A DNA stretch of 64,000 nt from assembly GCA_018466975.1 (NCBI GenBank), contig CM031561.1:4340001-4404000 (forward strand), given 5' to 3'. The stretch's first letter is position 1. Each line of letters begins with the position of its first letter. A model generated the notes under the pieces. It was not told the DNA's origin. It did not search any database and was given only the letters and a program-made list of their open reading frames with translations. Shown here in pieces: positions 1-64,000 of this stretch. This DNA comes from Sparassis latifolia. Its lineage: Eukaryota; Basidiomycota; Agaricomycetes; Polyporales; Sparassidaceae. Both the position numbers and the translations under genes were made by a program.

Positions 1-261
1 GCCCACTGCTCAGAATAACATCTATGACAGTGGGCCCACTGCTCAAAAGTACCCCTATGATGGTGGGCCCACTGCTCAGAAGTGCCTCTATGGTGGTGGG
101 CCCATCGCTAAATAATAGCATTATGGCGATGGGCCCACTGCTCAGAAGTACTCCTATGGCGGTGGGCCCATTGCTCAGAACTACCCCCATGGCGGTGGGC
201 CCATCACTCCAGCCTTCCCTTCATCGCCATGGGCCCATCGCTGACAGCTCTCTACACAAAC
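1..261 (+). repeat. GGGCCC-rich tandem array, segment A (forward)
   Basis: About eight imperfect 30-33 bp units of the form TGGGCCCAYYGCTCAGAA followed by a short variable tail (for example CTATGGTGGTGGGCCCATCGCT). The window begins inside the array. The orientation is the same as the arrays at 19540-20898 and 24296-24862 and opposite to 350-2048. The segment runs straight into the conserved block at 262-349. Confidence 0.9.
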
Positions 262-349
262 CGATGGGCCGACGTCCGCTGGCAGTCCAGTTCATGACAA
301 TGTCAGGGTAAATGGGAGTTCAGTTCAGGTAACATGACTGAAAGGTGTG
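262..349 (+). repeat. Array-capping conserved block, copy 1
   Basis: This non-repetitive block contains GTCCAGTTCATGACAATGTC and then AGGGTAAATGGGAG and AACATGACTGAAAGGTGTG. It is nearly identical to 20899-20982 and similar to 24863-24939, always in the same direction and always just downstream of a forward GGGCCC array. Similarity to copy 2 stops after GGTGTG at 349, which suggests an element boundary or recombination point. No reverse-complement copy was found in the window. Confidence 0.8.
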
Positions 350-2048
350 TGGAGCTGTTCTGAGCCATTGGCCGACTGCCATAGGTAGTGTTCTGAGCGA
401 TCGGCCCATCGCCACGGTGCTATTATACAGCCATCGGCCCACCGCCACCGTGGTAGTACTGAGCGATGGGCCGACCACCATAGGTAGTGTTCTGAGTGAT
501 CGGCCCACCGCCACTAGGGCTATTATAGAGCCGTCGGCCCACTGCCATATGTAGTGTTCTGAGCGATCGGCCTACTGCCATAGGTATATGTCTGAGCGAT
601 CGGCCCACCGCCACGGGGCTATTATACAGCCATCGGCCCACCGCCACCGTGGTAGTACTGAGCGATGGGCCGACCACCATAGGTAGTGTTCTGAGTGATC
701 GGCCCACCACCACTGGGGCTATTATAGAGCCGTCGGCCCACCGCCATATGTAGTGTTCTGAGCGATCAGCCTACCACCATAGGTATATTTCTGAGCGATC
801 GGCCCACCGCCACGGTGCTATTATACAGCCATCGGCCCACCGCCATAGGTAGTGTTCTGAGCGGTGGGCCGACCGCCATAGGTAGTGTTCTGAGCGATGG
901 GCCCACCACCATAGGTAGTGTTCTGAGCGATCGGCCCACCACCACGGTGCTATTATACAGCCATCGGCCCACCGCCATAGGTAGTGTTCTGAGCGGTGGG
1001 CCGACCGCCATAGGCAGTGTTCTGAGCGATCGGCCTACCGCCATAGGTATATTTCTGAGCGATCGGCCCACTGCCACCGTGCTATTATACAGCCATCGGC
1101 CCACCGCCATTGGAGCTGTTCTGAGCCATCGGCTGACTGCCATAGGTAGTGTTCTGAGCGATCGGCCCACCACCATAGGTAGTGTTCTGAGCGATCGGCC
1201 GACCTCCATAGGTAGTGTTCTGAGCGATCGGCCACGGTGCTATTATACAGCCATCGGCCCACCGCCATAGGTAGTGTTCTGAGCGATGGGCCGACCGCCA
1301 TAGGTAGTGTTCTGAGCGATGGGCCCACCGCCATAGGTATATTTCTGAGCGATCAGCCCACCGCCACGGTGCTATTATACAGCCATCGGCACAACCCCAT
1401 AGGTAGTGTTCTGAGCGATGGGCCGACCTCCATAGGTAGCGTTCTGAGCGATGGGCCCACCGCCATAGGTATATTTCTGAGCGATCGGCCCACCGCCACG
1501 GTGCTATTATACAGCCATCGGCACAACCCCATAGGTAGTGTTCTGAGCGATGGGCCGACCTCCATAGGTAGTGTTCTGAGCGATGGGCCCACCGCCATAG
1601 GTAGTGTTCTGAGCGATCGGCCCACCACCACGGTGCTATTATACAGCCATCGGCCCACCGCCATAGGTAGTGTTCTGAGCGGTGGGCCGACCGCCATAGG
1701 TAGTGTTCTGAGCGATGGGCCCACCGCCATAGGTAGTGTTCTGAGCGATCGGCCCACCGCCATAGGTAGTGTTCTGAGCGATCGGCCCACCACCACGGTG
1801 CTATTATACAGCCATCGGCCCACCGCCATAGGTAGTGTTCTGAGCGATGGGCCGACCTCCATAGGTAGCGTTCTGAGCGATGGGCCCACCGCCACGGTGC
1901 TATTATACAGCCATCGGCACAACCCCATAGGTAGGGTTCTGAGCGATGGGCCGACCTCCATAGGTAGTGTTCTGAGCGATCGGCCCACCACCACGGGGCT
2001 ATTATACAGCCATCGGCCCACCGCCATAGGTATATTTCTGAGCCCATA
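350..2048 (-). repeat. GGGCCC-rich tandem array, segment B (reverse)
   Basis: About fifty units of roughly 33 bp (core GCGATCGGCCCACCGCCATA, then GGTAGTGTTCTGA), interrupted by a variant carrying GGTGCTATTATACAGCCATC. On the opposite strand these are the same units as segment A. The unit is 11 codons long, so several frames stay open for hundreds of codons on both strands; this is a by-product of the period and not evidence of genes. The array ends near AGCCCATAAGC at about 2050. A degenerate stray pair of units lies at about 2480-2570. Confidence 0.92.
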
Positions 2049-2151
2049 AGCATGGGTCGCCTGAAATATCTGACTAGCCTGGGCATAGCTGAGTTATTTG
2101 CCTTGCCCTAGGTTGTCAACTGGGCTCGTATCGTGTCCGTGTCGTCTTGGT

Positions 2152-2300
2152 GAAGCATGGGTGGGTGAAGGAACATACCAGATGATTCGTCAGGGAGTAG
2201 CATAGGTGGATGTATGAAACATGGAGATTGGTCGGGGGGAAGCATGGGCGGATGTATGAAACGTGGAGATTGGTCAGGGGGAAGCATGGGCGGATGCCAC
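2152..2300. repeat. 42-bp tandem repeat
   Basis: Two exact-length 42-bp units start at 2208 and 2250, with a third partial unit at 2292 and a degraded one upstream. The core is GGATGTATGAAAC, then TGGAGATTGGTC and GAAGCATGGGC. The period is a multiple of three, so the minus strand reads as a short peptide repeat (HPPMLPPDQSP). I see no surrounding gene that needs it. Confidence 0.8.
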
Positions 2301-2679
2301 ACCTGGTTGCCCGAGCCAAGAAGTAGACCATACGAAGTGAACGGATTGTACCGAAGTCAACCGAAGAGCACGAAGTAGGCGAGGATGCGGGCGTGTGCAA
2401 ATCAGCGTCATTTGAGCCGAAGGACACCACAGAAGAAGGGGCTCCGGCGAGTCGTTGCTCATGCGGCACCTCTTGCTCAGACCTATCGGCCCACCGCCAT
2501 AGGTGTAGTTCTCAGCGATCAGTCAACCGCCATGGGCATATTTTTCAGTGATTGATCCACCGCCTAACAGGGCAATGATGGAGCTACCGCCGGCCAATAA
2601 TTTCCACGTAATCCACCCATCATTCCCTCCAATTCTGGTTAGCTCACTATCAGCTCTCCTTGCAGTATCACACTCTCTC

Positions 2680-3060
2680 CCACTGTGGGAAGGGTTGGCG
2701 AACTGTGGCGAATATCCTTCGCCATCTGAACATGGAGTTCAGAATGACTTCGCCAAACTCTCCCAATTGGCATCGGCGTTTCGAGACATGCATCAGATAC
2801 AATTTGGGATGTGCCCTTCTGGGTAGAGTATGTGGAGACGAATGGCGGTCCTTTCCACCGTGAGTAGGGTTGGCGAACTGTGGTGGATATCACTCGCCAT
2901 CTGAACATGCAGTCCAGAATGACTTCGCCAAACTCTCCCATGTGGCATTGGCTTTCGAGCCATGCATCAGATACCATTGGGGATGTGCCCTCCTGAGGAG
3001 AGTATGTGGCTACTATGTTTCGCCTTACCACACCAGGTACATTGCCCAGGTTCAAAGACA
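2680..3060. repeat. Tandem duplication of about 176 bp
   Basis: Two adjacent copies begin near AGGGTTGGCGAACTGTGG at about 2689 and 2868. They share ATGACTTCGCCAAACTCTCC, CATGCATCAGATAC and TTGGGATGTGCCC and are about 85 percent alike by eye. Apart from this and the 42-bp repeat, 2049-3115 holds no gene I can support. Confidence 0.75.
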
Positions 3061-3115
3061 TGACAACCTTATATTCGACACACTACAGCACGAGCGGACG
3101 CCTGGCATTGGGCGA

Positions 3116-3835
3116 TTACATTCCTAACTCACGCAGCTGCCGCGTCGCCTCCTGCAGCTCTTCCAGCACCACATCCAGGTTCTGATCTGTCCTCTGGTGC
3201 AACCAACTAGTGAGGTTCGCGACGCGAACATGCAGCTGTTCAAGCTGCACCAGTGTAGACTTCGGAGGCGGTGTACACCTTCTCCTACGTTCTCGAGGTT
3301 CAGCAAGACTGTAAGGTGCTGGAGCGTACCACTCACCCAGGGATCACCAAGTTTGTACCACCAGGCCTCCATAGGGCTCCCGCCGCCCAACCTGGCGATC
3401 CCATTTCCACCAGTAGTCGGGTGAATCCTCGAGTAGGTTCTTAGGGCGAGGAACGAGGGTGGTGGGGCGTGGAATCGCCTTGGCGTCAATGCTGATGGGG
3501 CGCAGAACTTCGCGATTGAAAGTGCAGGCGGTGAGGACACTGGCGATAACTCCGCCATGGTCAATATGGTCAGCATGACCCGCCAACGCGAGGTCGCCAC
3601 AGATACCCCTGACGGCGAACTGCACAGGACTCAGCAGGGTCAGGCGATATCAGCAAGAAAGGCGTACCATCTCCCGGCGCAAGCCTTCCTCCCAACGGAC
3701 CTTGGTGAAGTGATCTGGGTCAGGCTCCAGTGCCAGAACAGCTTCTTGGATCCTCCAAGTGTAGACTTCCAACTGCAACCTCCCTCTGGAGAACAGGCAG
3801 GGGCGCGCATCTGATGTTGAAGACTGGGCAGACAT
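3116..3835 (-). CDS. Small helical protein of unknown function, next to KDZ transposase
   Basis: I do not recognise this family. The proposed start at 3833-3835 begins MSAQSSTSDARP. The first exon reads as an amphipathic stretch (EVYTWRIQEAVLALEPD). A middle exon includes LLEDSPDYWWKWDRQ. The last exon is a charged, heptad-like coiled coil (LVQLEQLHVRVANL ... LDVVLEELQEATRQL) that ends at a TAA at 3116. The exons lie in different frames and need two or more short introns that I have not fixed exactly, so the internal structure is tentative. It lies 3' of the KDZ transposase on the same strand, inside the array-bracketed island, and so may be cargo of that element. Confidence 0.45.
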
Positions 3836-4047
3836 GACGGTGAGTGGATGAGCCGAGGTTGATATCTGATCGACCTTATCTGATGTCTGATGTCATGCGA
3901 TTGGAGAGCACATGCCGAGATGAAGCCCTCAGGCGAGGATGGAGTCACTTCGCCAAATGTGATATTGGTGAGTAGGAATTACATACATGACGATCACTAC
4001 ATCGATATAGCAAACATGAATATGCGTACACCCCAGTGAACCCTGAC

Positions 4048-7000
4048 TCAAAGCACATTTTCATCGCCCGCCCTTTCGTCCTCAATGTCCAGGGCGAGGA
4101 TGTGGCTGAAGGCGTCAGTGGCGTGGCTGGCGAAGGTCCGCCACATACTCACTTGCCTGGCGGCATAGCAAACATGACCCCGCCAGGAAGGATCCGTCAT
4201 CTCGAGCCAGTGAGCCCATCGTTCCGCATTCCGCTTGAAGGTGGCTATGGTCCAGGCCATTTCCGAGTGGACCAAGACACGCTCCTCCCTCCATCTCTCA
4301 TATCGAGCTCTGGCACGCAGCCAATTCACTCTATAGACTGGAGGGTAAATTAGCAGGAGGCCTAGAGATCGATCGGACAATTACGAACACTCGTCCATCC
4401 ATTCTGATGAACCTCGATCTCCAGCGACATCCATGGTCCAGAACCAAGCCAGGTTGACGTTCCTGAGCCCGGAGGTGCTAGCCTCGATGACGGCAGTCTT
4501 CACGTGCAGGTCCTTCTTATCCAAAGGGCGATAGAGGGCCAAGTCTTCATCGGTGGCGCCCAAGCGCATAATGGCGCGTCGGTTGGCGGAATAGAGCCTG
4601 GCGCGAGGCCAAGACGGTCTGATCGGCAGCATGAACCTCCGCCTGTGCACGGGTCATGGTTCCGACGCTGTTGGCGGGACGAACCCTCTTGCGGTAGAGG
4701 TAAGACTTCAGTCCAAGCGCCATGCGAAGCTCGTGGAGGATGTCATTCATCAGGCCTTTGCGCAACTCCAACTCTTGGGCCGCCAGGGTCTGGAGCCCGT
4801 TGGCGACGGCGGCCACGAATCCGATCTGCGAAGGTAAATTCAAGGAAGCTTGCTCGGGTGGAATCGCATCCTCGCCATACTCAGCGTCCTCCGGGTGTAT
4901 TTGAAAAGGATTCTCATCCAAGGAATCCCAGAGCGCACCATCGTCACGATCTTCCATGGCGGGAACGTCCTCCAACCTTCCCATGAACTTCTCAGAGCGA
5001 CGTTGGAATGTGAGAATGCTGACTTCGAGGCGCTGACGGCGCTCGAGAGTCTTGAGGTCCTCCGCCACGCTCGGATTTTGACCCGCCTTGCGGATATCAT
5101 TCGCAAGCTTAAGCCTGAAGGCCGTCAGAGCTCTATTTTTGTAAAGACGAGGCAAACTCACTGTGCTTCTTGAATTTTGAGGCCAGTCGACAACCATCCG
5201 GCGGTGCCCTTCTCCAAGCCCTTGGCGGACTCCTCGCCCGCCAGTCTGAGTTGGGTGAGGTCTTTACCCGGGGCTTGCATTCACGTCAACTACATGCCAC
5301 ACGACGATGGAAGGATACTCACCCTTCCTGAGCTGGACATCGAAGGTGTCCATAATCTTCGGATCATTTTGGCGAGCCTCCATAGCGTCGTCGTACTCCT
5401 TCTGCCATGCCTCAAGGACCTCCTCATCTGTGGATGCAGATAAAGCTTCAAAGGACTCCTTGCTTCTTGGGAAGCCCAGGAGCACGCGTTTCCACTTTGT
5501 CATCAAGGTTGGCACTGTAGGCAGCATAAGGCAGGTGGCAAATAGGGAAGGAGGAACCAGGCTCACCCATGCGAGTCGTCTTCTTCCAGTTGGAGTCATT
5601 CATGTGATCGTCAAGGACTTCTTGGCGGTGAGCTCGGGTCATGCCCCTGGTACTGCCTGAGACCTCATTTGTGGGCGCCCACAGGGTCTCGATGACCTCG
5701 CCATCGACCATACCAGCGCCAACTATAAAGTTGGGCGAGAACCGTTGGAAGCAGCAATCTTGGTGTCCGTGCACATGAAACAAGCCGATGCCTTGGTCTA
5801 TCTTGAGCTCGAAGGGCATCCTCAGATAGGCGCTGTGGCGGAAACGTTTGCGGACATGGACGCCATACTGGCACATGATGTCGTACATGACGAGGACGAG
5901 GGTGATACGGTGAGGTCAGGAGCGCATTGCTGAGAGAGTAATCCATATTCATTTGTCTGCAGAGGGTGCGTCGGTGAGAATGAATCATGACAAGAGACAT
6001 ATGCGAACCTTTCTCCCTTCTGGAAATCGACGACAGTATGAGGGACGAAGAAACCATGTCTGGCGCAAGCAGTGGCCCCGATTCCTGTGGCGTCGAGGTT
6101 GGCGCGATCCACATTGGCCTGATTGACAGCGCGGTGCTCATGACAAGTGGAGCGCTGGTGGGCTTAGGAGTCAAGGGCGGAAGAACGTGCAGCCAGACAT
6201 GCACCTGATGGGACTCCATGGCCACCGCCAGATGAGCCTTGTAATCCTCTTGGCCGACCATAAATGCCTGGCCGTCACTGAGGGCGATGTCCTCCTCGGG
6301 GTGCTTCATCTTCATGTGCTCTGCACTGAAATTGCCATCCATGACAAAGCCGCGTTTGAACTTCCACTGCACTGGATCCGCTTGCCAATCAAAAGGCAGG
6401 TTGAGCCCAAGCTGGGGACAGGCGGGACAAAAGATGGCGAGGCCACCCTTCTCCACAGGACGGAGGGCATCGTGTGAGAAGCTGTGCCACTTGCGATATT
6501 TGAGTTGGCGCCATTGGCGGGACACCCGCATCAGCTCACGATAACGGTCCTGGCGAGGAACTGGCATGAACGGTTGGGCCATGGGAATGCATGTGAACAC
6601 TTACAGGAACGGTGCCAGGGAAGGCATTGCTCGTGACCCGTTTGAGCTTGCTGTAGTAGTTCAATGCCGCCGTCTTGCACTCTTTGTTCTCCAGAAGGAA
6701 ATCGTCGAGGACGGCGAATGTGAAAGCGGTATGGGGATCCTTGCGGTACCAGGGTAAAGTCCCATTTGAAGAAGCTGCATGTCACACTCCACTGCCATCT
6801 CACACTGGCACCAGTCAACGCCGATATGGTGAACGCCAGAGATGTCGACAATGACTATGATCCGATTCCCGTAACTGTCACGGCGAGGTGGCCGGGAGAG
6901 CACCGGTGGCACATCTTCCTCCCAAGTGGGATCGGGAGCATCGTCGGTTTGCCTTGCTTCACCGTCAAGGGTGCCTGCCAGAGGTGCAAAGTTGAATGGG

Positions 7001-7732
7001 ACCTCGCCATCATCTGAGACCTCGCCATCATGTGCATTTAGGTCTTCATTGGAGGCATTCCAGAAATCGGACCCCGGGGCCACCACCGGCGCAGGGTTGT
7101 TATGTGCTGTGAAGGCGCCCAGAGGGCAGGGATCTCCGCCATGCCCCAAATGGATGCAGACGCCAACCCGATACAGTGATGCCGGCTCAAAATACTGACC
7201 CTGCCAATGCTCTATCCGATGGAAAGGAGCACGCTGATGGCCGTTACGACAGCAGTCGGTACAGGTGAGCGGTCTGCCCATACAGTCCAGGCATCGCCAC
7301 CGTCCCTCGCCAACCTTGCATTCCGCACAGTTTCTGGGCTCAGGCGGGGCTTCCATCTCGACAATGGCATGAAGATAGTCATCACGGTGGGGTATCCAGT
7401 CCCTCATGAAGTCATTCTGGGTCTATCGCGCATGGTCAGACCGTCAGATGGTCATGGCGGGAGTGCCCACCTTTGTCTTCGAGCCGCGGATCCAGCTGAA
7501 TCGGCACACCTATGTTGCCCAGGACGTCGCCATCATCCAAGTTAAACAAGGAGCCTGAAGCTGGAGCCTTCGATGGACTTTTGGAAGGCGATGGCACGTT
7601 TGAACCCGTGGGCATGGGCAAAGGTACGTCCACATAGCGTACTCCCCTAGTGGTCTGCTTAGCTACCTTGGTCACAAACTCAACCTCGTCATCCAGGTCT
7701 ACAACGAGCCTGCTTTTGTTGCGTCTGCTCAT
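4048..7732 (-). pseudogene. KDZ-family transposase, nearly full length, apparent frameshifts
   Basis: This is a transposase of the KDZ superfamily, predicted to be nuclear. The N-terminus (MSRRNKSRLVVDLDDEVEF) is followed by a CxC2 cysteine cluster (CAECKVGEGRWRCLDC, CTDCCRNGH) and HRIEHWQGQYF. The KDZ core follows: CPACPQLGLNLPFDW, HEHRAVNQANVDRANLDATG, VDFQKGERFAYV, YDIMCQYGVHVRKRF and FHVHGHQDCCFQRFSPNF. The C-terminal helical part ends VNWLRARARYERWREE. Several GT-AG introns are clear, for example the roughly 56-nt intron after LDPRLEDK. The conserved frame jumps by one base near 6745, near 5900 and again near 4610, so the copy seems to be recently damaged, unless these are sequencing errors. 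Catalytic acidic residues were not assigned. It lies head-to-tail with the TET/JBP gene upstream on the same strand. Confidence 0.88.
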
Positions 7733-8276
7733 GGTTCAGGTCAGTGGGGAGTCGTATTCCAAGCCAATCGATGAGCATTGTGTCCCTATCGCACAACACG
7801 TGCAAATCACACACGGCCTTGCTGCCCATCAGACTACTCATCAAGGTGGTTAAGAATGGCTGCAATGCCTGGGCCTTATCACCTCGTGGTCTCTTTAGGC
7901 ACCATATCAGCGTTATGCAGATAAGGATGCCATGTTGGCGAGAGGTCCGCCAATTGTATGTCGCTCTCAGTGCTAACTTTGCCTTGACTCGGAGTAGCAT
8001 AATGCTCAAAAGGGAAACGTGCACTTGCACCGCGCGCTCGCCAACGCTGCCGCCATCTGCCCCACTAGCACTCACAACTTCTCGACCGAATACATTTCGC
8101 CACCATCTCCGCCAACTTCGAGGTCCGCCAACCATATGCTGCCATCAGTGATAACTACACCTTGAGCTGAACACTGTCGAGATGTGAAATGCGCACTCGT
8201 ACCGCGCGCTCGCCAACCTTCAGCTAGGATTCGGAAATTCGAGACTCCATACATTTCGCCATCACCTCCGCCAACT
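7733..8276. other. Intergenic stretch between KDZ and TET/JBP genes
   Basis: I see no convincing coding sequence. A roughly 180-bp segment is loosely duplicated: CGCGCGCTCGCCAAC occurs at about 8031 and 8205, each followed by ACATTTCGCCA and CTCCGCCAACTT. GCCA/CGCCA tetramers are frequent here, as they are across the whole island. Confidence 0.5.
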
Positions 8277-9656
8277 TTATCCCGCCAATGAAGCTGCCAT
8301 CGACAGTCTCCATCCCCTGCATAGTGTTCTCGTCTCCATCAGTCTTTGGCATGATGTCCCTCTAATAAGCGAGCCAGTTAGGACCTGTTCTGAGTTAGGA
8401 ATGCAGACTCGGTGATGAACTGTGCACATGCCAATGTGTGAGGCGTAATATGAAGCTTGCATCCAGTGGGGCGCCGGAATGCCTAGCCTGTTCTGGACAC
8501 CCTCTCGCATGAAGTATGCATAGACGAGCCTTTCGCCATCTGCTCGAGTGACGCCATGACGAATCGCCTTTCCACAGAAGGCTATGACAGTTCCAGGACT
8601 ATAATCGATGGCGACACGCATGGCGGGGAACTTCAACCACGCGCAAGTGTAGTTGCCCAACATCGCCAACAGGTCGTAGAAGGTGTATCTTGTCTTGCTA
8701 TCTCGGTGGAAAGGAGTTTCCCGGTTGGTGATCACCTGGAGCGCATTGAATGGCGACGACCAGTTCAGCGTCATCTCTCGCAATTCTGGGTCTTGCTGGA
8801 TCAAACCCAAGCACTGGCGTCCTGCGGCATATAGTGTTGGGTGAACGACGGCCAGGATGGCGCCCAGCAATGTGGAGGAGTCATGAATATCACGCAGCCA
8901 ACTTCTTCCGCCCTCAAGCTTTAGGCTGGCGGAGGTCTCCAGCCTCCCAGACTCCATATGCTGCAAAGCCTGTCCAGACGCAAGGCAAATGGCGTGGCGA
9001 GGAGACCCACTTCTCTTACTTGTTGGAACCAACCTGGCGAGAGACACAAGGAGCCCGCTGGGAATTGGGCACACTCCTCAGGAGGCAAGAAGTACAACGG
9101 GTTGTGTCGCCAACTGGCGGTGGTGCTGGAAGGCTTACTGGCTGCTATTGCTGGGTGTAGGGCCCTGGTCGCTTGGAGCATCTTCGTCTGACAAATTTGT
9201 CAGATCACAGCACAAGGCTGGGCAAGCCACTCATCTGGCGGTCTGGTCTTGGAAGTATCCAAGCCAAGATGCATCCGTGCATGTCCACGAGGGTGGCGGG
9301 CTGGTCTATGCGTATTTCGCTCTTACCAAATGGAGGAGGCCACTTCCATTGTCGCAATATCTATCAATGTCCCACTGCAGCCTTACTATTACAATGGCAT
9401 GATCAGTGTGATCAGACCTGCGGCAAGACTAATGACTACCAGGATTACGGATGGCCTTCACAAGAGCATCTGCAATGCCATTGCACTCCAATAGGAGGGC
9501 GGATGGCATGGATGGAGGCACTTCTATAGATGGCGCAGAATGGGCTGCATGAGTGGCCAGATGGAGCTTTCGGCGAAACATGAGCTCCAAGACTCCTGCT
9601 ATCTGATCGGTCAGTGGCATGGGTGACAGATTGCTCATCTTGATACTGTCTGCCAA
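8277..9656 (-). CDS. TET/JBP-family 2-oxoglutarate/Fe(II) dioxygenase (predicted 5-methylcytosine oxidase)
   Basis: This is predicted to oxidise 5-methylcytosine (or a related base) in DNA, using Fe(II), 2-oxoglutarate and oxygen. The catalytic exon (about 8975-8277) carries LGAILAVVHPTLYAAG, then NRETPFHRDSKTRYTFYDLL with the metal ligands H (8706-8708) and D (8700-8702). Next come YSPGTVIAFCGKAIRHGV with the distal H (8556-8558) and GERLVYAYFMR with the presumed 2OG-binding R (8529-8531). This order and spacing fit fungal TET/JBP proteins. The exon before it (from 9181) is joined by a clear intron (GTAAGAGAAG ... CTGGACAG). Further upstream, MADSIKMSNLSPMPL (9656) and GLLHL before GTAAGAG (about 9335) are likely earlier exons, but those splice sites are unsettled. 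No stop or frameshift interrupts the catalytic core. The TET/JBP-KDZ pairing is known in mushrooms. Confidence 0.85.
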
Positions 9657-10314
9657 TCAATGGGACGATTACAGCATGCATCGGTTGAAGGAACGCACAG
9701 GTGTATGGCGGGCTCAGGCGGTTGGCTTGCAGATGCAGGGGAGAATGTAGGAGGGGCCAGAATGGCAAAGAACAGTATGCATTCATCTGCCTGCATATTG
9801 CTTGCAAGCACGTCCCTTGCACATCTCACATGTTCATCATGCCACCGAGCCGGACATGATGCCGCCATGCCGGATCACGGGCCGGGTGGTCCGCCATGTC
9901 TGGGCCCTTCGTCACTGCCATCTAATTGGCCGAGCCTAACTCCGAGGAAGCCCTTTATCCCACAGATTGGCATGCAGATGATCGCCAGATTGCCTCCGCC
10001 CAGCATTCGTGAGATGAAGTTGGCGTGGTGTGCTCTGCCATAGAAGCGCATTCAACATTGCCTTTCACCAGGCATGAATGCTAGTGCATACCTACTACCA
10101 CCTCCCGCCACTGCAAAAAATACACATACAATGCTTCAGCAGTCACCACACACCATGGCGAGGAGGGTAATTGGTGTAAGCCCAAATGGGCCATCAGCAC
10201 GTGCATGTTGAGTTGTGGGCGGCCGATGAGGAAATGGACAGAGCACTGCCCATTGAACTATCGACCCCTTCACTGCTCCCAACACAAAAATCTCATCCTC
10301 GACATCAAGAAAGC
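9657..10314. other. Divergent intergenic region, TET/JBP (minus) and HMG-like gene (plus)
   Basis: I see no gene that I can support. The two flanking genes point away from each other, so this 650-bp stretch probably holds both promoters. I saw no clear TATA box or strong inverted repeat. Confidence 0.4.
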
Positions 10315-13300
10315 ATGCCGGCGAGATTTGTAATTTTGATGGAGCATCAGCCCATACTCTCTGAGAAGCTGCGGTCTTATGACACGGCAGATGCCAAGGG
10401 ACGCAAGACTCTGGTTCAGAGCTTGCGCCAGAAGCTGAAGACACAGTTTGTCGACACGTCAAATTATGACGACATCATTGTGGAAACTGTGAGCAGTGTT
10501 TCATGTCTGTGAGGTCCCCACTAACTCTCACCACAGAAAATCCAAGAGTGGCTCAATAACCATGCCCGCCATGCGCAGGAGAAAGCGACGAAAAAGTGTA
10601 TGCATGTTTCTGGCAAGCCCAATGCCTTCAAGGTGTGGGATGCGCTGGAGAGGGACAAGGTGACTGAGGCCGCGCGAGCACTCGCCGCAGATAAGGGTTG
10701 CAATGTCTCCAAGGTGTGGAGAGTCGCACGGAGTGCCGAATGGGCAAAACTGTCCGAGGAGGAGCAGAAGGTGTATGAGGAAAAGGCGGAAAGTTGGCGC
10801 AATGGCACTCTGGATGATAAGACGAAAATGAAGTGCGTACCTCCTGTCACGTAGCATAAGGCAAATCCTGACCTAAGACAGGCTGAGGGAGCAGCGAATG
10901 ATGCAATATCTGAAGAAGTTCGCCAAGACTATGTGGGACACCATGGGCATTCGCATGGCATTCATGCTAGCATATCCGAAGGAAGCGGGGAGTCTGAAGG
11001 TAGAGATGTGAGCGTAGACCGTCCGACTGTCGCCATCTGCTAACCCCCGAGTGAAGGGTGGAGGTCAACCACGCCATCACCAATGAAACTCCATTCGGGC
11101 CTATCCTGGGTGGCTGCGTGCTTACCAGCCTCTAGCAAAGGTGTTCTCTGAGTGGGCCAAAGGCAAATACGGTAAGAAGACCTCAGTTGCATTGTCGCTG
11201 GCACACTGACCTGATTCCTTAGGTGTGACTGAGACTACGGTGACGGTGAAGAAGACACCTGCCGATTGCATGCAGGCCATGGACAAGATTCAGTTGACGG
11301 CCAACGGTTTTCCTCTGCTCCCGTCGGTGCCCGAAGGTATGGCGGAAGCACCTCTCAAGGTGATGAAGGTACAAGTTCGAGACTTCATGAATCATCACTA
11401 CGGTATGACACTCCCACTGGGTGTTGAGAGATGCTGACCAGTTTACAGCATTGGCGAAGGGTGTTCGGAACTGCAAGTCGCCATGGACGAAGCTGAACAG
11501 CATAGACGACATCAATGAGGTTATTCCAGCGGAGATGCTACCTGAGAACTTCCAGTGGATCGATCCCTCAAAGATGACAAGTGTTCCCGTTCGTGCCCTC
11601 CTCGACCACTGGCAGGCACGCCAAGAGGAACATGAACCTGAGCAGACCATGCAATTCACCCAGTACTTCGACAAGGATGGCGAAGCTGCTCCCACCAAGT
11701 ATGATCCTCTTCCACCACTTGACGGATCAGCACAGGCATTAGAAGAAGGATCTGAACATGAGGTCCAAGAAGCACTCACACCGAAGAAGGCAGGGAAGGC
11801 GAAGAAGAAGGGTAAACCTGTGCGCAAGGTCACGGGAAAGGCGGCATCGAAGGCGACAAAGGGCAAAGTGGCCCCTGGCGGAGCCAAAGGCGGTGGGCGT
11901 AAACGCAAGACGAAAGATGCATACGACTCGGAAGATGATGCCAGAAGCAGCCAAGACTCTGATCGGAGTTCGCCAGATATACCCAGCATGGCTTCCGAAG
12001 AAGATACGGCCAGCGATGAAGATTCAGGGGATGGCGAGAGCGTGATTGCGAATAAAGCGAAGGGCAAGGCAGTCGCCACCACCAATGGACGTAAGGCTAA
12101 CAATGGCGGTGCACCTCAAGCGAGTGGTAGCGGCGGTGCCAAGACGAAGGCAAAGCGAGGTCTCCAAGACCTTCCTCTGGGCGAACTGCACAGATTTGAC
12201 ACAGAGGAGACCGATGAAGCATGGAGTGAACTGGAGCCCAGTACAAAGAAGCTCAGGCTTGAGCTTCAAGGCCGAGCCCCGTGTCTCACTGGCAGGAGTA
12301 CTGTGGGGAGTACTGTGCCCCACCTCGTCAAAAGGAGAGACATGTTTCTCGCCACCCTTTCCGTCGAACCGCGATACCAGGATATGCTGAAGCAAGTCAA
12401 GATTGCGACTGTGGTGAGCTCCTTTCATGGGGATTCATAGCCACTATTGATCATCCGTCATATAGCCCCAGGTGTATCATTTCGCCAGGTATGATCCGAT
12501 TCCCTGGAGTGAATGGTCGTATAGACAGCGCTACCTCCCACCGTCATTTCATGCAGTGGACAACTTTGACATCGTTGAGAACTGGTTGGGCGACAAACCA
12601 TGGCTGACAAAATATCGGTTCTTACATCCACAGGGCGTACAACAATCTGCACTCGTGATTGGTATGGCGCTGAGGGACCTCACACGATCTCAGTTCATTG
12701 AGGAGGGCGAACCGACCAACCTTCCCGACTATGTGGTGAACTCGGCGATCTCATTTGACACAGTAGAGCAGCTGCTTCGCTGTTGCGAGATCATTACCTT
12801 GGACATGGTGGAAGGGAACGTCACCCATGCCATGGTGAAGCCAGTGAGCAAGCCTGCCATACCCGGTGCCCCACAAGGTGGCGATGGCCTTGGGGGCCAG
12901 GAGGAGCAGGAAGGTGATGCCTCTGCAAGAACTCACGATGGCGCTGCTACCGCTGCCAAAGTTCACAAGGCTCGCCAGCCTGCCCCCATGGCTGACAAAC
13001 CAATCATTCCAAGTGGAGGAGATGAAGGGCCGAGCCAGGAGACAGGTGGTGGGGCCTCTGACGATGGTGAAGAGAATGATGCACACTTGTCCGTACCTAG
13101 CAGTGGTGCTGAATGACCGCCACCACCTCCATTTATACCTAAAACGAGGAAGGCGGCAGCCACGGAAGACCATCCATCAGGTCAAGCCAAAGCGCTCCAG
13201 GGAAGGTTGATCACCGATGCCCTTCACAGTAATATCCCCGGCAGGATCACTCGCAGTCAGCATCAAGCGATGGATGAGTCGCCCGCCAAGAATACCTGCA

Positions 13301-13680
13301 GTCAGCATCCACTAGGAGCTGTTAAAGATTTGAAGAAGCTTCCTGATCCAAAGCGGAAATGTCAACCAGCACGTCCCGAGCCCGATGGCAAAGATAGCTC
13401 TGGCGAAAACAATCCGCCATCTCAGAAGTGTGGACATGGTACTCGGGACGAGTTGGTAGTGGCCTCGCCGAGGAAGAAGAATGTGAGGGCCGAGGACTCA
13501 GATGATGGTGACAAGCCTCCCGCAAAGTGAAGATGAGCTCTGCCTCAGACCCCGGAGGTCAAGGACAAGGGAGAAACCAAGCTGAAGCTGGTGCATCTGG
13601 GGAAAGCAGCCGCCAAAGTGAAAGAGAGTGGCCAAGTTGGCGCAGGTCGCAAGACCCGCAGTGGCGGCACCAGACCTTGA
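10315..13680 (+). CDS. Large basic nuclear-type protein with HMG-box-like segment, unknown function
   Basis: The chosen start is MPARFVILMEHQPILSEKL at 10315. Exon 2 opens KIQEWLNNHARHAQEKATKK and carries GKPNAFKVWDALERDKVTE and then WAKLSEEEQKVYEEKAE. This Pro-Asn-Ala-Phe plus Leu-Ser-Glu-Glu-Glu pattern resembles an HMG box. Later exons carry QYLKKFAKTMWDTMGIRMAF, a Lys/Gly/Ala-rich basic tract (AGKAKKKGKPVRKVTGKAAS) and YDPIPWSEWSYRQRYLPP. Introns at about 10489, 11402 and 12414 have clean GT-AG ends. The reading frame breaks near 11110, and in-frame TGAs fall at 13114 and 13527 before a good C-terminus ending at 13680, so either extra introns or some decay exist. Lys-rich low complexity suggests DNA or chromatin binding; that is inference. 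Confidence 0.6.
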
Positions 13681-13896
13681 CAATATAACTCCAGTTCAAA
13701 GTAGACTCGTAGGCTTCCACATTGTTTAATGTGACCCATAGATCTACTTAGGTAAAGCCATGGAGATGGTGGCAATGGCGAGGGGAGTTGGCGAGAACTT
13801 CAGCAGGCATTCAGTTGACTTGGAGTGGCGGTGGCGAATCGAGTGCATGGAGATTCCATGCTAGGTTAAAAAGCATGTATATCAATACTCTAATGA

Positions 13897-16800
13897 CTAC
13901 ACATTGTGGCTATCTGGGCGAAAGGTGGTGAAGACCATGACAGAGTCGACCTTCTCTCGGAATGCGTCCAGAGACTTCGCCACCAGCGAGGTTTCCTCTC
14001 TCGCCGTCGCCACCTCCTTCCCCACCTTCTTCGCTTCATCCAAAGCGGACGTCGCCACCGCCATCGAATCCTCTTTGGCGAGCGCCAATTCCATCTCCAG
14101 CTTGCTCGCTTGAGCGATCGCCTCTGCCGCCGAAGACCTGAGCTCCTTCTCCATGCTGTCTGACCGCGCTGCCTGGAGCTCCATCGAATGACGGAGGTCG
14201 CCAATCGCCCTGCAGCTTGTCGACGCCCGCTTGGCTCACCGCCTGGTTCGCGCCTTGCTCCAACCTGTTGACCTTCTCCTTGAGCTCTGGCAGGCAATGT
14301 CGCTTGGCGACGAGATCCGCCACCGCCAACTTCACGCCTCCTGAAGCTCGATGGTGACCGCCTGCGAAACTCCTCCATGGCCAACTTGACCTCTTCGCGA
14401 ATGCTCCGGGCATTTTCTTGAAATGCGGATGGCGGGTTGATTCGCTGGAGTGCCGCTGTGATCTCTGCCTTGACGGTGTTGAGGTCCGCCATCCTCTCCT
14501 GGAATTGGACTTCCATCCCGCCCTTGCGCCAGGAACTCCTGTTGCAACTCGGCACACCCGCGCAGTCATCGCTGGATGACTGCGAGGTTTCTTCGCCACT
14601 GGGGGTGTCGCCTTCATTCACTGGAGCGGGACTTCCTGTAGACACTCGCTGGACGTCGCGCAAGTGGGGTGCTGTATCCCTGGTCAACGCTGCATGGATT
14701 CGAAGCTGTGGCGGGCGCACTTACCCTTGCTGGTCGGAGGCACTGCTCTGAGGCGGTTTGCCTTCGCATCCCTTTTTGCCTCTGCCTCCTTCTTTGCTGC
14801 CTTGCGGTCCAGTGGGGCGCCCCTCTTAGCTGGCCTTCGCCCTTCATCGAGATGTCCTGCCTTCGCCAATGTGGAGGACTTCGCTCCCTTCAACGCCTTG
14901 GATATCTCCAGGGAGGGCGTCACCTCCTGTGCCACCTCGGCAGCTCCTGCGCTCGTCTCGTGGGGCATCAGCAGCGAATGCCGCCGATCGTCGTGCGGCC
15001 GCTCCAAGGACGCGCGCTGTTTCATGGTTACATCGACTCCAGCTGCAACAAGATGTCCTGCTTACCTCATCCTCCACCACCTCTGCCTGATACTCTGGCG
15101 CATCCTCTGGTTCGTCGGCGACTGGTGTCAGCATGCGCTTGCTGCTGCTAGCTTGCGGCGGAGCAGCTGGCCCTGTTTGGAAGGCCATAGCCCGCACCGC
15201 CTTCATTGTCAGCCTGGCGGCTTCCTCCATGCCATCGCCTTCCACCAGAGGCATCTTGGCTGCTGCCTTCGAGCACTCGCCGCCTTCCTGGTGATCATGG
15301 GCACCATTGGGCCTGAGCGACCTCCCATCGCCACTCCTTGCCATCTGCCCGCCCTCCTTCGCAACAGACTTGGCAGGCGGGACCTCATCCGCCTCACGTA
15401 CTGAGGTCCTGGTGACCTCGCCACCATCTTGCACACCTGAGTTTTGGCTCCTCACCGGCTTTGGCTTGGGTCCTGATTTCTTACCTTCGCCAGGTTTGGC
15501 GACCGCACCAGACTTGGCAGGCGCGCCAGACTTGGAGACCTCGCCAGAGTTGGCGACCTCGCCAGAGTTGGACAGAGCCACAGCTCCAGTGGCGGTGGCG
15601 GACTTGGTGGCGCGCTTGGACTTCGACGATTTCTCCACCGAGGCCTCGCCTTCAGCGTTGGCTTCATAGGGTGTGACGGTCGCCTTCTGCTTCGTCGCCT
15701 CGACCTCCTCGCCACCCTTGACCATGGAGCTGGATGCTGCAGCATTGCGTGTCTTGGTCTTCTTCGGCAGCTTGCACTTCGACGCTCCCATGACCATGGG
15801 TTCTGCACCGTTGGGCTCATCGGAGTCGACCTTGACGTTGTATGGAGGTGGCGATGTGGGCAGTGGCTTGCCCTCTACCACCAGCACTGCGCACATCTCT
15901 TGGAACTCACGCTGTGCGGTGTGTGAGTTTCCTCGCAGGGGCACGCCATCCGTGTTCCTCGGCGCGATGCTGCAACTGACGCCTCGTGCTGCACATTCGA
16001 GGCAGCGACCGAAGTTGGCGGTGTTGAGCTTGCATGGCCCCTCTTTCTCCTGGCAGCCAACGCAAGGGACGAGCTGCAGGAACATTAGCACAGGTCAATG
16101 TCTCACAAGATCGTTACTCACCGAATCTGTTGCATGTGCCCACATGAAGTCAGACACGCGGGTGGACGTCTTTTTCCACATGTCCTTCTGCGACACCGTC
16201 ACCTTCGCCTTCCCCTTCGCCGTCGCCTTCCCCTTCGCCGTCGCCTTTGCCTTCCCCTTCCCCTTCGCCTTCAGTGCGACATGAGGCGTCGCCGTCATCC
16301 TCATTGTCTGTTTGACAGGTTTGGCAGGGGCGTTCGTCTTCGCAACACCGTCGTTACAGTCCCCTGCGGTCTTGGCGGGTAGATTGGAAGGCGGTGCCGG
16401 AGTCTCGTCTTCGCTTTCGATGAACTCCTTGCTCTTGTATTCCTTCGTCGCACGCTTCTTCTTTGGCGGCTTGACGGTCGGTATTTCCTCTTCATCGCTT
16501 GACTCCTTCGCCTTCCTCTTCCCGCTCTTCTTCGTGCTCACCTTCGAGCCCTCCACCTCGGTCTGCGCCATCCTCTTCTGCGCACGCTGCGCTCGGCCAG
16601 AGGTGGTCGGGGCCTCGCCTTTCTCCTTTGCGACCTCAATCAGCTTCATCCGCTTCGCCTTCGGAGCCGCCTCCTCATTCTCACTCTCCTCACTCGACTC
16701 TGTGATGACCGCCTTGCGCTTTCGGAGTGATGGGGCAGCTGGCGAGATCGATATTGGTCTGGCAGTTGGCGGAGGGGGCGACGCCGCATCGACCTCGATG

Positions 16801-17670
16801 GATTCGGGCTGGCCTGCACCCGGCACGTCTTCCGCCATCTCATCGTCATCATCTTTGTCGGCATCGTTGTCCTCATCACTGTCGGCATCATCGTCGTCCT
16901 CGCCCTCCTGCTCCTCTCCCTCTCCCTCTCCCTCTCCCTCTCCCCCATCCTCTTCTTCACTCATCGCATGTGCCGCCTTCCCCTGCGCCTTCTCCTTGCT
17001 CTTGCCCTTTCCCTTGTCCTCCCCCGCCTCCACGTGGACGATACGCTCACCCACCATGCCTGTCCCGACATCATTGTCAGCTCTCTCCTTGCCTTTCCCC
17101 TTGGTGACGAGGTCCCCGGTAGCCAGGTCCTCCTCGCCACGTCCCTGGGTGTCATCATCGGCTGGCACATTGCCCCAGCCCTCCGCTGGTGTACTCTTCA
17201 CCGGTGGCAGCTTGCAATATGGATCTGGTGCAGTCAGTGTGTCGCTCGACGCCTCACAATGCTTGTGACTCACCTTCAGTCCACCACTGCCTTCCCAGGT
17301 CCTCACACTCCCCATACTCGCGCACAGCCAGAGGGTACCTCTTGTATATCCTCTCGTCGTCGTTCGATATGTGGTCCAGCCGCGCCAGGGCCTTCTGCTG
17401 ATATGCCCGGGTGAATTCCAGCAACGCACTGATGACGATGCCAGGCATCCTCAACGACTTCAAGGGCTGCGGGAAACTCTTTTCAAGCCGACTCTGTGTG
17501 GCATATTCGGTGAGGGTATGCCAGACCTGCGACCGATGACTTACCACTTCGAGGTAAATCCTCGCCTCCCAGTCTGAATACTGAGGGTCGTCCTGGCGAG
17601 GCGCCGCTGCAACAATGGCCGTCAGTCGCGCGGCCTGCAGAACATAGTTGGGGTCAATATCCAGAGTCAT
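13897..17670 (-). CDS. Zn2Cys6-like, low-complexity, coiled-coil protein, unknown function
   Basis: The start at 17670 (MTLDIDPNYVLQAARLTAIV) opens a helical first exon. A long acidic/basic low-complexity exon follows with KGKGKAKATAKGKATAKG, runs of Asp/Glu, and a GEGEGEGE stretch encoded by a CCCTCT microsatellite at about 16916-16945. After an intron at about 16128-16081 comes a cysteine cluster, C-x2-C-x6-C-x9-C-x2-C-x6-C (CVGCQEKEGPC ... CLECAARGVSC), which matches the spacing of fungal Zn2Cys6 binuclear clusters. More repeats (SGEVANSGEVSKSG) and a C-terminal coiled coil (AEAIAQASKLEMELALAKED) end at a TAG at 13897. In Gal4-type factors this cluster is usually N-terminal; here it is internal. 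Exon joins between 15000 and 14200 are tentative. Confidence 0.6.
16916..16945. repeat. CCCTCT hexanucleotide microsatellite
   Basis: About five CCCTCT units lie in frame inside the Zn2Cys6-like gene and encode a Glu-Gly repeat on the minus strand. Length variation would add or remove two residues per unit without shifting the frame. Confidence 0.8.
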
Positions 17671-17801
17671 GGCGAGCTTGGCAGAAGAAAGCGTGAGGGT
17701 GTTTCAAAAGCAGAGGTTGCAGTACAGCGGAGGCAGAGCAGACGATGCTATGAGCTGACAGACGCGATCTGCACCAAGTTCAAGTTCACACGCCACCCGA
17801 C

Positions 17802-17818
17802 CACGTGCTTTGCACGTG
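17802..17818. promoter_or_regulatory. Palindromic double E-box in divergent promoter
   Basis: CACGTGC-TTT-GCACGTG is a perfect 7-bp inverted repeat containing two CACGTG hexamers, typical targets of bHLH factors. It sits in the 210-bp gap between the divergent starts at 17670 (minus) and 17881 (plus), so it could co-regulate both genes. Function is inferred from position only. Confidence 0.5.
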
Positions 17819-17880
17819 ATCGCTGGACTTGCGCGATTTCTCAAGTCTCTCAAGGTCAGTGTGACCTGCCGCAAGTTCTC

Positions 17881-19438
17881 ATGGCTCCCAACAGTAAGTT
17901 CTATTGCTCTCCTTGTGGAATCTGACTCCTGTGTGATGTTATCTGACCTTTCTATGTCATATCAATCCCCTTTCTACAACTGATCTCCCGCGATCCAGGA
18001 CTGATCGAAGACTTGTCTGCTCGCCACAATCTACCTGCCATGGCTAGTGACGCGGAACCTCCTGACACGCTGGACATTACGATGGGCGAGTTGGATGAGG
18101 AGGATAGTATCGCTGAGCCCCGTCGTCCACTCATTTCGGATCTCCTTGACTCTCCTGGATCTGCCCAGATCTCCTTGCCTCTCCACTCTGCTTCTCAGAC
18201 ACCCCTCATGCCCCGCCACACTACCCCGTCCCTGGCGGCTCCATTTGTGCCATCCAACTCGCCACATGAGCATCTTCACTGCCACGCCTCGCCAAAGGTA
18301 CAGGCGTCATCTGGATCTGTGGCGCCTGTGGAGGGAAGTTGCGCACTTATTCCTGACCCTCTGGCGCCAGCTTGGGATGAAAGTCGTGGCAGTTCGCCAA
18401 TCCATAGGCATGCACTCATCTCAGATTCCACCCCCACTGCACCCGGTCGAATGTTCGACTTCGACACTCCTGGCATCTCGCCAATCCCTCGACGCGCCCT
18501 GTTGGAAGCTACTCCCCTTCCTCCACCAGCTCACACTTTCGACTTTCACACTCCTGACACCTCCCAACTCCCTCGACGATCGCTCATTGCTGAGCCCCTT
18601 GATGCTACGCCACGTACATCCATCCACTTCGATAGTCAAGCAAGTACGCCGATGGCGAGGGGCATGCTGGTGGACGAGACACTTGATGCGGAACCAGTGC
18701 CGAAACTGCTGGACTTTGACAATAGTCCTCCCACCACGCCAGGACGACAGCGAGCTCTGGTGATAGACAGCCCTGGCACGACGCCTGTGCGTAGCCAGGT
18801 CCGGTGGCTAAATAGTCCCAGCGCTTCACCTCCAAAGAGGCGGCCTTTGTTGGACGATGTTTTAAGTCCACCGCCTCCGCCATCGGCGCCCTCTCACTCG
18901 CCAGCTCGCACTTTCGATGACAGCAATTTCCGCCATGATGCACCTGTCATTCACTATATGAAAGGCAGCATCGAGCCAGTCACTGTTACTTCCAGGATGC
19001 CAAGTCTGGCAGCACTTCCAGATGAGCTGCCAATCCATCGTCCCACCCATTGGGAACAGGTTCCAGGCTTATTCCCAGATACCACACAGCTGCTGCCAAT
19101 GGCAGTCTCTGGAGAGACGAATGCCGCTTCTGGCTCACAAGTGGCCCGCCTCGGTAGATCGTTTGCGCAGATCGCAGCAGAGGCAGACAGTTCCAGTAAG
19201 TACATCCCTGGCAACCTTCAGTCTGATGTTGACCTTATTCATAGTGGACGATGACGAAGGTGATAGCTTTGCGGTTAGTCGTCGTCGCGCCATGTTGTGG
19301 GAGCGCATTGTACGTCTTCAGCGTGAGCTCAACCTCACTGAGGATATGCACGTTGCGAACCTCAATGCCAGCTCGACCGTGTTCCAAATGGGCTACATTC
19401 TGAGGGACATTCGTGGTGAGGCGTATCGCAGCAACTGA
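17881..19438 (+). CDS. Ser/Thr-Pro-rich repeat protein, unknown function
   Basis: The start ATGGCTCCCAACA (17881-17893) splices over GTAAGTT...GATCCAG (17894-17998) to LIEDLSARHNLP. The long second exon consists of degenerate repeats of about 25 residues that combine an R-R-A/S-L-I/L motif with FDFDTPGISPIPRR-type segments; at least six can be seen. They are rich in SP/TP sites, as in proline-directed kinase targets. After a second intron (GTAAGTACATCC...ATTCATAG) the last exon is a compact helix (AMLWERIVRLQRELNLTED) that ends GEAYRSN. No domain is recognised. It is the outermost gene before the forward arrays and is the best conserved open frame of the three unknown cargo genes. Confidence 0.65.
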
Positions 19439-19539
19439 ACTAGTGTCTTTGAGCGTTTTGGTGTTAGCAATATATGACCGCTATGTAACAGCTTGTATAC
19501 CAGTACAAAATGGATACATTCACTTCTGCATCACTAAGC

Positions 19540-20898
19540 TCTAAAGCCCATCGCTCCTCCAGTGTACTCTTCAGATGGGCGGACTGCGCTCGCCATCACC
19601 AAGGCATGTTGTTGCCAGCAATTGGCCCATCGCCAAAGGACCTGAGTGAAAGCTTCACTGCATGGGAATATCGCTCCGCCAGCAAAGGGCCCACTGCCAA
19701 GGGTCAGAGGGTTGGCCATCGCCAAGCCGTGTTTTCGCCACCAATTGGCCCTCCGCCATGAGTGCTGATGAGTGATGGGCCCACCGGCAAAGGTCAGAGG
19801 ATTGGCGATCACCAGAGCACGTCATCACCACCAATGCGCTCGGAAACTGCAGGGCTGTATGTGACAATGGGCCCATTGGTGGCGATGACATATCCTGGTG
19901 ATCGTCAACCCACTGGCCTTTGGCGGTGGGCCGATTGCTGGCGATAACATGCTCTGGCATTGGCCAACCCACTGGCTTTTGGCGGTGGGCTGATTGCTGG
20001 CGGAAACATGTCCTGGCGATGACCTATCCCATGGGTGCTTGCAGTAAGGCCCTCACTGAGGGTGCTTTGGCGATGGGCCGACTGCTGGCGATAACATGCT
20101 CTGGCAATGGTCAACCCTCTAACCTTTGGTGGTGGGCCCATCCTTCAGGTTACACTCTGGGTGATCGGCCCACTGCTCATTCGTCATACTCTGACGGTGG
20201 GCCGATTGCTCAAACAAACATGCTCTGGCCATGGCCAACCCTCTGACCTTTGGCGGTGGGCCGATTGCTGGCGGAAACATGTCCTGGCGATGACCTATCC
20301 CATGAGTGCTTGCAGTAAGGCCCTCACTGAGGGTGCTTTGGCGATGGGCCGACTGCTGGCGATAACATGCTCTGGCAATCATCAACCCTCTAACCTTTGG
20401 CGGTGGGCCCATCCTTCAGGTTACACTCTGGGTGATCGGCCCACTGCTCATTCGTCATACTCTGGCGGTGGGCCGATTGCTCAGACAAACATGCTCTGGC
20501 CATGGCCAACACTCTGACCTTTGGCGGTGGGCCCATCCATCATCTCATTCATCATACTCTGGCGGTGGGCCGATTGCTCAGACAAACATGCTCTGGCCAT
20601 GGCCAACACTCTGACCTTTGGCGGTGGGCCCATCCGTCATCTTACACTCGTGGCGATGGGCCCACTGCTCATTGATCATACTTTGGCAGTGGGCCCATCA
20701 ATGGCGATAACATGCTCTGGCGTCGGCCCACCCTCTGACCTGTGGCGGTGGGCCCATTGCTTAACGGTTACAACACTGTAATATGCCCTGCTAGTGGGCC
20801 GAGCACTGGGATAAGAACACTAGCGGTGGGCCCACTGCTAGTATCCCACACATGAAAGGTATGGGCCCACTGCTGGTAGAGGTCAACATGGTGACAAT
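19540..20898 (+). repeat. GGGCCC-rich tandem array, segment C (forward, higher-order)
   Basis: The core GGCGGTGGGCCCAT/GGCGATGGGCCGA recurs every 30-40 bp with intervening spacers such as CTGGCGATAACATGCTCTGG. Higher-order structure is visible: a block containing GTGCTTGCAGTAAGGCCCTC at 20035 recurs 271 bp later at 20306. The core orientation is opposite to segment B on the far side of the gene cluster. The array ends at the conserved block at 20899. Confidence 0.88.
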
Positions 20899-20982
20899 GG
20901 GCCGACGTCCACTGGCTGTCCAGTTCATGACAATGTCAGGGTAAATGGGAGTTCAGTTCAGGTAACATGACTGAAAGGTGTG
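20899..20982 (+). repeat. Array-capping conserved block, copy 2
   Basis: Nearly identical to 262-349 (GGGCCGACGTCC, then CAGTTCATGACAATGTCAGG and AACATGACTGAAAGGTGTG). Identity ends at 20982. The next base begins a satellite-like unit (ATTGTTTGAGTTTCTTGTAG), which places a breakpoint here. Confidence 0.8.
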
Positions 20983-23900
20983 ATTGTTTGAGTTTCTTGT
21001 AGATGGGAGCTATGGCTTAATATCCTGATAATGGCTAGACTCAACCGATAAACATATCACTAACCTGGCTCTTCTTCTCTGGTGAAGTTAGTCAAACTTG
21101 AAGCACTGTCTGGAATTTATAGTAGACATTTCATAATGTGAAGTGCCATCACTTTCTGAGTTCCTGATTAATGGTGAGCTATAGCTTCATATTCTGATAA
21201 TAGCTAGACTTAACCAGGAAAAGAATGACCAATCTGGCACTTGTTCTCTGATAAAGGTTGTCTAACTTAAAGCACTGTTTAAAAATTGAAGTAAATGTTA
21301 TATCAAGTGGTGCCAGCATTTTGTGAGTTCCTTATAGATGGTGAGCCACAGGAAAAACGTAACTGGCAATCTGATACTTCTTTTTTCACATACACTGATA
21401 AATTTTATATGATATAAAGTACTAACTATAAGTTGTAGCAGTAGCTATATACTGTGATGTCCTTTTATATGGACTTCTGGCTGATGTCAGGCTGTGTTTG
21501 TACATTTTGGCAAAGTGTGGATGCACTGAGTTTCAATGCTGACAATCTGTTATTTATTATAAAGTGAAGTATCTAAGCCTTTCAAAACTTAGAGCAGCAG
21601 TTGCATTACTGTTGAATGTCAGTGCTGTATGACTTCAGTAGTTGGTTTTGAGCCACATCTAATCATCCTAAATACACTCACAAGTTAGCATGCTAACTGG
21701 CTGTGATAATCTTATATATGTATAATATAGAGTGACTAAATCTTACAACAGCAGTTGTATGCTCTAAATTAGAAGCCTTGCATTACTTCTTGAAGTTTAG
21801 CAAGATACACACAGCCATTCTAATGATCTGTGAACACTTTGAGAAGTTCAGCATACAACTTACCATTTCTCTGCATGATACTATGTGTAATAAAGTACAA
21901 CACTTTATATGCAAAATATGATGTTGTGGTTAGTTTTGATTGTAATCACTTAGTGTTATGTGAAGAATTCAATATTGTTTACCTTTAATGAACTTCACGT
22001 GACTTGCTGAACTGGTTAAGAAATCACACTTTCCTTTTTAGTCTCTGAGTGCACACACATCTACATGAACATAATGGCTCCTATATGTGTTTTCTTCTAT
22101 ATATTTGAGATTCTTCTTCAATACATTTTTCTATCTACATTAAAGAATGGTGATTACATAGACCTTATATCAGAGCTAGATAGATTCTTGACACACTTAT
22201 AAGAAGTCTATAGAGCTCAGAGTGAAATATTGCTAACTCTTTGGAAGTGAACTTTGCTGTTTTTTGAGAAGTAAAGCTTGCCAATCACTTAACATTACAG
22301 TTGACTACATGTTGTCTTGAAAAAGATACATCTGTCATTTTCTAACAAATGTCTGGCATTTACTTATATGAAAAGAAAAACACACTTCATAAACTTAAGT
22401 GTGGCTCTCTCCAAAGAATTACACTTAATTGTTATTGAGAATTAATAGCTGTTAAGTAACAATATGATATTGCTACTCCAAGTTGCAGTTCATACTCTAC
22501 AGTATATAACTTTGGCCATAAGTTTCAGATGATACTCCATTGCATACAGACTTCATTACAGAAGCAGCTGGTCGTTTAGCATTTTAATGTGTGAAACCAT
22601 GGCTGGCCATTAATCAGGAACTCATAACATGGTGGCCCTTCACTTTATATAACAGCTGTTATCAATTCCAGACAGTGCTTCAAGTTGAATTAACTTTACC
22701 AGAGAAGGACCACCAGGTTAGTAGAGAATCACCAGATTAAGTCTAGCCATCATCAGGATGTGAAGCCATAGCTCCCATCTACAAGAAACTCAAACAATGA
22801 CGGTGCTTCACTTGATACCGCAGCTACTATCAATCCCAGACAGTCCTCCAAGTTTGACAAACTTGACTACAGAAGGAGAGTCAGATTGCTGAGTTTTTTA
22901 CTAGTTGAGTCTCACTTTCACCAGAATGTGAGGCCATGGCTCACCATATACCAGGAACTCATAGAATGGTGGCACTTCACTTTATAAATCCCCTACTACA
23001 AGTATCAGACAGTCCTTCAAGTTTAACAAACTTCACCAAAGAAGAAGAGCTAGGTTGGCGAGTTTTTTACTAGTTGAGTCACACCATTACCAGGATGTAA
23101 AGCCATGGCTCGCCATATACTACGAACTCATAAAATGATGAAATTTAACTTTATAAATTCTCTGCTACAAGTTTCAGACAGTCCTCCAGGTTTAACAAAT
23201 GGCATCAGAGAAGGAGAGCCAGGTTGGCAAGTTTTTTACTAGTTGAGTCACACCATCACCAGAATGTAAAGTCATGGCTCGCCATATACTAGGAACTCAT
23301 AGAATGGCAGCACTGCACTTTATAAATCCTCTTCTACAAGTTTCAGACAGTCCTCCAAGTTTAACAAACTTCGCCAGAAAAGGAGAGCCAGGTTGGCGAC
23401 TTTTTGACAAATTGAGTCTCACCATCACCAGAATGTAAAGCCATGGCTTATCATATACTAGAAACTCATAAAATGGTGGCATTGCACTTTATAAGTTCTC
23501 TTCTACAAATTTCAGACAGTTCTCCAAGTTTAATAAACTTCGCCAGAGAAGGACAGCCAGGTTGGCGACTTTTTGGCAAATTGAGTCTCACCATCACCAG
23601 GATGTAAAGCCATGGCTCGCCATATACCAGGAACTCATAAAATGATGGAATTTAACTTTATAAGTTCTCTTTCACAAGTTTCAGACAGTCCTCCAAGTTT
23701 AACAAACTTCACCAAAGAAAGAGAGCCAGGTTGGCGAGTTTTTTACTAGTTGAGTCACACCATCACCAGAATGTAAAGCCATGGCTCGCCATATACTAGA
23801 AACTCCTAAAATAATGGAATTTAACTTCATAAATCCTCTGCTACAAGTTTCAGACAGTCCTCCAAGTTAAACAAACTGAGAGCCAGGTTGGCAAGTTTTT

Positions 23901-24240
23901 TACTAGTTGAGTCTCGCCATCACCATAATGCAAAGCCATGGCTCTCCATATACCCAGAAAGTCTAAAATGGCAGCACTGCACTTTATAAATCCTCTTCTA
24001 CAAGTTTCAGACAGTCCTCCAAGTTTAACAAACTTCGCCAGAGAAGAAGAGCCAGGTTGGTGACTTCTTGGCAGCTTGAGTCTCGCCATCACTAGAATGT
24101 AGAGCCATGGTTCACCATATATCAGAAACTCATAAAATGGTGGCACTGCACTCTATATGATAGCTATGATAAGTTTCAGGCAGGACTCCATGTTGTAAAA
24201 ACTCCACCAGAGATGTAGTGTCAGGTTAGCGATTAGGTGT
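20983..24240. repeat. Inverted satellite of about 170 bp units around an AT-rich centre
   Basis: The right half has about ten direct units with a period near 169 bp; the anchor GGAACTCATAAAATGGTGGC or variants lies near 22616, 22784, 22953, 23124, 23291, 23461, 23631, 23801, 23956 and 24124. Each unit carries TTTCAGACAGTCCTCCAAGT and AGAGCCAGGTTGGCGA. The left end (20983-about 21350) holds two to three units in reverse complement (GAGTTTCTTGTAGATGGGAG pairs with the segment at about 22775). The centre (about 21350-22570) is AT-rich, with no gene or repeat unit that I can support. Confidence 0.85.
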
Positions 24241-24295
24241 CTTGCTGAGTTCAGGCACTGCCAGCATTATAATGGTGAATCAATCACTGACTAAT

Positions 24296-24862
24296 AACAC
24301 CATGTCGGTGAGCCCACTGCTCAGAGGTACCCCTATGGCAGTGAGCCCATCAGTAAATAATAGCATTATGGTGATGGTCCCACTGCTCAGAATAACACTC
24401 ATCGCTCAGAATACTACCTATGATGGTGGGCCGATGGCTGTATAGTAGCCCCGAGGTGGTCAGCCAATGGCTCAGAACTTACCCCCTGGCAGTCAGCTGA
24501 TCGCTCAGTACTACCACAGTGGCGGTGGGCTGATCGCTCAGAAATATACCTATGGCGGTGGGCCCATCGCTCAGAACATTACCTATGGTGGTGGGCCCAT
24601 CGCTCAGAACACTACCTATGGTGGTGGGCCCATCGCTCAGAACACTACCTATGGCGGTGAGCCGATGGCTGTATAATAGCCCTAGTGGCAATCAGCCAAT
24701 CACTCAAAAATACACCTATGGCAGTGGGCCGATTGCTCAGAACTATCACCGTGGCAGTGGGCCCATGCCTATATAATAGTAGCACCATGGCGGTGGGCTG
24801 ATCGCTCCAGCATTCCCTTTCTCACCATGAGCTGATCGCTTACAACTCCTTACACAGACCGA
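24296..24862 (+). repeat. GGGCCC-rich tandem array, segment D (forward)
   Basis: About sixteen 33-bp units (CTATGGTGGTGGGCCCATCG, CTCAGAACACTAC), closest to segment B in unit sequence but in the opposite orientation. The array starts right after the last satellite unit and ends at conserved block copy 3. Confidence 0.88.
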
Positions 24863-24939
24863 TGGGCCGACGTCCGCTGGCTGTCCAGTTCATGACAATG
24901 TCAGGGTAAATGGGAGTCCAGTTCACAGACATGACTGAA
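24863..24939 (+). repeat. Array-capping conserved block, copy 3
   Basis: Shares GATGGGCCGACGTCCGCTGG, CAGTTCATGACAATGTCAGG and ACATGACTGAA with copies 1 and 2, but carries a small change (CCAGTTCACAGACATG) near its end and diverges after 24939. Confidence 0.75.
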
Positions 24940-26590
24940 TGGGCTGTGCTGATTAGGATGGTAAGTGCCTAATTGAAGCCTCGTGGTGGTCGCTTACCAT
25001 TATAAGAACCTTCTGTTCAGAGGTGACACACTTTTTCTCCTCAGGGCTGTTACCAGCTGGGGCACTTGGAGGCCATTGCTTGCCCCATTCGAGCAAGGTC
25101 TGGTCCCAGAAGAGGCTGAGTGTCGAGGCTTGTTGGTGTAAGAGAAAAGAAGGTATGTGGATGTTGAGAAGCTTAAGCTGATCATCAGAAGCCCAGGGCT
25201 TACAGCCCATTGATGTTGCAGGTGGGCGGCTTCACACAAACTCTAAATGGACACTCGCAATTGAATGGTCAGAGAGTACAGGAATCATCGGAAATGATGG
25301 ATCGGCATCGAAAGAGATCAGCATTGGCACGTGACCACCTGATCCCTCAGCTAATCGACGTGGATCAGATATATAAATCATCTCCCCATTTCTCTCTGTC
25401 CTCATCGCTCTTTGCCCTCCTTGTCTCTCAGCTACCACTTGCAAAGTAAGTTCTTACTTACTTTTCCTTTCACTTACTTATTTTTTTTACCTTTCCTACA
25501 GTTCTTTACAAGTCATAGCAGGGTGCAATGGTCAAGCTTGAGGTAAGTTGCTCATCATTGCTGTCTGCTTGAGTCACCACCCCTGACAGCTGGCCTTTGC
25601 ATGCACATTGTGGGTGTGGGATAGCTGGATGTTGAGAAGCCCTCACCTCCCAATAGGCAGGGCATCGTTGCGTCGGTGTGGGGGTGATTAGTCAGCAAAG
25701 GTACACATGCCATGCACCAACAAAAGACATACTGATTGTAGTATATACATATGTAGCTGAGGTGGAGCCTAAGTGTTAGCCCAAGCAGGAGGATAATCTG
25801 TTCAGCCATCACGATGAGCGAGATATGGCAGTGCATCGTGATGGCAGGTACCCAGTCAAATGCATATTGGGGTGCATGTCTGCTGAGAACTTGGAGTGCT
25901 CATGAGCTGGTATGGGTTGTACCGATGGAGAGCGAGTAGAGGCCATGTGGGCCGATGTCCCTGTTCGCATGCCTGACCAAGTGGCTTCAGCTATGGCTGT
26001 CAGTATAGTACCCATGCTGCTGTTGCAAGTGAACACTGCCCCTCCCATCGCTGTACCTCCAATGGGCAGTGTCACTCTGGCGATTGCTCTGCCTACCACC
26101 ATCACTCCCACTGCAACTGGCACTGTGGTGTTGGCCAGTACCGTGAGCAACATTGGTCCTTCTCTGCAAACCACTTCCCTCATTATGGGACATTAGTGGT
26201 ACACTGTCACGTGGGGTCTGGAGATCGAGGTGTTCAAAGGCTGGTAAGTCTTTCTGCAATGCACTGTTGTGTTTACCCACTGACCATCCCTGCAACAGGA
26301 CCATTGTCCAGCCCCTTGTCATCGGGGTCACCAGCTCCACTTTTGAGAAGGGTCCTCTGTACCAGGACGCTTGGTGCAAGTACTGCATGATGGAGGCCCT
26401 TGACTGCATGCAGCTGCTTACTGTGCCCTAGGCTTGTCTCGCTGACTGCGGTATGTCTGGCATTGCGTGGGGTTTGCTCATCATATTGCTCACAAAGAAT
26501 ATTGTTGTTGTAGAACATATTGCTGTCATGGCAAAGAGTGGAATGGATTTTTTGTGCTTTTCTTCATGGGATGATGTTCCATCATTAGTT
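24940..26590. other. Unassigned stretch with a possible promoter
   Basis: I see no gene that I can support. A TATA-like GATATATAAATCATC at about 25366, a pyrimidine-rich tract (25375-25500) and a short start ATGGTCAAGCTTGAG followed by a GTAAGT-type donor at about 25529 resemble a promoter and first exon, but no continuing frame could be followed. Short frames around 25900-26430 have no recognisable motif. Confidence 0.35.
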
Positions 26591-26596
26591 TGAAGG

Positions 26597-26755
26597 CCTC
26601 GCAGTAGTGTACATCCGATATATTTCGGTGTGAACTAAATGTGCTGTTTGATGCATTCACAGTAGTGTAGGTCAAATATATTTCATCTCAGGCTCTCTGT
26701 GGTGCATGATGTGTTCGCAGTAGTGTAGTTCAAGTATATTTCATTGCAGGTTATA
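26597..26755. repeat. Three-copy minisatellite, about 60 bp
   Basis: Three degenerate copies of CAGTAGTGTA, then a short TCAARTATATTTC stretch and a variable tail. It lies just upstream of the decayed second KDZ gene. Confidence 0.7.
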
Positions 26756-27604
26756 TGTTGTTGAGTCTCAAATCCAGGAGATATCGCATGTACCTGTGCA
26801 TTTTGTTCTAGCAGTGAATCTATAGGTTCTCAAAAATATTTTTTTGACAGTACAATACTTGCGAGAAGTGGAAAGGAGGTGTGAGGCAAGACCATCAACT
26901 CGCATGCACTGCAGACAAGCGCGAGTTGACACAAGTACAAGTCACATTGCATCTTGCCTTGACTTCTCACTGACTTCCCACTGCCTCTGTCACACCTCTT
27001 TATCCACCATCAGCCTCACTATGTCTTCCTTTTCACAACCTCTAGCCTACCATTTCCTTCTGCACCAACCTAAATTTTTCTGGCTGCACAACTGCTGGCA
27101 ATGGGCAAACGCCTGTGGACTTCAGCTGGTGGCAGGCGTTTAAAATGTCATCGAGTTGAAGTCCTCACCCTTACCAATAGTCTCAATACAGGGGACTCTG
27201 CACCTCAGCTAGCTACCATTCTCAACTGCAATCTCTATCACAATGCAAGCAGCAGAGTTACTTAGACACACCTGGACCAAGTTGTTAAAGTATTACCTGT
27301 GGCAGCCCTAGATGATGACCACAACGTTGCTCTAATTCAGGTCAATGATGGTGACCCAGAGTGGGAGGATAATCTCATCAATGTCATTCAGCTGGAAGAC
27401 TGGGGAGATGTGGGATGAAAAGTGAGGAACAAGAAGAAGTCATTATTGGTAAGTCTCCACATTACTAGTCCACTTTTGCACTAATTATTGGATTGCAGGC
27501 AGGCCTTCAGCACTGGCTGGCTTATCATGAGATGTATCTTGAGGAGCTGATTTGACATGAGGGTTTAGGAGACATGGGGGAGCTTGGGAACTGTGTAATC
27601 CACC

Positions 27605-28011
27605 TAGTGCAGAGCAGGGGTATACCCCTGGGTACTTTGAGGCATACCCCTACCCTTACCCTCCAAGGGTACATACCCTTGACCAGGGGTAAGGGTATGG
27701 GTAAGGGTACCAAACCCTGAGGGTATACCCCTCAATCTTTGCTCTTATTTGAGAAAATGACATTATATATATTAAGTCTGAGGTTTGTACCCCTCTTCTT
27801 TTATCTTTAAAGCTTCTGTAAACATGATTCAAGTTGTACTCAGACTGTACATACTCTATATTCACCCTGTAGTTACTATTTACATCATATATACTATAGG
27901 TAGTGATACCCTCCAAGGGTACAAGGGTTTGAAAATCCATACCCCTACCCTTACCCTCCGATACTCTTACCCTTGACCCTTGAGGGTTATCCATACCCTT
28001 GCTCTGCACTA
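27605..28011. mobile_element. hAT-type MITE with 8-bp target duplication
   Basis: The terminal inverted repeats are TAGTGCAGAGCAGGGGTAT (left) and its near mirror ATACCCTTGCTCTGCACTA (right). They are flanked by a perfect 8-bp duplication AATCCACC at 27597-27604 and 28012-28019. The 407-bp length, the 8-bp duplication and the TAGTG terminus are the hallmarks of the hAT superfamily. The subterminal regions are packed with GGGTA/TACCC motifs in both orientations, which may be transposase-binding sites. There is no coding capacity, so it would depend on a transposase elsewhere. Confidence 0.93.
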
Positions 28012-28857
28012 AATCCACCACTGCATGGTTGACATGTGTTGCTCGGATTGCTTCAGGGGATGCATGTGCTGCAGCGAGTGCCTTCTAGAGCAGCATGCTC
28101 AGTTGCCCCTCCATCAGATACAGGTACATCTGATGTCTCACACACTCTGTGTGTTGATCACTGATCTCTCGTTATTATAGCACTGGAATGGTGAATTCTT
28201 TGAGAAGATGACTCTCAGTGCTGTGGAACTATAAGTCCAGCTAGGACACATGGACGGCAAATGCTACATGAAGCAATGTGAGCCTGCGCATTTCACTGTC
28301 ATAGACACCAATGGCATCCACCAAGTAAACATTGACTTCTGCCAGTGTGGAAACTCTCCTGGCGGGTATAATGACTGGGTACAGCTCTTGTGCATGGGAT
28401 GGTATCCAGCTATGCCTGAACACCCACGCACTGCCTTTACCTTTGATTATCTCAACACGTTTCACCTCCTTACACTGCAGGGCAAGATCAATTTGTATGA
28501 TTATTACAAAGCAATCCTATGGAAGACAGACAATGTGACACTACAGAAACAAGTGGTGAGTAAACTTACTGAGAGCTCCTTGCGAACTAGCTAATGGTCG
28601 ATTGTTAGTATCACTGGAACAAGGCCTCAATGGTGGTTTATCAGTGGCAGCATCTGAAGATGCTCAAGAAGCATCTTTGTCAGTTATGAAAGATAATCTT
28701 TTCTATCAATAAGTAGCAAATTTTCATAAGAATTGCTACTTTTAAGTAGACTTATTTGTAGGTGCATAGATTAACTCAGGATAATCGTAATATAATCTTT
28801 CAGATAATCTGAGAATAATCTGAAGATTAGCAATAAAATACAATTTTAACTTTGACA

Positions 28858-28943
28858 CCAGCCAGGATTGAACCCTGGACCTTAGGTTGATTTTATAGAA
28901 TATAATTTCAAGTGACACTTTAGACCACTTGACCATTAGGCCA
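28858..28943 (-). other. tRNA-like module, left arm of foldback element
   Basis: Read on the minus strand, TGGCCTAATGG matches a pol III A box and GGTTCAATCC a B box, with a perfect T-arm-like hairpin (CCAGG-GTTCAAT-CCTGG). The loop is shifted one base from a canonical T loop and no acceptor stem closes, so this is a tRNA relic and not a working tRNA. Confidence 0.6.
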
Positions 28944-29536
28944 TACATCACAACTATCTTATATTAAATTAGACATCTTTTTCTTGAAAAAGACTTAGCC
29001 AAATTCTGTCTATTAGAAAAGAGTAAGTAAAAGACACTTGACTTTATCATAGATAGACAAGACTTATAGACAAACAGTACTCTGCATCTTATTATAGTCT
29101 TGTTCTACAGCTTACAGTTTTTGTAAACTATCATGCAGTACTATAGAGTATCTTAATATAGTCATCTATAATATATAACAAGTTATTGAGAGACAGTATT
29201 TTATTTGTTCATTTTAGGCTTATACTCTAGAGTCTATTATATTATAGACTGAGCACTTATATATACAAGATCTTTATAGCTATCTTCTAATTGTATAGCA
29301 AAGTTCTGTTTTGCTGAAGTAACTGTAGAAACATATATTCTATTAATTACATATTGTACTACATTATATGAAGGCTGCAAGCATTAGAAAAGACTATAAG
29401 ACTCAGAGTAATGTTTGTTTATAAGTCTTGTCTATCTATGATAAAAGTCAAGTGTCTTTACTTACTCTTTCTAATAGACAGAATTTGGCTAAGTCTTTTT
29501 CAAGAAAAAGATGTCTAATTTAATATAAGATAGTTG

Positions 29537-29630
29537 TGATATATGGCCTAATGGTCAAGTGGTCTAAAGTGTCACTTGGAATTATATTCTATAAAATCAA
29601 CCTAAGGTTCAGGGTTCAATCCTGGCTGGT
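29537..29630 (+). other. tRNA-like module, right arm of foldback element
   Basis: Mirror copy of 28858-28943 pointing outward on the plus strand: TGGCCTAATGG (A box), then a D-arm-like GGCC...GGTC and a B box GGTTCAATCC. AGTGGTCTAAAG recalls class II (Leu/Ser) tRNAs, but the isotype cannot be determined. The T stem has one more mismatch than in the left copy. Confidence 0.55.
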
Positions 29631-31699
29631 GTCAAAGTTAAAATTGTATTTTATTGCTAATCTTCAGATTATTCTCAGATTATCCAGAAGATTATCCTCA
29701 GATTATCTGGAAGATTATATTACGATTATCCTAAATTAATCTATGCACCTACAAATAAGTCTACTTAAAAGTAGCAATTCTTATGAAAATTTGCTACTTA
29801 TTGATAGAAAAGATTATCTTTCATAACTGACATCACTGCAAGAAGGCTGGAAGAGAGCACGATCCCACTGGTATTGAAGCCACAAAGGTCGGCAAGTGCA
29901 CAGTAGAGTGCCCTGCATGTCCTCACCCCAGTATTAATCTTGAAGATGGCTGAGAAACTGAGTCCGAAGAGACCAGGTATGTCTTTGCCTGATCATGTCA
30001 TTCCGGAAACAACTAATCTGTTTCACCATCGCAGATGGGTGAATTGTAAGATTATCACCATTGATGTGTGCTTCTGCCTCAAGCTCAAGGAGTGTAGTTT
30101 CAAGGATCCTGAGCTAGGCTCTGGCGGGGCGTATTTTGTCATGGAGAATGTATATCAGGATTATCTGAAAATGTGTAAGGATCAGCGCAAGGTGAGTGGG
30201 GCTATCATGCTCTCTAGCATGGTGTAGCTAATAAATTGCATACCAGATCACAATGTGCGAGTTGGAACTCAATGCTGTCAAGCAGGCCTACAGTAAAGGG
30301 ACAAACAGCAGCCTTAGCATGACTGGCATCCTAGGTGTGAAGTGTGCATGCCATTGTTTTGTCCTTCCTAACAGTATTGGTGATCTACAGAAGGGGGAGA
30401 GGTATGTTCACTTGTCCCTAGATATTGTTAAGTTTCTCATGCTGCCATATTTACAGGTACTGCAACGTCGACTACACCATATTGTCAGTGCTCAAAGCCA
30501 GCTGCAAGACACAAGAGCAGAAAGCTGTGCCTGACCTCAATTTTTCTTATGACATTGTGTGCAACTGGTATAAGAATTTCTACAAGTGGCTCGATGATAT
30601 GCCCGATGATATGCAGATCCTGGATGATGTCGATACACATGCCATGATTCCTAAAGCCCATACTGAAGGCCACAGAGCAAAGTGTTGAATGACATGGTCC
30701 TTCAACTTCTTGCCTGGAGTAGGTCGGACACATGGTGAGACAGTAGAGCAGGAGTGGGCACATATCGGTCATGTCAGCATAAGCACATGTGAGATGGGTC
30801 CAGGTGTACAACATTCAACACTGGATGACTACTGGAGCTTGTGGAACTGGCAGAAGCCTGTTGATCTTGGTGAGTACCAGCTGCTCATCTCCATACTCTC
30901 CTGCTAATGTCATAAACTGCAGATTTTCATCTGTTGAAGCATCTTGCTGAGGCCCTTCTCATGTCGAAGAAGCACCACAAGATTGCAGAAAGATTCTCCT
31001 CAATGTTTGCACCTGCCACCATCATCAAGTGGCAGGAAATGATCGCAGACTGGAATGTGGACAAAACACAGCCCAATCCATATGTGGAGCTGACCACATG
31101 TAAATTTGCGACTGCTGAAAGATATTATATAACTCATCTTGTTGGACAGCTACAACCATGGCGACAATTTGCTTGGAGCTTGCGGAGGAAGAAGCACTAG
31201 AGGCACTGCAGGGTGCACCACCTCCCCATGAGCAGCTGACAGTGAGCAAATTCATTCACCTTGGTCTCGAACTTAAAGACAGACAGTAAGTAATTTTTTT
31301 TTCGCTGCCTATCAGCAGGGATGTTAGCTTATTGTTTGCCAACAGGCACGTGCTGCATGTCAAAGGCGAGAAAGTGCTCCACAATCCATTAAAGAAGGCC
31401 ACCTTGCAGGAGAAAAGGAACACCCTCATGCAGCATATCAAGACATGGATGGGATTTCAAGCTACATACATGCCTGTCATCTCCATGTTCTGCGATACTA
31501 ACACTGTCGATGAGACTGCAGCAGAGGAGAATCGAGTGACCCCCGCAGAGCACCTGAAGTTGTATCTGCCATCAGAGCTGGCACAGCCAGAGTGAGCATC
31601 TGGCTGCAGGTCCAGCATCGCTGACAAGGAGCATCGGTTTCGCGTGGCCCAGATTGAAGACTCTCTCAAAGAGGTCCACCACCTGCATCATGTTCATGT

Positions 31700-32769
31700 G
31701 GGTCTCCTTGCTGTAATTCGGTCATAATCGACTTCATAGGCCCCCTCCCTGAGGATGATGGATTCAATGCCATTGCAACTGTGTCCAATCACCTTGGCTC
31801 CAATGTACGTCTAATCTCCATGCGTACCAATGTCACCACACCTGAATTTGCAGCACTTTCTTTGATGCATGGTACTGCAAAAATTGGCTTCCAGTTGACA
31901 TCATTTCCAATCGAGATGTCAAATTTATTTCTGTGTTCTGAAAATTGTTGTGTCACTTGACTGGTGTGAAACACAAGATGTCCACTCCTTTCACCCACAG
32001 ATGGATCCGAGCACACTAACAAAACAACAATCCAATGCCTCCATTTTCATGTGCAGTGAAACCAAACGGATTGGGCCAAGGCCTTACCATATGTTCAGTT
32101 CTGCATCATGAACACGGTCAACGCATCCGTTGGTTTCACCCCATTCCAACTTCGCATGGGATGCTCGCCCCATATCATTCCCCCACTCTTCCAGTCAGAC
32201 ATATCTGCCATTGCAGCAGAAACATCGAATTTAGATGTGAGCATTGCTGCCAAACTCCTGTAATGCATCGAGACCGACTCACTCGAAGCACAGGACAATT
32301 TACTCACAGCAAGAGTTGCTCAAGCTGATGCCACAAATGCACACCACGATCCTCACCCTCATTTCACTGTGGGGGATAGTGTTCTATTACCCAGTTACAC
32401 TGTCGGTGTGACTTCATCCAACATGGAGACACCTGCATCGCCAAGTTCATGCCTCATTTTGATGGCTCCTACAAGGTCATTGCAGCATTCCTGACACCTC
32501 ACACTACACATTGGCCCTACCAGAGACAATGAACATTATCCCCACATTCCACTCCTCGCAATTAGAGCGCTACCTTCCCAATGACCCACTCCTTTTCCCC
32601 CTAAGCCAATCAGATCATCCAGGACCCATCATCACTGAGGTCGGTTCGGAAGAATGGGAGATCGATCACATTATCGACCAATGTAAATGAGGCCACGGAC
32701 TACAATACCTCGTCCGTTAGAAGGGATGGGATGCGGAAGGTGATCTAAAGAAGATGGTGGGGAAGAGTG
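31700..32769 (+). pseudogene. Ty3/Gypsy integrase and chromodomain remnant
   Basis: The 3' part of a pol gene with many stops. It contains IDFIGPLPEDDGFNAIAT, SPTDGSEHTNKTTIQCL (the decayed 'HPQTDGQSERTNK' region), FCIMNTVNASVGFTPFQLRM and, at the end, a chromodomain-like EEWEIDHIIDQCK ... GWDAEGDLKK. Reverse transcriptase, RNase H and gag are missing; the sequence starts abruptly after the KDZ pseudogene. A GGTGGGGGGAAGAG polypurine tract (32756-32769) leads into the LTR. Confidence 0.85.
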
Positions 32770-33037
32770 TAAGCACACCGCGCGTACTTACAACGTGTCG
32801 CGATCACATGACATAGTTCACACTGTTTGTATCTGTTTGCTCCCTGATGGCACTCGTCACCTTGCTTGCAAGGTCTCTCTCACCCTCTTAATTGAAGCCT
32901 GTTTTCACTTACCCGGCTTCGTCCGTTTCAATCCCGTCGCTCTCCGCTACTCTCAATCTACGACGTACGCATTCGAATCTGCCTGATCTCCATTTGAATG
33001 AGGGACACTCCTTATGAGAACTCTCAAACACTGCACA
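32770..33037 (+). mobile_element. Probable 3' LTR of the Gypsy remnant
   Basis: The sequence begins TGTAAGCACACCGCG directly after the polypurine tract, as expected for a 3' LTR. The proposed end is the CA of CTGCACA at about 33037. The 5' boundary is well supported; the 3' boundary is not, because no second LTR or target duplication is available in the window. Confidence 0.55.
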
Positions 33038-33141
33038 TTATGGAAACAGGGAAGGACACAGCGGTGAGCATGTTCTCGGTCGTCGTTGAGCGTGAAGTTA
33101 CCATATTGGGATGGACGCGTTGATTAGCACTGGCATAGTAC

Positions 33142-33520
33142 TTTGTCTCAAAGATGAGAAGTGCTTGCTGCTGGGTATTTTTTTTCTTCAGATTACATAC
33201 ACCTATACCCACACAATACATGCCGAGGTGTCCAATATGTTATAAAAACTACCCTTGTGTGCCTATCAATGTTGTGTGAACATGTTGCCACCAAACAAAC
33301 ATGGCACAATAACTATGTAACTTCGACGCCTTTGCACAGAGTTTGTCTCACACATGAGAAGTACTTGCCACTGGGTAAGTTTTTATTTCAGAATACATAT
33401 ACTTATACCCACACAATACTTACTGAGGTGTCGAATACGTTATGAAAACTACCCCTACGTCCCAATGTCGGTAGGGCGGACACATTGCCACAGAACAAAT
33501 ATGGCACAACAACCCAGTAA
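33142..33520. repeat. Two-copy 200-bp tandem repeat
   Basis: TTTGTCTCA...ATGAGAAGTGCTTG starts at 33142 and again at 33342 (exact 200-bp spacing). The copies share TATACCCACACAATAC, CGAGGTGTC and AAAACTACCC. The repeat sits beyond the LTR. I see no gene here. Confidence 0.85.
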
Positions 33521-34251
33521 GTTGGACACAGCGAACGGCTGCCACACGCATGACATGCATTTTTATATCAGACGTCGACATCCCAGTGACAGCACGCAAA
33601 GTGGATGACGAGGGGAATGGTGTAAGTGGTGTACATATGCACTGGAGGCTACAGAAATGGCGACTTGTAAGTGCCTCCCCGTCATTCTTCTTGAAGTTGA
33701 GACTTGGATGATTCAAACAGTCCTTTGTTTGATTATATTACACGCCGTTTCATTCACGAATGATGCACAGCTGGATATAATATAATATGTATGTGTGTAT
33801 TTCCTCGTCCTTGGTGTTCACCAATTTGCACCTCGATTGTTTCATCTTCTCTGACGATCTCTTCCTCCCTCTATGATGTATGTAAGTACCAGCAGGTCTA
33901 TGGTGGAATGGTCATATACGTTGGTGAAGATAACATTGTGAAATGTCTGTCCTTGGCTCTCATGGTTCGCCACAAATTGGTGTGGATGCATGGGGATGTT
34001 TTCATCAGGCATTCTACTATTTCTGTGAGCATGATTTCTGCGGGCTCAAGCATGTACTCACAAAGGCTTTGGTTACTTATATAAAATGGTCCGTGAGAAG
34101 GGGGGCTTTTTCCGCTTCGCTATGGGCCCCACGGATTTAAAGCACATTGTCGTCGAAAGCCGGGCACAATTTTTTTGCTTCAACACCGCTCACCGCTCTT
34201 TGCCATGTTAAATACCCGAGACACTGTTCTTTCGAATACCATCTTCAACAT
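33521..34251. other. No supported gene; TATA-like site before the following gene
   Basis: I see only short frames without recognisable motifs. TTATATAAAATGG at about 34077 is a good TATA-like sequence 175 bp upstream of the next gene's start. Confidence 0.4.
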
Positions 34252-35320
34252 GAACCCCCAACAGAGGTGAGTAGTATCTCTCACATTTTCCGTGTCATTT
34301 CTCACTTTTCTTGTGACTAGGGAGCTGCCGAACAGGATGCTACAGTCTCTTGTATGAAATTGCGACTTCCCAACTATCATAGTCTTGCGATGTGTCAATC
34401 ATATGCTACGTGAAGTAGTGGCAGAACACTTGGATCGCTCTATTGACTGCATCCTCATGAGGTATGTGAACCAGCTCGAACCAACGAACAATTGACTGAA
34501 TTCTTGTAGTTATTTCGCAAATTACGAATGCTTCTGTGCGATCATGCATCTCACTGATACCGTCATATCGGGATCAAGTTTCCTTCCTATCATTCACCAA
34601 AATGCACCTTTCATTCCACGAGACATGGATGTTTATGCCACCAGACAATATGACGATGAGATACATAAATTCCTGGTGGTTTTCGAGGGCTATCAGTATA
34701 TCGGGACAGTTGACTATTCTAATATTGATGTCTGTGATCGCTTCCATGCTGGCGCTGGCATCTCTCGCATCAAACATTTCCGTACGGATGACAGGACGGT
34801 GGATCTCATCATCAGCAACACTTTCTCCTCTATCCAGCCCATTCCATACTTCTGGTCATCTCTGTTGATGAACTTCATCAGTGCCGACAACATCTGCTGT
34901 GCATATCCGACTCTCACACTCAAGCACCGTGGTCTGTTTCATGCGTTGCGCCTGTTGCACCGTTCGCAGCCTGGTGGCACTGAAGTGATACCTCTGAACA
35001 AGTACATTGATCATGGCTACACATTTGGAGGTTCACCACGTGCATGGGATGATGATCCGAATGCATGTTGCTATGAATGTGAAGACTGTCCACGGACAGT
35101 ACGATCTTTTGGAGATCGAGGCTGTCTCACCATTAGTGTCTTGCCGATGAACTTGCAGGATGTCACACGTATGCAGCCTCCGTGGAGTGTAACTCACGAA
35201 TGGTCACTAGGCCATTGCAGTGCATACCACATGACAGAATCTGCATTGGAGACAGAGGAGCAGACGGAGCAGAACACGTTTGTATCCACACCGATATGGG
35301 GTCCTCTGCTCTATCATTAA
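34252..35320 (+). pseudogene. F-box-like lineage-specific protein gene with one in-frame stop
   Basis: Three exons. MNPQQR is followed by an intron (GTGAGTAGT...GTGACTAG); the second exon reads ELPNRMLQSLV, a TGA stop, then NCDFPTIIVLRCVNHMLREV, an F-box-like start; a second intron (GTATGTGAA...TTCTTGTAG) leads to the long third exon (YFANYECFCAIMHLTDTV ... YATRQYDDEIHKFL ... NTFSSIQPIPYFWSSLLMNF ... CPRTVRSFGDRGCL). Only the single TGA in exon 2 disrupts an otherwise clean gene. I believe this belongs to a family of mushroom proteins of unknown function with repeated copies next to transposons, but that is from memory. It lies tail-to-tail with the Helitron helicase gene and may be Helitron cargo. 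Confidence 0.6.
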
Positions 35321-35345
35321 AAGTTGCAATTTTTTTTTACCTATC

Positions 35346-35359
35346 GTAGTTCGAACTAC
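35346..35359. terminator. Perfect 14-bp palindrome between convergent genes
   Basis: GTAGTTCGAACTAC follows a T-rich stretch, just after the F-box-like gene and 110 bp from the end of the helicase gene on the other strand. A bidirectional 3'-end role is possible. It was also considered as a Helitron 3' hairpin, but the downstream CTRR on the minus strand is absent. Confidence 0.3.
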
Positions 35360-35467
35360 ACTGCATTCGAACCGACAAAAAGATAGAAAGTTATAATCGT
35401 GTATATTCTCATACATACGAGAACAAAATGCTTCACTCCACCTGTCCCATGAGTGTCAGTATACATG

Positions 35468-38400
35468 TCAATGACAGTGAACATAGCTTACCTGTGTGGC
35501 ACTTAGTCTTGTTCTTCCCATCTGTGTCCACCAACATTTTGTGACATGGTTTAGCTCTTTCAGTCGATCATCCTCAATCATGAGATTCATATCGTGCTTC
35601 TGCCTGAGTAAGTTTGGATCGAAGTCACGAAGGAGACGAATGGTTGAGCGCCCGGAACTTCGAGACAGTGCGACATAAAGGTTGAAAAGTGACAATGTTC
35701 CTGGTGGCGGTGGTGTTTGTATATCAATGAGGACATAGGGGATTGTTTGTCCTTGTGAACGATAATCGGTGAATGCATATGCTGCTGTTATTGGATATTG
35801 TTTGCGGTGAACGGTGCGTTGTACTGTCTTGCCTCCTTCAACATCCACTCGAATCTTCAGTGTCTCCACTGCGGGTACAACAGGAATTATGCATTCTGGC
35901 AGGCCTGGCAATTGTGTAGCCCGTGTATGGCATAATTTCACCAAAATGTATGCAGGTAGATACTGGAGCACGATGACTTGGTTGTGTGATAGGAACATTG
36001 GTTCGTCCGGGTGCAGTACAATGCCGACTACCTCTCCGCGAGCTCCATTGGCAACATCTAGGTCAGTTTCGACATTTGATGTCACCATTACTTGCATGCC
36101 TATGGTGAACTCGATTTGACTAGCCAACTCCTTTCCTTTTCGCACTTTGTTGTTCTTCGCCCTGGTAGCCATAGCATAACGTTCACAAAGTGTCAATGCA
36201 CAGCCAGTGATGGTGTCCTCTGCAGTGACAACATACAGGTGCTCCCCAGATCATGCACACCATTTTTGAATTGCAGCAGCATTTCACAGATGGCGAACTA
36301 TATGCCGAGGAGTTACAAGCATCATCATCCAAGGTGAGTGGTCAAATTCTGTTGCAAGACAATCTGGGCGTGAGATGGCGAGGCTATGTAACATGTCGAT
36401 GTGATGTTGCTTCACGTCACCATTCCTAAGGTGTGCCAAGAAGTCCCGCCATATTTCATCAGTAACACGCATCTGCTCCTCCAGAATGATGACCGTGGTA
36501 AATTCTTCATAGATTTTGCGTCCGATCTTGCAAAGGTCTTCATCTGCTACTTGATTCATTGGGGTATACAGGGCCTCTTGAAGATGCTGTGCGACAGGAG
36601 GAAATTGATGAAGATCACCGCAGAGAATTACGTTGACTCCACCAAAGGACTTTTCCAACTCATGCCCTGAACCCGCCTTTCCTGTCGCGACGTTGTCTGA
36701 TAATCGTGCAAGACAGGACTTGCCCAACATGGAGTATTCATCAATAATTAAATATCATTTGGTGCGCCAGAACTCCTGTAAGCTCGCCTTTGATTCATCG
36801 CTCATCTTCACTTTTGGATTTAGTGGAAGGTGACTGATGACGTGTGTGGTCTTCCCACTAATGAGAGAAGCTGCAATTCCAGTGAATGCTGACTTGACCA
36901 ACATGAATGCTACTGCCTTCGCTTCAAATGCACTGGTTACAGTTTGGATGACTCTTGATTTCCCTGTCCCACCTTCTCCATATAAAACCATGCGCAGCAG
37001 TGGTGGCTGTGAACCGGTCATGGTTTGTTCAAGGTGCCAAATGATTATGTCGTATGCACGATATTGATCTGCATGAAGGCATGTAGGATCTAAACCACTC
37101 AATGCAACTTCAGCATCCATTTCTCCTATAGGACCTACGCCCGCAGAAAGATTATCGAGAACTTGAACCTGGTCTACTCTTGCAGGATTCGGGTCATCGC
37201 CATTCCCAGTTGGAACAGGTGCAGCTATATTCTGCTGCACGACATCATTCTTCATTTGATTCTGCCACAGTATAAGCTTGCTGAGATCATCTCCAGTCGC
37301 ATTGCTGACAGAGCGTGGTTCTCGCACGTTCCAGCTCTCTCCATTGGTTTCGAAGACATGTGCAAACTTAGCAGTTTCTACTGCTAATCTTGCATGCAAT
37401 TCCTCTCGCCACGAGAACTGTGTCGCAAGAAGTTCTTTCAATCCTTCTTCAGTATAGGCTTCTCGTTCAAGAATAACATCTTCTCCCAAATCCAGGGTAG
37501 CATCATCAAGATCTATCAGCTGAAATTCACCACCTGGACGTGAAATCCGGGAATCTCAGTCCACAGTCTGTCAGTTGTGATCACGATCTGCTGCAGAAAT
37601 GCACTCATGGAAATATTGAATACCGGATAGAATAAATGTGATATTCATATCCAGGGATGATGAGGTATACGTATCAAATGCCTGATGCCATGTCTGTGTT
37701 GGCATCTTCAAGTCGGTCGCCAAGTTATGCCAGGGCTTCAGCAGCATAAGCATGGCTGCGCAGTAAAATGAATTTGTTTCTGGATCATCTTGTCGAGGAA
37801 ACCATGGCCCAACTATGTTCGGTAGCCACTTATGACCACGACTGCGAATAATATGATGCACCTGACTTGCTTTCGGGTGGGGCAATAAGTAACACACACG
37901 AGTATTGAGTGGGCGACCTGGTCGCCGGTGTGCATCGGTGATGTCTTCTGTGTTCTGTGTGTCTTCACGTGCTCGGTCCGCAGATGTAATGTCGTCTTCA
38001 TATGTGTTTATAAAGAACTCCAACATATTGTACGCCAAAAGTTCTGATCCACGGAGTTGATAATCTGTCACCTGTGATCGTCCGAAGACATGACCAGATG
38101 GATTGATGTCGAGCATCACCATTTCAGGCTCATCCTAAATTTATGGACATCGGCGATGGATTTTCACACAAGCATTGTATTGAAATTCTCACCTCCATAT
38201 TTTTATCTTCGCTCTGTTCTGCATTATGTTGCCCAGAGTTATCCCCGACATTGCTGCTGATTCCATCGAGATTACCATCGCTGCAATTGGAGGTCTCAGA
38301 AGACGTACGTGTGTAACATACTTTACTGCTCACCTTGTCATAGAGGAATCATTTACATTTCTTCAGCGTCGTGACCACTTCTCCAGCTCGGCCAATGTTG

Positions 38401-41128
38401 GAAAGACCTTCAGCAGTGCACGCACAAAGGAACTCCAAAATATTGTTGCATATGAGTGGGATCGATACAGATCGCTCCATCCCATTAGGTATGACACAAC
38501 CATGACTGCTGCAAGCTCTTGCTCTCGATTGATCGCATGTGTCAAGCGAAACAGTAGCAACCGCTGTTCATCTCGAAGACCTTCAGCGTATGCTGGGTTT
38601 GGATGGGCCACATGGTAGGAGAATCCCTTCGCAAGGACTGCAGACAAATTGTGAGTCTTTCTCTGTTTCTTCTGGGAATACATCGACACGTAGAAGGTAA
38701 TACTCCGTGTCTCATCACCATTTGTGAGGAATTTGCCATCGTTGTTGCACCGTGCATTGACAAGAATACCTGGAATCCATCTGTTCATAAATGGATATAG
38801 TCTCTTCTGTCCCCATTGTCCTGTTTCGGTCACAAATTCCTCCTGCGCACATTGGAACGGTGCACGGCGTTTACACTTCAGCTTGCCCATCTTGTCATAG
38901 TTGAGACACCGTCCTAGTTTGCACGTATGAACCTGCTCACTCCTTGCCAAACGCAACTCGAACAAATGGAGTCATTCTTCATAGTCATCAGCATTGGGAT
39001 CTGGTGGGCGATTATATGCAACATCCGTCTCTCTTGGTATCTTCTTCACTGAGTCTGCAGTCTCCAGCCCAGGAAGATAAGCCCGAAGATTTGCCTTAAT
39101 GTATGTCACCATACGCTGGCGGAATGCCTCGTTCTTTAGTAGCTGCACAAGTTCGTCTGAAGATGGTGCATGTTTCAGCCACATCAGCAGGTGTAAGTGA
39201 AGTGTGCCTCTGCCCTGAGACTCGACTGATCTGATGTATGATGACACCTTCCCTAAAATTCCTATCTGACTGTGGATGCCAAATTTGGTGCGTTTAATCC
39301 CCAGTAGTGACTCCAAGATGGTCGCAATCATAAAATGGAAAAACTTCGCAGCAGCATAAGGGTCACTAGCAATGTTACGTGCTCTTCTATCGGCATCAGG
39401 ACCAACAGTTGCTGTGAAGGCATCCAAGTCAATCTGTTCCCCAGCAAAGACTTGAGCAATTGGATCATGTAAGTCACTTGGATTGATCATTATCCACAGG
39501 TATGGCGGCCCATGAACAATGACTGTCGACCAGATCTGGCTACGGACATTCATCCGAGACTGGTCGAAACCTTGCACACGACCAGCAGTGGCATGTATAT
39601 GGCTGTGTAATAATTGAACCCCAGGATCACTGATTGCCTGATGTGCTTCTTCTTGTTGCCGCACCAGCTCCAGCTTCTCCACAGTCATGGTGGACATCAT
39701 TCGTGCGTCTCGATTGAATGTCTTCCGACGAATTTGTACCCGAGCTGACTCCAATGCACGACGTCTCTGCAAGATGCCGAATATAATGAAAGGGAATGTT
39801 TCATGCTTTCTGAACTGCCTGTCAAAGTACTGCAATGCCCACCGAGCATGATCTTGACATGACACATCAACTCGTCGAATGGCTTCGATTCCGCCGATCC
39901 CATATGGAAACAACACTGGGAAGGCCTTCTCGAATAGATTTGCCACTTTGTCAGCATTGTGTTCAGATCCACTTTGCCCTCCAGTTGCTCTTGTCCGTGA
40001 TGGTCCATAATCACTGACTGGACCGCCACTATGACGTACAGCATAACCCCCTTCTCGGCCTTTCCTCCACAAGTTTGTAAGTCCCCACAACATCATATCA
40101 TTCGCAGTGAGTTTTGACATGTCTGTATCAATTGAACCTGCAACATGCAGTGGTATCACTTGCGGTATGCCATCTAAGCCAATTTCAGTTTTCTGCACTG
40201 GCAAATCTTACAATACTTGTGATTCACCATCATTTCCTTCACCACCTTCTTGTAGAGAATTCAATATTTGTGACCCATCCGCCCTTCCTATGTCTTCACC
40301 TGTGAGTTCTGTTATACTTTGATCAATAACTTTCAACAAAATTTCTGCAGACAAACACGCACCTGCTACATCACATTCTGACCTGACAGGGACATACCCT
40401 CCATGTTCATGCTCAGCAGCATCAACCTCGTCGTTATGATGAACAACACCTAGTACTTCTGTGGGGATGTCATCTTCTGGTAATGCCTGCAACCGTGCTT
40501 GACTGATCTCTATGTCGCCATAGTACTTGTGGTTGTGGACCTTCAACCAACGAAGTGCCTCTGCGACAAAATGCCGCCAAACACAGAAAGTGTTGCGAAG
40601 CCAGTTCTTCGGCAATTTGCCCTGACCAACGTAGGTTACCAACAGCACCAAAGCCAGTATTGTTGGCTTCCTGGGCATCAGATTCCCATTCACCATAGAA
40701 ATGACACCATCCACACTAAGATCATACGTGCTCACTGTTCCCCACATACCTCGCTGGAGAGTTTCTGGATCTGGACGATAACTAACACTTTTGGGAAACA
40801 ACTTGAAGACGTATACGCGTGGATACACCAGAGCGATCAACATCTGTTCCAATATCATCAACGCTTGTAGCTCCCATGGTATATGGCCAATCCACATGTC
40901 GTTAGCCAGTGAAAGCTTCGGTGGATTCCCTGTTGGCTTCTCCAGTTCGTCCACACAATCCCCACAGATTTGAACTTTCACCGGCACTCCAGGTAACACA
41001 CCTGATGGTTCAAGCAGTTTCCCGTCAAACAGATCATGTGCAGGATGAGCACGCATAGGAATGAGGTGATCGGAATTGGGGACTTCATCCAGTGGCATCT
41101 CCTCCATAATATCTTCGCCCTTCATCAA
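35468..41128 (-). pseudogene. Helitron Rep/helicase (RepHel), disrupted
   Basis: Domains in order on the minus strand: an N-terminal region (41128-40208) with a DUF6570-like signature (CGDCVDELEKPTGNPPKLSL, EQMLIALVYPRVYVFKL); a Helitron_like_N/Rep region with the HUH-type motif GRGTLHLHLLMWL (40204-38972); a linker (38965-37571); and a PIF1-like helicase with Walker A GEGGTGKSRV (about 36960), Walker B YLIIDEYSM, CGDLHQFPPVA, and the C-terminal AYAFTDYRSQGQTIPYVLID and NLYVALSRSSGRSTIRLL. Together these replicate and move rolling-circle elements. In-frame stops separate the segments at 40208 (TAA), 38972 (TGA) and within FWRTK-stop-YLIIDEYSM (about 36755), and there are frame changes near 36250 and 37500. 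A likely extra N-terminal exon (41395-41192) is Arg-rich (SRKRKRTGWQHRRRVARR). Confidence 0.9.
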
Positions 41129-41601
41129 CTCTCATGCACAGACTGCACACACGAACATCGACAATGCACTATTGGAGGTGGCATCATAGAATCAACGATA
41201 TATGCACTTTGTGTCATCACTGCTTGGGAGTTCTAGGAACTTGGCTGTATCCTGACTTTCCTCCTCTCTGTACTCCTCCTCCTCGGCAATTCGTCGTGCG
41301 ACCCTTCGGCGATGTTGCCACCCTGTTCGTTTTCTCTTCCGTGATCTGCTTTGCTGCACAGAAGCAGCAAGCTTGACAGCAATGGCTTCATCCACAGATT
41401 CTCACACAGCATCTGATCCAAGTGCTTCCACAAAGGCCACCAGTCGTTCTCGACAACTCGAGTCCACCCGAGAAACTGTGATCCCTGCAGAACGTACCAC
41501 CTGTATAATCTCCTCCATCGAAAGTGGTGTCAACTCATCCATTAGTCATCGAGGCATAGAGAAAATGTCATCGATGATCTGTCTTAGGCAAGTGCTTTCT
41601 C

Positions 41602-42983
41602 TTGGCCTCTGTCATGGATTCTGATGCAAATTCTCTGTCGCGCATTGCCGAATTGCAGTGTACAAAACTCTGCCCCCATCGAAAATTTTCTTCGTTCCCG
41701 ACTCTGATGTCGCCCACCACTTGCTCTTCCCAAACGACTGTGCCAGCTACTAGCACAAGCCCCTCTTCATCGCACACCATGTCTTCTGCTGCTGATGCAC
41801 CATCCACTTCCCCCTCCAATGCAGCTACTACCACTGCAATGACAACTCCCTCTCCTCCCGCGAAACACACAACCACCATAGACCCCCATAGCCCACCATC
41901 AGCTCATTCTCCCGAACAGTTTATCGCTCAAACGATCAATCTTTACCGAGAAGTGATCTTGACGAAGACGGACGACATTTATCTAGGTAGCCCTGATAGT
42001 TGCGCGAACCTTGTTTGGGTACACGAGGGTCGCACTAATCGACTAGTGACCAAAACTGCTGCAGCGGAGGCGGAAGCAGCTTACAAGGTACATCTCACAT
42101 CAGACGATAACACAGCGCCTACACCTTCCCCTCCACCCCTCGCGAACCTCGCCATGATTGTCATGATTACGGACAATGACTGCTGGCTTACCCCTGACAG
42201 CAACTGGAAGGGGCTGGATGGCTTCACCAAGCTTTTCCAGGATATTAAGCTGACATGCACCGGTGCAGCCCCCACTGACTTTCCTGTCCTGGTCGACGAT
42301 TTCAAGGTTATCTTGTCTAACCTCGACACCCTTATAGGTGACATCAAGACTGAAGGTGCCACTAGACAGGGGGTTGTCATGACAGGGAAACAGGATCACC
42401 TCGAAAAAATCTGATTTCGTCATATTGTATTTGTAGTGAGTGTGTTCGTATACTTTGGTGACCACCGTTGACGTTTACATTACAGGATAAAACCGATGTT
42501 GATGACTACATCAGCTCTCCCAGCACAGACAGTGATGGTGAGCACACTCTACAAATATGCCCTTCATCTCTAATACAAATAGCAACGACAGAGTGCACGA
42601 TCAAAGGCTGGCCTGTTTACACTGCCGCTGCGAAGGAGGCGCTTCCGAAGATCGTTGACACCCACATCGTCCGCTGCATAGAGGCATATGACATCAATTC
42701 CAAACTTATTTTGCCGTCAGCATACAACAAGATGCTGCGTCATGCCGTTGCCATTGTTCACTTCAATATGACTCACCACTCCATCCCTCCTAAGGACACA
42801 TACACTGCCGATGTCCAATCCATTCGAGTGCTTATTCCTCCCAAGCCTGTCTCGCTGCTCACTCCCAAATGCAAACAAATTCAGCGATCGGATCCATACA
42901 CCCCCCAAATTGAATCACCGACGAAGTGTTTGAGAACTGACAACAACAGTGCATTCAACTATCATGTGTTCAACCAAAACTAA
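41602..42983 (+). CDS. Protein of unknown function, divergent from Helitron helicase
   Basis: Exon 1 (41602-42411) has a Ser/Thr-rich N-terminus and then a folded-looking part (EQFIAQTINLYREVILTKTD, NLVWVHEGRTNRLV, MIVMITDNDCWLTPDSNWKG, DFPVLVDDFKVILSNLDTLI). A stop follows at 42412. The next clear coding piece starts after TTTACATTACAG (42485), DKTDVDDYISSPSTDSDGEH ... YDINSKLILPSAYNKMLRHA, and ends FNYHVFNQN at 42983. The donor for this acceptor is unclear (GTGAGTGTG at 42434 lies beyond the stop), so the join is doubtful. It lies divergent from RepHel and 400 bp inside the Helitron 3' end, which fits element cargo. I do not recognise the family. Confidence 0.5.
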
Positions 42984-43353
42984 CATATACTCGCTTCTAG
43001 CCTAGATTTTTTTCCCACTTCCAAACCACCACTCTGTATATTCTCTTCCAGCATACTAGTATCTTTTTGCACTTCCAAACCACCACTCCGTTGTTGCTTA
43101 ATATGCCCCTACAGTGGCTTGTCTCCTTTTTGGGCCGCTTTTTTTTTTCATGCACACCACACCCGGTTAACGCATAGATCTCTTCGTTACTTGTTTATCC
43201 CGTATTAACAACCATATCACATTGATTTCCGATGTTCACGTCAAACTAAGTACACAACCAACTGGGTGTTTTTCTACAATCGACCGACAGCGGGCCCTTC
43301 ACCACCGAACTTCCGGAATTCAAGCCCCCTTATGTAATTTGCAAGCAAGGTCT

Positions 43354-43381
43354 CCGCCGTCGGCAGGCGGCCTTTTCCTAG
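43354..43381 (+). mobile_element. Helitron-type 3' terminus (hairpin plus CTAG)
   Basis: CCGCC-GTCGGCA-GGCGG (43354-43370) forms a GC-rich hairpin. It is followed by eleven bases ending in CTAG (43378-43381) and then T, the classic Helitron 3' end arrangement (hairpin 10-12 nt before CTRR, insertion between A and T). The end points in the plus direction, opposite to the RepHel gene, so it may belong to a different or non-autonomous Helitron. No matching 5' TC end was located. Confidence 0.65.
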
Positions 43382-43489
43382 TGTTTACAATGTTTACAAT
43401 ACGATATCCGCCTTCGCCCCAGTGGGCTTAGGACATGTCTACGTGTTCGACTGTCCTTCGTTGTGTTCCCTTACTTCTACTCATACGCA

Positions 43490-43660
43490 ATGAAGTCTCT
43501 TTTCCGTTCCATCACCGTTTGCCGCAGCCGCTCAGTATTCCCGACCCGCGTCGGGTTCCACACCACCCCAGGTCGTCGCACGCTTTTGATGGACTTGAAT
43601 GAAGCTTCCAGTGTGAGCCACATTGCGGAGTACTTTGTAGAAGTCTTGAAATCTGTGAGT
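43490..43660 (+). pseudogene. Orphan 5' exon with mitochondrial-type presequence
   Basis: MKSLFRSITVCRSRSVFPTR begins an Arg/Ser-rich, acid-free N-terminus, then FHTTPGRRTLLMDL and SSVSHIAEYFVEVLKS up to a GTGAGTA donor. The composition is typical of a mitochondrial targeting signal. The tail faintly recalls the start of Cox18/Oxa1-type insertases, but I am not sure. No downstream exon could be followed, so it is probably a truncated duplicate. Confidence 0.35.
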
Positions 43661-44199
43661 ACAATGAACCAAGCTTTCATGCAGAATTAGCACTCATGAA
43701 GGCTGACAGGTAGTGCGAGATGTCGGAGAATGAAATGTCGCTGGAGTAGTATCTGACAACACAGGCAACACCTCAAAAGCACGACAAATAATCTGTCAAT
43801 TGTACAGTCACATCTTTAATATGCAAGATTGTTGCCAATGAGATGTGTTTTGCGCTCGTCCAGATCTATGAGTTGGAAGAATTTGCAGATGCAAGTACCA
43901 TAAGATTTCTGCCAGAGTTGCACTAGTTGATGTTCATACTGTAATAGACAGTTGCTAATATGAAGGCTATACTGGCTTACATGAGCAAGTCGACTTACAC
44001 CTCGGAACAGCTGGACGTGGCCAGAAAGAAATTAAATATACCACGATGACTAGAGCGCATCGGAGACACTTGATTCAGTACTATTACCTGGTCGGCACTG
44101 TCTGTCTGACGCTGCTTACCTGCTTTTTGTGAGATTGTAAACAATCCTAGCTTAAATATTGATTTTGGAGTGAGTTACAACTAGTATCGCTGGCACTTG

Positions 44200-44598
44200 C
44201 GACAATAAACGCACCAAAATCTGACGTATCTGGACCGGCAGATTCTCTTCATGATATATGCCCTTGAGTCTGCCCATTTCGAGTTCGAGCTCACCAAACT
44301 CCTCGCGGTAACATTACCATTTGCAAGGGCCATTAAGTGCATCCAATCGACGCAATCTACTGCTGCAGATGTATACCTATTTTGGCAAGCAGTCACATCT
44401 CAGCTTGAATATCTGTTCCAGGAGAATCGCCTCAGGCTCACAGTCAAGACGATGGTAACAATTCGAAGGATCACCAACCGCAGGTTCCATGAGATGATCA
44501 ATGAAGCACCCGAGGACATCTACGTTGTTGCATCCTTCCTCGACCCACGTAAGCATCCCTTTGTAACTCGCACTCGCACTCACTTTCGCAGATCATAG
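44200..44598 (+). pseudogene. hAT-like transposase fragment (RNase H-like region)
   Basis: The frame reads LESAHFEFELTKLLAV, ARAIKCIQSTQSTAADVYLF, EAPEDIYVVASFLDPR. This is the pattern seen in the middle of fungal hAT transposases ('A..I..LE....TAADVYLFW', 'DVY...FFLDPR'). Only about 100 residues remain; the N-terminal zinc finger and the C-terminal dimerisation region are missing. The stretch 43690-44200 before it shows nothing that I can assign. Confidence 0.6.
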
Positions 44599-44638
44599 CG
44601 TACATCGAGAGGTCAATATCTAGTTCTCTTCGTGCCGG

Positions 44639-45052
44639 CTACTGGCTTCCGCCTGCACCCGTACCCGCATTCTCGTCATCAGGTATCCCGGAGACCCCAT
44701 ACTTCCTCGCTTCCTCATTGAACGATGCCCGTGAAAATATCACTGCGCCATTGGCATACGAGTGAACGGAGACTACAGCTTTGCCCAGCCCATCAAGGAG
44801 CTTTGCGGTGATCCTCTTTTCAGGATCCTTTGCCGAGGTGTGCATGTCACCCCTTGAAGGACATCAGCTCAGCCTCAGTTACATCATAACACGAAGTACT
44901 CACTGGACTTCCGCTGTCACGATCAAGTCGCGCAACTTGGGTATAGTACTGACGGCTATCTCCACGTTCTGCTCGACGGTCCGGTAGCCTGCAGATGTGC
45001 CTTTGTATGTCCAGTTTAAAAGCTGTCGCACTGTACTATGAAAGCCTCTCAT
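44639..45052 (-). CDS. Small two-exon protein, unknown
   Basis: The start is MRGFHSTVRQLLNWTYKG at 45052. Exon 1 runs to VTAEV before GTGAGTACTTCG. A 57-nt intron ends CTTCAAG, and exon 2 reads GDMHTSAKDPEKRITAKLLD ... YANGAVIFSRASFNEEARKY and ends GTGAGGSQ. This gives about 120 residues without stops. MRGFHSTVR could be a short mitochondrial targeting start. I know no family. It may be a relic of a longer gene, but the intron ends are clean. Confidence 0.45.
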
Positions 45053-46730
45053 TGTGCGGCGTCGATGAAGGTCTGAGAGTAACGTAGAGTGCCCAGGGAT
45101 GCTCGAGAGATATTTGCGGGCGATGAAGAGGTATAGAATAGGTGAGCACCTTTTTATACACGAGGGTGGGGTGTCTTTCGGACCGCCGACATTCACGTTG
45201 CGTACAGGTGTGATGCTGACTAGTTTCGGGCCGTCCTGCAATTCTCTTGCTTAGTTCTCTTGCCCTGCCTTCCCTAGTGATGTTCGGACCGCTATTTCTC
45301 GCCAGAAATGCCAAGGGAGCTGCATCTGGTGGTCTGAATGTCACTAGAGATCGTGTCCACGAATCTTGTGTGTGCCAGTTCATGATCTATATCATCTCTG
45401 GCCCATCTTCTTGGACTAGTCCAAATGCTCGAGAATGTTGAGACTTCCATTCTACGAGAAGGCTCTCACCGTGTCCCTGACTCAGTTTATCCGATCTTGG
45501 GTCTTTCATATCGACTCATCTGTGGTATTTGTTTTCCATCAGTCGCCTCATGCTACGGTCGAAGAGGTACACAATGACTCGTCCTCGTGCAATTGGTAAT
45601 GACTTCGGACTCACTTCATGCAACGTGAGCTGCTGATATCCGCTCAAATCTCTCATAAAATTTCTCGCGACATCACAATATTATTCCTGCAGCACCGGTG
45701 CCCCGTGAAATGTGGTGCTGGTATTTGCAGTATGGAAAGCCAGAACAGCTCGCTGTCCCGACGATTTATTGGGACGTGACGTGACTCACAAGGCAGGGGC
45801 TTTTTCACTCCGTTCGTTCATTTGGGATGTTACTCATGGCTGTCGTGTCTGTCCCGTTGAGATCATCGATTACATCTAGCTCGATCCCATGGCCGTCAAG
45901 AAAAAATTGGCTGTTGGAACTTGGGAATGCACGTCCGTCAGTTCCGTTGGCGGCGGTATAACTAATCTCTGTGTCTGGGGTCTTAACTATGTGGACATGT
46001 ATGTGGATGTATATGCTGCGCGCTCAGTGCTCAATCGTACCGCGTTCGTCAGAATTTGCCACAGCACTGATTGATGGATATGCATCACCGTCCATTCGGG
46101 CAACTATATCATCTTCTCACCTAGGCTTAATTATCTTTAGCTCATACGCAATTGTGTTCCCCAGGCTTGGAGACCCGCAAGGCATGGCCTCAATATAAGG
46201 GTTCCACTAGCCGATTTGACAGTATCACAAGTTTGCTGGGCGGACTCCCATCTTTCGGGGTTACTTCTGGGGCGGACGCAGTGTGTTCGTTCGCATCTCG
46301 ATTCGGATATCGGATATCGGAGGAAATATACTACTAGTAGTACCAGTACTGCAAGTGACTCGAATGGATGCCTCAAACGTAGTTCCTGTTGGATTCGTGG
46401 TGTTTGCACTTAGTTGAATGCAACGGTGTCGACTGCACTCAGTCAAACTCGTGCTTTGGGACGATACATAGCAGTCGACGCAGCCTCTGTCCATGCCATC
46501 TCGGCCTCGCACACCACCTTTTTCTCCGCCAAAGCGTGGCGTGAATGAGTTTCATTTATGGAAAAACCGATCCGGTAGAAATATTACCACCAATTTCCCA
46601 GAACAAACAACCATGTTGTGGCGCACTCCCGTCCAAACTCGCGATCAATAAAGACTAATCAACCACCTCGTCCCGGAAGATCATCCAGCACCCTGCATTC
46701 TGCCGCACTTCACAGGACGCTCTCTTCACG
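45053..46730. other. No supported gene
   Basis: Several short frames on both strands have no recognisable motif, extended GT-AG structure or repeat. One could be missed if it were short and intron-rich. Confidence 0.4.
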
Positions 46731-48197
46731 ATGCGTTTATCGACGCTCAGATTTGCTTCAACTGCCAGATTTACGAGATCTCTCTCCACGGTCTCTTCAG
46801 CCAAGGCCACTTTGCTGCCGTCAGATGAACTCATTGAAGAAGAGAGACAGGATGAATACAACCCGCAGGCATACTACCCTGTGCGACTTGGCGAGGTACT
46901 TGGTGGCGTGTACCAGGTTGCGTTCAAACTTGGGTACGGGAGGCGCTACTGTATGGTTGGCGCGGGACACCCGCGGTAGGTATCTGTCGCGTGTTGTTGG
47001 CCATGCGGCCGATTAATATCTTTGGCAGGTGGTGGTGGCAACACGATCGGTATGTGGCGATAAAGGTCACCAGAAACGACAGACTTTTCAGGGCCGCCGC
47101 CCTGCGCGAGATGGAGCTTTTGCGCCATATAGCGACTGCGAATCCCGCACACCTGGGGAGGCAGTGTGTAAGGACAATGCTCGATTCTTTTGAGATAGAA
47201 GGACCGCATGGTCATCACTACTGCCTCGTGTACGAACCCTCAGGGAACCTCTGTGGATGATGCAACTGTGCGGTGGTAAATACACTCCCTCGATGCTCAA
47301 GGCGATATTGCAAGCGGTCTTGCATGGCCTAGACTACCTCCACTCAGAGTGTCATATAATTCATACTGGTGCGTTTACGGTTACCATGTTGATTGAGATT
47401 GCTCAACTCGTCGCTCAAGATCTGAAGCGTGACAACATCCTGTTTGGGCTTGAGGATATATCTCTTCTTGATCGGGCTGTGAAGGATGAAGCAGAGCATC
47501 CCTCCTCTAGGAAGGTCACCACTGACCGAACGATATATCTTTCGAGATTCGATATGGGCCCCCCCTTGACACCCCCAGGACTTCCGAAGATTACTGATTT
47601 CGATCAATCTGTCCAGGGCGATGGCCAAGCGATTCTGTGTAGTTTCATTCAGGTGGACCAATATCGAGCCCCAGAAGTTGTCCTGGCAGCCCCATGGTCA
47701 TATAGCGTGGACATCTGGAATTTGGGCATGATTGTATGCATGCTTCCTTGATTCTCCGAAAATCCACATTAACTTCATCATAGTTATGGGATTTACTCCA
47801 GGGTGCTCCACTATGCGACGCCTCAGTGAAGGACTATAGCCAAGAAGGATATCTTGCTGAACTCATAGCATTGTTGGGACCCCCTCCAAAGGAGCTCCTA
47901 GATCGTGCGAGATCACGTCATTTGTTCTTTGATGATGAGGGTGCGTGTCGTGGCATAATTTGGAACGTATATGGGAAGCAGACTCTGGACGTGCGATGAT
48001 GTACAGGACTATTGAAACACAAGCATTTGTTTCCACAGCTTCGGAGTTTGGAACAATCTGTTACAGTTCTCGAGGGTGAGGAGAAGGCTCTCTTCCTCAA
48101 TTTTGCGCGTAGCATGTTGCAGTGGCTGCCAGAGAATCGCAAGACGGCGAAAGAATTACTGAGAGATCCTTGGCTACATGACTTTTTAAGGAATTAA
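46731..48197 (+). pseudogene. SR-protein-kinase-like (SRPK family) gene with two frameshifts
   Basis: MRLSTLRFASTARFTRSLST precedes the SRPK-type start YNPQAYYPVRLGEVLGGVYQ and the Gly loop KLGYG. Later come RYVAIKV (the ATP-binding Lys), MQLCGGKYTPSMLKAILQAV, DYLHSECHIIHT-DLKRDNILF across an intron (catalytic loop), ITDFDQSV (DFG changed to DFD), DQYRAPEVVLAAPWSYSVDI and the C-terminal ENRKTAKELLRDPWLHDFL. Family members phosphorylate Ser/Arg-rich splicing proteins. The frame slips by one base inside the Gly loop (about 46940, the GATVWLARDTR frame) and again at about 47237. With the altered DFG these suggest a decaying copy, although assembly errors could cause the slips. Confidence 0.8.
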
Positions 48198-48779
48198 TTG
48201 GGCCACCGCAGCTGTCAGGATCTGTTGTTATGCCGTGCTGGTACAATCTCTGCATGACAGTCGCTACTTGTGATTTATCTGGCTAACTGTATGTTTTACA
48301 CTCGTTTACGCGAGAAGCTGTCAATCGCAGAGATAGTCTATAACAATCCACATTACTGGGAAATTTTGAGTCGAAGACGACGAAAACCCGTTCTCTCACT
48401 TCATATACAGTGAACCACCCACTACTCCGGATCGGCAGGTCAAAATTCACACTAGTTTTTGAGATCCACCACCTATCGTTGTTTCGTTCAAGATCACAAC
48501 CGGTACGGATCGACGCATCCTTGGGTGAGACACACCTGGAAGTTATCACTCGAGAAGCGCATGCTTTTCAGCATGCACTAACCTCACGAGGTAGGTAGGT
48601 CAATTTTTTGGGGCGAAATTTCGCCGAATTTTTGTATTATATATATATTTTAGTGTGGTTTTCGACATAGAAGTAGATACGAAGCGTAAAGTAGGAAATA
48701 AGAGTGTGAAAATCAAGAATTATGTATCGTACGCGTACAGTAGAAAGTAAGAGTATGAGTGCAGGAAATGTATTTGATA
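48198..48779. other. No supported gene
   Basis: Only short frames and an AT-rich stretch (TATTATATATATAT at about 48640) can be seen. There is nothing that I can assign. Confidence 0.4.
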
Positions 48780-49660
48780 ATGTTACTTTTCAATCTTCTT
48801 TTTCGCAGCTATGACGTCAGGTAAGTTCATTCCTCGTTGTTTTGCAGAGGAACTGATGACGTCTTCATAGCCGGGTGAAAGAAGAACAGCGATTTGGGAG
48901 ATATCAGCGTAGAAGGCATCCGCGTTGCGATTATGTCCTTCGAAGTCTTTGTCCCACATACGCTGTCTCGTTATGTTCATCGACACCTTTGCAAGTGCTC
49001 CTTTCAATGCTGATTCGCATTCATTCGGATGGAGAGCCTTAGCATTGCGTAGATCAAACGCGGGTAAGGGGATACCATGTAGTTGCTCGCAAGATTCACA
49101 CATGTTCCATGTATGAATGCCATATTGAGCATCCAATTCTGTTAGACTGAGTGTGAATTTTGAATGAGGAGAATAATCTTACGTGCTGGTGTTTTGTCAG
49201 CGTCATCGCTCGTGTCGGTTGCAGTGTCGGATGAAGAATTGCACATTCGGATACACTGATTAATGGCGACAAATGCCAAAGTCCATGTCTTCGACACGAT
49301 AACCGTAAACGTGAATATCGAATGCGTTGACAGAGGAAACGACCACTTTACATTCCACTTCACTGACGACTACGACGATGTGTGTGCAAAATATGATGAA
49401 TTTCGTAGTATTCATCCTGACCTAATATTTGACAGGAGACCGTACTCCTCCTCATTCCTCACGGTGGATAACAATCATACAAAGCTTACCAGGTATCGTT
49501 GTATTAGTAGCGTATCAACAGTGCAAAGCACAAAATATAGCCGAATCCAATCAAATGAGTCATCATCTGTTACTCCATTTCGGCATTAGCCAATGGTAAT
49601 TCTCACAAGTACAGGGGGTTACTATTACACACTACTGCGGAATTGTGGGGGAGGAAAGAG
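48780..49660. repeat. Duplicated segment, copy 1
   Basis: Shares with 49745-50560 a matched series of blocks: CAGCT(A/G)TGAC, the sequence around GCGTAG(A)AGGCATC, TTTGTCCCA, CGTTATGTTCATCG, a block around ATGGCGACAAATGCCAAAG and CACAAGTACAGGGGGTTACT. On minus it encodes LRNAKALHPNECESALKGAL ... MNITRQRMWDKDFEG (49136-48783); on plus MATNAKVHVFDTITVNVNIE (49263). I recognise neither family. Both coding signals persist in diverged form in the second copy. Confidence 0.75.
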
Positions 49661-49744
49661 ACCTCATAGACTAAGCAATAACAGGATTGTTTTTATGGTG
49701 CACATAGACTAAAAAGTAACTCAAGGGAAAAAATTGAAACTGTT

Positions 49745-50560
49745 ATTTTTTTTTTTTTCACAGCTGTGACATTGTCAGGTAGATTCATTCCTGGTCATTC
49801 TGTGGAGGAAGTGATGATGTCTTCATAACCGGGAGAAAGAACTGATTTGAGAGACGTCGGCGTAGTAGGCATCGGCGTCACGATTGCGGCGTTCAAAGTC
49901 TTTGTCCCATGTACGTTGTCTTGTTATGTTCATCGTCATCTTGCCGAGTGCTCCTCCGAGTGCTCCTTTCAACGCCGATTTGCATTCGTTTGGATGAAGA
50001 GCCTTTGCATCACGTACCCAATATATTCTGCACGGTTCGTATCTTTTGCCATCTAACAGGCTAATCCATGGCAACAAATTCCAAGACCATATTTTCAACA
50101 CATTAACGGTCTCCGTGAATGTCGAATGCATTAACAGAGGTAGCGATCATTTCACGTTTCACTTCTCCGATAACTCGGTGCGTCCGACTCTCCATCCCGT
50201 ATTCACTCACACTAAATGCACCACAGGAAACCATCCTCCTCCTCATTCCTCACAGCAGATAGGGAGCATTTAATGTACCATATACAAATCGGTATAATTT
50301 CTGTATTCCTAGGAATGATTGTAAAACTTACATAGAGCACACAAACGACCGATAAAGTTCCGTGTCTGAGTCATCTTCTCTTACACACTGTCATGTGCTT
50401 TCTCCACCATCCAATGGTAATTCTCAGAGGTACAAAGGGTTACTGTATCGCACTGCTGCGGAATTATGGGGGAGGAAAGAGACCTCTCTGCGCTCGGTAA
50501 TGCAGCTACATAGAGTATATTACGGGTCACCGCTCCACCCCGGTGACCACGGCGGTGACC
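49745..50560. repeat. Duplicated segment, copy 2
   Basis: A diverged second copy (about 75-80 percent by eye). The minus strand reads RDAKALHPNECKSALKGALG ... MNITRQRTWDKDFERRNRDA (50131-49823), with a small in-frame GALG expansion. The plus-strand counterpart (FNTLTVSVNVECINRGSDHF) has lost its start frame. The segment offset is about 960 bp. Confidence 0.7.
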
Positions 50561-50627
50561 CCCCCTAAAAGGAAACAAAGGGTCACCAGCCCTGTACACG
50601 CCAGTCGTCAGGACTCGGCTGGTGACC
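50525..50627. repeat. GGTCACC/GGTGACC cluster, left of recombinase gene
   Basis: Five heptamers occur in 103 bp: GGTCACC at 50525 and 50581, GGTGACC at 50542, 50554 and 50621. They lie in a C-rich context, in both orientations. A further single GGTCACC lies at 51296. A matching cluster occurs at 55888-55970, on the other side of the recombinase gene. Confidence 0.7.
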
Positions 50628-51836
50628 CCCCCCTCCCAAAAAGTGGCAAGCGCGCTCGGGCGAATTCGGCGGGCCTGCGCGCTCGGCCCCCAGGGCAACG
50701 AGGCTCGTGCGCGCCTAACACGACGTCGACCACCCCGCCTCCCCCGCACCGCACACCGCCAACTGCCATCACCGCCGCCATGCAGCGGTCCCCGCCTCTT
50801 TCCCTAGCCTCTCCACGAGAGCCCGAGCCGAGGCATCAAGCACAACAAACGTGTCAAGAAGTGCGTTCACCTGACCGACACCCGGCGTGTGCAAGCCCAT
50901 CTCGCACGCACGCATCTCACGCGTGGCCAGCTGGACCATCCAAGACCGTCTCGCCACGAATGGCAGTCGCTCGATTTTCCCTGGACGCGACGACGAACGG
51001 TGTTGAATGCGCCGACACACTCTTTCCCGCTCACGCTCGTGGCCAGTGAGCTCGTCACGAGCATCGTGTTTGCTCTCGCACCGCGCATTCGCGCACTCAG
51101 TGGTGCCCACTGTCTCTCAAAGCACGCAAAGCTGGCACCGACGATGCCACATTCTTAGGCACGTGGAACCGCCCAGCAACCTCCTGGCCTTCACCTTCTC
51201 CGTATTTTACTCGCAAGTTAGTTACATCTGCTCTGTCCTAATTCCCCCATATTCTGCTGCAACCGAAGAGGACACGGTGCCCGCGCTCGATTCGCGGTCA
51301 CCAGGTGGTGCATTTTTCTACCGTACAACCAGATTCAATTCTCTTTTTGTTTTTTCCTGCCAGTCATCCTGCCCTTTGGGGCCTGCCTCATGCCGCAACC
51401 CTTACATTTCCCCGTGGCAATCGCACCCTGTCCCGTCGCTGTGTCCCTGACTGTGCGCCCTTCACGCTGTCACCTTCGCACCGTCAAATAAAAGGCCCCC
51501 GGCTCATTCTCCTTCAAAACGGTGGTGCACATTGCGTCCGACCTGCACAGTCGGCACGTCGAAAGATCCTGTATCTTTCGTGTGTGTAAGCCCCTCCTCT
51601 TTCAGTCCTCGAGCACTGCTAATGGTTCTAACTACACTCAGGTGGCACTTCCAAGTCCCTTGCTCTCCCAGCCATGTCATCACGGCAGACAGAGACCCGC
51701 GCAAGCTCAATCGCGCTCACCCAGACTGCAGCACCCCGCGCCAGCTCGAGGCCTTGCTGCGAAGACGCCGCCATCGGCCGGCACACCTCTGAACCACTGA
51801 CCCATCCTCCCGTCCTCTTGACGGTCCTCGCCATCG
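50628..51836. other. GC-rich leader region of the recombinase unit
   Basis: No supported gene. A GC-rich part (50628-51160) is followed by a more AT-balanced part with pyrimidine-rich tracts. A short frame from ATGTCATCACGG (51674) is a possible alternative start or upstream frame for the gene that follows. Confidence 0.4.
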
Positions 51837-54800
51837 GTGAAGTCACATGACGATGGGATCGTCGTGGCCGCAGCAATTTTGAGTGGTCTCGTACGACCCG
51901 CCCTCTCCTGCAGTTCCGAGGAAGCGGCAGCACGAGGTTGCTATCAGCGGCCTCACGCGCAGCGACACTCCAATAACCACGCGACAATGGGCGATGGCAG
52001 GCCCATCGTCGCATCCACTTTCGTGCACTACGAGATGCCGCGAAGGTCCCCGATCATGCTGCCTGAGGTCCCAGGCCTGCGGACAACAAACCGCGAAGGA
52101 TCGCTGCACCCCGCTTCTGCGTGCGGTGCTGTCTCTCGCTCTGGTGCTCCTCGTGTCATGGCGGGCGCTGCTGCACTCACCACTGTTGCCGGTTCACTCC
52201 AGCAGTCGATCGCGCAACTGGAGCTCAAGTCGCATGATGCGCGTGTCAAGAAGGCCAAGTTGGATCAAGACGACAAGCAGACTGGTTCGAGTTACGATCG
52301 CCACGTGCAAAACTACATCAAATACTGGACAGCCTTCCAGACCGAGCGCCACCAGAAGGCACCCGATGAAGTGCCCGTCCCGACATTTCCTATTACCGCT
52401 CTCAAAGCCTCCTTCTTCTTGGAGTATGAGATGTCACGCGAAAAGGTGAGCCACGCTTTTCTCATGCCTTGCAATGGCGACCACTGCAGCTGACATGTCT
52501 TGGATCGCAGTGTCGATATGGCAAGAACGACACCATTGCAGGATCGAATGTGGGCAAGCTGCATGTCTTGCAGGTGATCAGCGTGCTTGAGAGCTGGCAC
52601 CGCAACAATGCCTATCTGTACAAGGAGGACCCCGACGCACAGGTATCATTGCGCTCAGACATCCGCGTCTGCACTGCGGAGTCTTCCGCGAAGCATCAGG
52701 AGCCGAAGCGCATCGACAAGGCACAGGCTCTCAAAGCCGTGGGAAGTTCTGGAGGTGAGAATCGCTGAAGCTCGCAACTGCTCGATTCACTGATGAACGA
52801 CATCTGTTTCAAGACACGTACACACCAGAGGAGCTCAAACGCTGCTCGATCTGGTGCTTGACCGACGTTTCTGGCAGCAAGCAAATTTGGCTCAGCTTGC
52901 GCGATCGCGCAATGCTCCTCCTGTCATCGACGACGGCATTCCGTGGGGAGAGCTCGCACATCCTCGAGTGGTCAGACCTGTTCATGTCGTCGATCCCCAT
53001 GGATGATGTTCATGCTGGGTACAGAGTTCCGGTGCGTCAAGGATTTGAGGTAGATGTCAATAGCACTCACGCTGCTATCAGGTGCTTGCCACACTGGCGG
53101 ATAATGCCAAGCACAACCAACAGGGCCGTCTGGATGAGCACGGTGCCATCCGTCACTGGGAGGTCGAACTCTGCCCTGTCGGAGGGCTGGCCTTGCTTTT
53201 TTTTGGCTTTTTCCATGTCCTCCATCTGCCGCTGCCTGAGTTGCTTCCGGATTTCGACGACGCAGCCTGCGGTGAGTACGGGCGCCGTGACTGGTATGGC
53301 TACCACGTGTTCTGGGGCAAACAACCCGTGTCCCCTATGTCATACGACAGTGAGTGTCCCCACTGCCTGCTCATCATCGCAGTGCCACCCAAGCTGACCC
53401 TCATCCACAGACCACTGCGACAGGCTGAGAGGCATTCACAAGGAGAACGAGATATCAATCACCAAGGTCACCCACGCCGGCCGAAGTTATGCCGCGCAGA
53501 CTGCGCGGGCGCATGGTGCCACGGTCAGCGGGACGAAAGCACTCGGCGGATGGAACGAGAACGGGTCCTTCCGCCAGTGCTACGAACAAATGTTTACAGT
53601 GGACGCCCTCCTCGGTGCGGCCATGTTCAATGGTCGAAAGCCGGAGACATATTGCCTCCCGCGTGACGCTCTCAGTGAGTAGTTGGTTACATACGTGCAC
53701 CCCCCTGTGCGACTGATCAAGCCACACTGCTGTCAGATCCGCCGCCCGAACTCCTTGCGCAGATTTTTCCCTGAGTTGAGCGAGAGCAGGTCGCTCTCGA
53801 GGCTCGCGTCCGAGAGAACCCATTGGCTCAAGATTATGCCCTGCGCCACTTTCTCCGACTTTTGGTATGGCTGCGCCACATTCTGCTTCAAGACGCAGCC
53901 CTCCTGTGCACGATGCATCCATCTGCCCCCGTCTTCAGATTTGCACCGTTCAACACCCCCGCTTTTCACCGCTTTGTCAGCGAGGTGATGCCCGCCATCC
54001 GAGAAGCAGAAGAACAGGCCCGCGTAGCATACCAGAACCTTCCCGAGCATCTGATAACCAGCCTGCGGGGTGCGACCACCGGCGTCCTTATGGAGCAGAA
54101 GAGGCAGCATGAGGAGAACAACCGGCAGATGGCCGACATGTCGGAGAGGATGGTCAAGATGGAAGGCATGATCGGCATGCTGGTGAACTCCAGAAACACT
54201 CGCAAGTCGAGGCCAGGTACGGGTCTTCACGCGCGGAGATGTTCTCATGATTCTGACCTCCACCGTGATCTCAGCTGCAGCCTTTGTGGGCCCCGATCCG
54301 AGCCCGACAACCTCTGCACCTGCTGCACCTGTAGCTGCACCTCCCACTGTCGCCCCGCCCGTTATCATGATCAACTTTCATGGCAGCGACGGGCCCGGAG
54401 GCAGTGCGGTGACTCCCGCTGCGCCATCAATCACAGCATCTGTTACAGAGCTGCCGAGCAGTTCAGTGTCGCTCCTCGCAAATGCCACTTCACCCGGCTC
54501 CACGGGATCAGCCGCTCCCACATCATTGGTGGTCCCGGGGCTCATTCCACCCATTGCGGTGCCGGCATACACGGGTTCACGGTCGGCGTGACGAGAAGAG
54601 CTTCAGCGCGCATATGGTGAAGACACCTTCAACAGGCACGAGCCATGGGTTTGGAAATCGGGGGAGCTCCTCCCATCGTATCGGTACCAACCGATGAGCA
54701 CAATCATGGAGGTCTGGATGGAGTGGACTGCGGGACTTGGAGGACACATTCCCGTGCGCGAGCTGACGGAGAAATGGGGCAACCGCTGGTGCCACAACAA

Positions 54801-55017
54801 TGCGACGCTCAAAACGGAAGGTGGGCGTCGCAAGAAGATCGTCGAGCTCATCACGGAGCTGTCGCAGAAGCCGCGCTGGTCCGTCCAGCTCGCGTTGCGC
54901 TTCCTCGAAGAGAAGTATCACCCGAGGTATAGGGCGCGGAAGTTCTGTGAATACCTCACGGAGTCCGGCGGTGCGGGACGTCTCGAGGTGCTGAAGGCTG
55001 CGATGAAGTATCCGTAG
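51837..55017 (+). pseudogene. Crypton-like tyrosine recombinase with Ndc10-II-like core and GCR1_C-like tail; one nonsense codon
   Basis: Start uncertain (51837 or MAGAAALTTV at 52158). Exons joined by clean GT-AG introns give an N-terminal helical part (SSYDRHVQNYIKYWTAFQTE) and then the recombinase core. This has STTAFRGESSHILEWSDLF with the first catalytic Arg, YGYHVFWGK, ISITKVTHAGRSYAAQTAR (H-x-x-R) and ALGGWNENGSFRQCYEQMF with the presumed Tyr nucleophile: the R-HxxR-Y order of tyrosine recombinases. After PPPELLAQIFP comes an in-frame TGA (53772-53774), then an intact helical stretch (RENPLAQDYALRHFLRLL). The tail (WVWKSGELLPSYRYQP, WMEWTAGLGGHIPVREL, GNRWCHNNATLKTEGGRRKK) resembles the DNA-binding GCR1_C domain of Cryptons. 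Members cut and rejoin DNA for element excision and insertion. Confidence 0.82.
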
Positions 55018-55887
55018 ACGTGAACGGGCTGCAACAGGTTCATGATTAATGTTTTCCCCCCTTCTCCTTCGAAGTCTTTTCTGGCGGCTTCCCTCTGTCT
55101 AACTTACAACAACCTTATTTCTACTGTACAGAACCTTCTCTAGTGTACAATACTAACTTGTCTCTAGTGTACAATACTAACTTGTCGTGTGTTTTCAATG
55201 CAAAACTTCCGAGTGATCTACGTGCGCGGGGGCAAGGAGCACTGCGTCGTGCACCTGCTCGCACTCGAACACCTTTGCGTCCATACGCCCGGCGCGAATG
55301 TGTCCCGACTCGTGCTGCCACTGCCCCGCGCGAGCTTCTCCATGCAGGCACGGCGGTGGTGCTCCATGCGCGCGACGTGCGGGCCCCCACTGGCCGCAAT
55401 CACATTGTGCTCACTCACGTGTGTGGTGGAGAGCGCATCGGCACGCGGGGCATGCGGGGGCATGCGCAGTGGCAGGTGCAAGGCTGAGGGCATGTCTGGC
55501 TGGAATTGTGAAATTGGCCTGCAGCATAGAGGAATGTGGGATACAAAATTCTAAGGGAGATATATTTTTTCTCTGTACTCTATCGGCTATTGCACTATGC
55601 CACCGCAATCTGGCGTGGTGCGCACGCAGGAGTCGATGGTGCGTTCCGGCGGCACGGTTCCACTGCTGGCCGAGATGGTGAATGCATGCAGACGTGAAAA
55701 GATGTGACCTGTGACCCAGGGGGGAGGGCAGAGTGGGGTTGGTGAGCTACGGTCTGCCGCGACGACGCGCACTGCTGCTCGCGCACGGAGTAAGGTCCTT
55801 CAAGGAAGTTTACATTCCGTATGGCAACTATTGCTGGAATTGTTAGCTACTGCCCAAACGGGCCGCGCGGCATACACGGCGCGTTAT
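55018..55887. other. Gene-free stretch with a 24-bp direct repeat
   Basis: A perfect 24-bp tandem pair (TCTCTAGTGTACAATACTAA plus CTTG) spans 55137-55184. The remainder (55200-55800) has short frames on both strands without motifs. I see no supported gene. Confidence 0.5.
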
Positions 55888-55970
55888 GGTCACCGGCGGC
55901 ATATACCGAGGGGCACCGGCCCGCGCGTGGGAAGGTACCACGGGTCGGTCACCGGCCAAGCGCGGTGACC
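55888..55970. repeat. GGTCACC/GGTGACC cluster, right of recombinase gene
   Basis: GGTCACC at 55888 and 55947 and GGTGACC at 55964, in a GC-rich context (CACCGGCGGC, CACCGGCCAAG). This mirrors 50525-50627 and gives a bracketed unit of about 5.4 kb around the tyrosine recombinase gene. Confidence 0.65.
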
Positions 55971-56414
55971 ACCGCGGCCCAGGGACATATCCGTACTCAG
56001 TGACCACTATCAACGGCTCAATAGTGCAATTGTTTGACGGTTTTGCCTGTGGTGCTTCCACAACATCCCAATAGCGCTGGGACCTCGTCTACATGGAAAG
56101 TCACAAGTCTGACCTTGTCTCAAAATTTCAACGCAATTTGAGGGCGGCCGAAAGGGAGCAACCACGTAAGTTTGGCAAAGGCGTGCGTTCACGATTTCGG
56201 TATTACACAAACTTGTGTCGGATAACGATTGCACAGAAGACTTGTTGAAATCGCCGACAACATCGAAAACACAGTATACGCGAAAGCAAAAAAAATGGAG
56301 GCGCAGCATCCATCCTGGAGAGGGACGGTCCGCGGCAGCGACGGCGGGCCACGCGTGAACATATGTAACAATGTGCTTACCCAATCTGTGCCGAGCTAGA
56401 CACCCCCACAGCGG
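55971..56414. other. Short intergenic stretch
   Basis: No gene supported. It lies between the right GGTCACC cluster and the 3' end of the acyl-CoA synthetase gene. Confidence 0.4.
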
Positions 56415-59058
56415 TCAGGCCACCACCCTCCCCACACCCTTCTTGGAGAGATCCCGGCTCCATTCGCGCAGGACGTGCTTCATCACTTTCCCGCTCGCCG
56501 TCTTCGGTATCTCCCCAGGCGCACCTTCTTCCCCCAGGAACCACACCCACGCCGGCGCGTTCTGGAACCCAAGTTTAAAATTCTGCCTTCAAAGCATACG
56601 CAGACCACGCACCTGTGGGTTCATCCCCGCCGACACTACCTTCCGCACCTCTTCTTTCGACATCGTGCTCCGCGGCTCCCGCACGATCCACGTCCCGACA
56701 ACCTCGCCAAACCTCGCGTCCGGCACTGCGATTACGGCCGCTTCACGGATCGCCGAGTGCGCGCTCAGCACGTTCTCGATCTGCACCGGGAACAGGTTCT
56801 AGCGAAAGAAAAATGAGCGCCGCTGCTTGCGGGGATCTCGCAGAACCCACCTCGCCGCCGCGGATGATGATATCCTGACGTTAGAAAAATCTGAGTCAAC
56901 TGAACTGACGTGGAAGTGACTGAGATATTTACCTTTATTCTGCCCACCACTGCAGATGTGCGTCGTAAGCCAAGTCCGATTCTGACGACTGCGTAGGCGC
57001 TTACCTCTCAGATACCCCTCCTCGTCCAGCACGCCCTCATCGCCCGTGTGCATCCACACCGTCCCATCTGCGTCCTTGCTCATGGTTTTCGCAGTCTGCT
57101 CCTCGTCGTTCCAGTACCTGCGTGTCTATCAGTCTCGCAAGGCCCTCTGTTTCGTTTCAGCAAGCTCCTTACCCCTTGTGGAGGACATATCCCGACACGA
57201 GGACCTCCCCGGGGGTGCCGATGGGCACAATATTTCCCTCCACATCAACGACCTTCGCCTTCACGTGCGGCTGCACCCGCCCCACGGTTTCCACCCGCTT
57301 CATGATCGGGTCCTCCGGCGAGGTCTGGAATGCCACCGGGCTGCACGCTCGCATGTAAACCCTGCAGCACCGCGCAGCCTAACGCACTCACCTCGTCTCA
57401 GCTATACCAGGACGTGTCAATTATCACGTTTCACCCAGGAAATAGCTAACTCACTCATGCCAAATGCCACGGTCAGCTCACGCAAGTCCAGCTTCGCGAT
57501 GAGCTGCTTCATGAGGTCGATCGGCACGGGCGAGCCCGCTGCGATGCCGGTCCTGCAACCTGCCCATCAGCATTCCGCTCCGCAAGCGCATCAGCACGAC
57601 ACGCACCGCAGCCGCGTCTCGACGGCCTCCCCCGCATCGCGGCGCGCCTGCACGTCCGCGAGAACTGCGAGGAAGTGCGTCGGCACGCCGTGCAACGCAG
57701 TGCACCGCTCCGCGATGACTGCGTCCACGGCCGCACGAGGATCGAACCCCTCGGACGCGTACACTATGCACGCGCCCCGCGACCAAGCTGCGAGGTTTCC
57801 TAGGACGAGGCGTGCGGGGGGAGGTCAGCTGGACTTTAGATAACGGTGGGAACGAAGGTACGTATCAAAACAGTGGAAGAGCGGCGGGACGTTGCCTGGG
57901 GTGCAGTGGTGAGCGTGGAGAGCGAATGAGTAGATGTGAGAGCGTACAGAGCACGTCGGATGCGGTGATGCGCATGGCGCCGCTGGTTGAGAGCGCATTG
58001 TTCAGGAGGTTGTGATGAGTGAGCTGCGAAGAAGGATCATGACCCCGCTGGGAAGAGACGGGACAGTGCAACTTACTGAGACGGCTTTGGGGGCACCCGT
58101 AGTCCCACTTTCGCAGCCACCACTTCAGTCGATGTTCGCAGGCTAATGAACATGCCTTACCTGGTGAACTGTAAGTTGATGACCTCATCACAGCTGAGCG
58201 AGGCCGCCACCTCATCCACCTTGCGCTTCTCCGCGTTGTCCTCCCGCCAAACCAAGATCTCGCGAAAGTCCACGGCACACTTCACACGCTCGAGGTGCTC
58301 TTCGAAGGTCTTGAAGTCCGAAGTGTTGTCGACTACGACTAGATGGCGCAAACTGGGAACCGCGGCCTCCTGAATATCTCCGGGGGACGAGTTGCCGAGC
58401 GATGGGAAGGCATCTGACAGCATGGAAATGTAGGCGGACGACCGCAGGCGCGGTACGACAAACAGGTGGCTCACTCCCACGAGATTGAGCGTGTTCACCT
58501 GTCGGGACAAGTTCGTCAGGGACGCCTCACCCAACACACTAGCCACGCACCAGCTCTGGCAGTCTGTACGCTGGGTTTAGCGTCACGAGAATCGCACCTA
58601 CCCTCGCGCATGCCCACTGCATACAAGCGTAGGCGCTGCCCCATACACGTTCCGGCAGCCACACCAATGCAGGAAGTACACGGAGCGCACCTGTTGTTCC
58701 CCATGAGCACGCCCACTCTGTCGCCCTTTTTCACGCCGAGATCCAGCAGTCCCCGCGCGAGCGCCTGCACATGCCTATCGAACTCAACGTAGTCCCAGGC
58801 GAGGTGACGTGAGACACCCATATTGGGAGAGAGCGGGCCGCCATGTGAGCGCGGTTGCTCACTTCTGGCGATCAACGCTGGGCGAGAGCCGTGCTTCCCC
58901 AGAATCTCTTCAGCAAAGTATGCTGGGAGAGTGCTGGTCACCAATGGGGGGTGCGACGGGCCTTCCACGGCAGATAGAGCCAGAAAACGCCTTGCGTTTG
59001 GCTGTACCGTCGTAGGTCGTCTGAGTATAGCGCGTGTAGGAAGGCGAGGACGCGACAT
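56415..59058 (-). CDS. Acyl-CoA synthetase (AMP-forming), probably mitochondrial
   Basis: Activates a fatty or other carboxylic acid to its CoA thioester through an acyl-adenylate. The start at 59058 gives an Arg-rich N-terminus (MSRPRLPTRAILRRPTTVQP), a likely mitochondrial signal. GVKKGDRVGVLMGNN and QWACARVGAILVTLNPAYRL are followed by the AMP-binding signature FTS-GTTGAPKAVS across an intron, SLTHHNLLNN, GVPTHFLAVLAD, MKRVETVGRVQPHVKAKVVD, WMHTGDEGVLDEEGYLR, DIIIRGGENLFPVQIENVLS and the C-terminal GEIPKTASGKVMKHVL with the catalytic Lys region. Ten or so short introns all have GT-AG ends and no stop interrupts the gene. It is closest in style to ACSF2/medium-chain synthetases; the substrate is not determinable. 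It is the first clearly intact host gene to the right of the mobile region. Confidence 0.92.
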
Positions 59059-60005
59059 CGGTGGAAGACAGGAGCTGTTGAGTGTTCGAGAAGAGGAGGT
59101 TCACCTCCGTCAGGTGAGGCGAGATATACACGCGCCTAGTCGCCGCTTAGTGCATGCGAGCGCCAGGATGTCGTCGAAGCAAACTAAATGCGACTGCTCT
59201 GTGGGTAAGCTGACCCTGTCTGCGTCCGTGATGAGTGTACACATGACTGCCGTAACCGGTGTTCGGGGGCCTTCACCTGTTGTGTAGTTCGTTTCTTCCT
59301 CAGACCATCTGGAAAGGATGCGCTGTGTTGGCGTAGGGACGTGGGTTTTTATGTCGGCTGCGATGCGATGGCATCGCTCGGAACGGCCCCATTGTAGCCG
59401 ATGAGTCAAGCCTGAGGGTGTTTTTGACGGGACTCTGTCAATATTGGTTGACTAAAGTGCCTATATCACCAGACCAGCCTTCAGACACGAATGAAATGGC
59501 GGGCAACTTACTGACGCTGACTGGCATATCGACACGTCTGCAACAGTTCCCCTACGAGTAGCCTTGAGGTGCCAGTAGATTCAATAAATATTCGTACTGG
59601 CCCAGCTATATGCACTCTGCAACATTCTTCAACCAAAGTCAGCTGTGCAGGCTGCGTGGAAGATATGCCAGCTACTTGGCAGCAGCGACGTCGCGGTGGT
59701 AGTCGACAGCACTATCCACGGCGCGTTCAGATCTCGTGACTAGAAAATGGTTATCATGTGACCGTACAACAATAATTCCCATAAGGGAACAAGATCCGCG
59801 TTGGCTCCAGTTCCTCGGCCCCAGCCAAGTTATGTCTGCTTTCCTCCAAATGGTATCCAACATTGTCACGAGAAACCGATATATTTTGTTTCCATCCCAA
59901 AGAACCCAAGGGAAGATGCGCTAGAATCTCGCTATAATTATTGCCGAAGCCCTATCTCCACGCGACGCATCCCCTGATGCTCTTTCTCACTTCTTCGTCG
60001 CGATC
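59059..60005. other. Divergent intergenic region
   Basis: Lies between the start of the acyl-CoA synthetase (minus) and the oxidoreductase (plus). No coding sequence that I can support and no strong motif; it probably contains both promoters. Confidence 0.4.
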
Positions 60006-61402
60006 ATGTCGTTGGTGTCTTCCGTAAAACGTTTCTACAAGGTGAGCGCACAACCGCTCCGTCGTGTCCAAGGTCACATTGACTGATAGCGACCACGTTA
60101 GACGAACTATCCTCCCACCGTGGAGAAGTCGTCCAATCCTTTGCGGTTCGGTGTGCTGGGTGCAGCCAACATTGCACCTAATGCCATAGTCAAACCGATG
60201 AGGTGTCATGAGGACGCTGTCCTGGTCGCCGTCGCTGCACGCGACAAGGGCCGCGCGGACGCGTTCGCGCAGAAGTGGGGGATCCCGAGGACGTATGGTG
60301 GTTCGAGTGCATACCAAGGTACATCCATTTGTCTCGAGTTCTAGTATCATACCGATCATGGGCTTTGGCTTGGAATGCAGAGTTATTGAACGACGCAGGG
60401 ATCGACGCTGTATATATTCCCTTGCCGAATGGTCTTCACTACGAGTGGACGATGAAGGCTCTCGCAGCGGGAAAGCACGTCCTCTGTGAGAAACCGATCT
60501 CCAACAACGAGGAGGAGGTCCGCAAGATGTTTGCATACGCCGCGGAGAAGAGCCTGGTGCTGCTCGAATCATGGCAGCCTCAGTGTGTATCCTCCTACAA
60601 CCTTCCTCCAAATTATCACGCTAAGGCTCATCTTCACCAGCTTCCACCCTGCGCTACACAGAGTAAAGGCTATCCTGGACGAGGGCTCGCTCGGCAAGAT
60701 CGTTAAGATGTCTGCCGAGTTCGGAATATCGCGCATGTTTCTCCCCGAAGACGACATCCGCTACGATTTCAGTCTTGGAGGTGGCATGCTCATGGACATG
60801 GGCCGTAAGTGTCGATTCCGATAATTCAATCCAGGCCAACCTTAGTGTCCGTGACGCAGCGTACCCTATCAACTGTCTGCGTTTCCTGGCGTCCTCCAAC
60901 CCGACCGTCGAGTCCGCGGAGTCTATCAACCTGTCCGATACCATCGACAGGAGGGTCGAAGCACACCTGACCTTCCCGGGCGCCGTCACTGCGACTGTCA
61001 TCACGGATGGCGCTCTGGACAGTTGGGGCCCACTGAAGCTCTTTCCGCACTTCATCGCATTCCATGCTAAGGTGGAGTGCGAACACGGCTCTGTGGAGGT
61101 GTCGAACTACATCATAGCTAGCATGTGGCACTCCATCAAGGTCTCCCCGAAGGGCGGGAAGGTGTGGGTCGAGAAGGCATACGAGCCGCCGGCAGGTACG
61201 GGCAAGGGAGAGGATTGGTGGTCTGCGTGAGTTACTCGTGCGTGCGCCGTCTCGATTCTGATGAATGAGCTGCGATAGGTATCGCTACACACTCGAAGCG
61301 TTCGTGGACAAGGTCCGGGGCCGTGAGCCGCACGCGTGGAGGACGGCGGAGGATTCGATCGATGAGATGCATGTCATTGACGCTATCTACACGAAGGTAT
61401 AG
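60006..61402 (+). CDS. Gfo/Idh/MocA-family NAD(P)-dependent oxidoreductase
   Basis: Start MSLVSSVKRFYK at 60006, then an intron and TNYPPTVEKS. The N-terminal Rossmann fold is seen in LRFGVLGAANIAPNAIVKPM, DAVLVAVAARDKGRADAFAQ and GIDAVYIPLPNGLHYEWTM. The family motif GKHVLCEKPIS supplies the conserved Lys-Pro. The C-terminal substrate half follows: IFTSFHPALHRVKAILDEGS, YDFSLGGGMLMDMG joined across an intron to PYPINCLRFLA, and VIASM/WHSIKVSPKGGKVW. The last exon ends YTLEAFVDKVRGREP ... IDAIYTKV. Fungal relatives are D-xylose dehydrogenases and dimeric dihydrodiol dehydrogenases; the substrate here is unknown. About 380 residues, which is normal for the family, with no disruption. Confidence 0.92.
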
Positions 61403-62338
61403 CTGCGCGTTTTCGTTGGAAAACCTTGCCTGATGGTTTTTGTAGTGCGGCCTGCCGCTGCGTCAGACTTCTAATTATCAGCCTTCCTAAGCTTGTACTT
61501 ATGTTCCACACGGACATGGACATTACGCAACGTGGATACGATCTTTATTACTCACCGTCTCGGACCATTTCTACGGACTGTTGTATTCAGCTTCGTGACC
61601 TTTTTCCTTGTGCAGTACGTCATATCCTGCTTCGCCCTGTAATCATCAGACCACTGTGCCCCCATTGCATAATCAGATTACCACTGTCCGACTGCGGTGA
61701 CAATGTTCTAGCGCTTGAGTACTTCATGTCTGATGGTGGATTCGGAGTCGAATGGTCGTTCTCGCGGAGACAGTAGTTTCGTATCAAGACCGTCTGCGTT
61801 CGGCGCCGTGAGGGTTCGTACGATGCCAGTAGAGACAGTTGACCTGGAGGAGCAATTATTGATCAAGATCGGAGGAAACGCAATCACTGACATTTCTCCC
61901 TTTCCGGGATGTTTATCAAAATCGCCAGGCGACCTATAGCTATCGCGATCGTACTGGTATGCTTTCCGAGCCCACTGCAGCTGCGTATCTTCAGCAACCG
62001 AACTGCGCTCTCCCAGATATGTAGGAGCAATTGTTAGTGCATGATCAGTGCGACATATATCACACCGTTGATATCCTGTTCTATGTACAAAGTATGTACT
62101 CGTACATGTATCCCAGAGTGCTCACCTAGTGTGAGACTGATGGCCAAGGGTATAAGAAGTAACAAGAACGGATGCAGATTCACAGCGGATGCGCGAGAGC
62201 GCGACCTTAATATCACAAATAAGAATACAACCACATAACCACACGTCTATCAACACCCTACGCTGCATGACGCAGGTTAAAGAGGCTATGAGCGATCTCC
62301 AGTCAACCAGCGCAGCCACAAGTACTCACAAGCATATG
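61403..62338. other. Convergent intergenic region
   Basis: Lies between the 3' ends of the oxidoreductase and the membrane protein gene. Short frames only; nothing that I can assign. Confidence 0.4.
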
Positions 62339-64000
62339 CTATGGCATCGGCCGCGGCGTGCGGTACGACTCGCGCTCAGACGTGTCCTCGGCGTACTCGA
62401 CAGTCACGGTCTCCTCCACGTGCACCTGCACGTCGAGCTCGCAGCCCTCGCGCACAGAGTCCAGCTGCACGCTCGATGCTGCGCGTGGGTGCGGCAGGCC
62501 GAACTCCTCGTCGAGCTGATCCTTGGTCTCGAATTGCGAGCGCATCGCGTTTGAGATATCGCGCGGAGACTGGAGCGGGCGCGAGATGACCTGTGTCGTC
62601 GTGCGCGTGTGCTCTGATGCTGCGTCTGCGGGGACGGCGTAGGGGTGAGGCGCCAATGCCAGTGAAAGGGTGTCTAGACGGCGTGTACTCACCGCGGAGA
62701 TGGATCAGGATCCTTTGGCTCATTATCCACACCACGGCGAAACTCAGGCACGCTCTGGCATAGTGGGCAAATTAGTGTTAAGGCTGACGTCACATACGGG
62801 AAAGGGTGCCAACCCTGAGGACTTCGGATAGGCAGCTCATCAATTGATGATCATGCGGAGGATTTCATCGCTCACCTGTGTCGTTCCATCGCTTGTCCGG
62901 TATAGGACCAAGTTTAGTACATTCGCAGCTGCCAAAGCGCTGAATGAGGAAGGATAGGTCATGGATTGTGAGCTCAAAAAGAGCGCACCAGTCAGAAGTA
63001 CAAGGTATCCTATGCCGTCGTACAACATTCTGAGCAGAATCAGTGGAGGAGCATGATCAGAGAGTGGAAGGTACGCACAATCGTACAAGACGAGACAACC
63101 TGGTCAGACATCGGCGGCCAATGTCAATCTAAGGCTTCCATGGGCGAAGGAAGCCAGATACTCACCGACCAGATGAAGGACTGAAGCTCACCAGAAAGTA
63201 CGTTGAGATACCAATCGTAACGACGTCGTAGAACATGGCCACGACGTAAAATAGCCAAACGGATAAATGTGCTGAATTATCGCCCCCTGTGCAGCTGTTC
63301 GACGCATGTCAATGGCACTAAGAGACCCTACGAGACGCGCAAGACGTGGGAGCTCACTTATTGTGCTGTGTCCATAAGAGGTGAGCGACTAAGTCCAGCA
63401 GATGTGAAGCTCTCACTCACTCTGTCTTGAACGTCTTCGGAATGCAAAGAGTACGTTAGGGTGTTTGACGTCCATGTAAGTGCGCAACTCACAATTCCGG
63501 TCATAAAGGTTTGTGAAGAATTCCAACTAGAGTAAAGTGGGCACAGACTCAAGAGATGTGGAATCTGACTCACTTACGCATGTAACAACGAGGAAAACGA
63601 CAAGCATGGTCCAGACAACCCAAGGTTTCCTTCTGGAGATATTCACTGTTCTTTAATGCTACGGCTCAGCATTGTCAAATAAACATATCTAGTCACGGAC
63701 TGACCTTATGCCCATGATAATTTGGGAAAGCACCATCTGCAGAACTGAGAAAATAATAAGCTAAGTTCACCTCCAGAGAATAAGAAACAGATGGACACAA
63801 TCTGACCTTTGAAGACAGGTGTAACCATAAACCATCGTTGACAGGATTGGGGAGAAAACGAAGCAAAAAATCCAATCGCGCTGACTGTTACAGTAATCAT
63901 GCTAACGTATCTGTTATGGTGTTAACGAATACGGTACGTATCCCTGCTTGAGATGAATACTGAAGCCTCACCGGATGAGAATAAAGAGAATGCACCCCAG
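62339..64000 (-). CDS. Multi-pass membrane protein, DUF6533/6534-like, cut by window end
   Basis: Exons on minus separated by 50-60 nt introns. From the window edge inward: hydrophobic segments around VSAIGFFASF and FSVLQMVLSQIIMGIR, then RRKPWVVWTMLVVFLVVTC, YVVAMFYDVVTIGISTYFLV, LLRMLYDGIGYLVLLTGALF and a last membrane helix in SFAVVWIMSQRILIHLR. A cytoplasmic C-terminal tail (RDISNAMRSQFETKDQLDEE ... YEDTSERESYR-like) ends PRPMP at 62339. The pattern of about seven helices with 'LLRDG..YF/LL' and 'MSQRILIHLR' is common to a large mushroom membrane-protein family of unknown function (DUF6533/DUF6534). The N-terminus lies beyond 64000. Confidence 0.7.

Follow-up and report, generated by a model that had tools for sequence, protein, structure and literature searches.

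Fungal transposons have served as vehicles for the spread of TET/JBP genes, whose enzymes may act on the carrying element itself or on all DNA, a question on which the locus described here bears. In PNAS in 2014, Iyer et al. reportedly found elements in which KDZ and TET/JBP genes are joined by further proteins, a divergent HMG domain among them; the present element likewise combines a KDZ transposase with TET/JBP and HMG-like genes. The main text of Kojima 2025 (PMC12730594) describes TET+ Kyakuja transposons in Agaricomycetes, the only TET+ lineage it reports for Polyporales, along with two Laccaria families without terminal inverted repeats, and speculates that mushroom-type TET is not targeted; HMG, tandem repeat, subterminal, accessory and Sparassis go unmentioned in that main text. 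Our element resembles the TET+ Kyakuja described there in having a KDZ transposase and TET/JBP gene together, CA..TG termini and a 7-bp target duplication, and differs from the Laccaria families in its imperfect terminal inverted repeats of ~86 bp. It is likely of Kyakuja type, and these repeats mark it as a variant and not a plain TET+ Kyakuja member.

In the accounts of Hosaka 2017 (PMC5735166) and Sasaki 2023 (PMC10398659), VANC/VANDAL21 of Arabidopsis is a case of sequence-specific anti-silencing, in which a transposon protein binds a short motif and methylation is lost. Like VANDAL21, our element has a short word (TGGCGR, the ‘tag’) enriched in one transposon family, dense in arrays and rare elsewhere, as judged from eight further KDZ loci and the remainder of the window. 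As described there, VANDAL21 motifs are mainly non-coding and of one orientation in arrays, whereas here the word occupies coding DNA too, on both strands. Unlike VANDAL21, the present element contains a TET-type enzyme, known here from its sequence, and the two elements belong to different superfamilies.

Relative to the elements of Iyer et al., the present work adds the complete element, with its ends and the number of its copies, three orphan genes (Zn2Cys6-like, SP/TP and small), the tag, and a non-autonomous partner (N element). The window, the whole stretch of DNA analysed, comprises 64,000 nucleotides of Sparassis latifolia (contig CM031561.1, positions 4,340,001 to 4,404,000); its features are collected in Table 1.

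Table 1 Features of the element and its neighbours (window coordinates).
Feature	Position	Strand	Remarks
N1 right end (array plus terminus 264-349)	1..349	+	abuts window copy
TGGCGR tag, element-wide	350..20982	both	8-18 per kb, coding and non-coding
Left terminal array	350..2060		33-bp units; + strand CGCCA 27, TGGCG 0
Small gene, helical C-terminus	3116..3835	-	no Pfam family above cut-off
KDZ transposase gene with CxC2 zinc cluster	4048..7732	-	Pfam
TET/JBP dioxygenase gene	8277..9638	-	PF12851, HxD...H present
HMG-like, Lys-rich gene	10315..13680	+	coding end set from other copies
Zn2Cys6-like coiled-coil gene	13897..17670	-	CX2CX6CX9CX2CX6C; C-terminal coiled coil
SP/TP-rich gene	17881..19438	+	467 aa, open in window copy (simple splice model)
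Right terminal array	19540..20900		59-124-bp units; + strand TGGCG 23, CGCCA 6
Right terminus	20897..20982	+	inverted partner of left end CAGCCCATTCAGTCATG..., ends in TG
N2 remnant	20983..24948	-	window copy sits beside it
N2 unique middle	20983-22589	-	without tag
N2 169-bp satellite	22590-24157	-	carries tag
N2 inverted left terminus	24862-24946	-	array precedes, after satellite

Six genes moving as one unit

The element, a KDZ DNA transposon of ~20 kb, carries six genes that move together. The first-pass annotation had placed six genes at 3116-19438, KDZ and TET/JBP among them, and all six are present in the sequence. Its further proposal, that the four unfamiliar genes travel with KDZ-TET/JBP, is borne out in the window's own genome, where the other four large genes, KDZ, HMG-like, Zn2Cys6-like and SP/TP, all turn up no more than 20 kb away at 30 of the 34 TET loci (every KDZ match being accepted; 10 weak matches to a second TET family kept apart and excluded). 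The small sixth gene lies within 5 kb of KDZ at 32 of 34 loci, the remaining two being weak. Match positions were compiled by hand with fragments of one locus merged, and the KDZ list holds 102 loci, drawn, with exon pieces merged, from 164 matches among those listed. Conserved single-copy cargo genes without KDZ-TET neighbours were not found genome-wide; the lone cargo matches were a 35-residue Zn2Cys6-like match at C2:1413683 and an SP/TP fragment at C10:1240253, next to the right end of an element that is truncated.

Six other copies, at different sites, align to window positions 350-20982 with ~95-97% identity in long pieces, only the left array varying among the seven. At least 18 of the 41 right ends listed can be matched to a left end lying 19.3-21.5 kb away, end counts being lower bounds since the best 40 of 126 candidates were scored per end; a further full copy of 20.6 kb (C10:3660573) was read directly. 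The TET/JBP gene lies inside the element ends in paired copies. The genome contains some thirty copies, a good number of which have decayed.

Gene content and decay of the window copy

The KDZ domain (PF18758) scores 99 bits against a cut-off of 26.6 at 5589-5939, with one stop inside it, and CxC2 scores 48.7 bits in Pfam at 6664-7407. PF12851 scores 71.1 bits (cut-off 34.9) at 8280-9074; the TET/JBP protein aligns to CcTET (PDB 7vpn) with E=1.4e-24, including HxD and the distal His, and is predicted to oxidise methylated DNA.

The HMG and Zn2Cys6 genes owe their names to matches below threshold or to motifs. At 10525-10851, the HMG-like exon scores 18.2 bits, under the Pfam cut-off of 22.4, and HMG_box_2 stays below this threshold in that exon as well as in three Sparassis relatives (18.2-21.0 bits). 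The Zn2Cys6 consensus spacing is CX2CX6CX5-12CX2CX6-8C. The six-Cys motif of our protein, CVGCQEKEGPCKLNTANFGRCLECAARGVSC, fits this fungal Zn-cluster spacing, and P0010 is labelled Zn(2)-C6 domain-containing by UniRef; Pfam gave no Zn cluster match. Structure models of both proteins have a mean pLDDT of 34, the Zn2Cys6-like C-terminal coiled coil being modelled at about 60-68. Protein searches with three cargo proteins returned matches from Sparassis only among the candidates scored (HMG-like, residues 1-300; Zn2Cys6-like, residues 1-150; SP/TP, best 7993 candidates by shared words).

The window copy is partly decayed. Under a simple splice model its transposase has no long open model (625 aa, versus 1167 aa in C16, the one copy of seven with a long model; the other six are broken). 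The 5' half of its TET gene shows a gap of 52 bp relative to the six other copies, and its HMG-like gene is interrupted by a 1-bp frameshift and an early stop codon. Among the seven young copies, changes in KDZ, HMG-like and Zn2Cys6-like genes are near neutral, and TET singletons (11 N, 11 S) are not significantly below neutral (p=0.12). SP/TP is the sole gene with a signal of purifying selection, in its shared changes (8 N, 10 S, p=0.05), its singletons not being low (43 N, 16 S).

Termini and the left junction

All six autonomous copies read, as well as one N copy (L033), have CA..TG termini. The 7-bp target duplication is perfect in three of these six and in L033 (GAAATCA); among the remaining three, it is displaced by 23 bp in one and absent from two. 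The arrays are inverted between the ends in CGCCA/TGGCG orientation (27:0 left, 6:23 right). The flanking arrays had been annotated as inverted GGGCCC arrays; their flanking position stands, and inversion holds for CGCCA/TGGCG while being less clear for GGCCCA/TGGGCC (30:16 left, 16:19 right).

Position 350, taken in the first-pass annotation as the left boundary, is not the true left end. The junction 349|350 cuts through an array unit, and positions 1-349 are the right end of the neighbour N1; 264-349 and 20897-20982 form an 86-nt direct repeat (98% identity). The left end CAGCCCATTCAGTCATG... is present in the six other copies; the left array of the window copy lacks this terminal repeat. 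The nearest same-strand left ends to the window copy's right end, among those listed, lie 30.5 and 45.9 kb away, and no 7-bp target duplication was seen in the flanks of the window copy or of N1. Given these distant ends and unmatched flanks, we take the left junction of the window copy to be rearranged.

A six-base word throughout the element

Saturation with TGGCGR, absent from the first-pass annotation, extends over the whole element. The word, which holds a CpG, occurs 144 times in 17 kb, about once every 115 bp in the body and more densely in the end arrays; its density is 8-18 per kb inside the element versus 0.6-1.3 per kb past 24948. TGGCGA is the top over-represented hexamer of the core (81 versus 11.3 expected); every one of seven elements has 69-87 occurrences in 16.9 kb, and eight other KDZ loci have 0-4 in 3.7 kb. 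A single orientation prevails in the terminal arrays only, pointing outward at both ends.

Coding segments carry the tag on both strands at 7.9 per kb. Across 9132 bases of open coding segments, 72 tags were observed against 25.6 +/- 4.4 in shuffles that held protein and codon usage fixed, and none of 1000 synonymous shuffles reached this number. The tag ranks first among all hexamers (z 9.3, 200 shuffles), is enriched in all five genes when these are taken singly (z 3.5-5.6), and gives z 0.4 on the other ORFs of the window. The frames used were open frames and not proven exons, and the KDZ segment 5668-6600 may partly be in the wrong frame because the window copy is decayed.

Partners without the element's genes share the word

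N elements have the element's ends and none of its genes: comparison of N interiors with the 20-kb core and eight pieces of core proteins gave no BLAST or tblastn match. N1 (C10:4330448-4340349) has both ends and was read except for 199 bp between L031 and L034; within its interior no frame stays open for 100 aa. TGGCGA is nonetheless abundant in N interiors, with 47 occurrences versus 2.0 expected in L033 and 45 versus 0.6 in N1, and the share of CpGs lying inside TGGCG is 68-69% in N satellite interiors, 18% in the core and 4% outside. The unique middle of N elements carries no tag. Not every N element need be free of genes: L033 holds an open stretch, helicase-like as judged from the letters, near 7121-7597, outside the satellite part.

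CpG decay

CpG scars are present in all seven copies read. Pooled, CpG transitions run at 37.3 per kb versus 3.8 at other C/G sites; copy by copy they are 3 to 17 times higher (9.4-62.5 versus 2.5-5.3). The CpG of TGGCG decays at an ordinary rate, the 22nd lowest of 56 contexts in the seven copies, and the word thus shows no sign of being specially protected. That tag CpGs are shielded from deamination was considered on the pooled counts (56/2083 versus 545/13534, p=0.003) and set aside, this ranking having weakened the idea. Coarser comparisons give a mixed picture. Tag CpGs show fewer changes in non-coding DNA (p=0.003) and not significantly so in coding DNA (p=0.19), while the other tag bases show fewer changes in coding (p=0.012) and not in non-coding DNA (p=0.55). 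In three N copies, tag CpGs were kept at 48/71 versus 27/60 for others (p=0.013).

Proposed function of TGGCGR

Its distribution makes TGGCGR a likely self-address, to which a protein encoded by the element would bind, steering the transposase, the TET enzyme or both. An element-encoded DNA-binding protein would coat DNA dense in the word; our guess at this reader is the Zn2Cys6-like coiled-coil protein, as the best candidate. The reader would recruit the transposase to both ends, the outward-pointing word being densest there, and the TET/JBP enzyme to methylated CpGs within the element itself. Such delivery would counter host methylation, the putative source of the CpG scars, and non-autonomous elements would use the same machinery, having kept the address and dropped the genes. 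For this explanation as a whole (a six-gene KDZ transposon, a self-address guiding both transposase and TET, and N elements exploiting it) we put the chances at about even. Weighing against it are the ordinary decay of TGGCG, the lack of a tag in the N elements' unique middle and between KDZ and TET in a second TET+KDZ family, the few tags of a diverged relic, and the near-neutral changes and broken transposase models among the seven copies. That the parts form a complete self-addressed epigenetic eraser, with a six-base address, an encoded reader, a delivered TET-type enzyme and satellite elements that lack those genes and display the address alone, is a bolder reading that we offer tentatively. 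If it is true, we know of no earlier natural TET system that is directed by a short DNA word. The element might also yield a TET tool addressed by sequence. The word would also be an unusual DNA-level code overlying the protein-coding sequence of a eukaryotic transposon. Since it occupies coding and non-coding DNA, and the partner shares only ends and word, targeting is directly testable by binding assays.

The tag may instead act in transposition only, as a site for the transposase or a helper in synapsis or compaction of 20 kb, with TET/JBP unaddressed; we consider this possible, if somewhat doubtful. The main text of Kojima 2025 (PMC12730594) speculates that AG-type enzymes oxidise in a non-targeted manner, which would suit such a role. 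In a second TET+KDZ family, the 10 kb between the KDZ and TET matches of L030 hold no comparable hexamer tag, so TET action in general needs none; a different tag of this family's own was ruled out in L030 by hexamer counts. The outward-pointing word of the dense terminal arrays, and its retention in elements with the same ends and none of the six genes, one with a 7-bp duplication, also fit a role in transposition. End recognition, however, does not explain sites every 115 bp across 17 kb of genes. The end-binding sites of cut-and-paste elements known to us are terminal or subterminal.

A mutational or compositional by-product, read by no protein, appears unlikely. Scattered array units could spread the word, which is present in the arrays of both ends, and tandem copying multiplies it in N elements; yet flanks beyond the sixth base carry at most 0.08 bit at 187 core sites, so no array unit is visible around them, and the word recurs in two unrelated interiors. 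Its methylation-eroded CpG could also make erosion survivors look enriched. TGGCGA and its deamination products TGGTGA and TGGCAA together number 111 versus 35.7 expected (TGGTGA 1.7x, TGGCAA 0.7x expectation), and because this sum is still 3-fold enriched, survivorship does not explain the excess; the average decay of TGGCG likewise speaks against it. We think it very improbable that a host factor (a methyltransferase, replication or centromere protein) reads the tag, with element and satellite exploiting or suffering from it. The 169-bp satellite of the partner has a nucleosome-like period and every copy read bears CpG scars, as such a reader might lead one to expect, but the word is not enriched at the eight other KDZ loci or in the rest of the window, and selection would act against a silencing mark in an active element.

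A diverged relic (L029), with relatives of the TET exon and of the HMG-like and Zn2Cys6-like genes, carries few tags; it is short, decayed and split by a Gypsy element, a retrotransposon insertion that makes up most of the locus.

A mobile unit of six genes

The six genes flanked by arrays that the first-pass annotation had described are present in the window sequence, between a left array of 1.7 kb built from 33-bp units and a right array of 1.4 kb with units of 59-124 bp.

Genes of the autonomous element in the window copy (350-20982), with ends as read from the sequence
Gene	Position in window	Strand
Small gene	3116-3835	-
KDZ transposase gene	4048-7732	-
TET/JBP dioxygenase gene	8277-9638	-
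HMG-like Lys-rich gene	10315-13680	+
Zn2Cys6-like coiled-coil (ZN) gene	13897-17670	-
SP/TP gene	17881-19438	+

Six further copies align to window 350-20982 at about 95-97% in long pieces, with a variable left array and differing flanks; pairwise identity of the seven copies is 97.5-98.7% over 19 kb, gaps apart. All six begin with CAGCCCATTCAGTCATG, and three carry a perfect 7-bp duplication (TGTGAGG, TTCAGTC and ACCATGA), while one of the remainder has a duplication 23 bp off and two have none. The left and right ends together form an imperfect inverted repeat of ~86 bp. The right end (window 20775-20982) has at least 41 matches in the genome, several at 100% identity, and the left end occurs in at least 40 places, both lower bounds from the best 40 of 126 candidates scored. 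For 18 of the 41 listed right ends a same-strand left end lies 19.3-21.5 kb away, counting two pieces on contig C8 as one and adding the end at window 264-349.

KDZ matches number 164 in the genome (41.4 Mb, 22 contigs). Protein searches with TET, HMG, ZN (in two parts), SP/TP and the small gene each gave 34-35 loci after merging. The earlier proposal that the unfamiliar genes travel with KDZ and TET/JBP is borne out, as KDZ, HMG, ZN and SP/TP all lie within 20 kb at 30 of 34 TET loci; the small gene also belongs to the unit, with 32 of its 34 loci within 5 kb of KDZ. Gene order and spacing are constant across these loci. One region, C10:4298000-4365000, is a nest of at least three autonomous and two non-autonomous copies, in which two left ends sit in apparent transposase-gene sequence of other copies.

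For three cargo proteins, all 22 listed matches belong to Sparassis crispa or S. latifolia (61-94% identity), which makes a Sparassis (Polyporales) the probable host. Several S. crispa locus tags are close in number, namely ZN SCP_0100310 and SP/TP SCP_0100320, ZN SCP_1600530 and SP/TP SCP_1600540, and HMG SCP_0502010 and SP/TP SCP_0502030, which suggests the same neighbours there.

The window copy is partly decayed. Its longest transposase model reaches 625 aa and, under a simple splice model, neither it nor five other copies has a long frame, which is found only in the C16 copy (1167 aa). A 1-bp frameshift and a premature stop disrupt the HMG-like gene, and the TET gene lacks 52 bp present in the six others. 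The left terminal repeat is absent; the non-autonomous element N1 terminates at 349, at a junction that interrupts an array unit, and on the right the copy adjoins the remnant of a second such element, N2 (20983-24948). Separately, the short KDZ match (39.6 bits, 91 aa) is the same in four element copies (C5:4316067, C1:827298, C5:1338036 and C10:3645250), as though a transposase-defective lineage had itself been amplified.

A word overlaid on the element

In the core, no hexamer is more over-represented than TGGCGA (81 vs 11.3 expected), and TGGCGR, hereafter the tag, occurs 144 times vs 22.8 expected, the next CpG context reaching 2.6-fold. Tag density is 8-18 per kb over window 350-20982 and 0.6-1.3 per kb beyond 24948, with a mean spacing in the core of 115 bp and a largest gap of 468 bp. 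Each of the seven copies holds 69-87 TGGCGA per 16.9 kb; eight other KDZ loci hold 0-4 per 3.7 kb.

In the open coding segments (9132 bases), shuffling with protein and codon usage held fixed gave 25.6 ± 4.4 TGGCGR vs 72 observed, a count reached in 0 of 1000 shuffles. The tag is enriched in each of the five larger genes taken alone, and TGGCGA heads the ranking of all hexamers (z 9.3), whereas 13.9 kb drawn from other window ORFs gives it a z of 0.4. The word is therefore overlaid on the coding sequence and is no by-product of coding. Nor is it the mere survival of one CpG context, because TGGCGA and its two deamination products sum to 111 vs 35.7 expected.

Across the seven copies, CpG transitions outside the tag run at 37.3 per kb vs 3.8 at other C/G sites (ratio copy by copy, 3 to 17), an excess that, judged from sequence, records earlier methylation of CpG sites. 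Decay of TGGCG in these copies is ordinary (22nd lowest of 56 contexts); in three N copies, tag CpGs were kept at 48/71 vs 27/60 for others (p=0.013). Taken together, this hints that the word has been under selection in lineages that transpose, and not protected in dead copies.

A non-autonomous partner element

L033, a 9.1-kb element on C10, shares the ends of the autonomous element and shows a perfect 7-bp duplication, GAAATCA. Comparing its interior by BLAST with the 20-kb core, and by tblastn with eight pieces of the autonomous element's proteins, found no match. Most of L033 is made up of inverted 169-bp satellite arrays flanking a 1.5-kb middle, and a further stretch contains open frames. 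This stretch, at about 6661-7597 in tag-poor DNA, looks helicase-like by eye (a DEAH-type stretch) and reads like a capture or insertion.

TGGCGA occurs 47 times in the L033 interior (2.0 expected) and 45 times in N1 (0.6 expected), counts inflated by tandem copying of the satellite; two satellite consensus units themselves contain 3 and 4 words (0.018 expected), and in 11 sliced units the count is 0-3 per unit. Of all CpGs, 68% in N1 and 69% in the L033 satellite part lie within TGGCG; the corresponding shares are 18% for the core of the autonomous element and 4% outside. The word is kept by a partner that has none of the genes. The non-autonomous middle, itself without the tag in the window, occurs at 28 places; at 19 of these one of the listed ends lies no more than 9 kb away, and at 8 both ends do.

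Proposed mechanism and precedents

We propose that some element protein binds TGGCGR, and that binding would flag the element's own DNA to the TET/JBP enzyme, to the transposase or to both. Judged by its cysteine spacing and coiled coil, the Zn2Cys6-like coiled-coil protein is a candidate reader. Against this mechanism, a second TET+KDZ family has no tag over the 10 kb read (L030).

KDZ-TET elements are already known, and an HMG-like companion was reportedly noted by Iyer in 2014. For the other genes, the inverted repeats, the tag and the partner, no description was found in the literature searched, with supplements and most subscription papers outside its reach; a term look-up in the Kojima 2025 text (PMC12730594) likewise returned none of these, and one in the S. 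crispa genome paper returned no transposons, KDZ, TET or repeats. The nearest precedent for the proposed self-address is VANC/VANDAL21 of Arabidopsis (Hosaka 2017, PMC5735166), where a word specific to one family, lying mainly in non-coding DNA, is bound by a transposon protein and methylation is lost. Mushroom TET enzymes have been speculated, in Kojima 2025, to act without a target, an idea that the tag makes testable.

Other elements in the genome and window

The second, diverged TET/JBP family (30-36% identical) is found at L030 (C9:274001-284000; CpG o/e 0.40 over the 10 kb read), C10:525080, C10:4950364, C14:687941, C11:2344607 and C8:489276, with a KDZ match 6-14 kb off in several places. 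A decayed, diverged relative (L029, C11:1846501-1856500) retains TET-exon, HMG-like and ZN-like pieces and is interrupted by a Gypsy LTR retrotransposon with repeats of about 97% mutual identity.

Within the window, a Helitron-like N domain, DUF6570 and a PIF1-like helicase occupy adjoining frames at 36758-41131 (-), which we read as a Helitron. A further KDZ transposase match lies outside the element at 30455-30847 (+; 98 bits, one stop). At 53775-54617 (+), in the GC-rich part of the window (50-62 kb), there is a weak NDC10_II match of 25.5 bits, slightly below the cut-off of 26.3.
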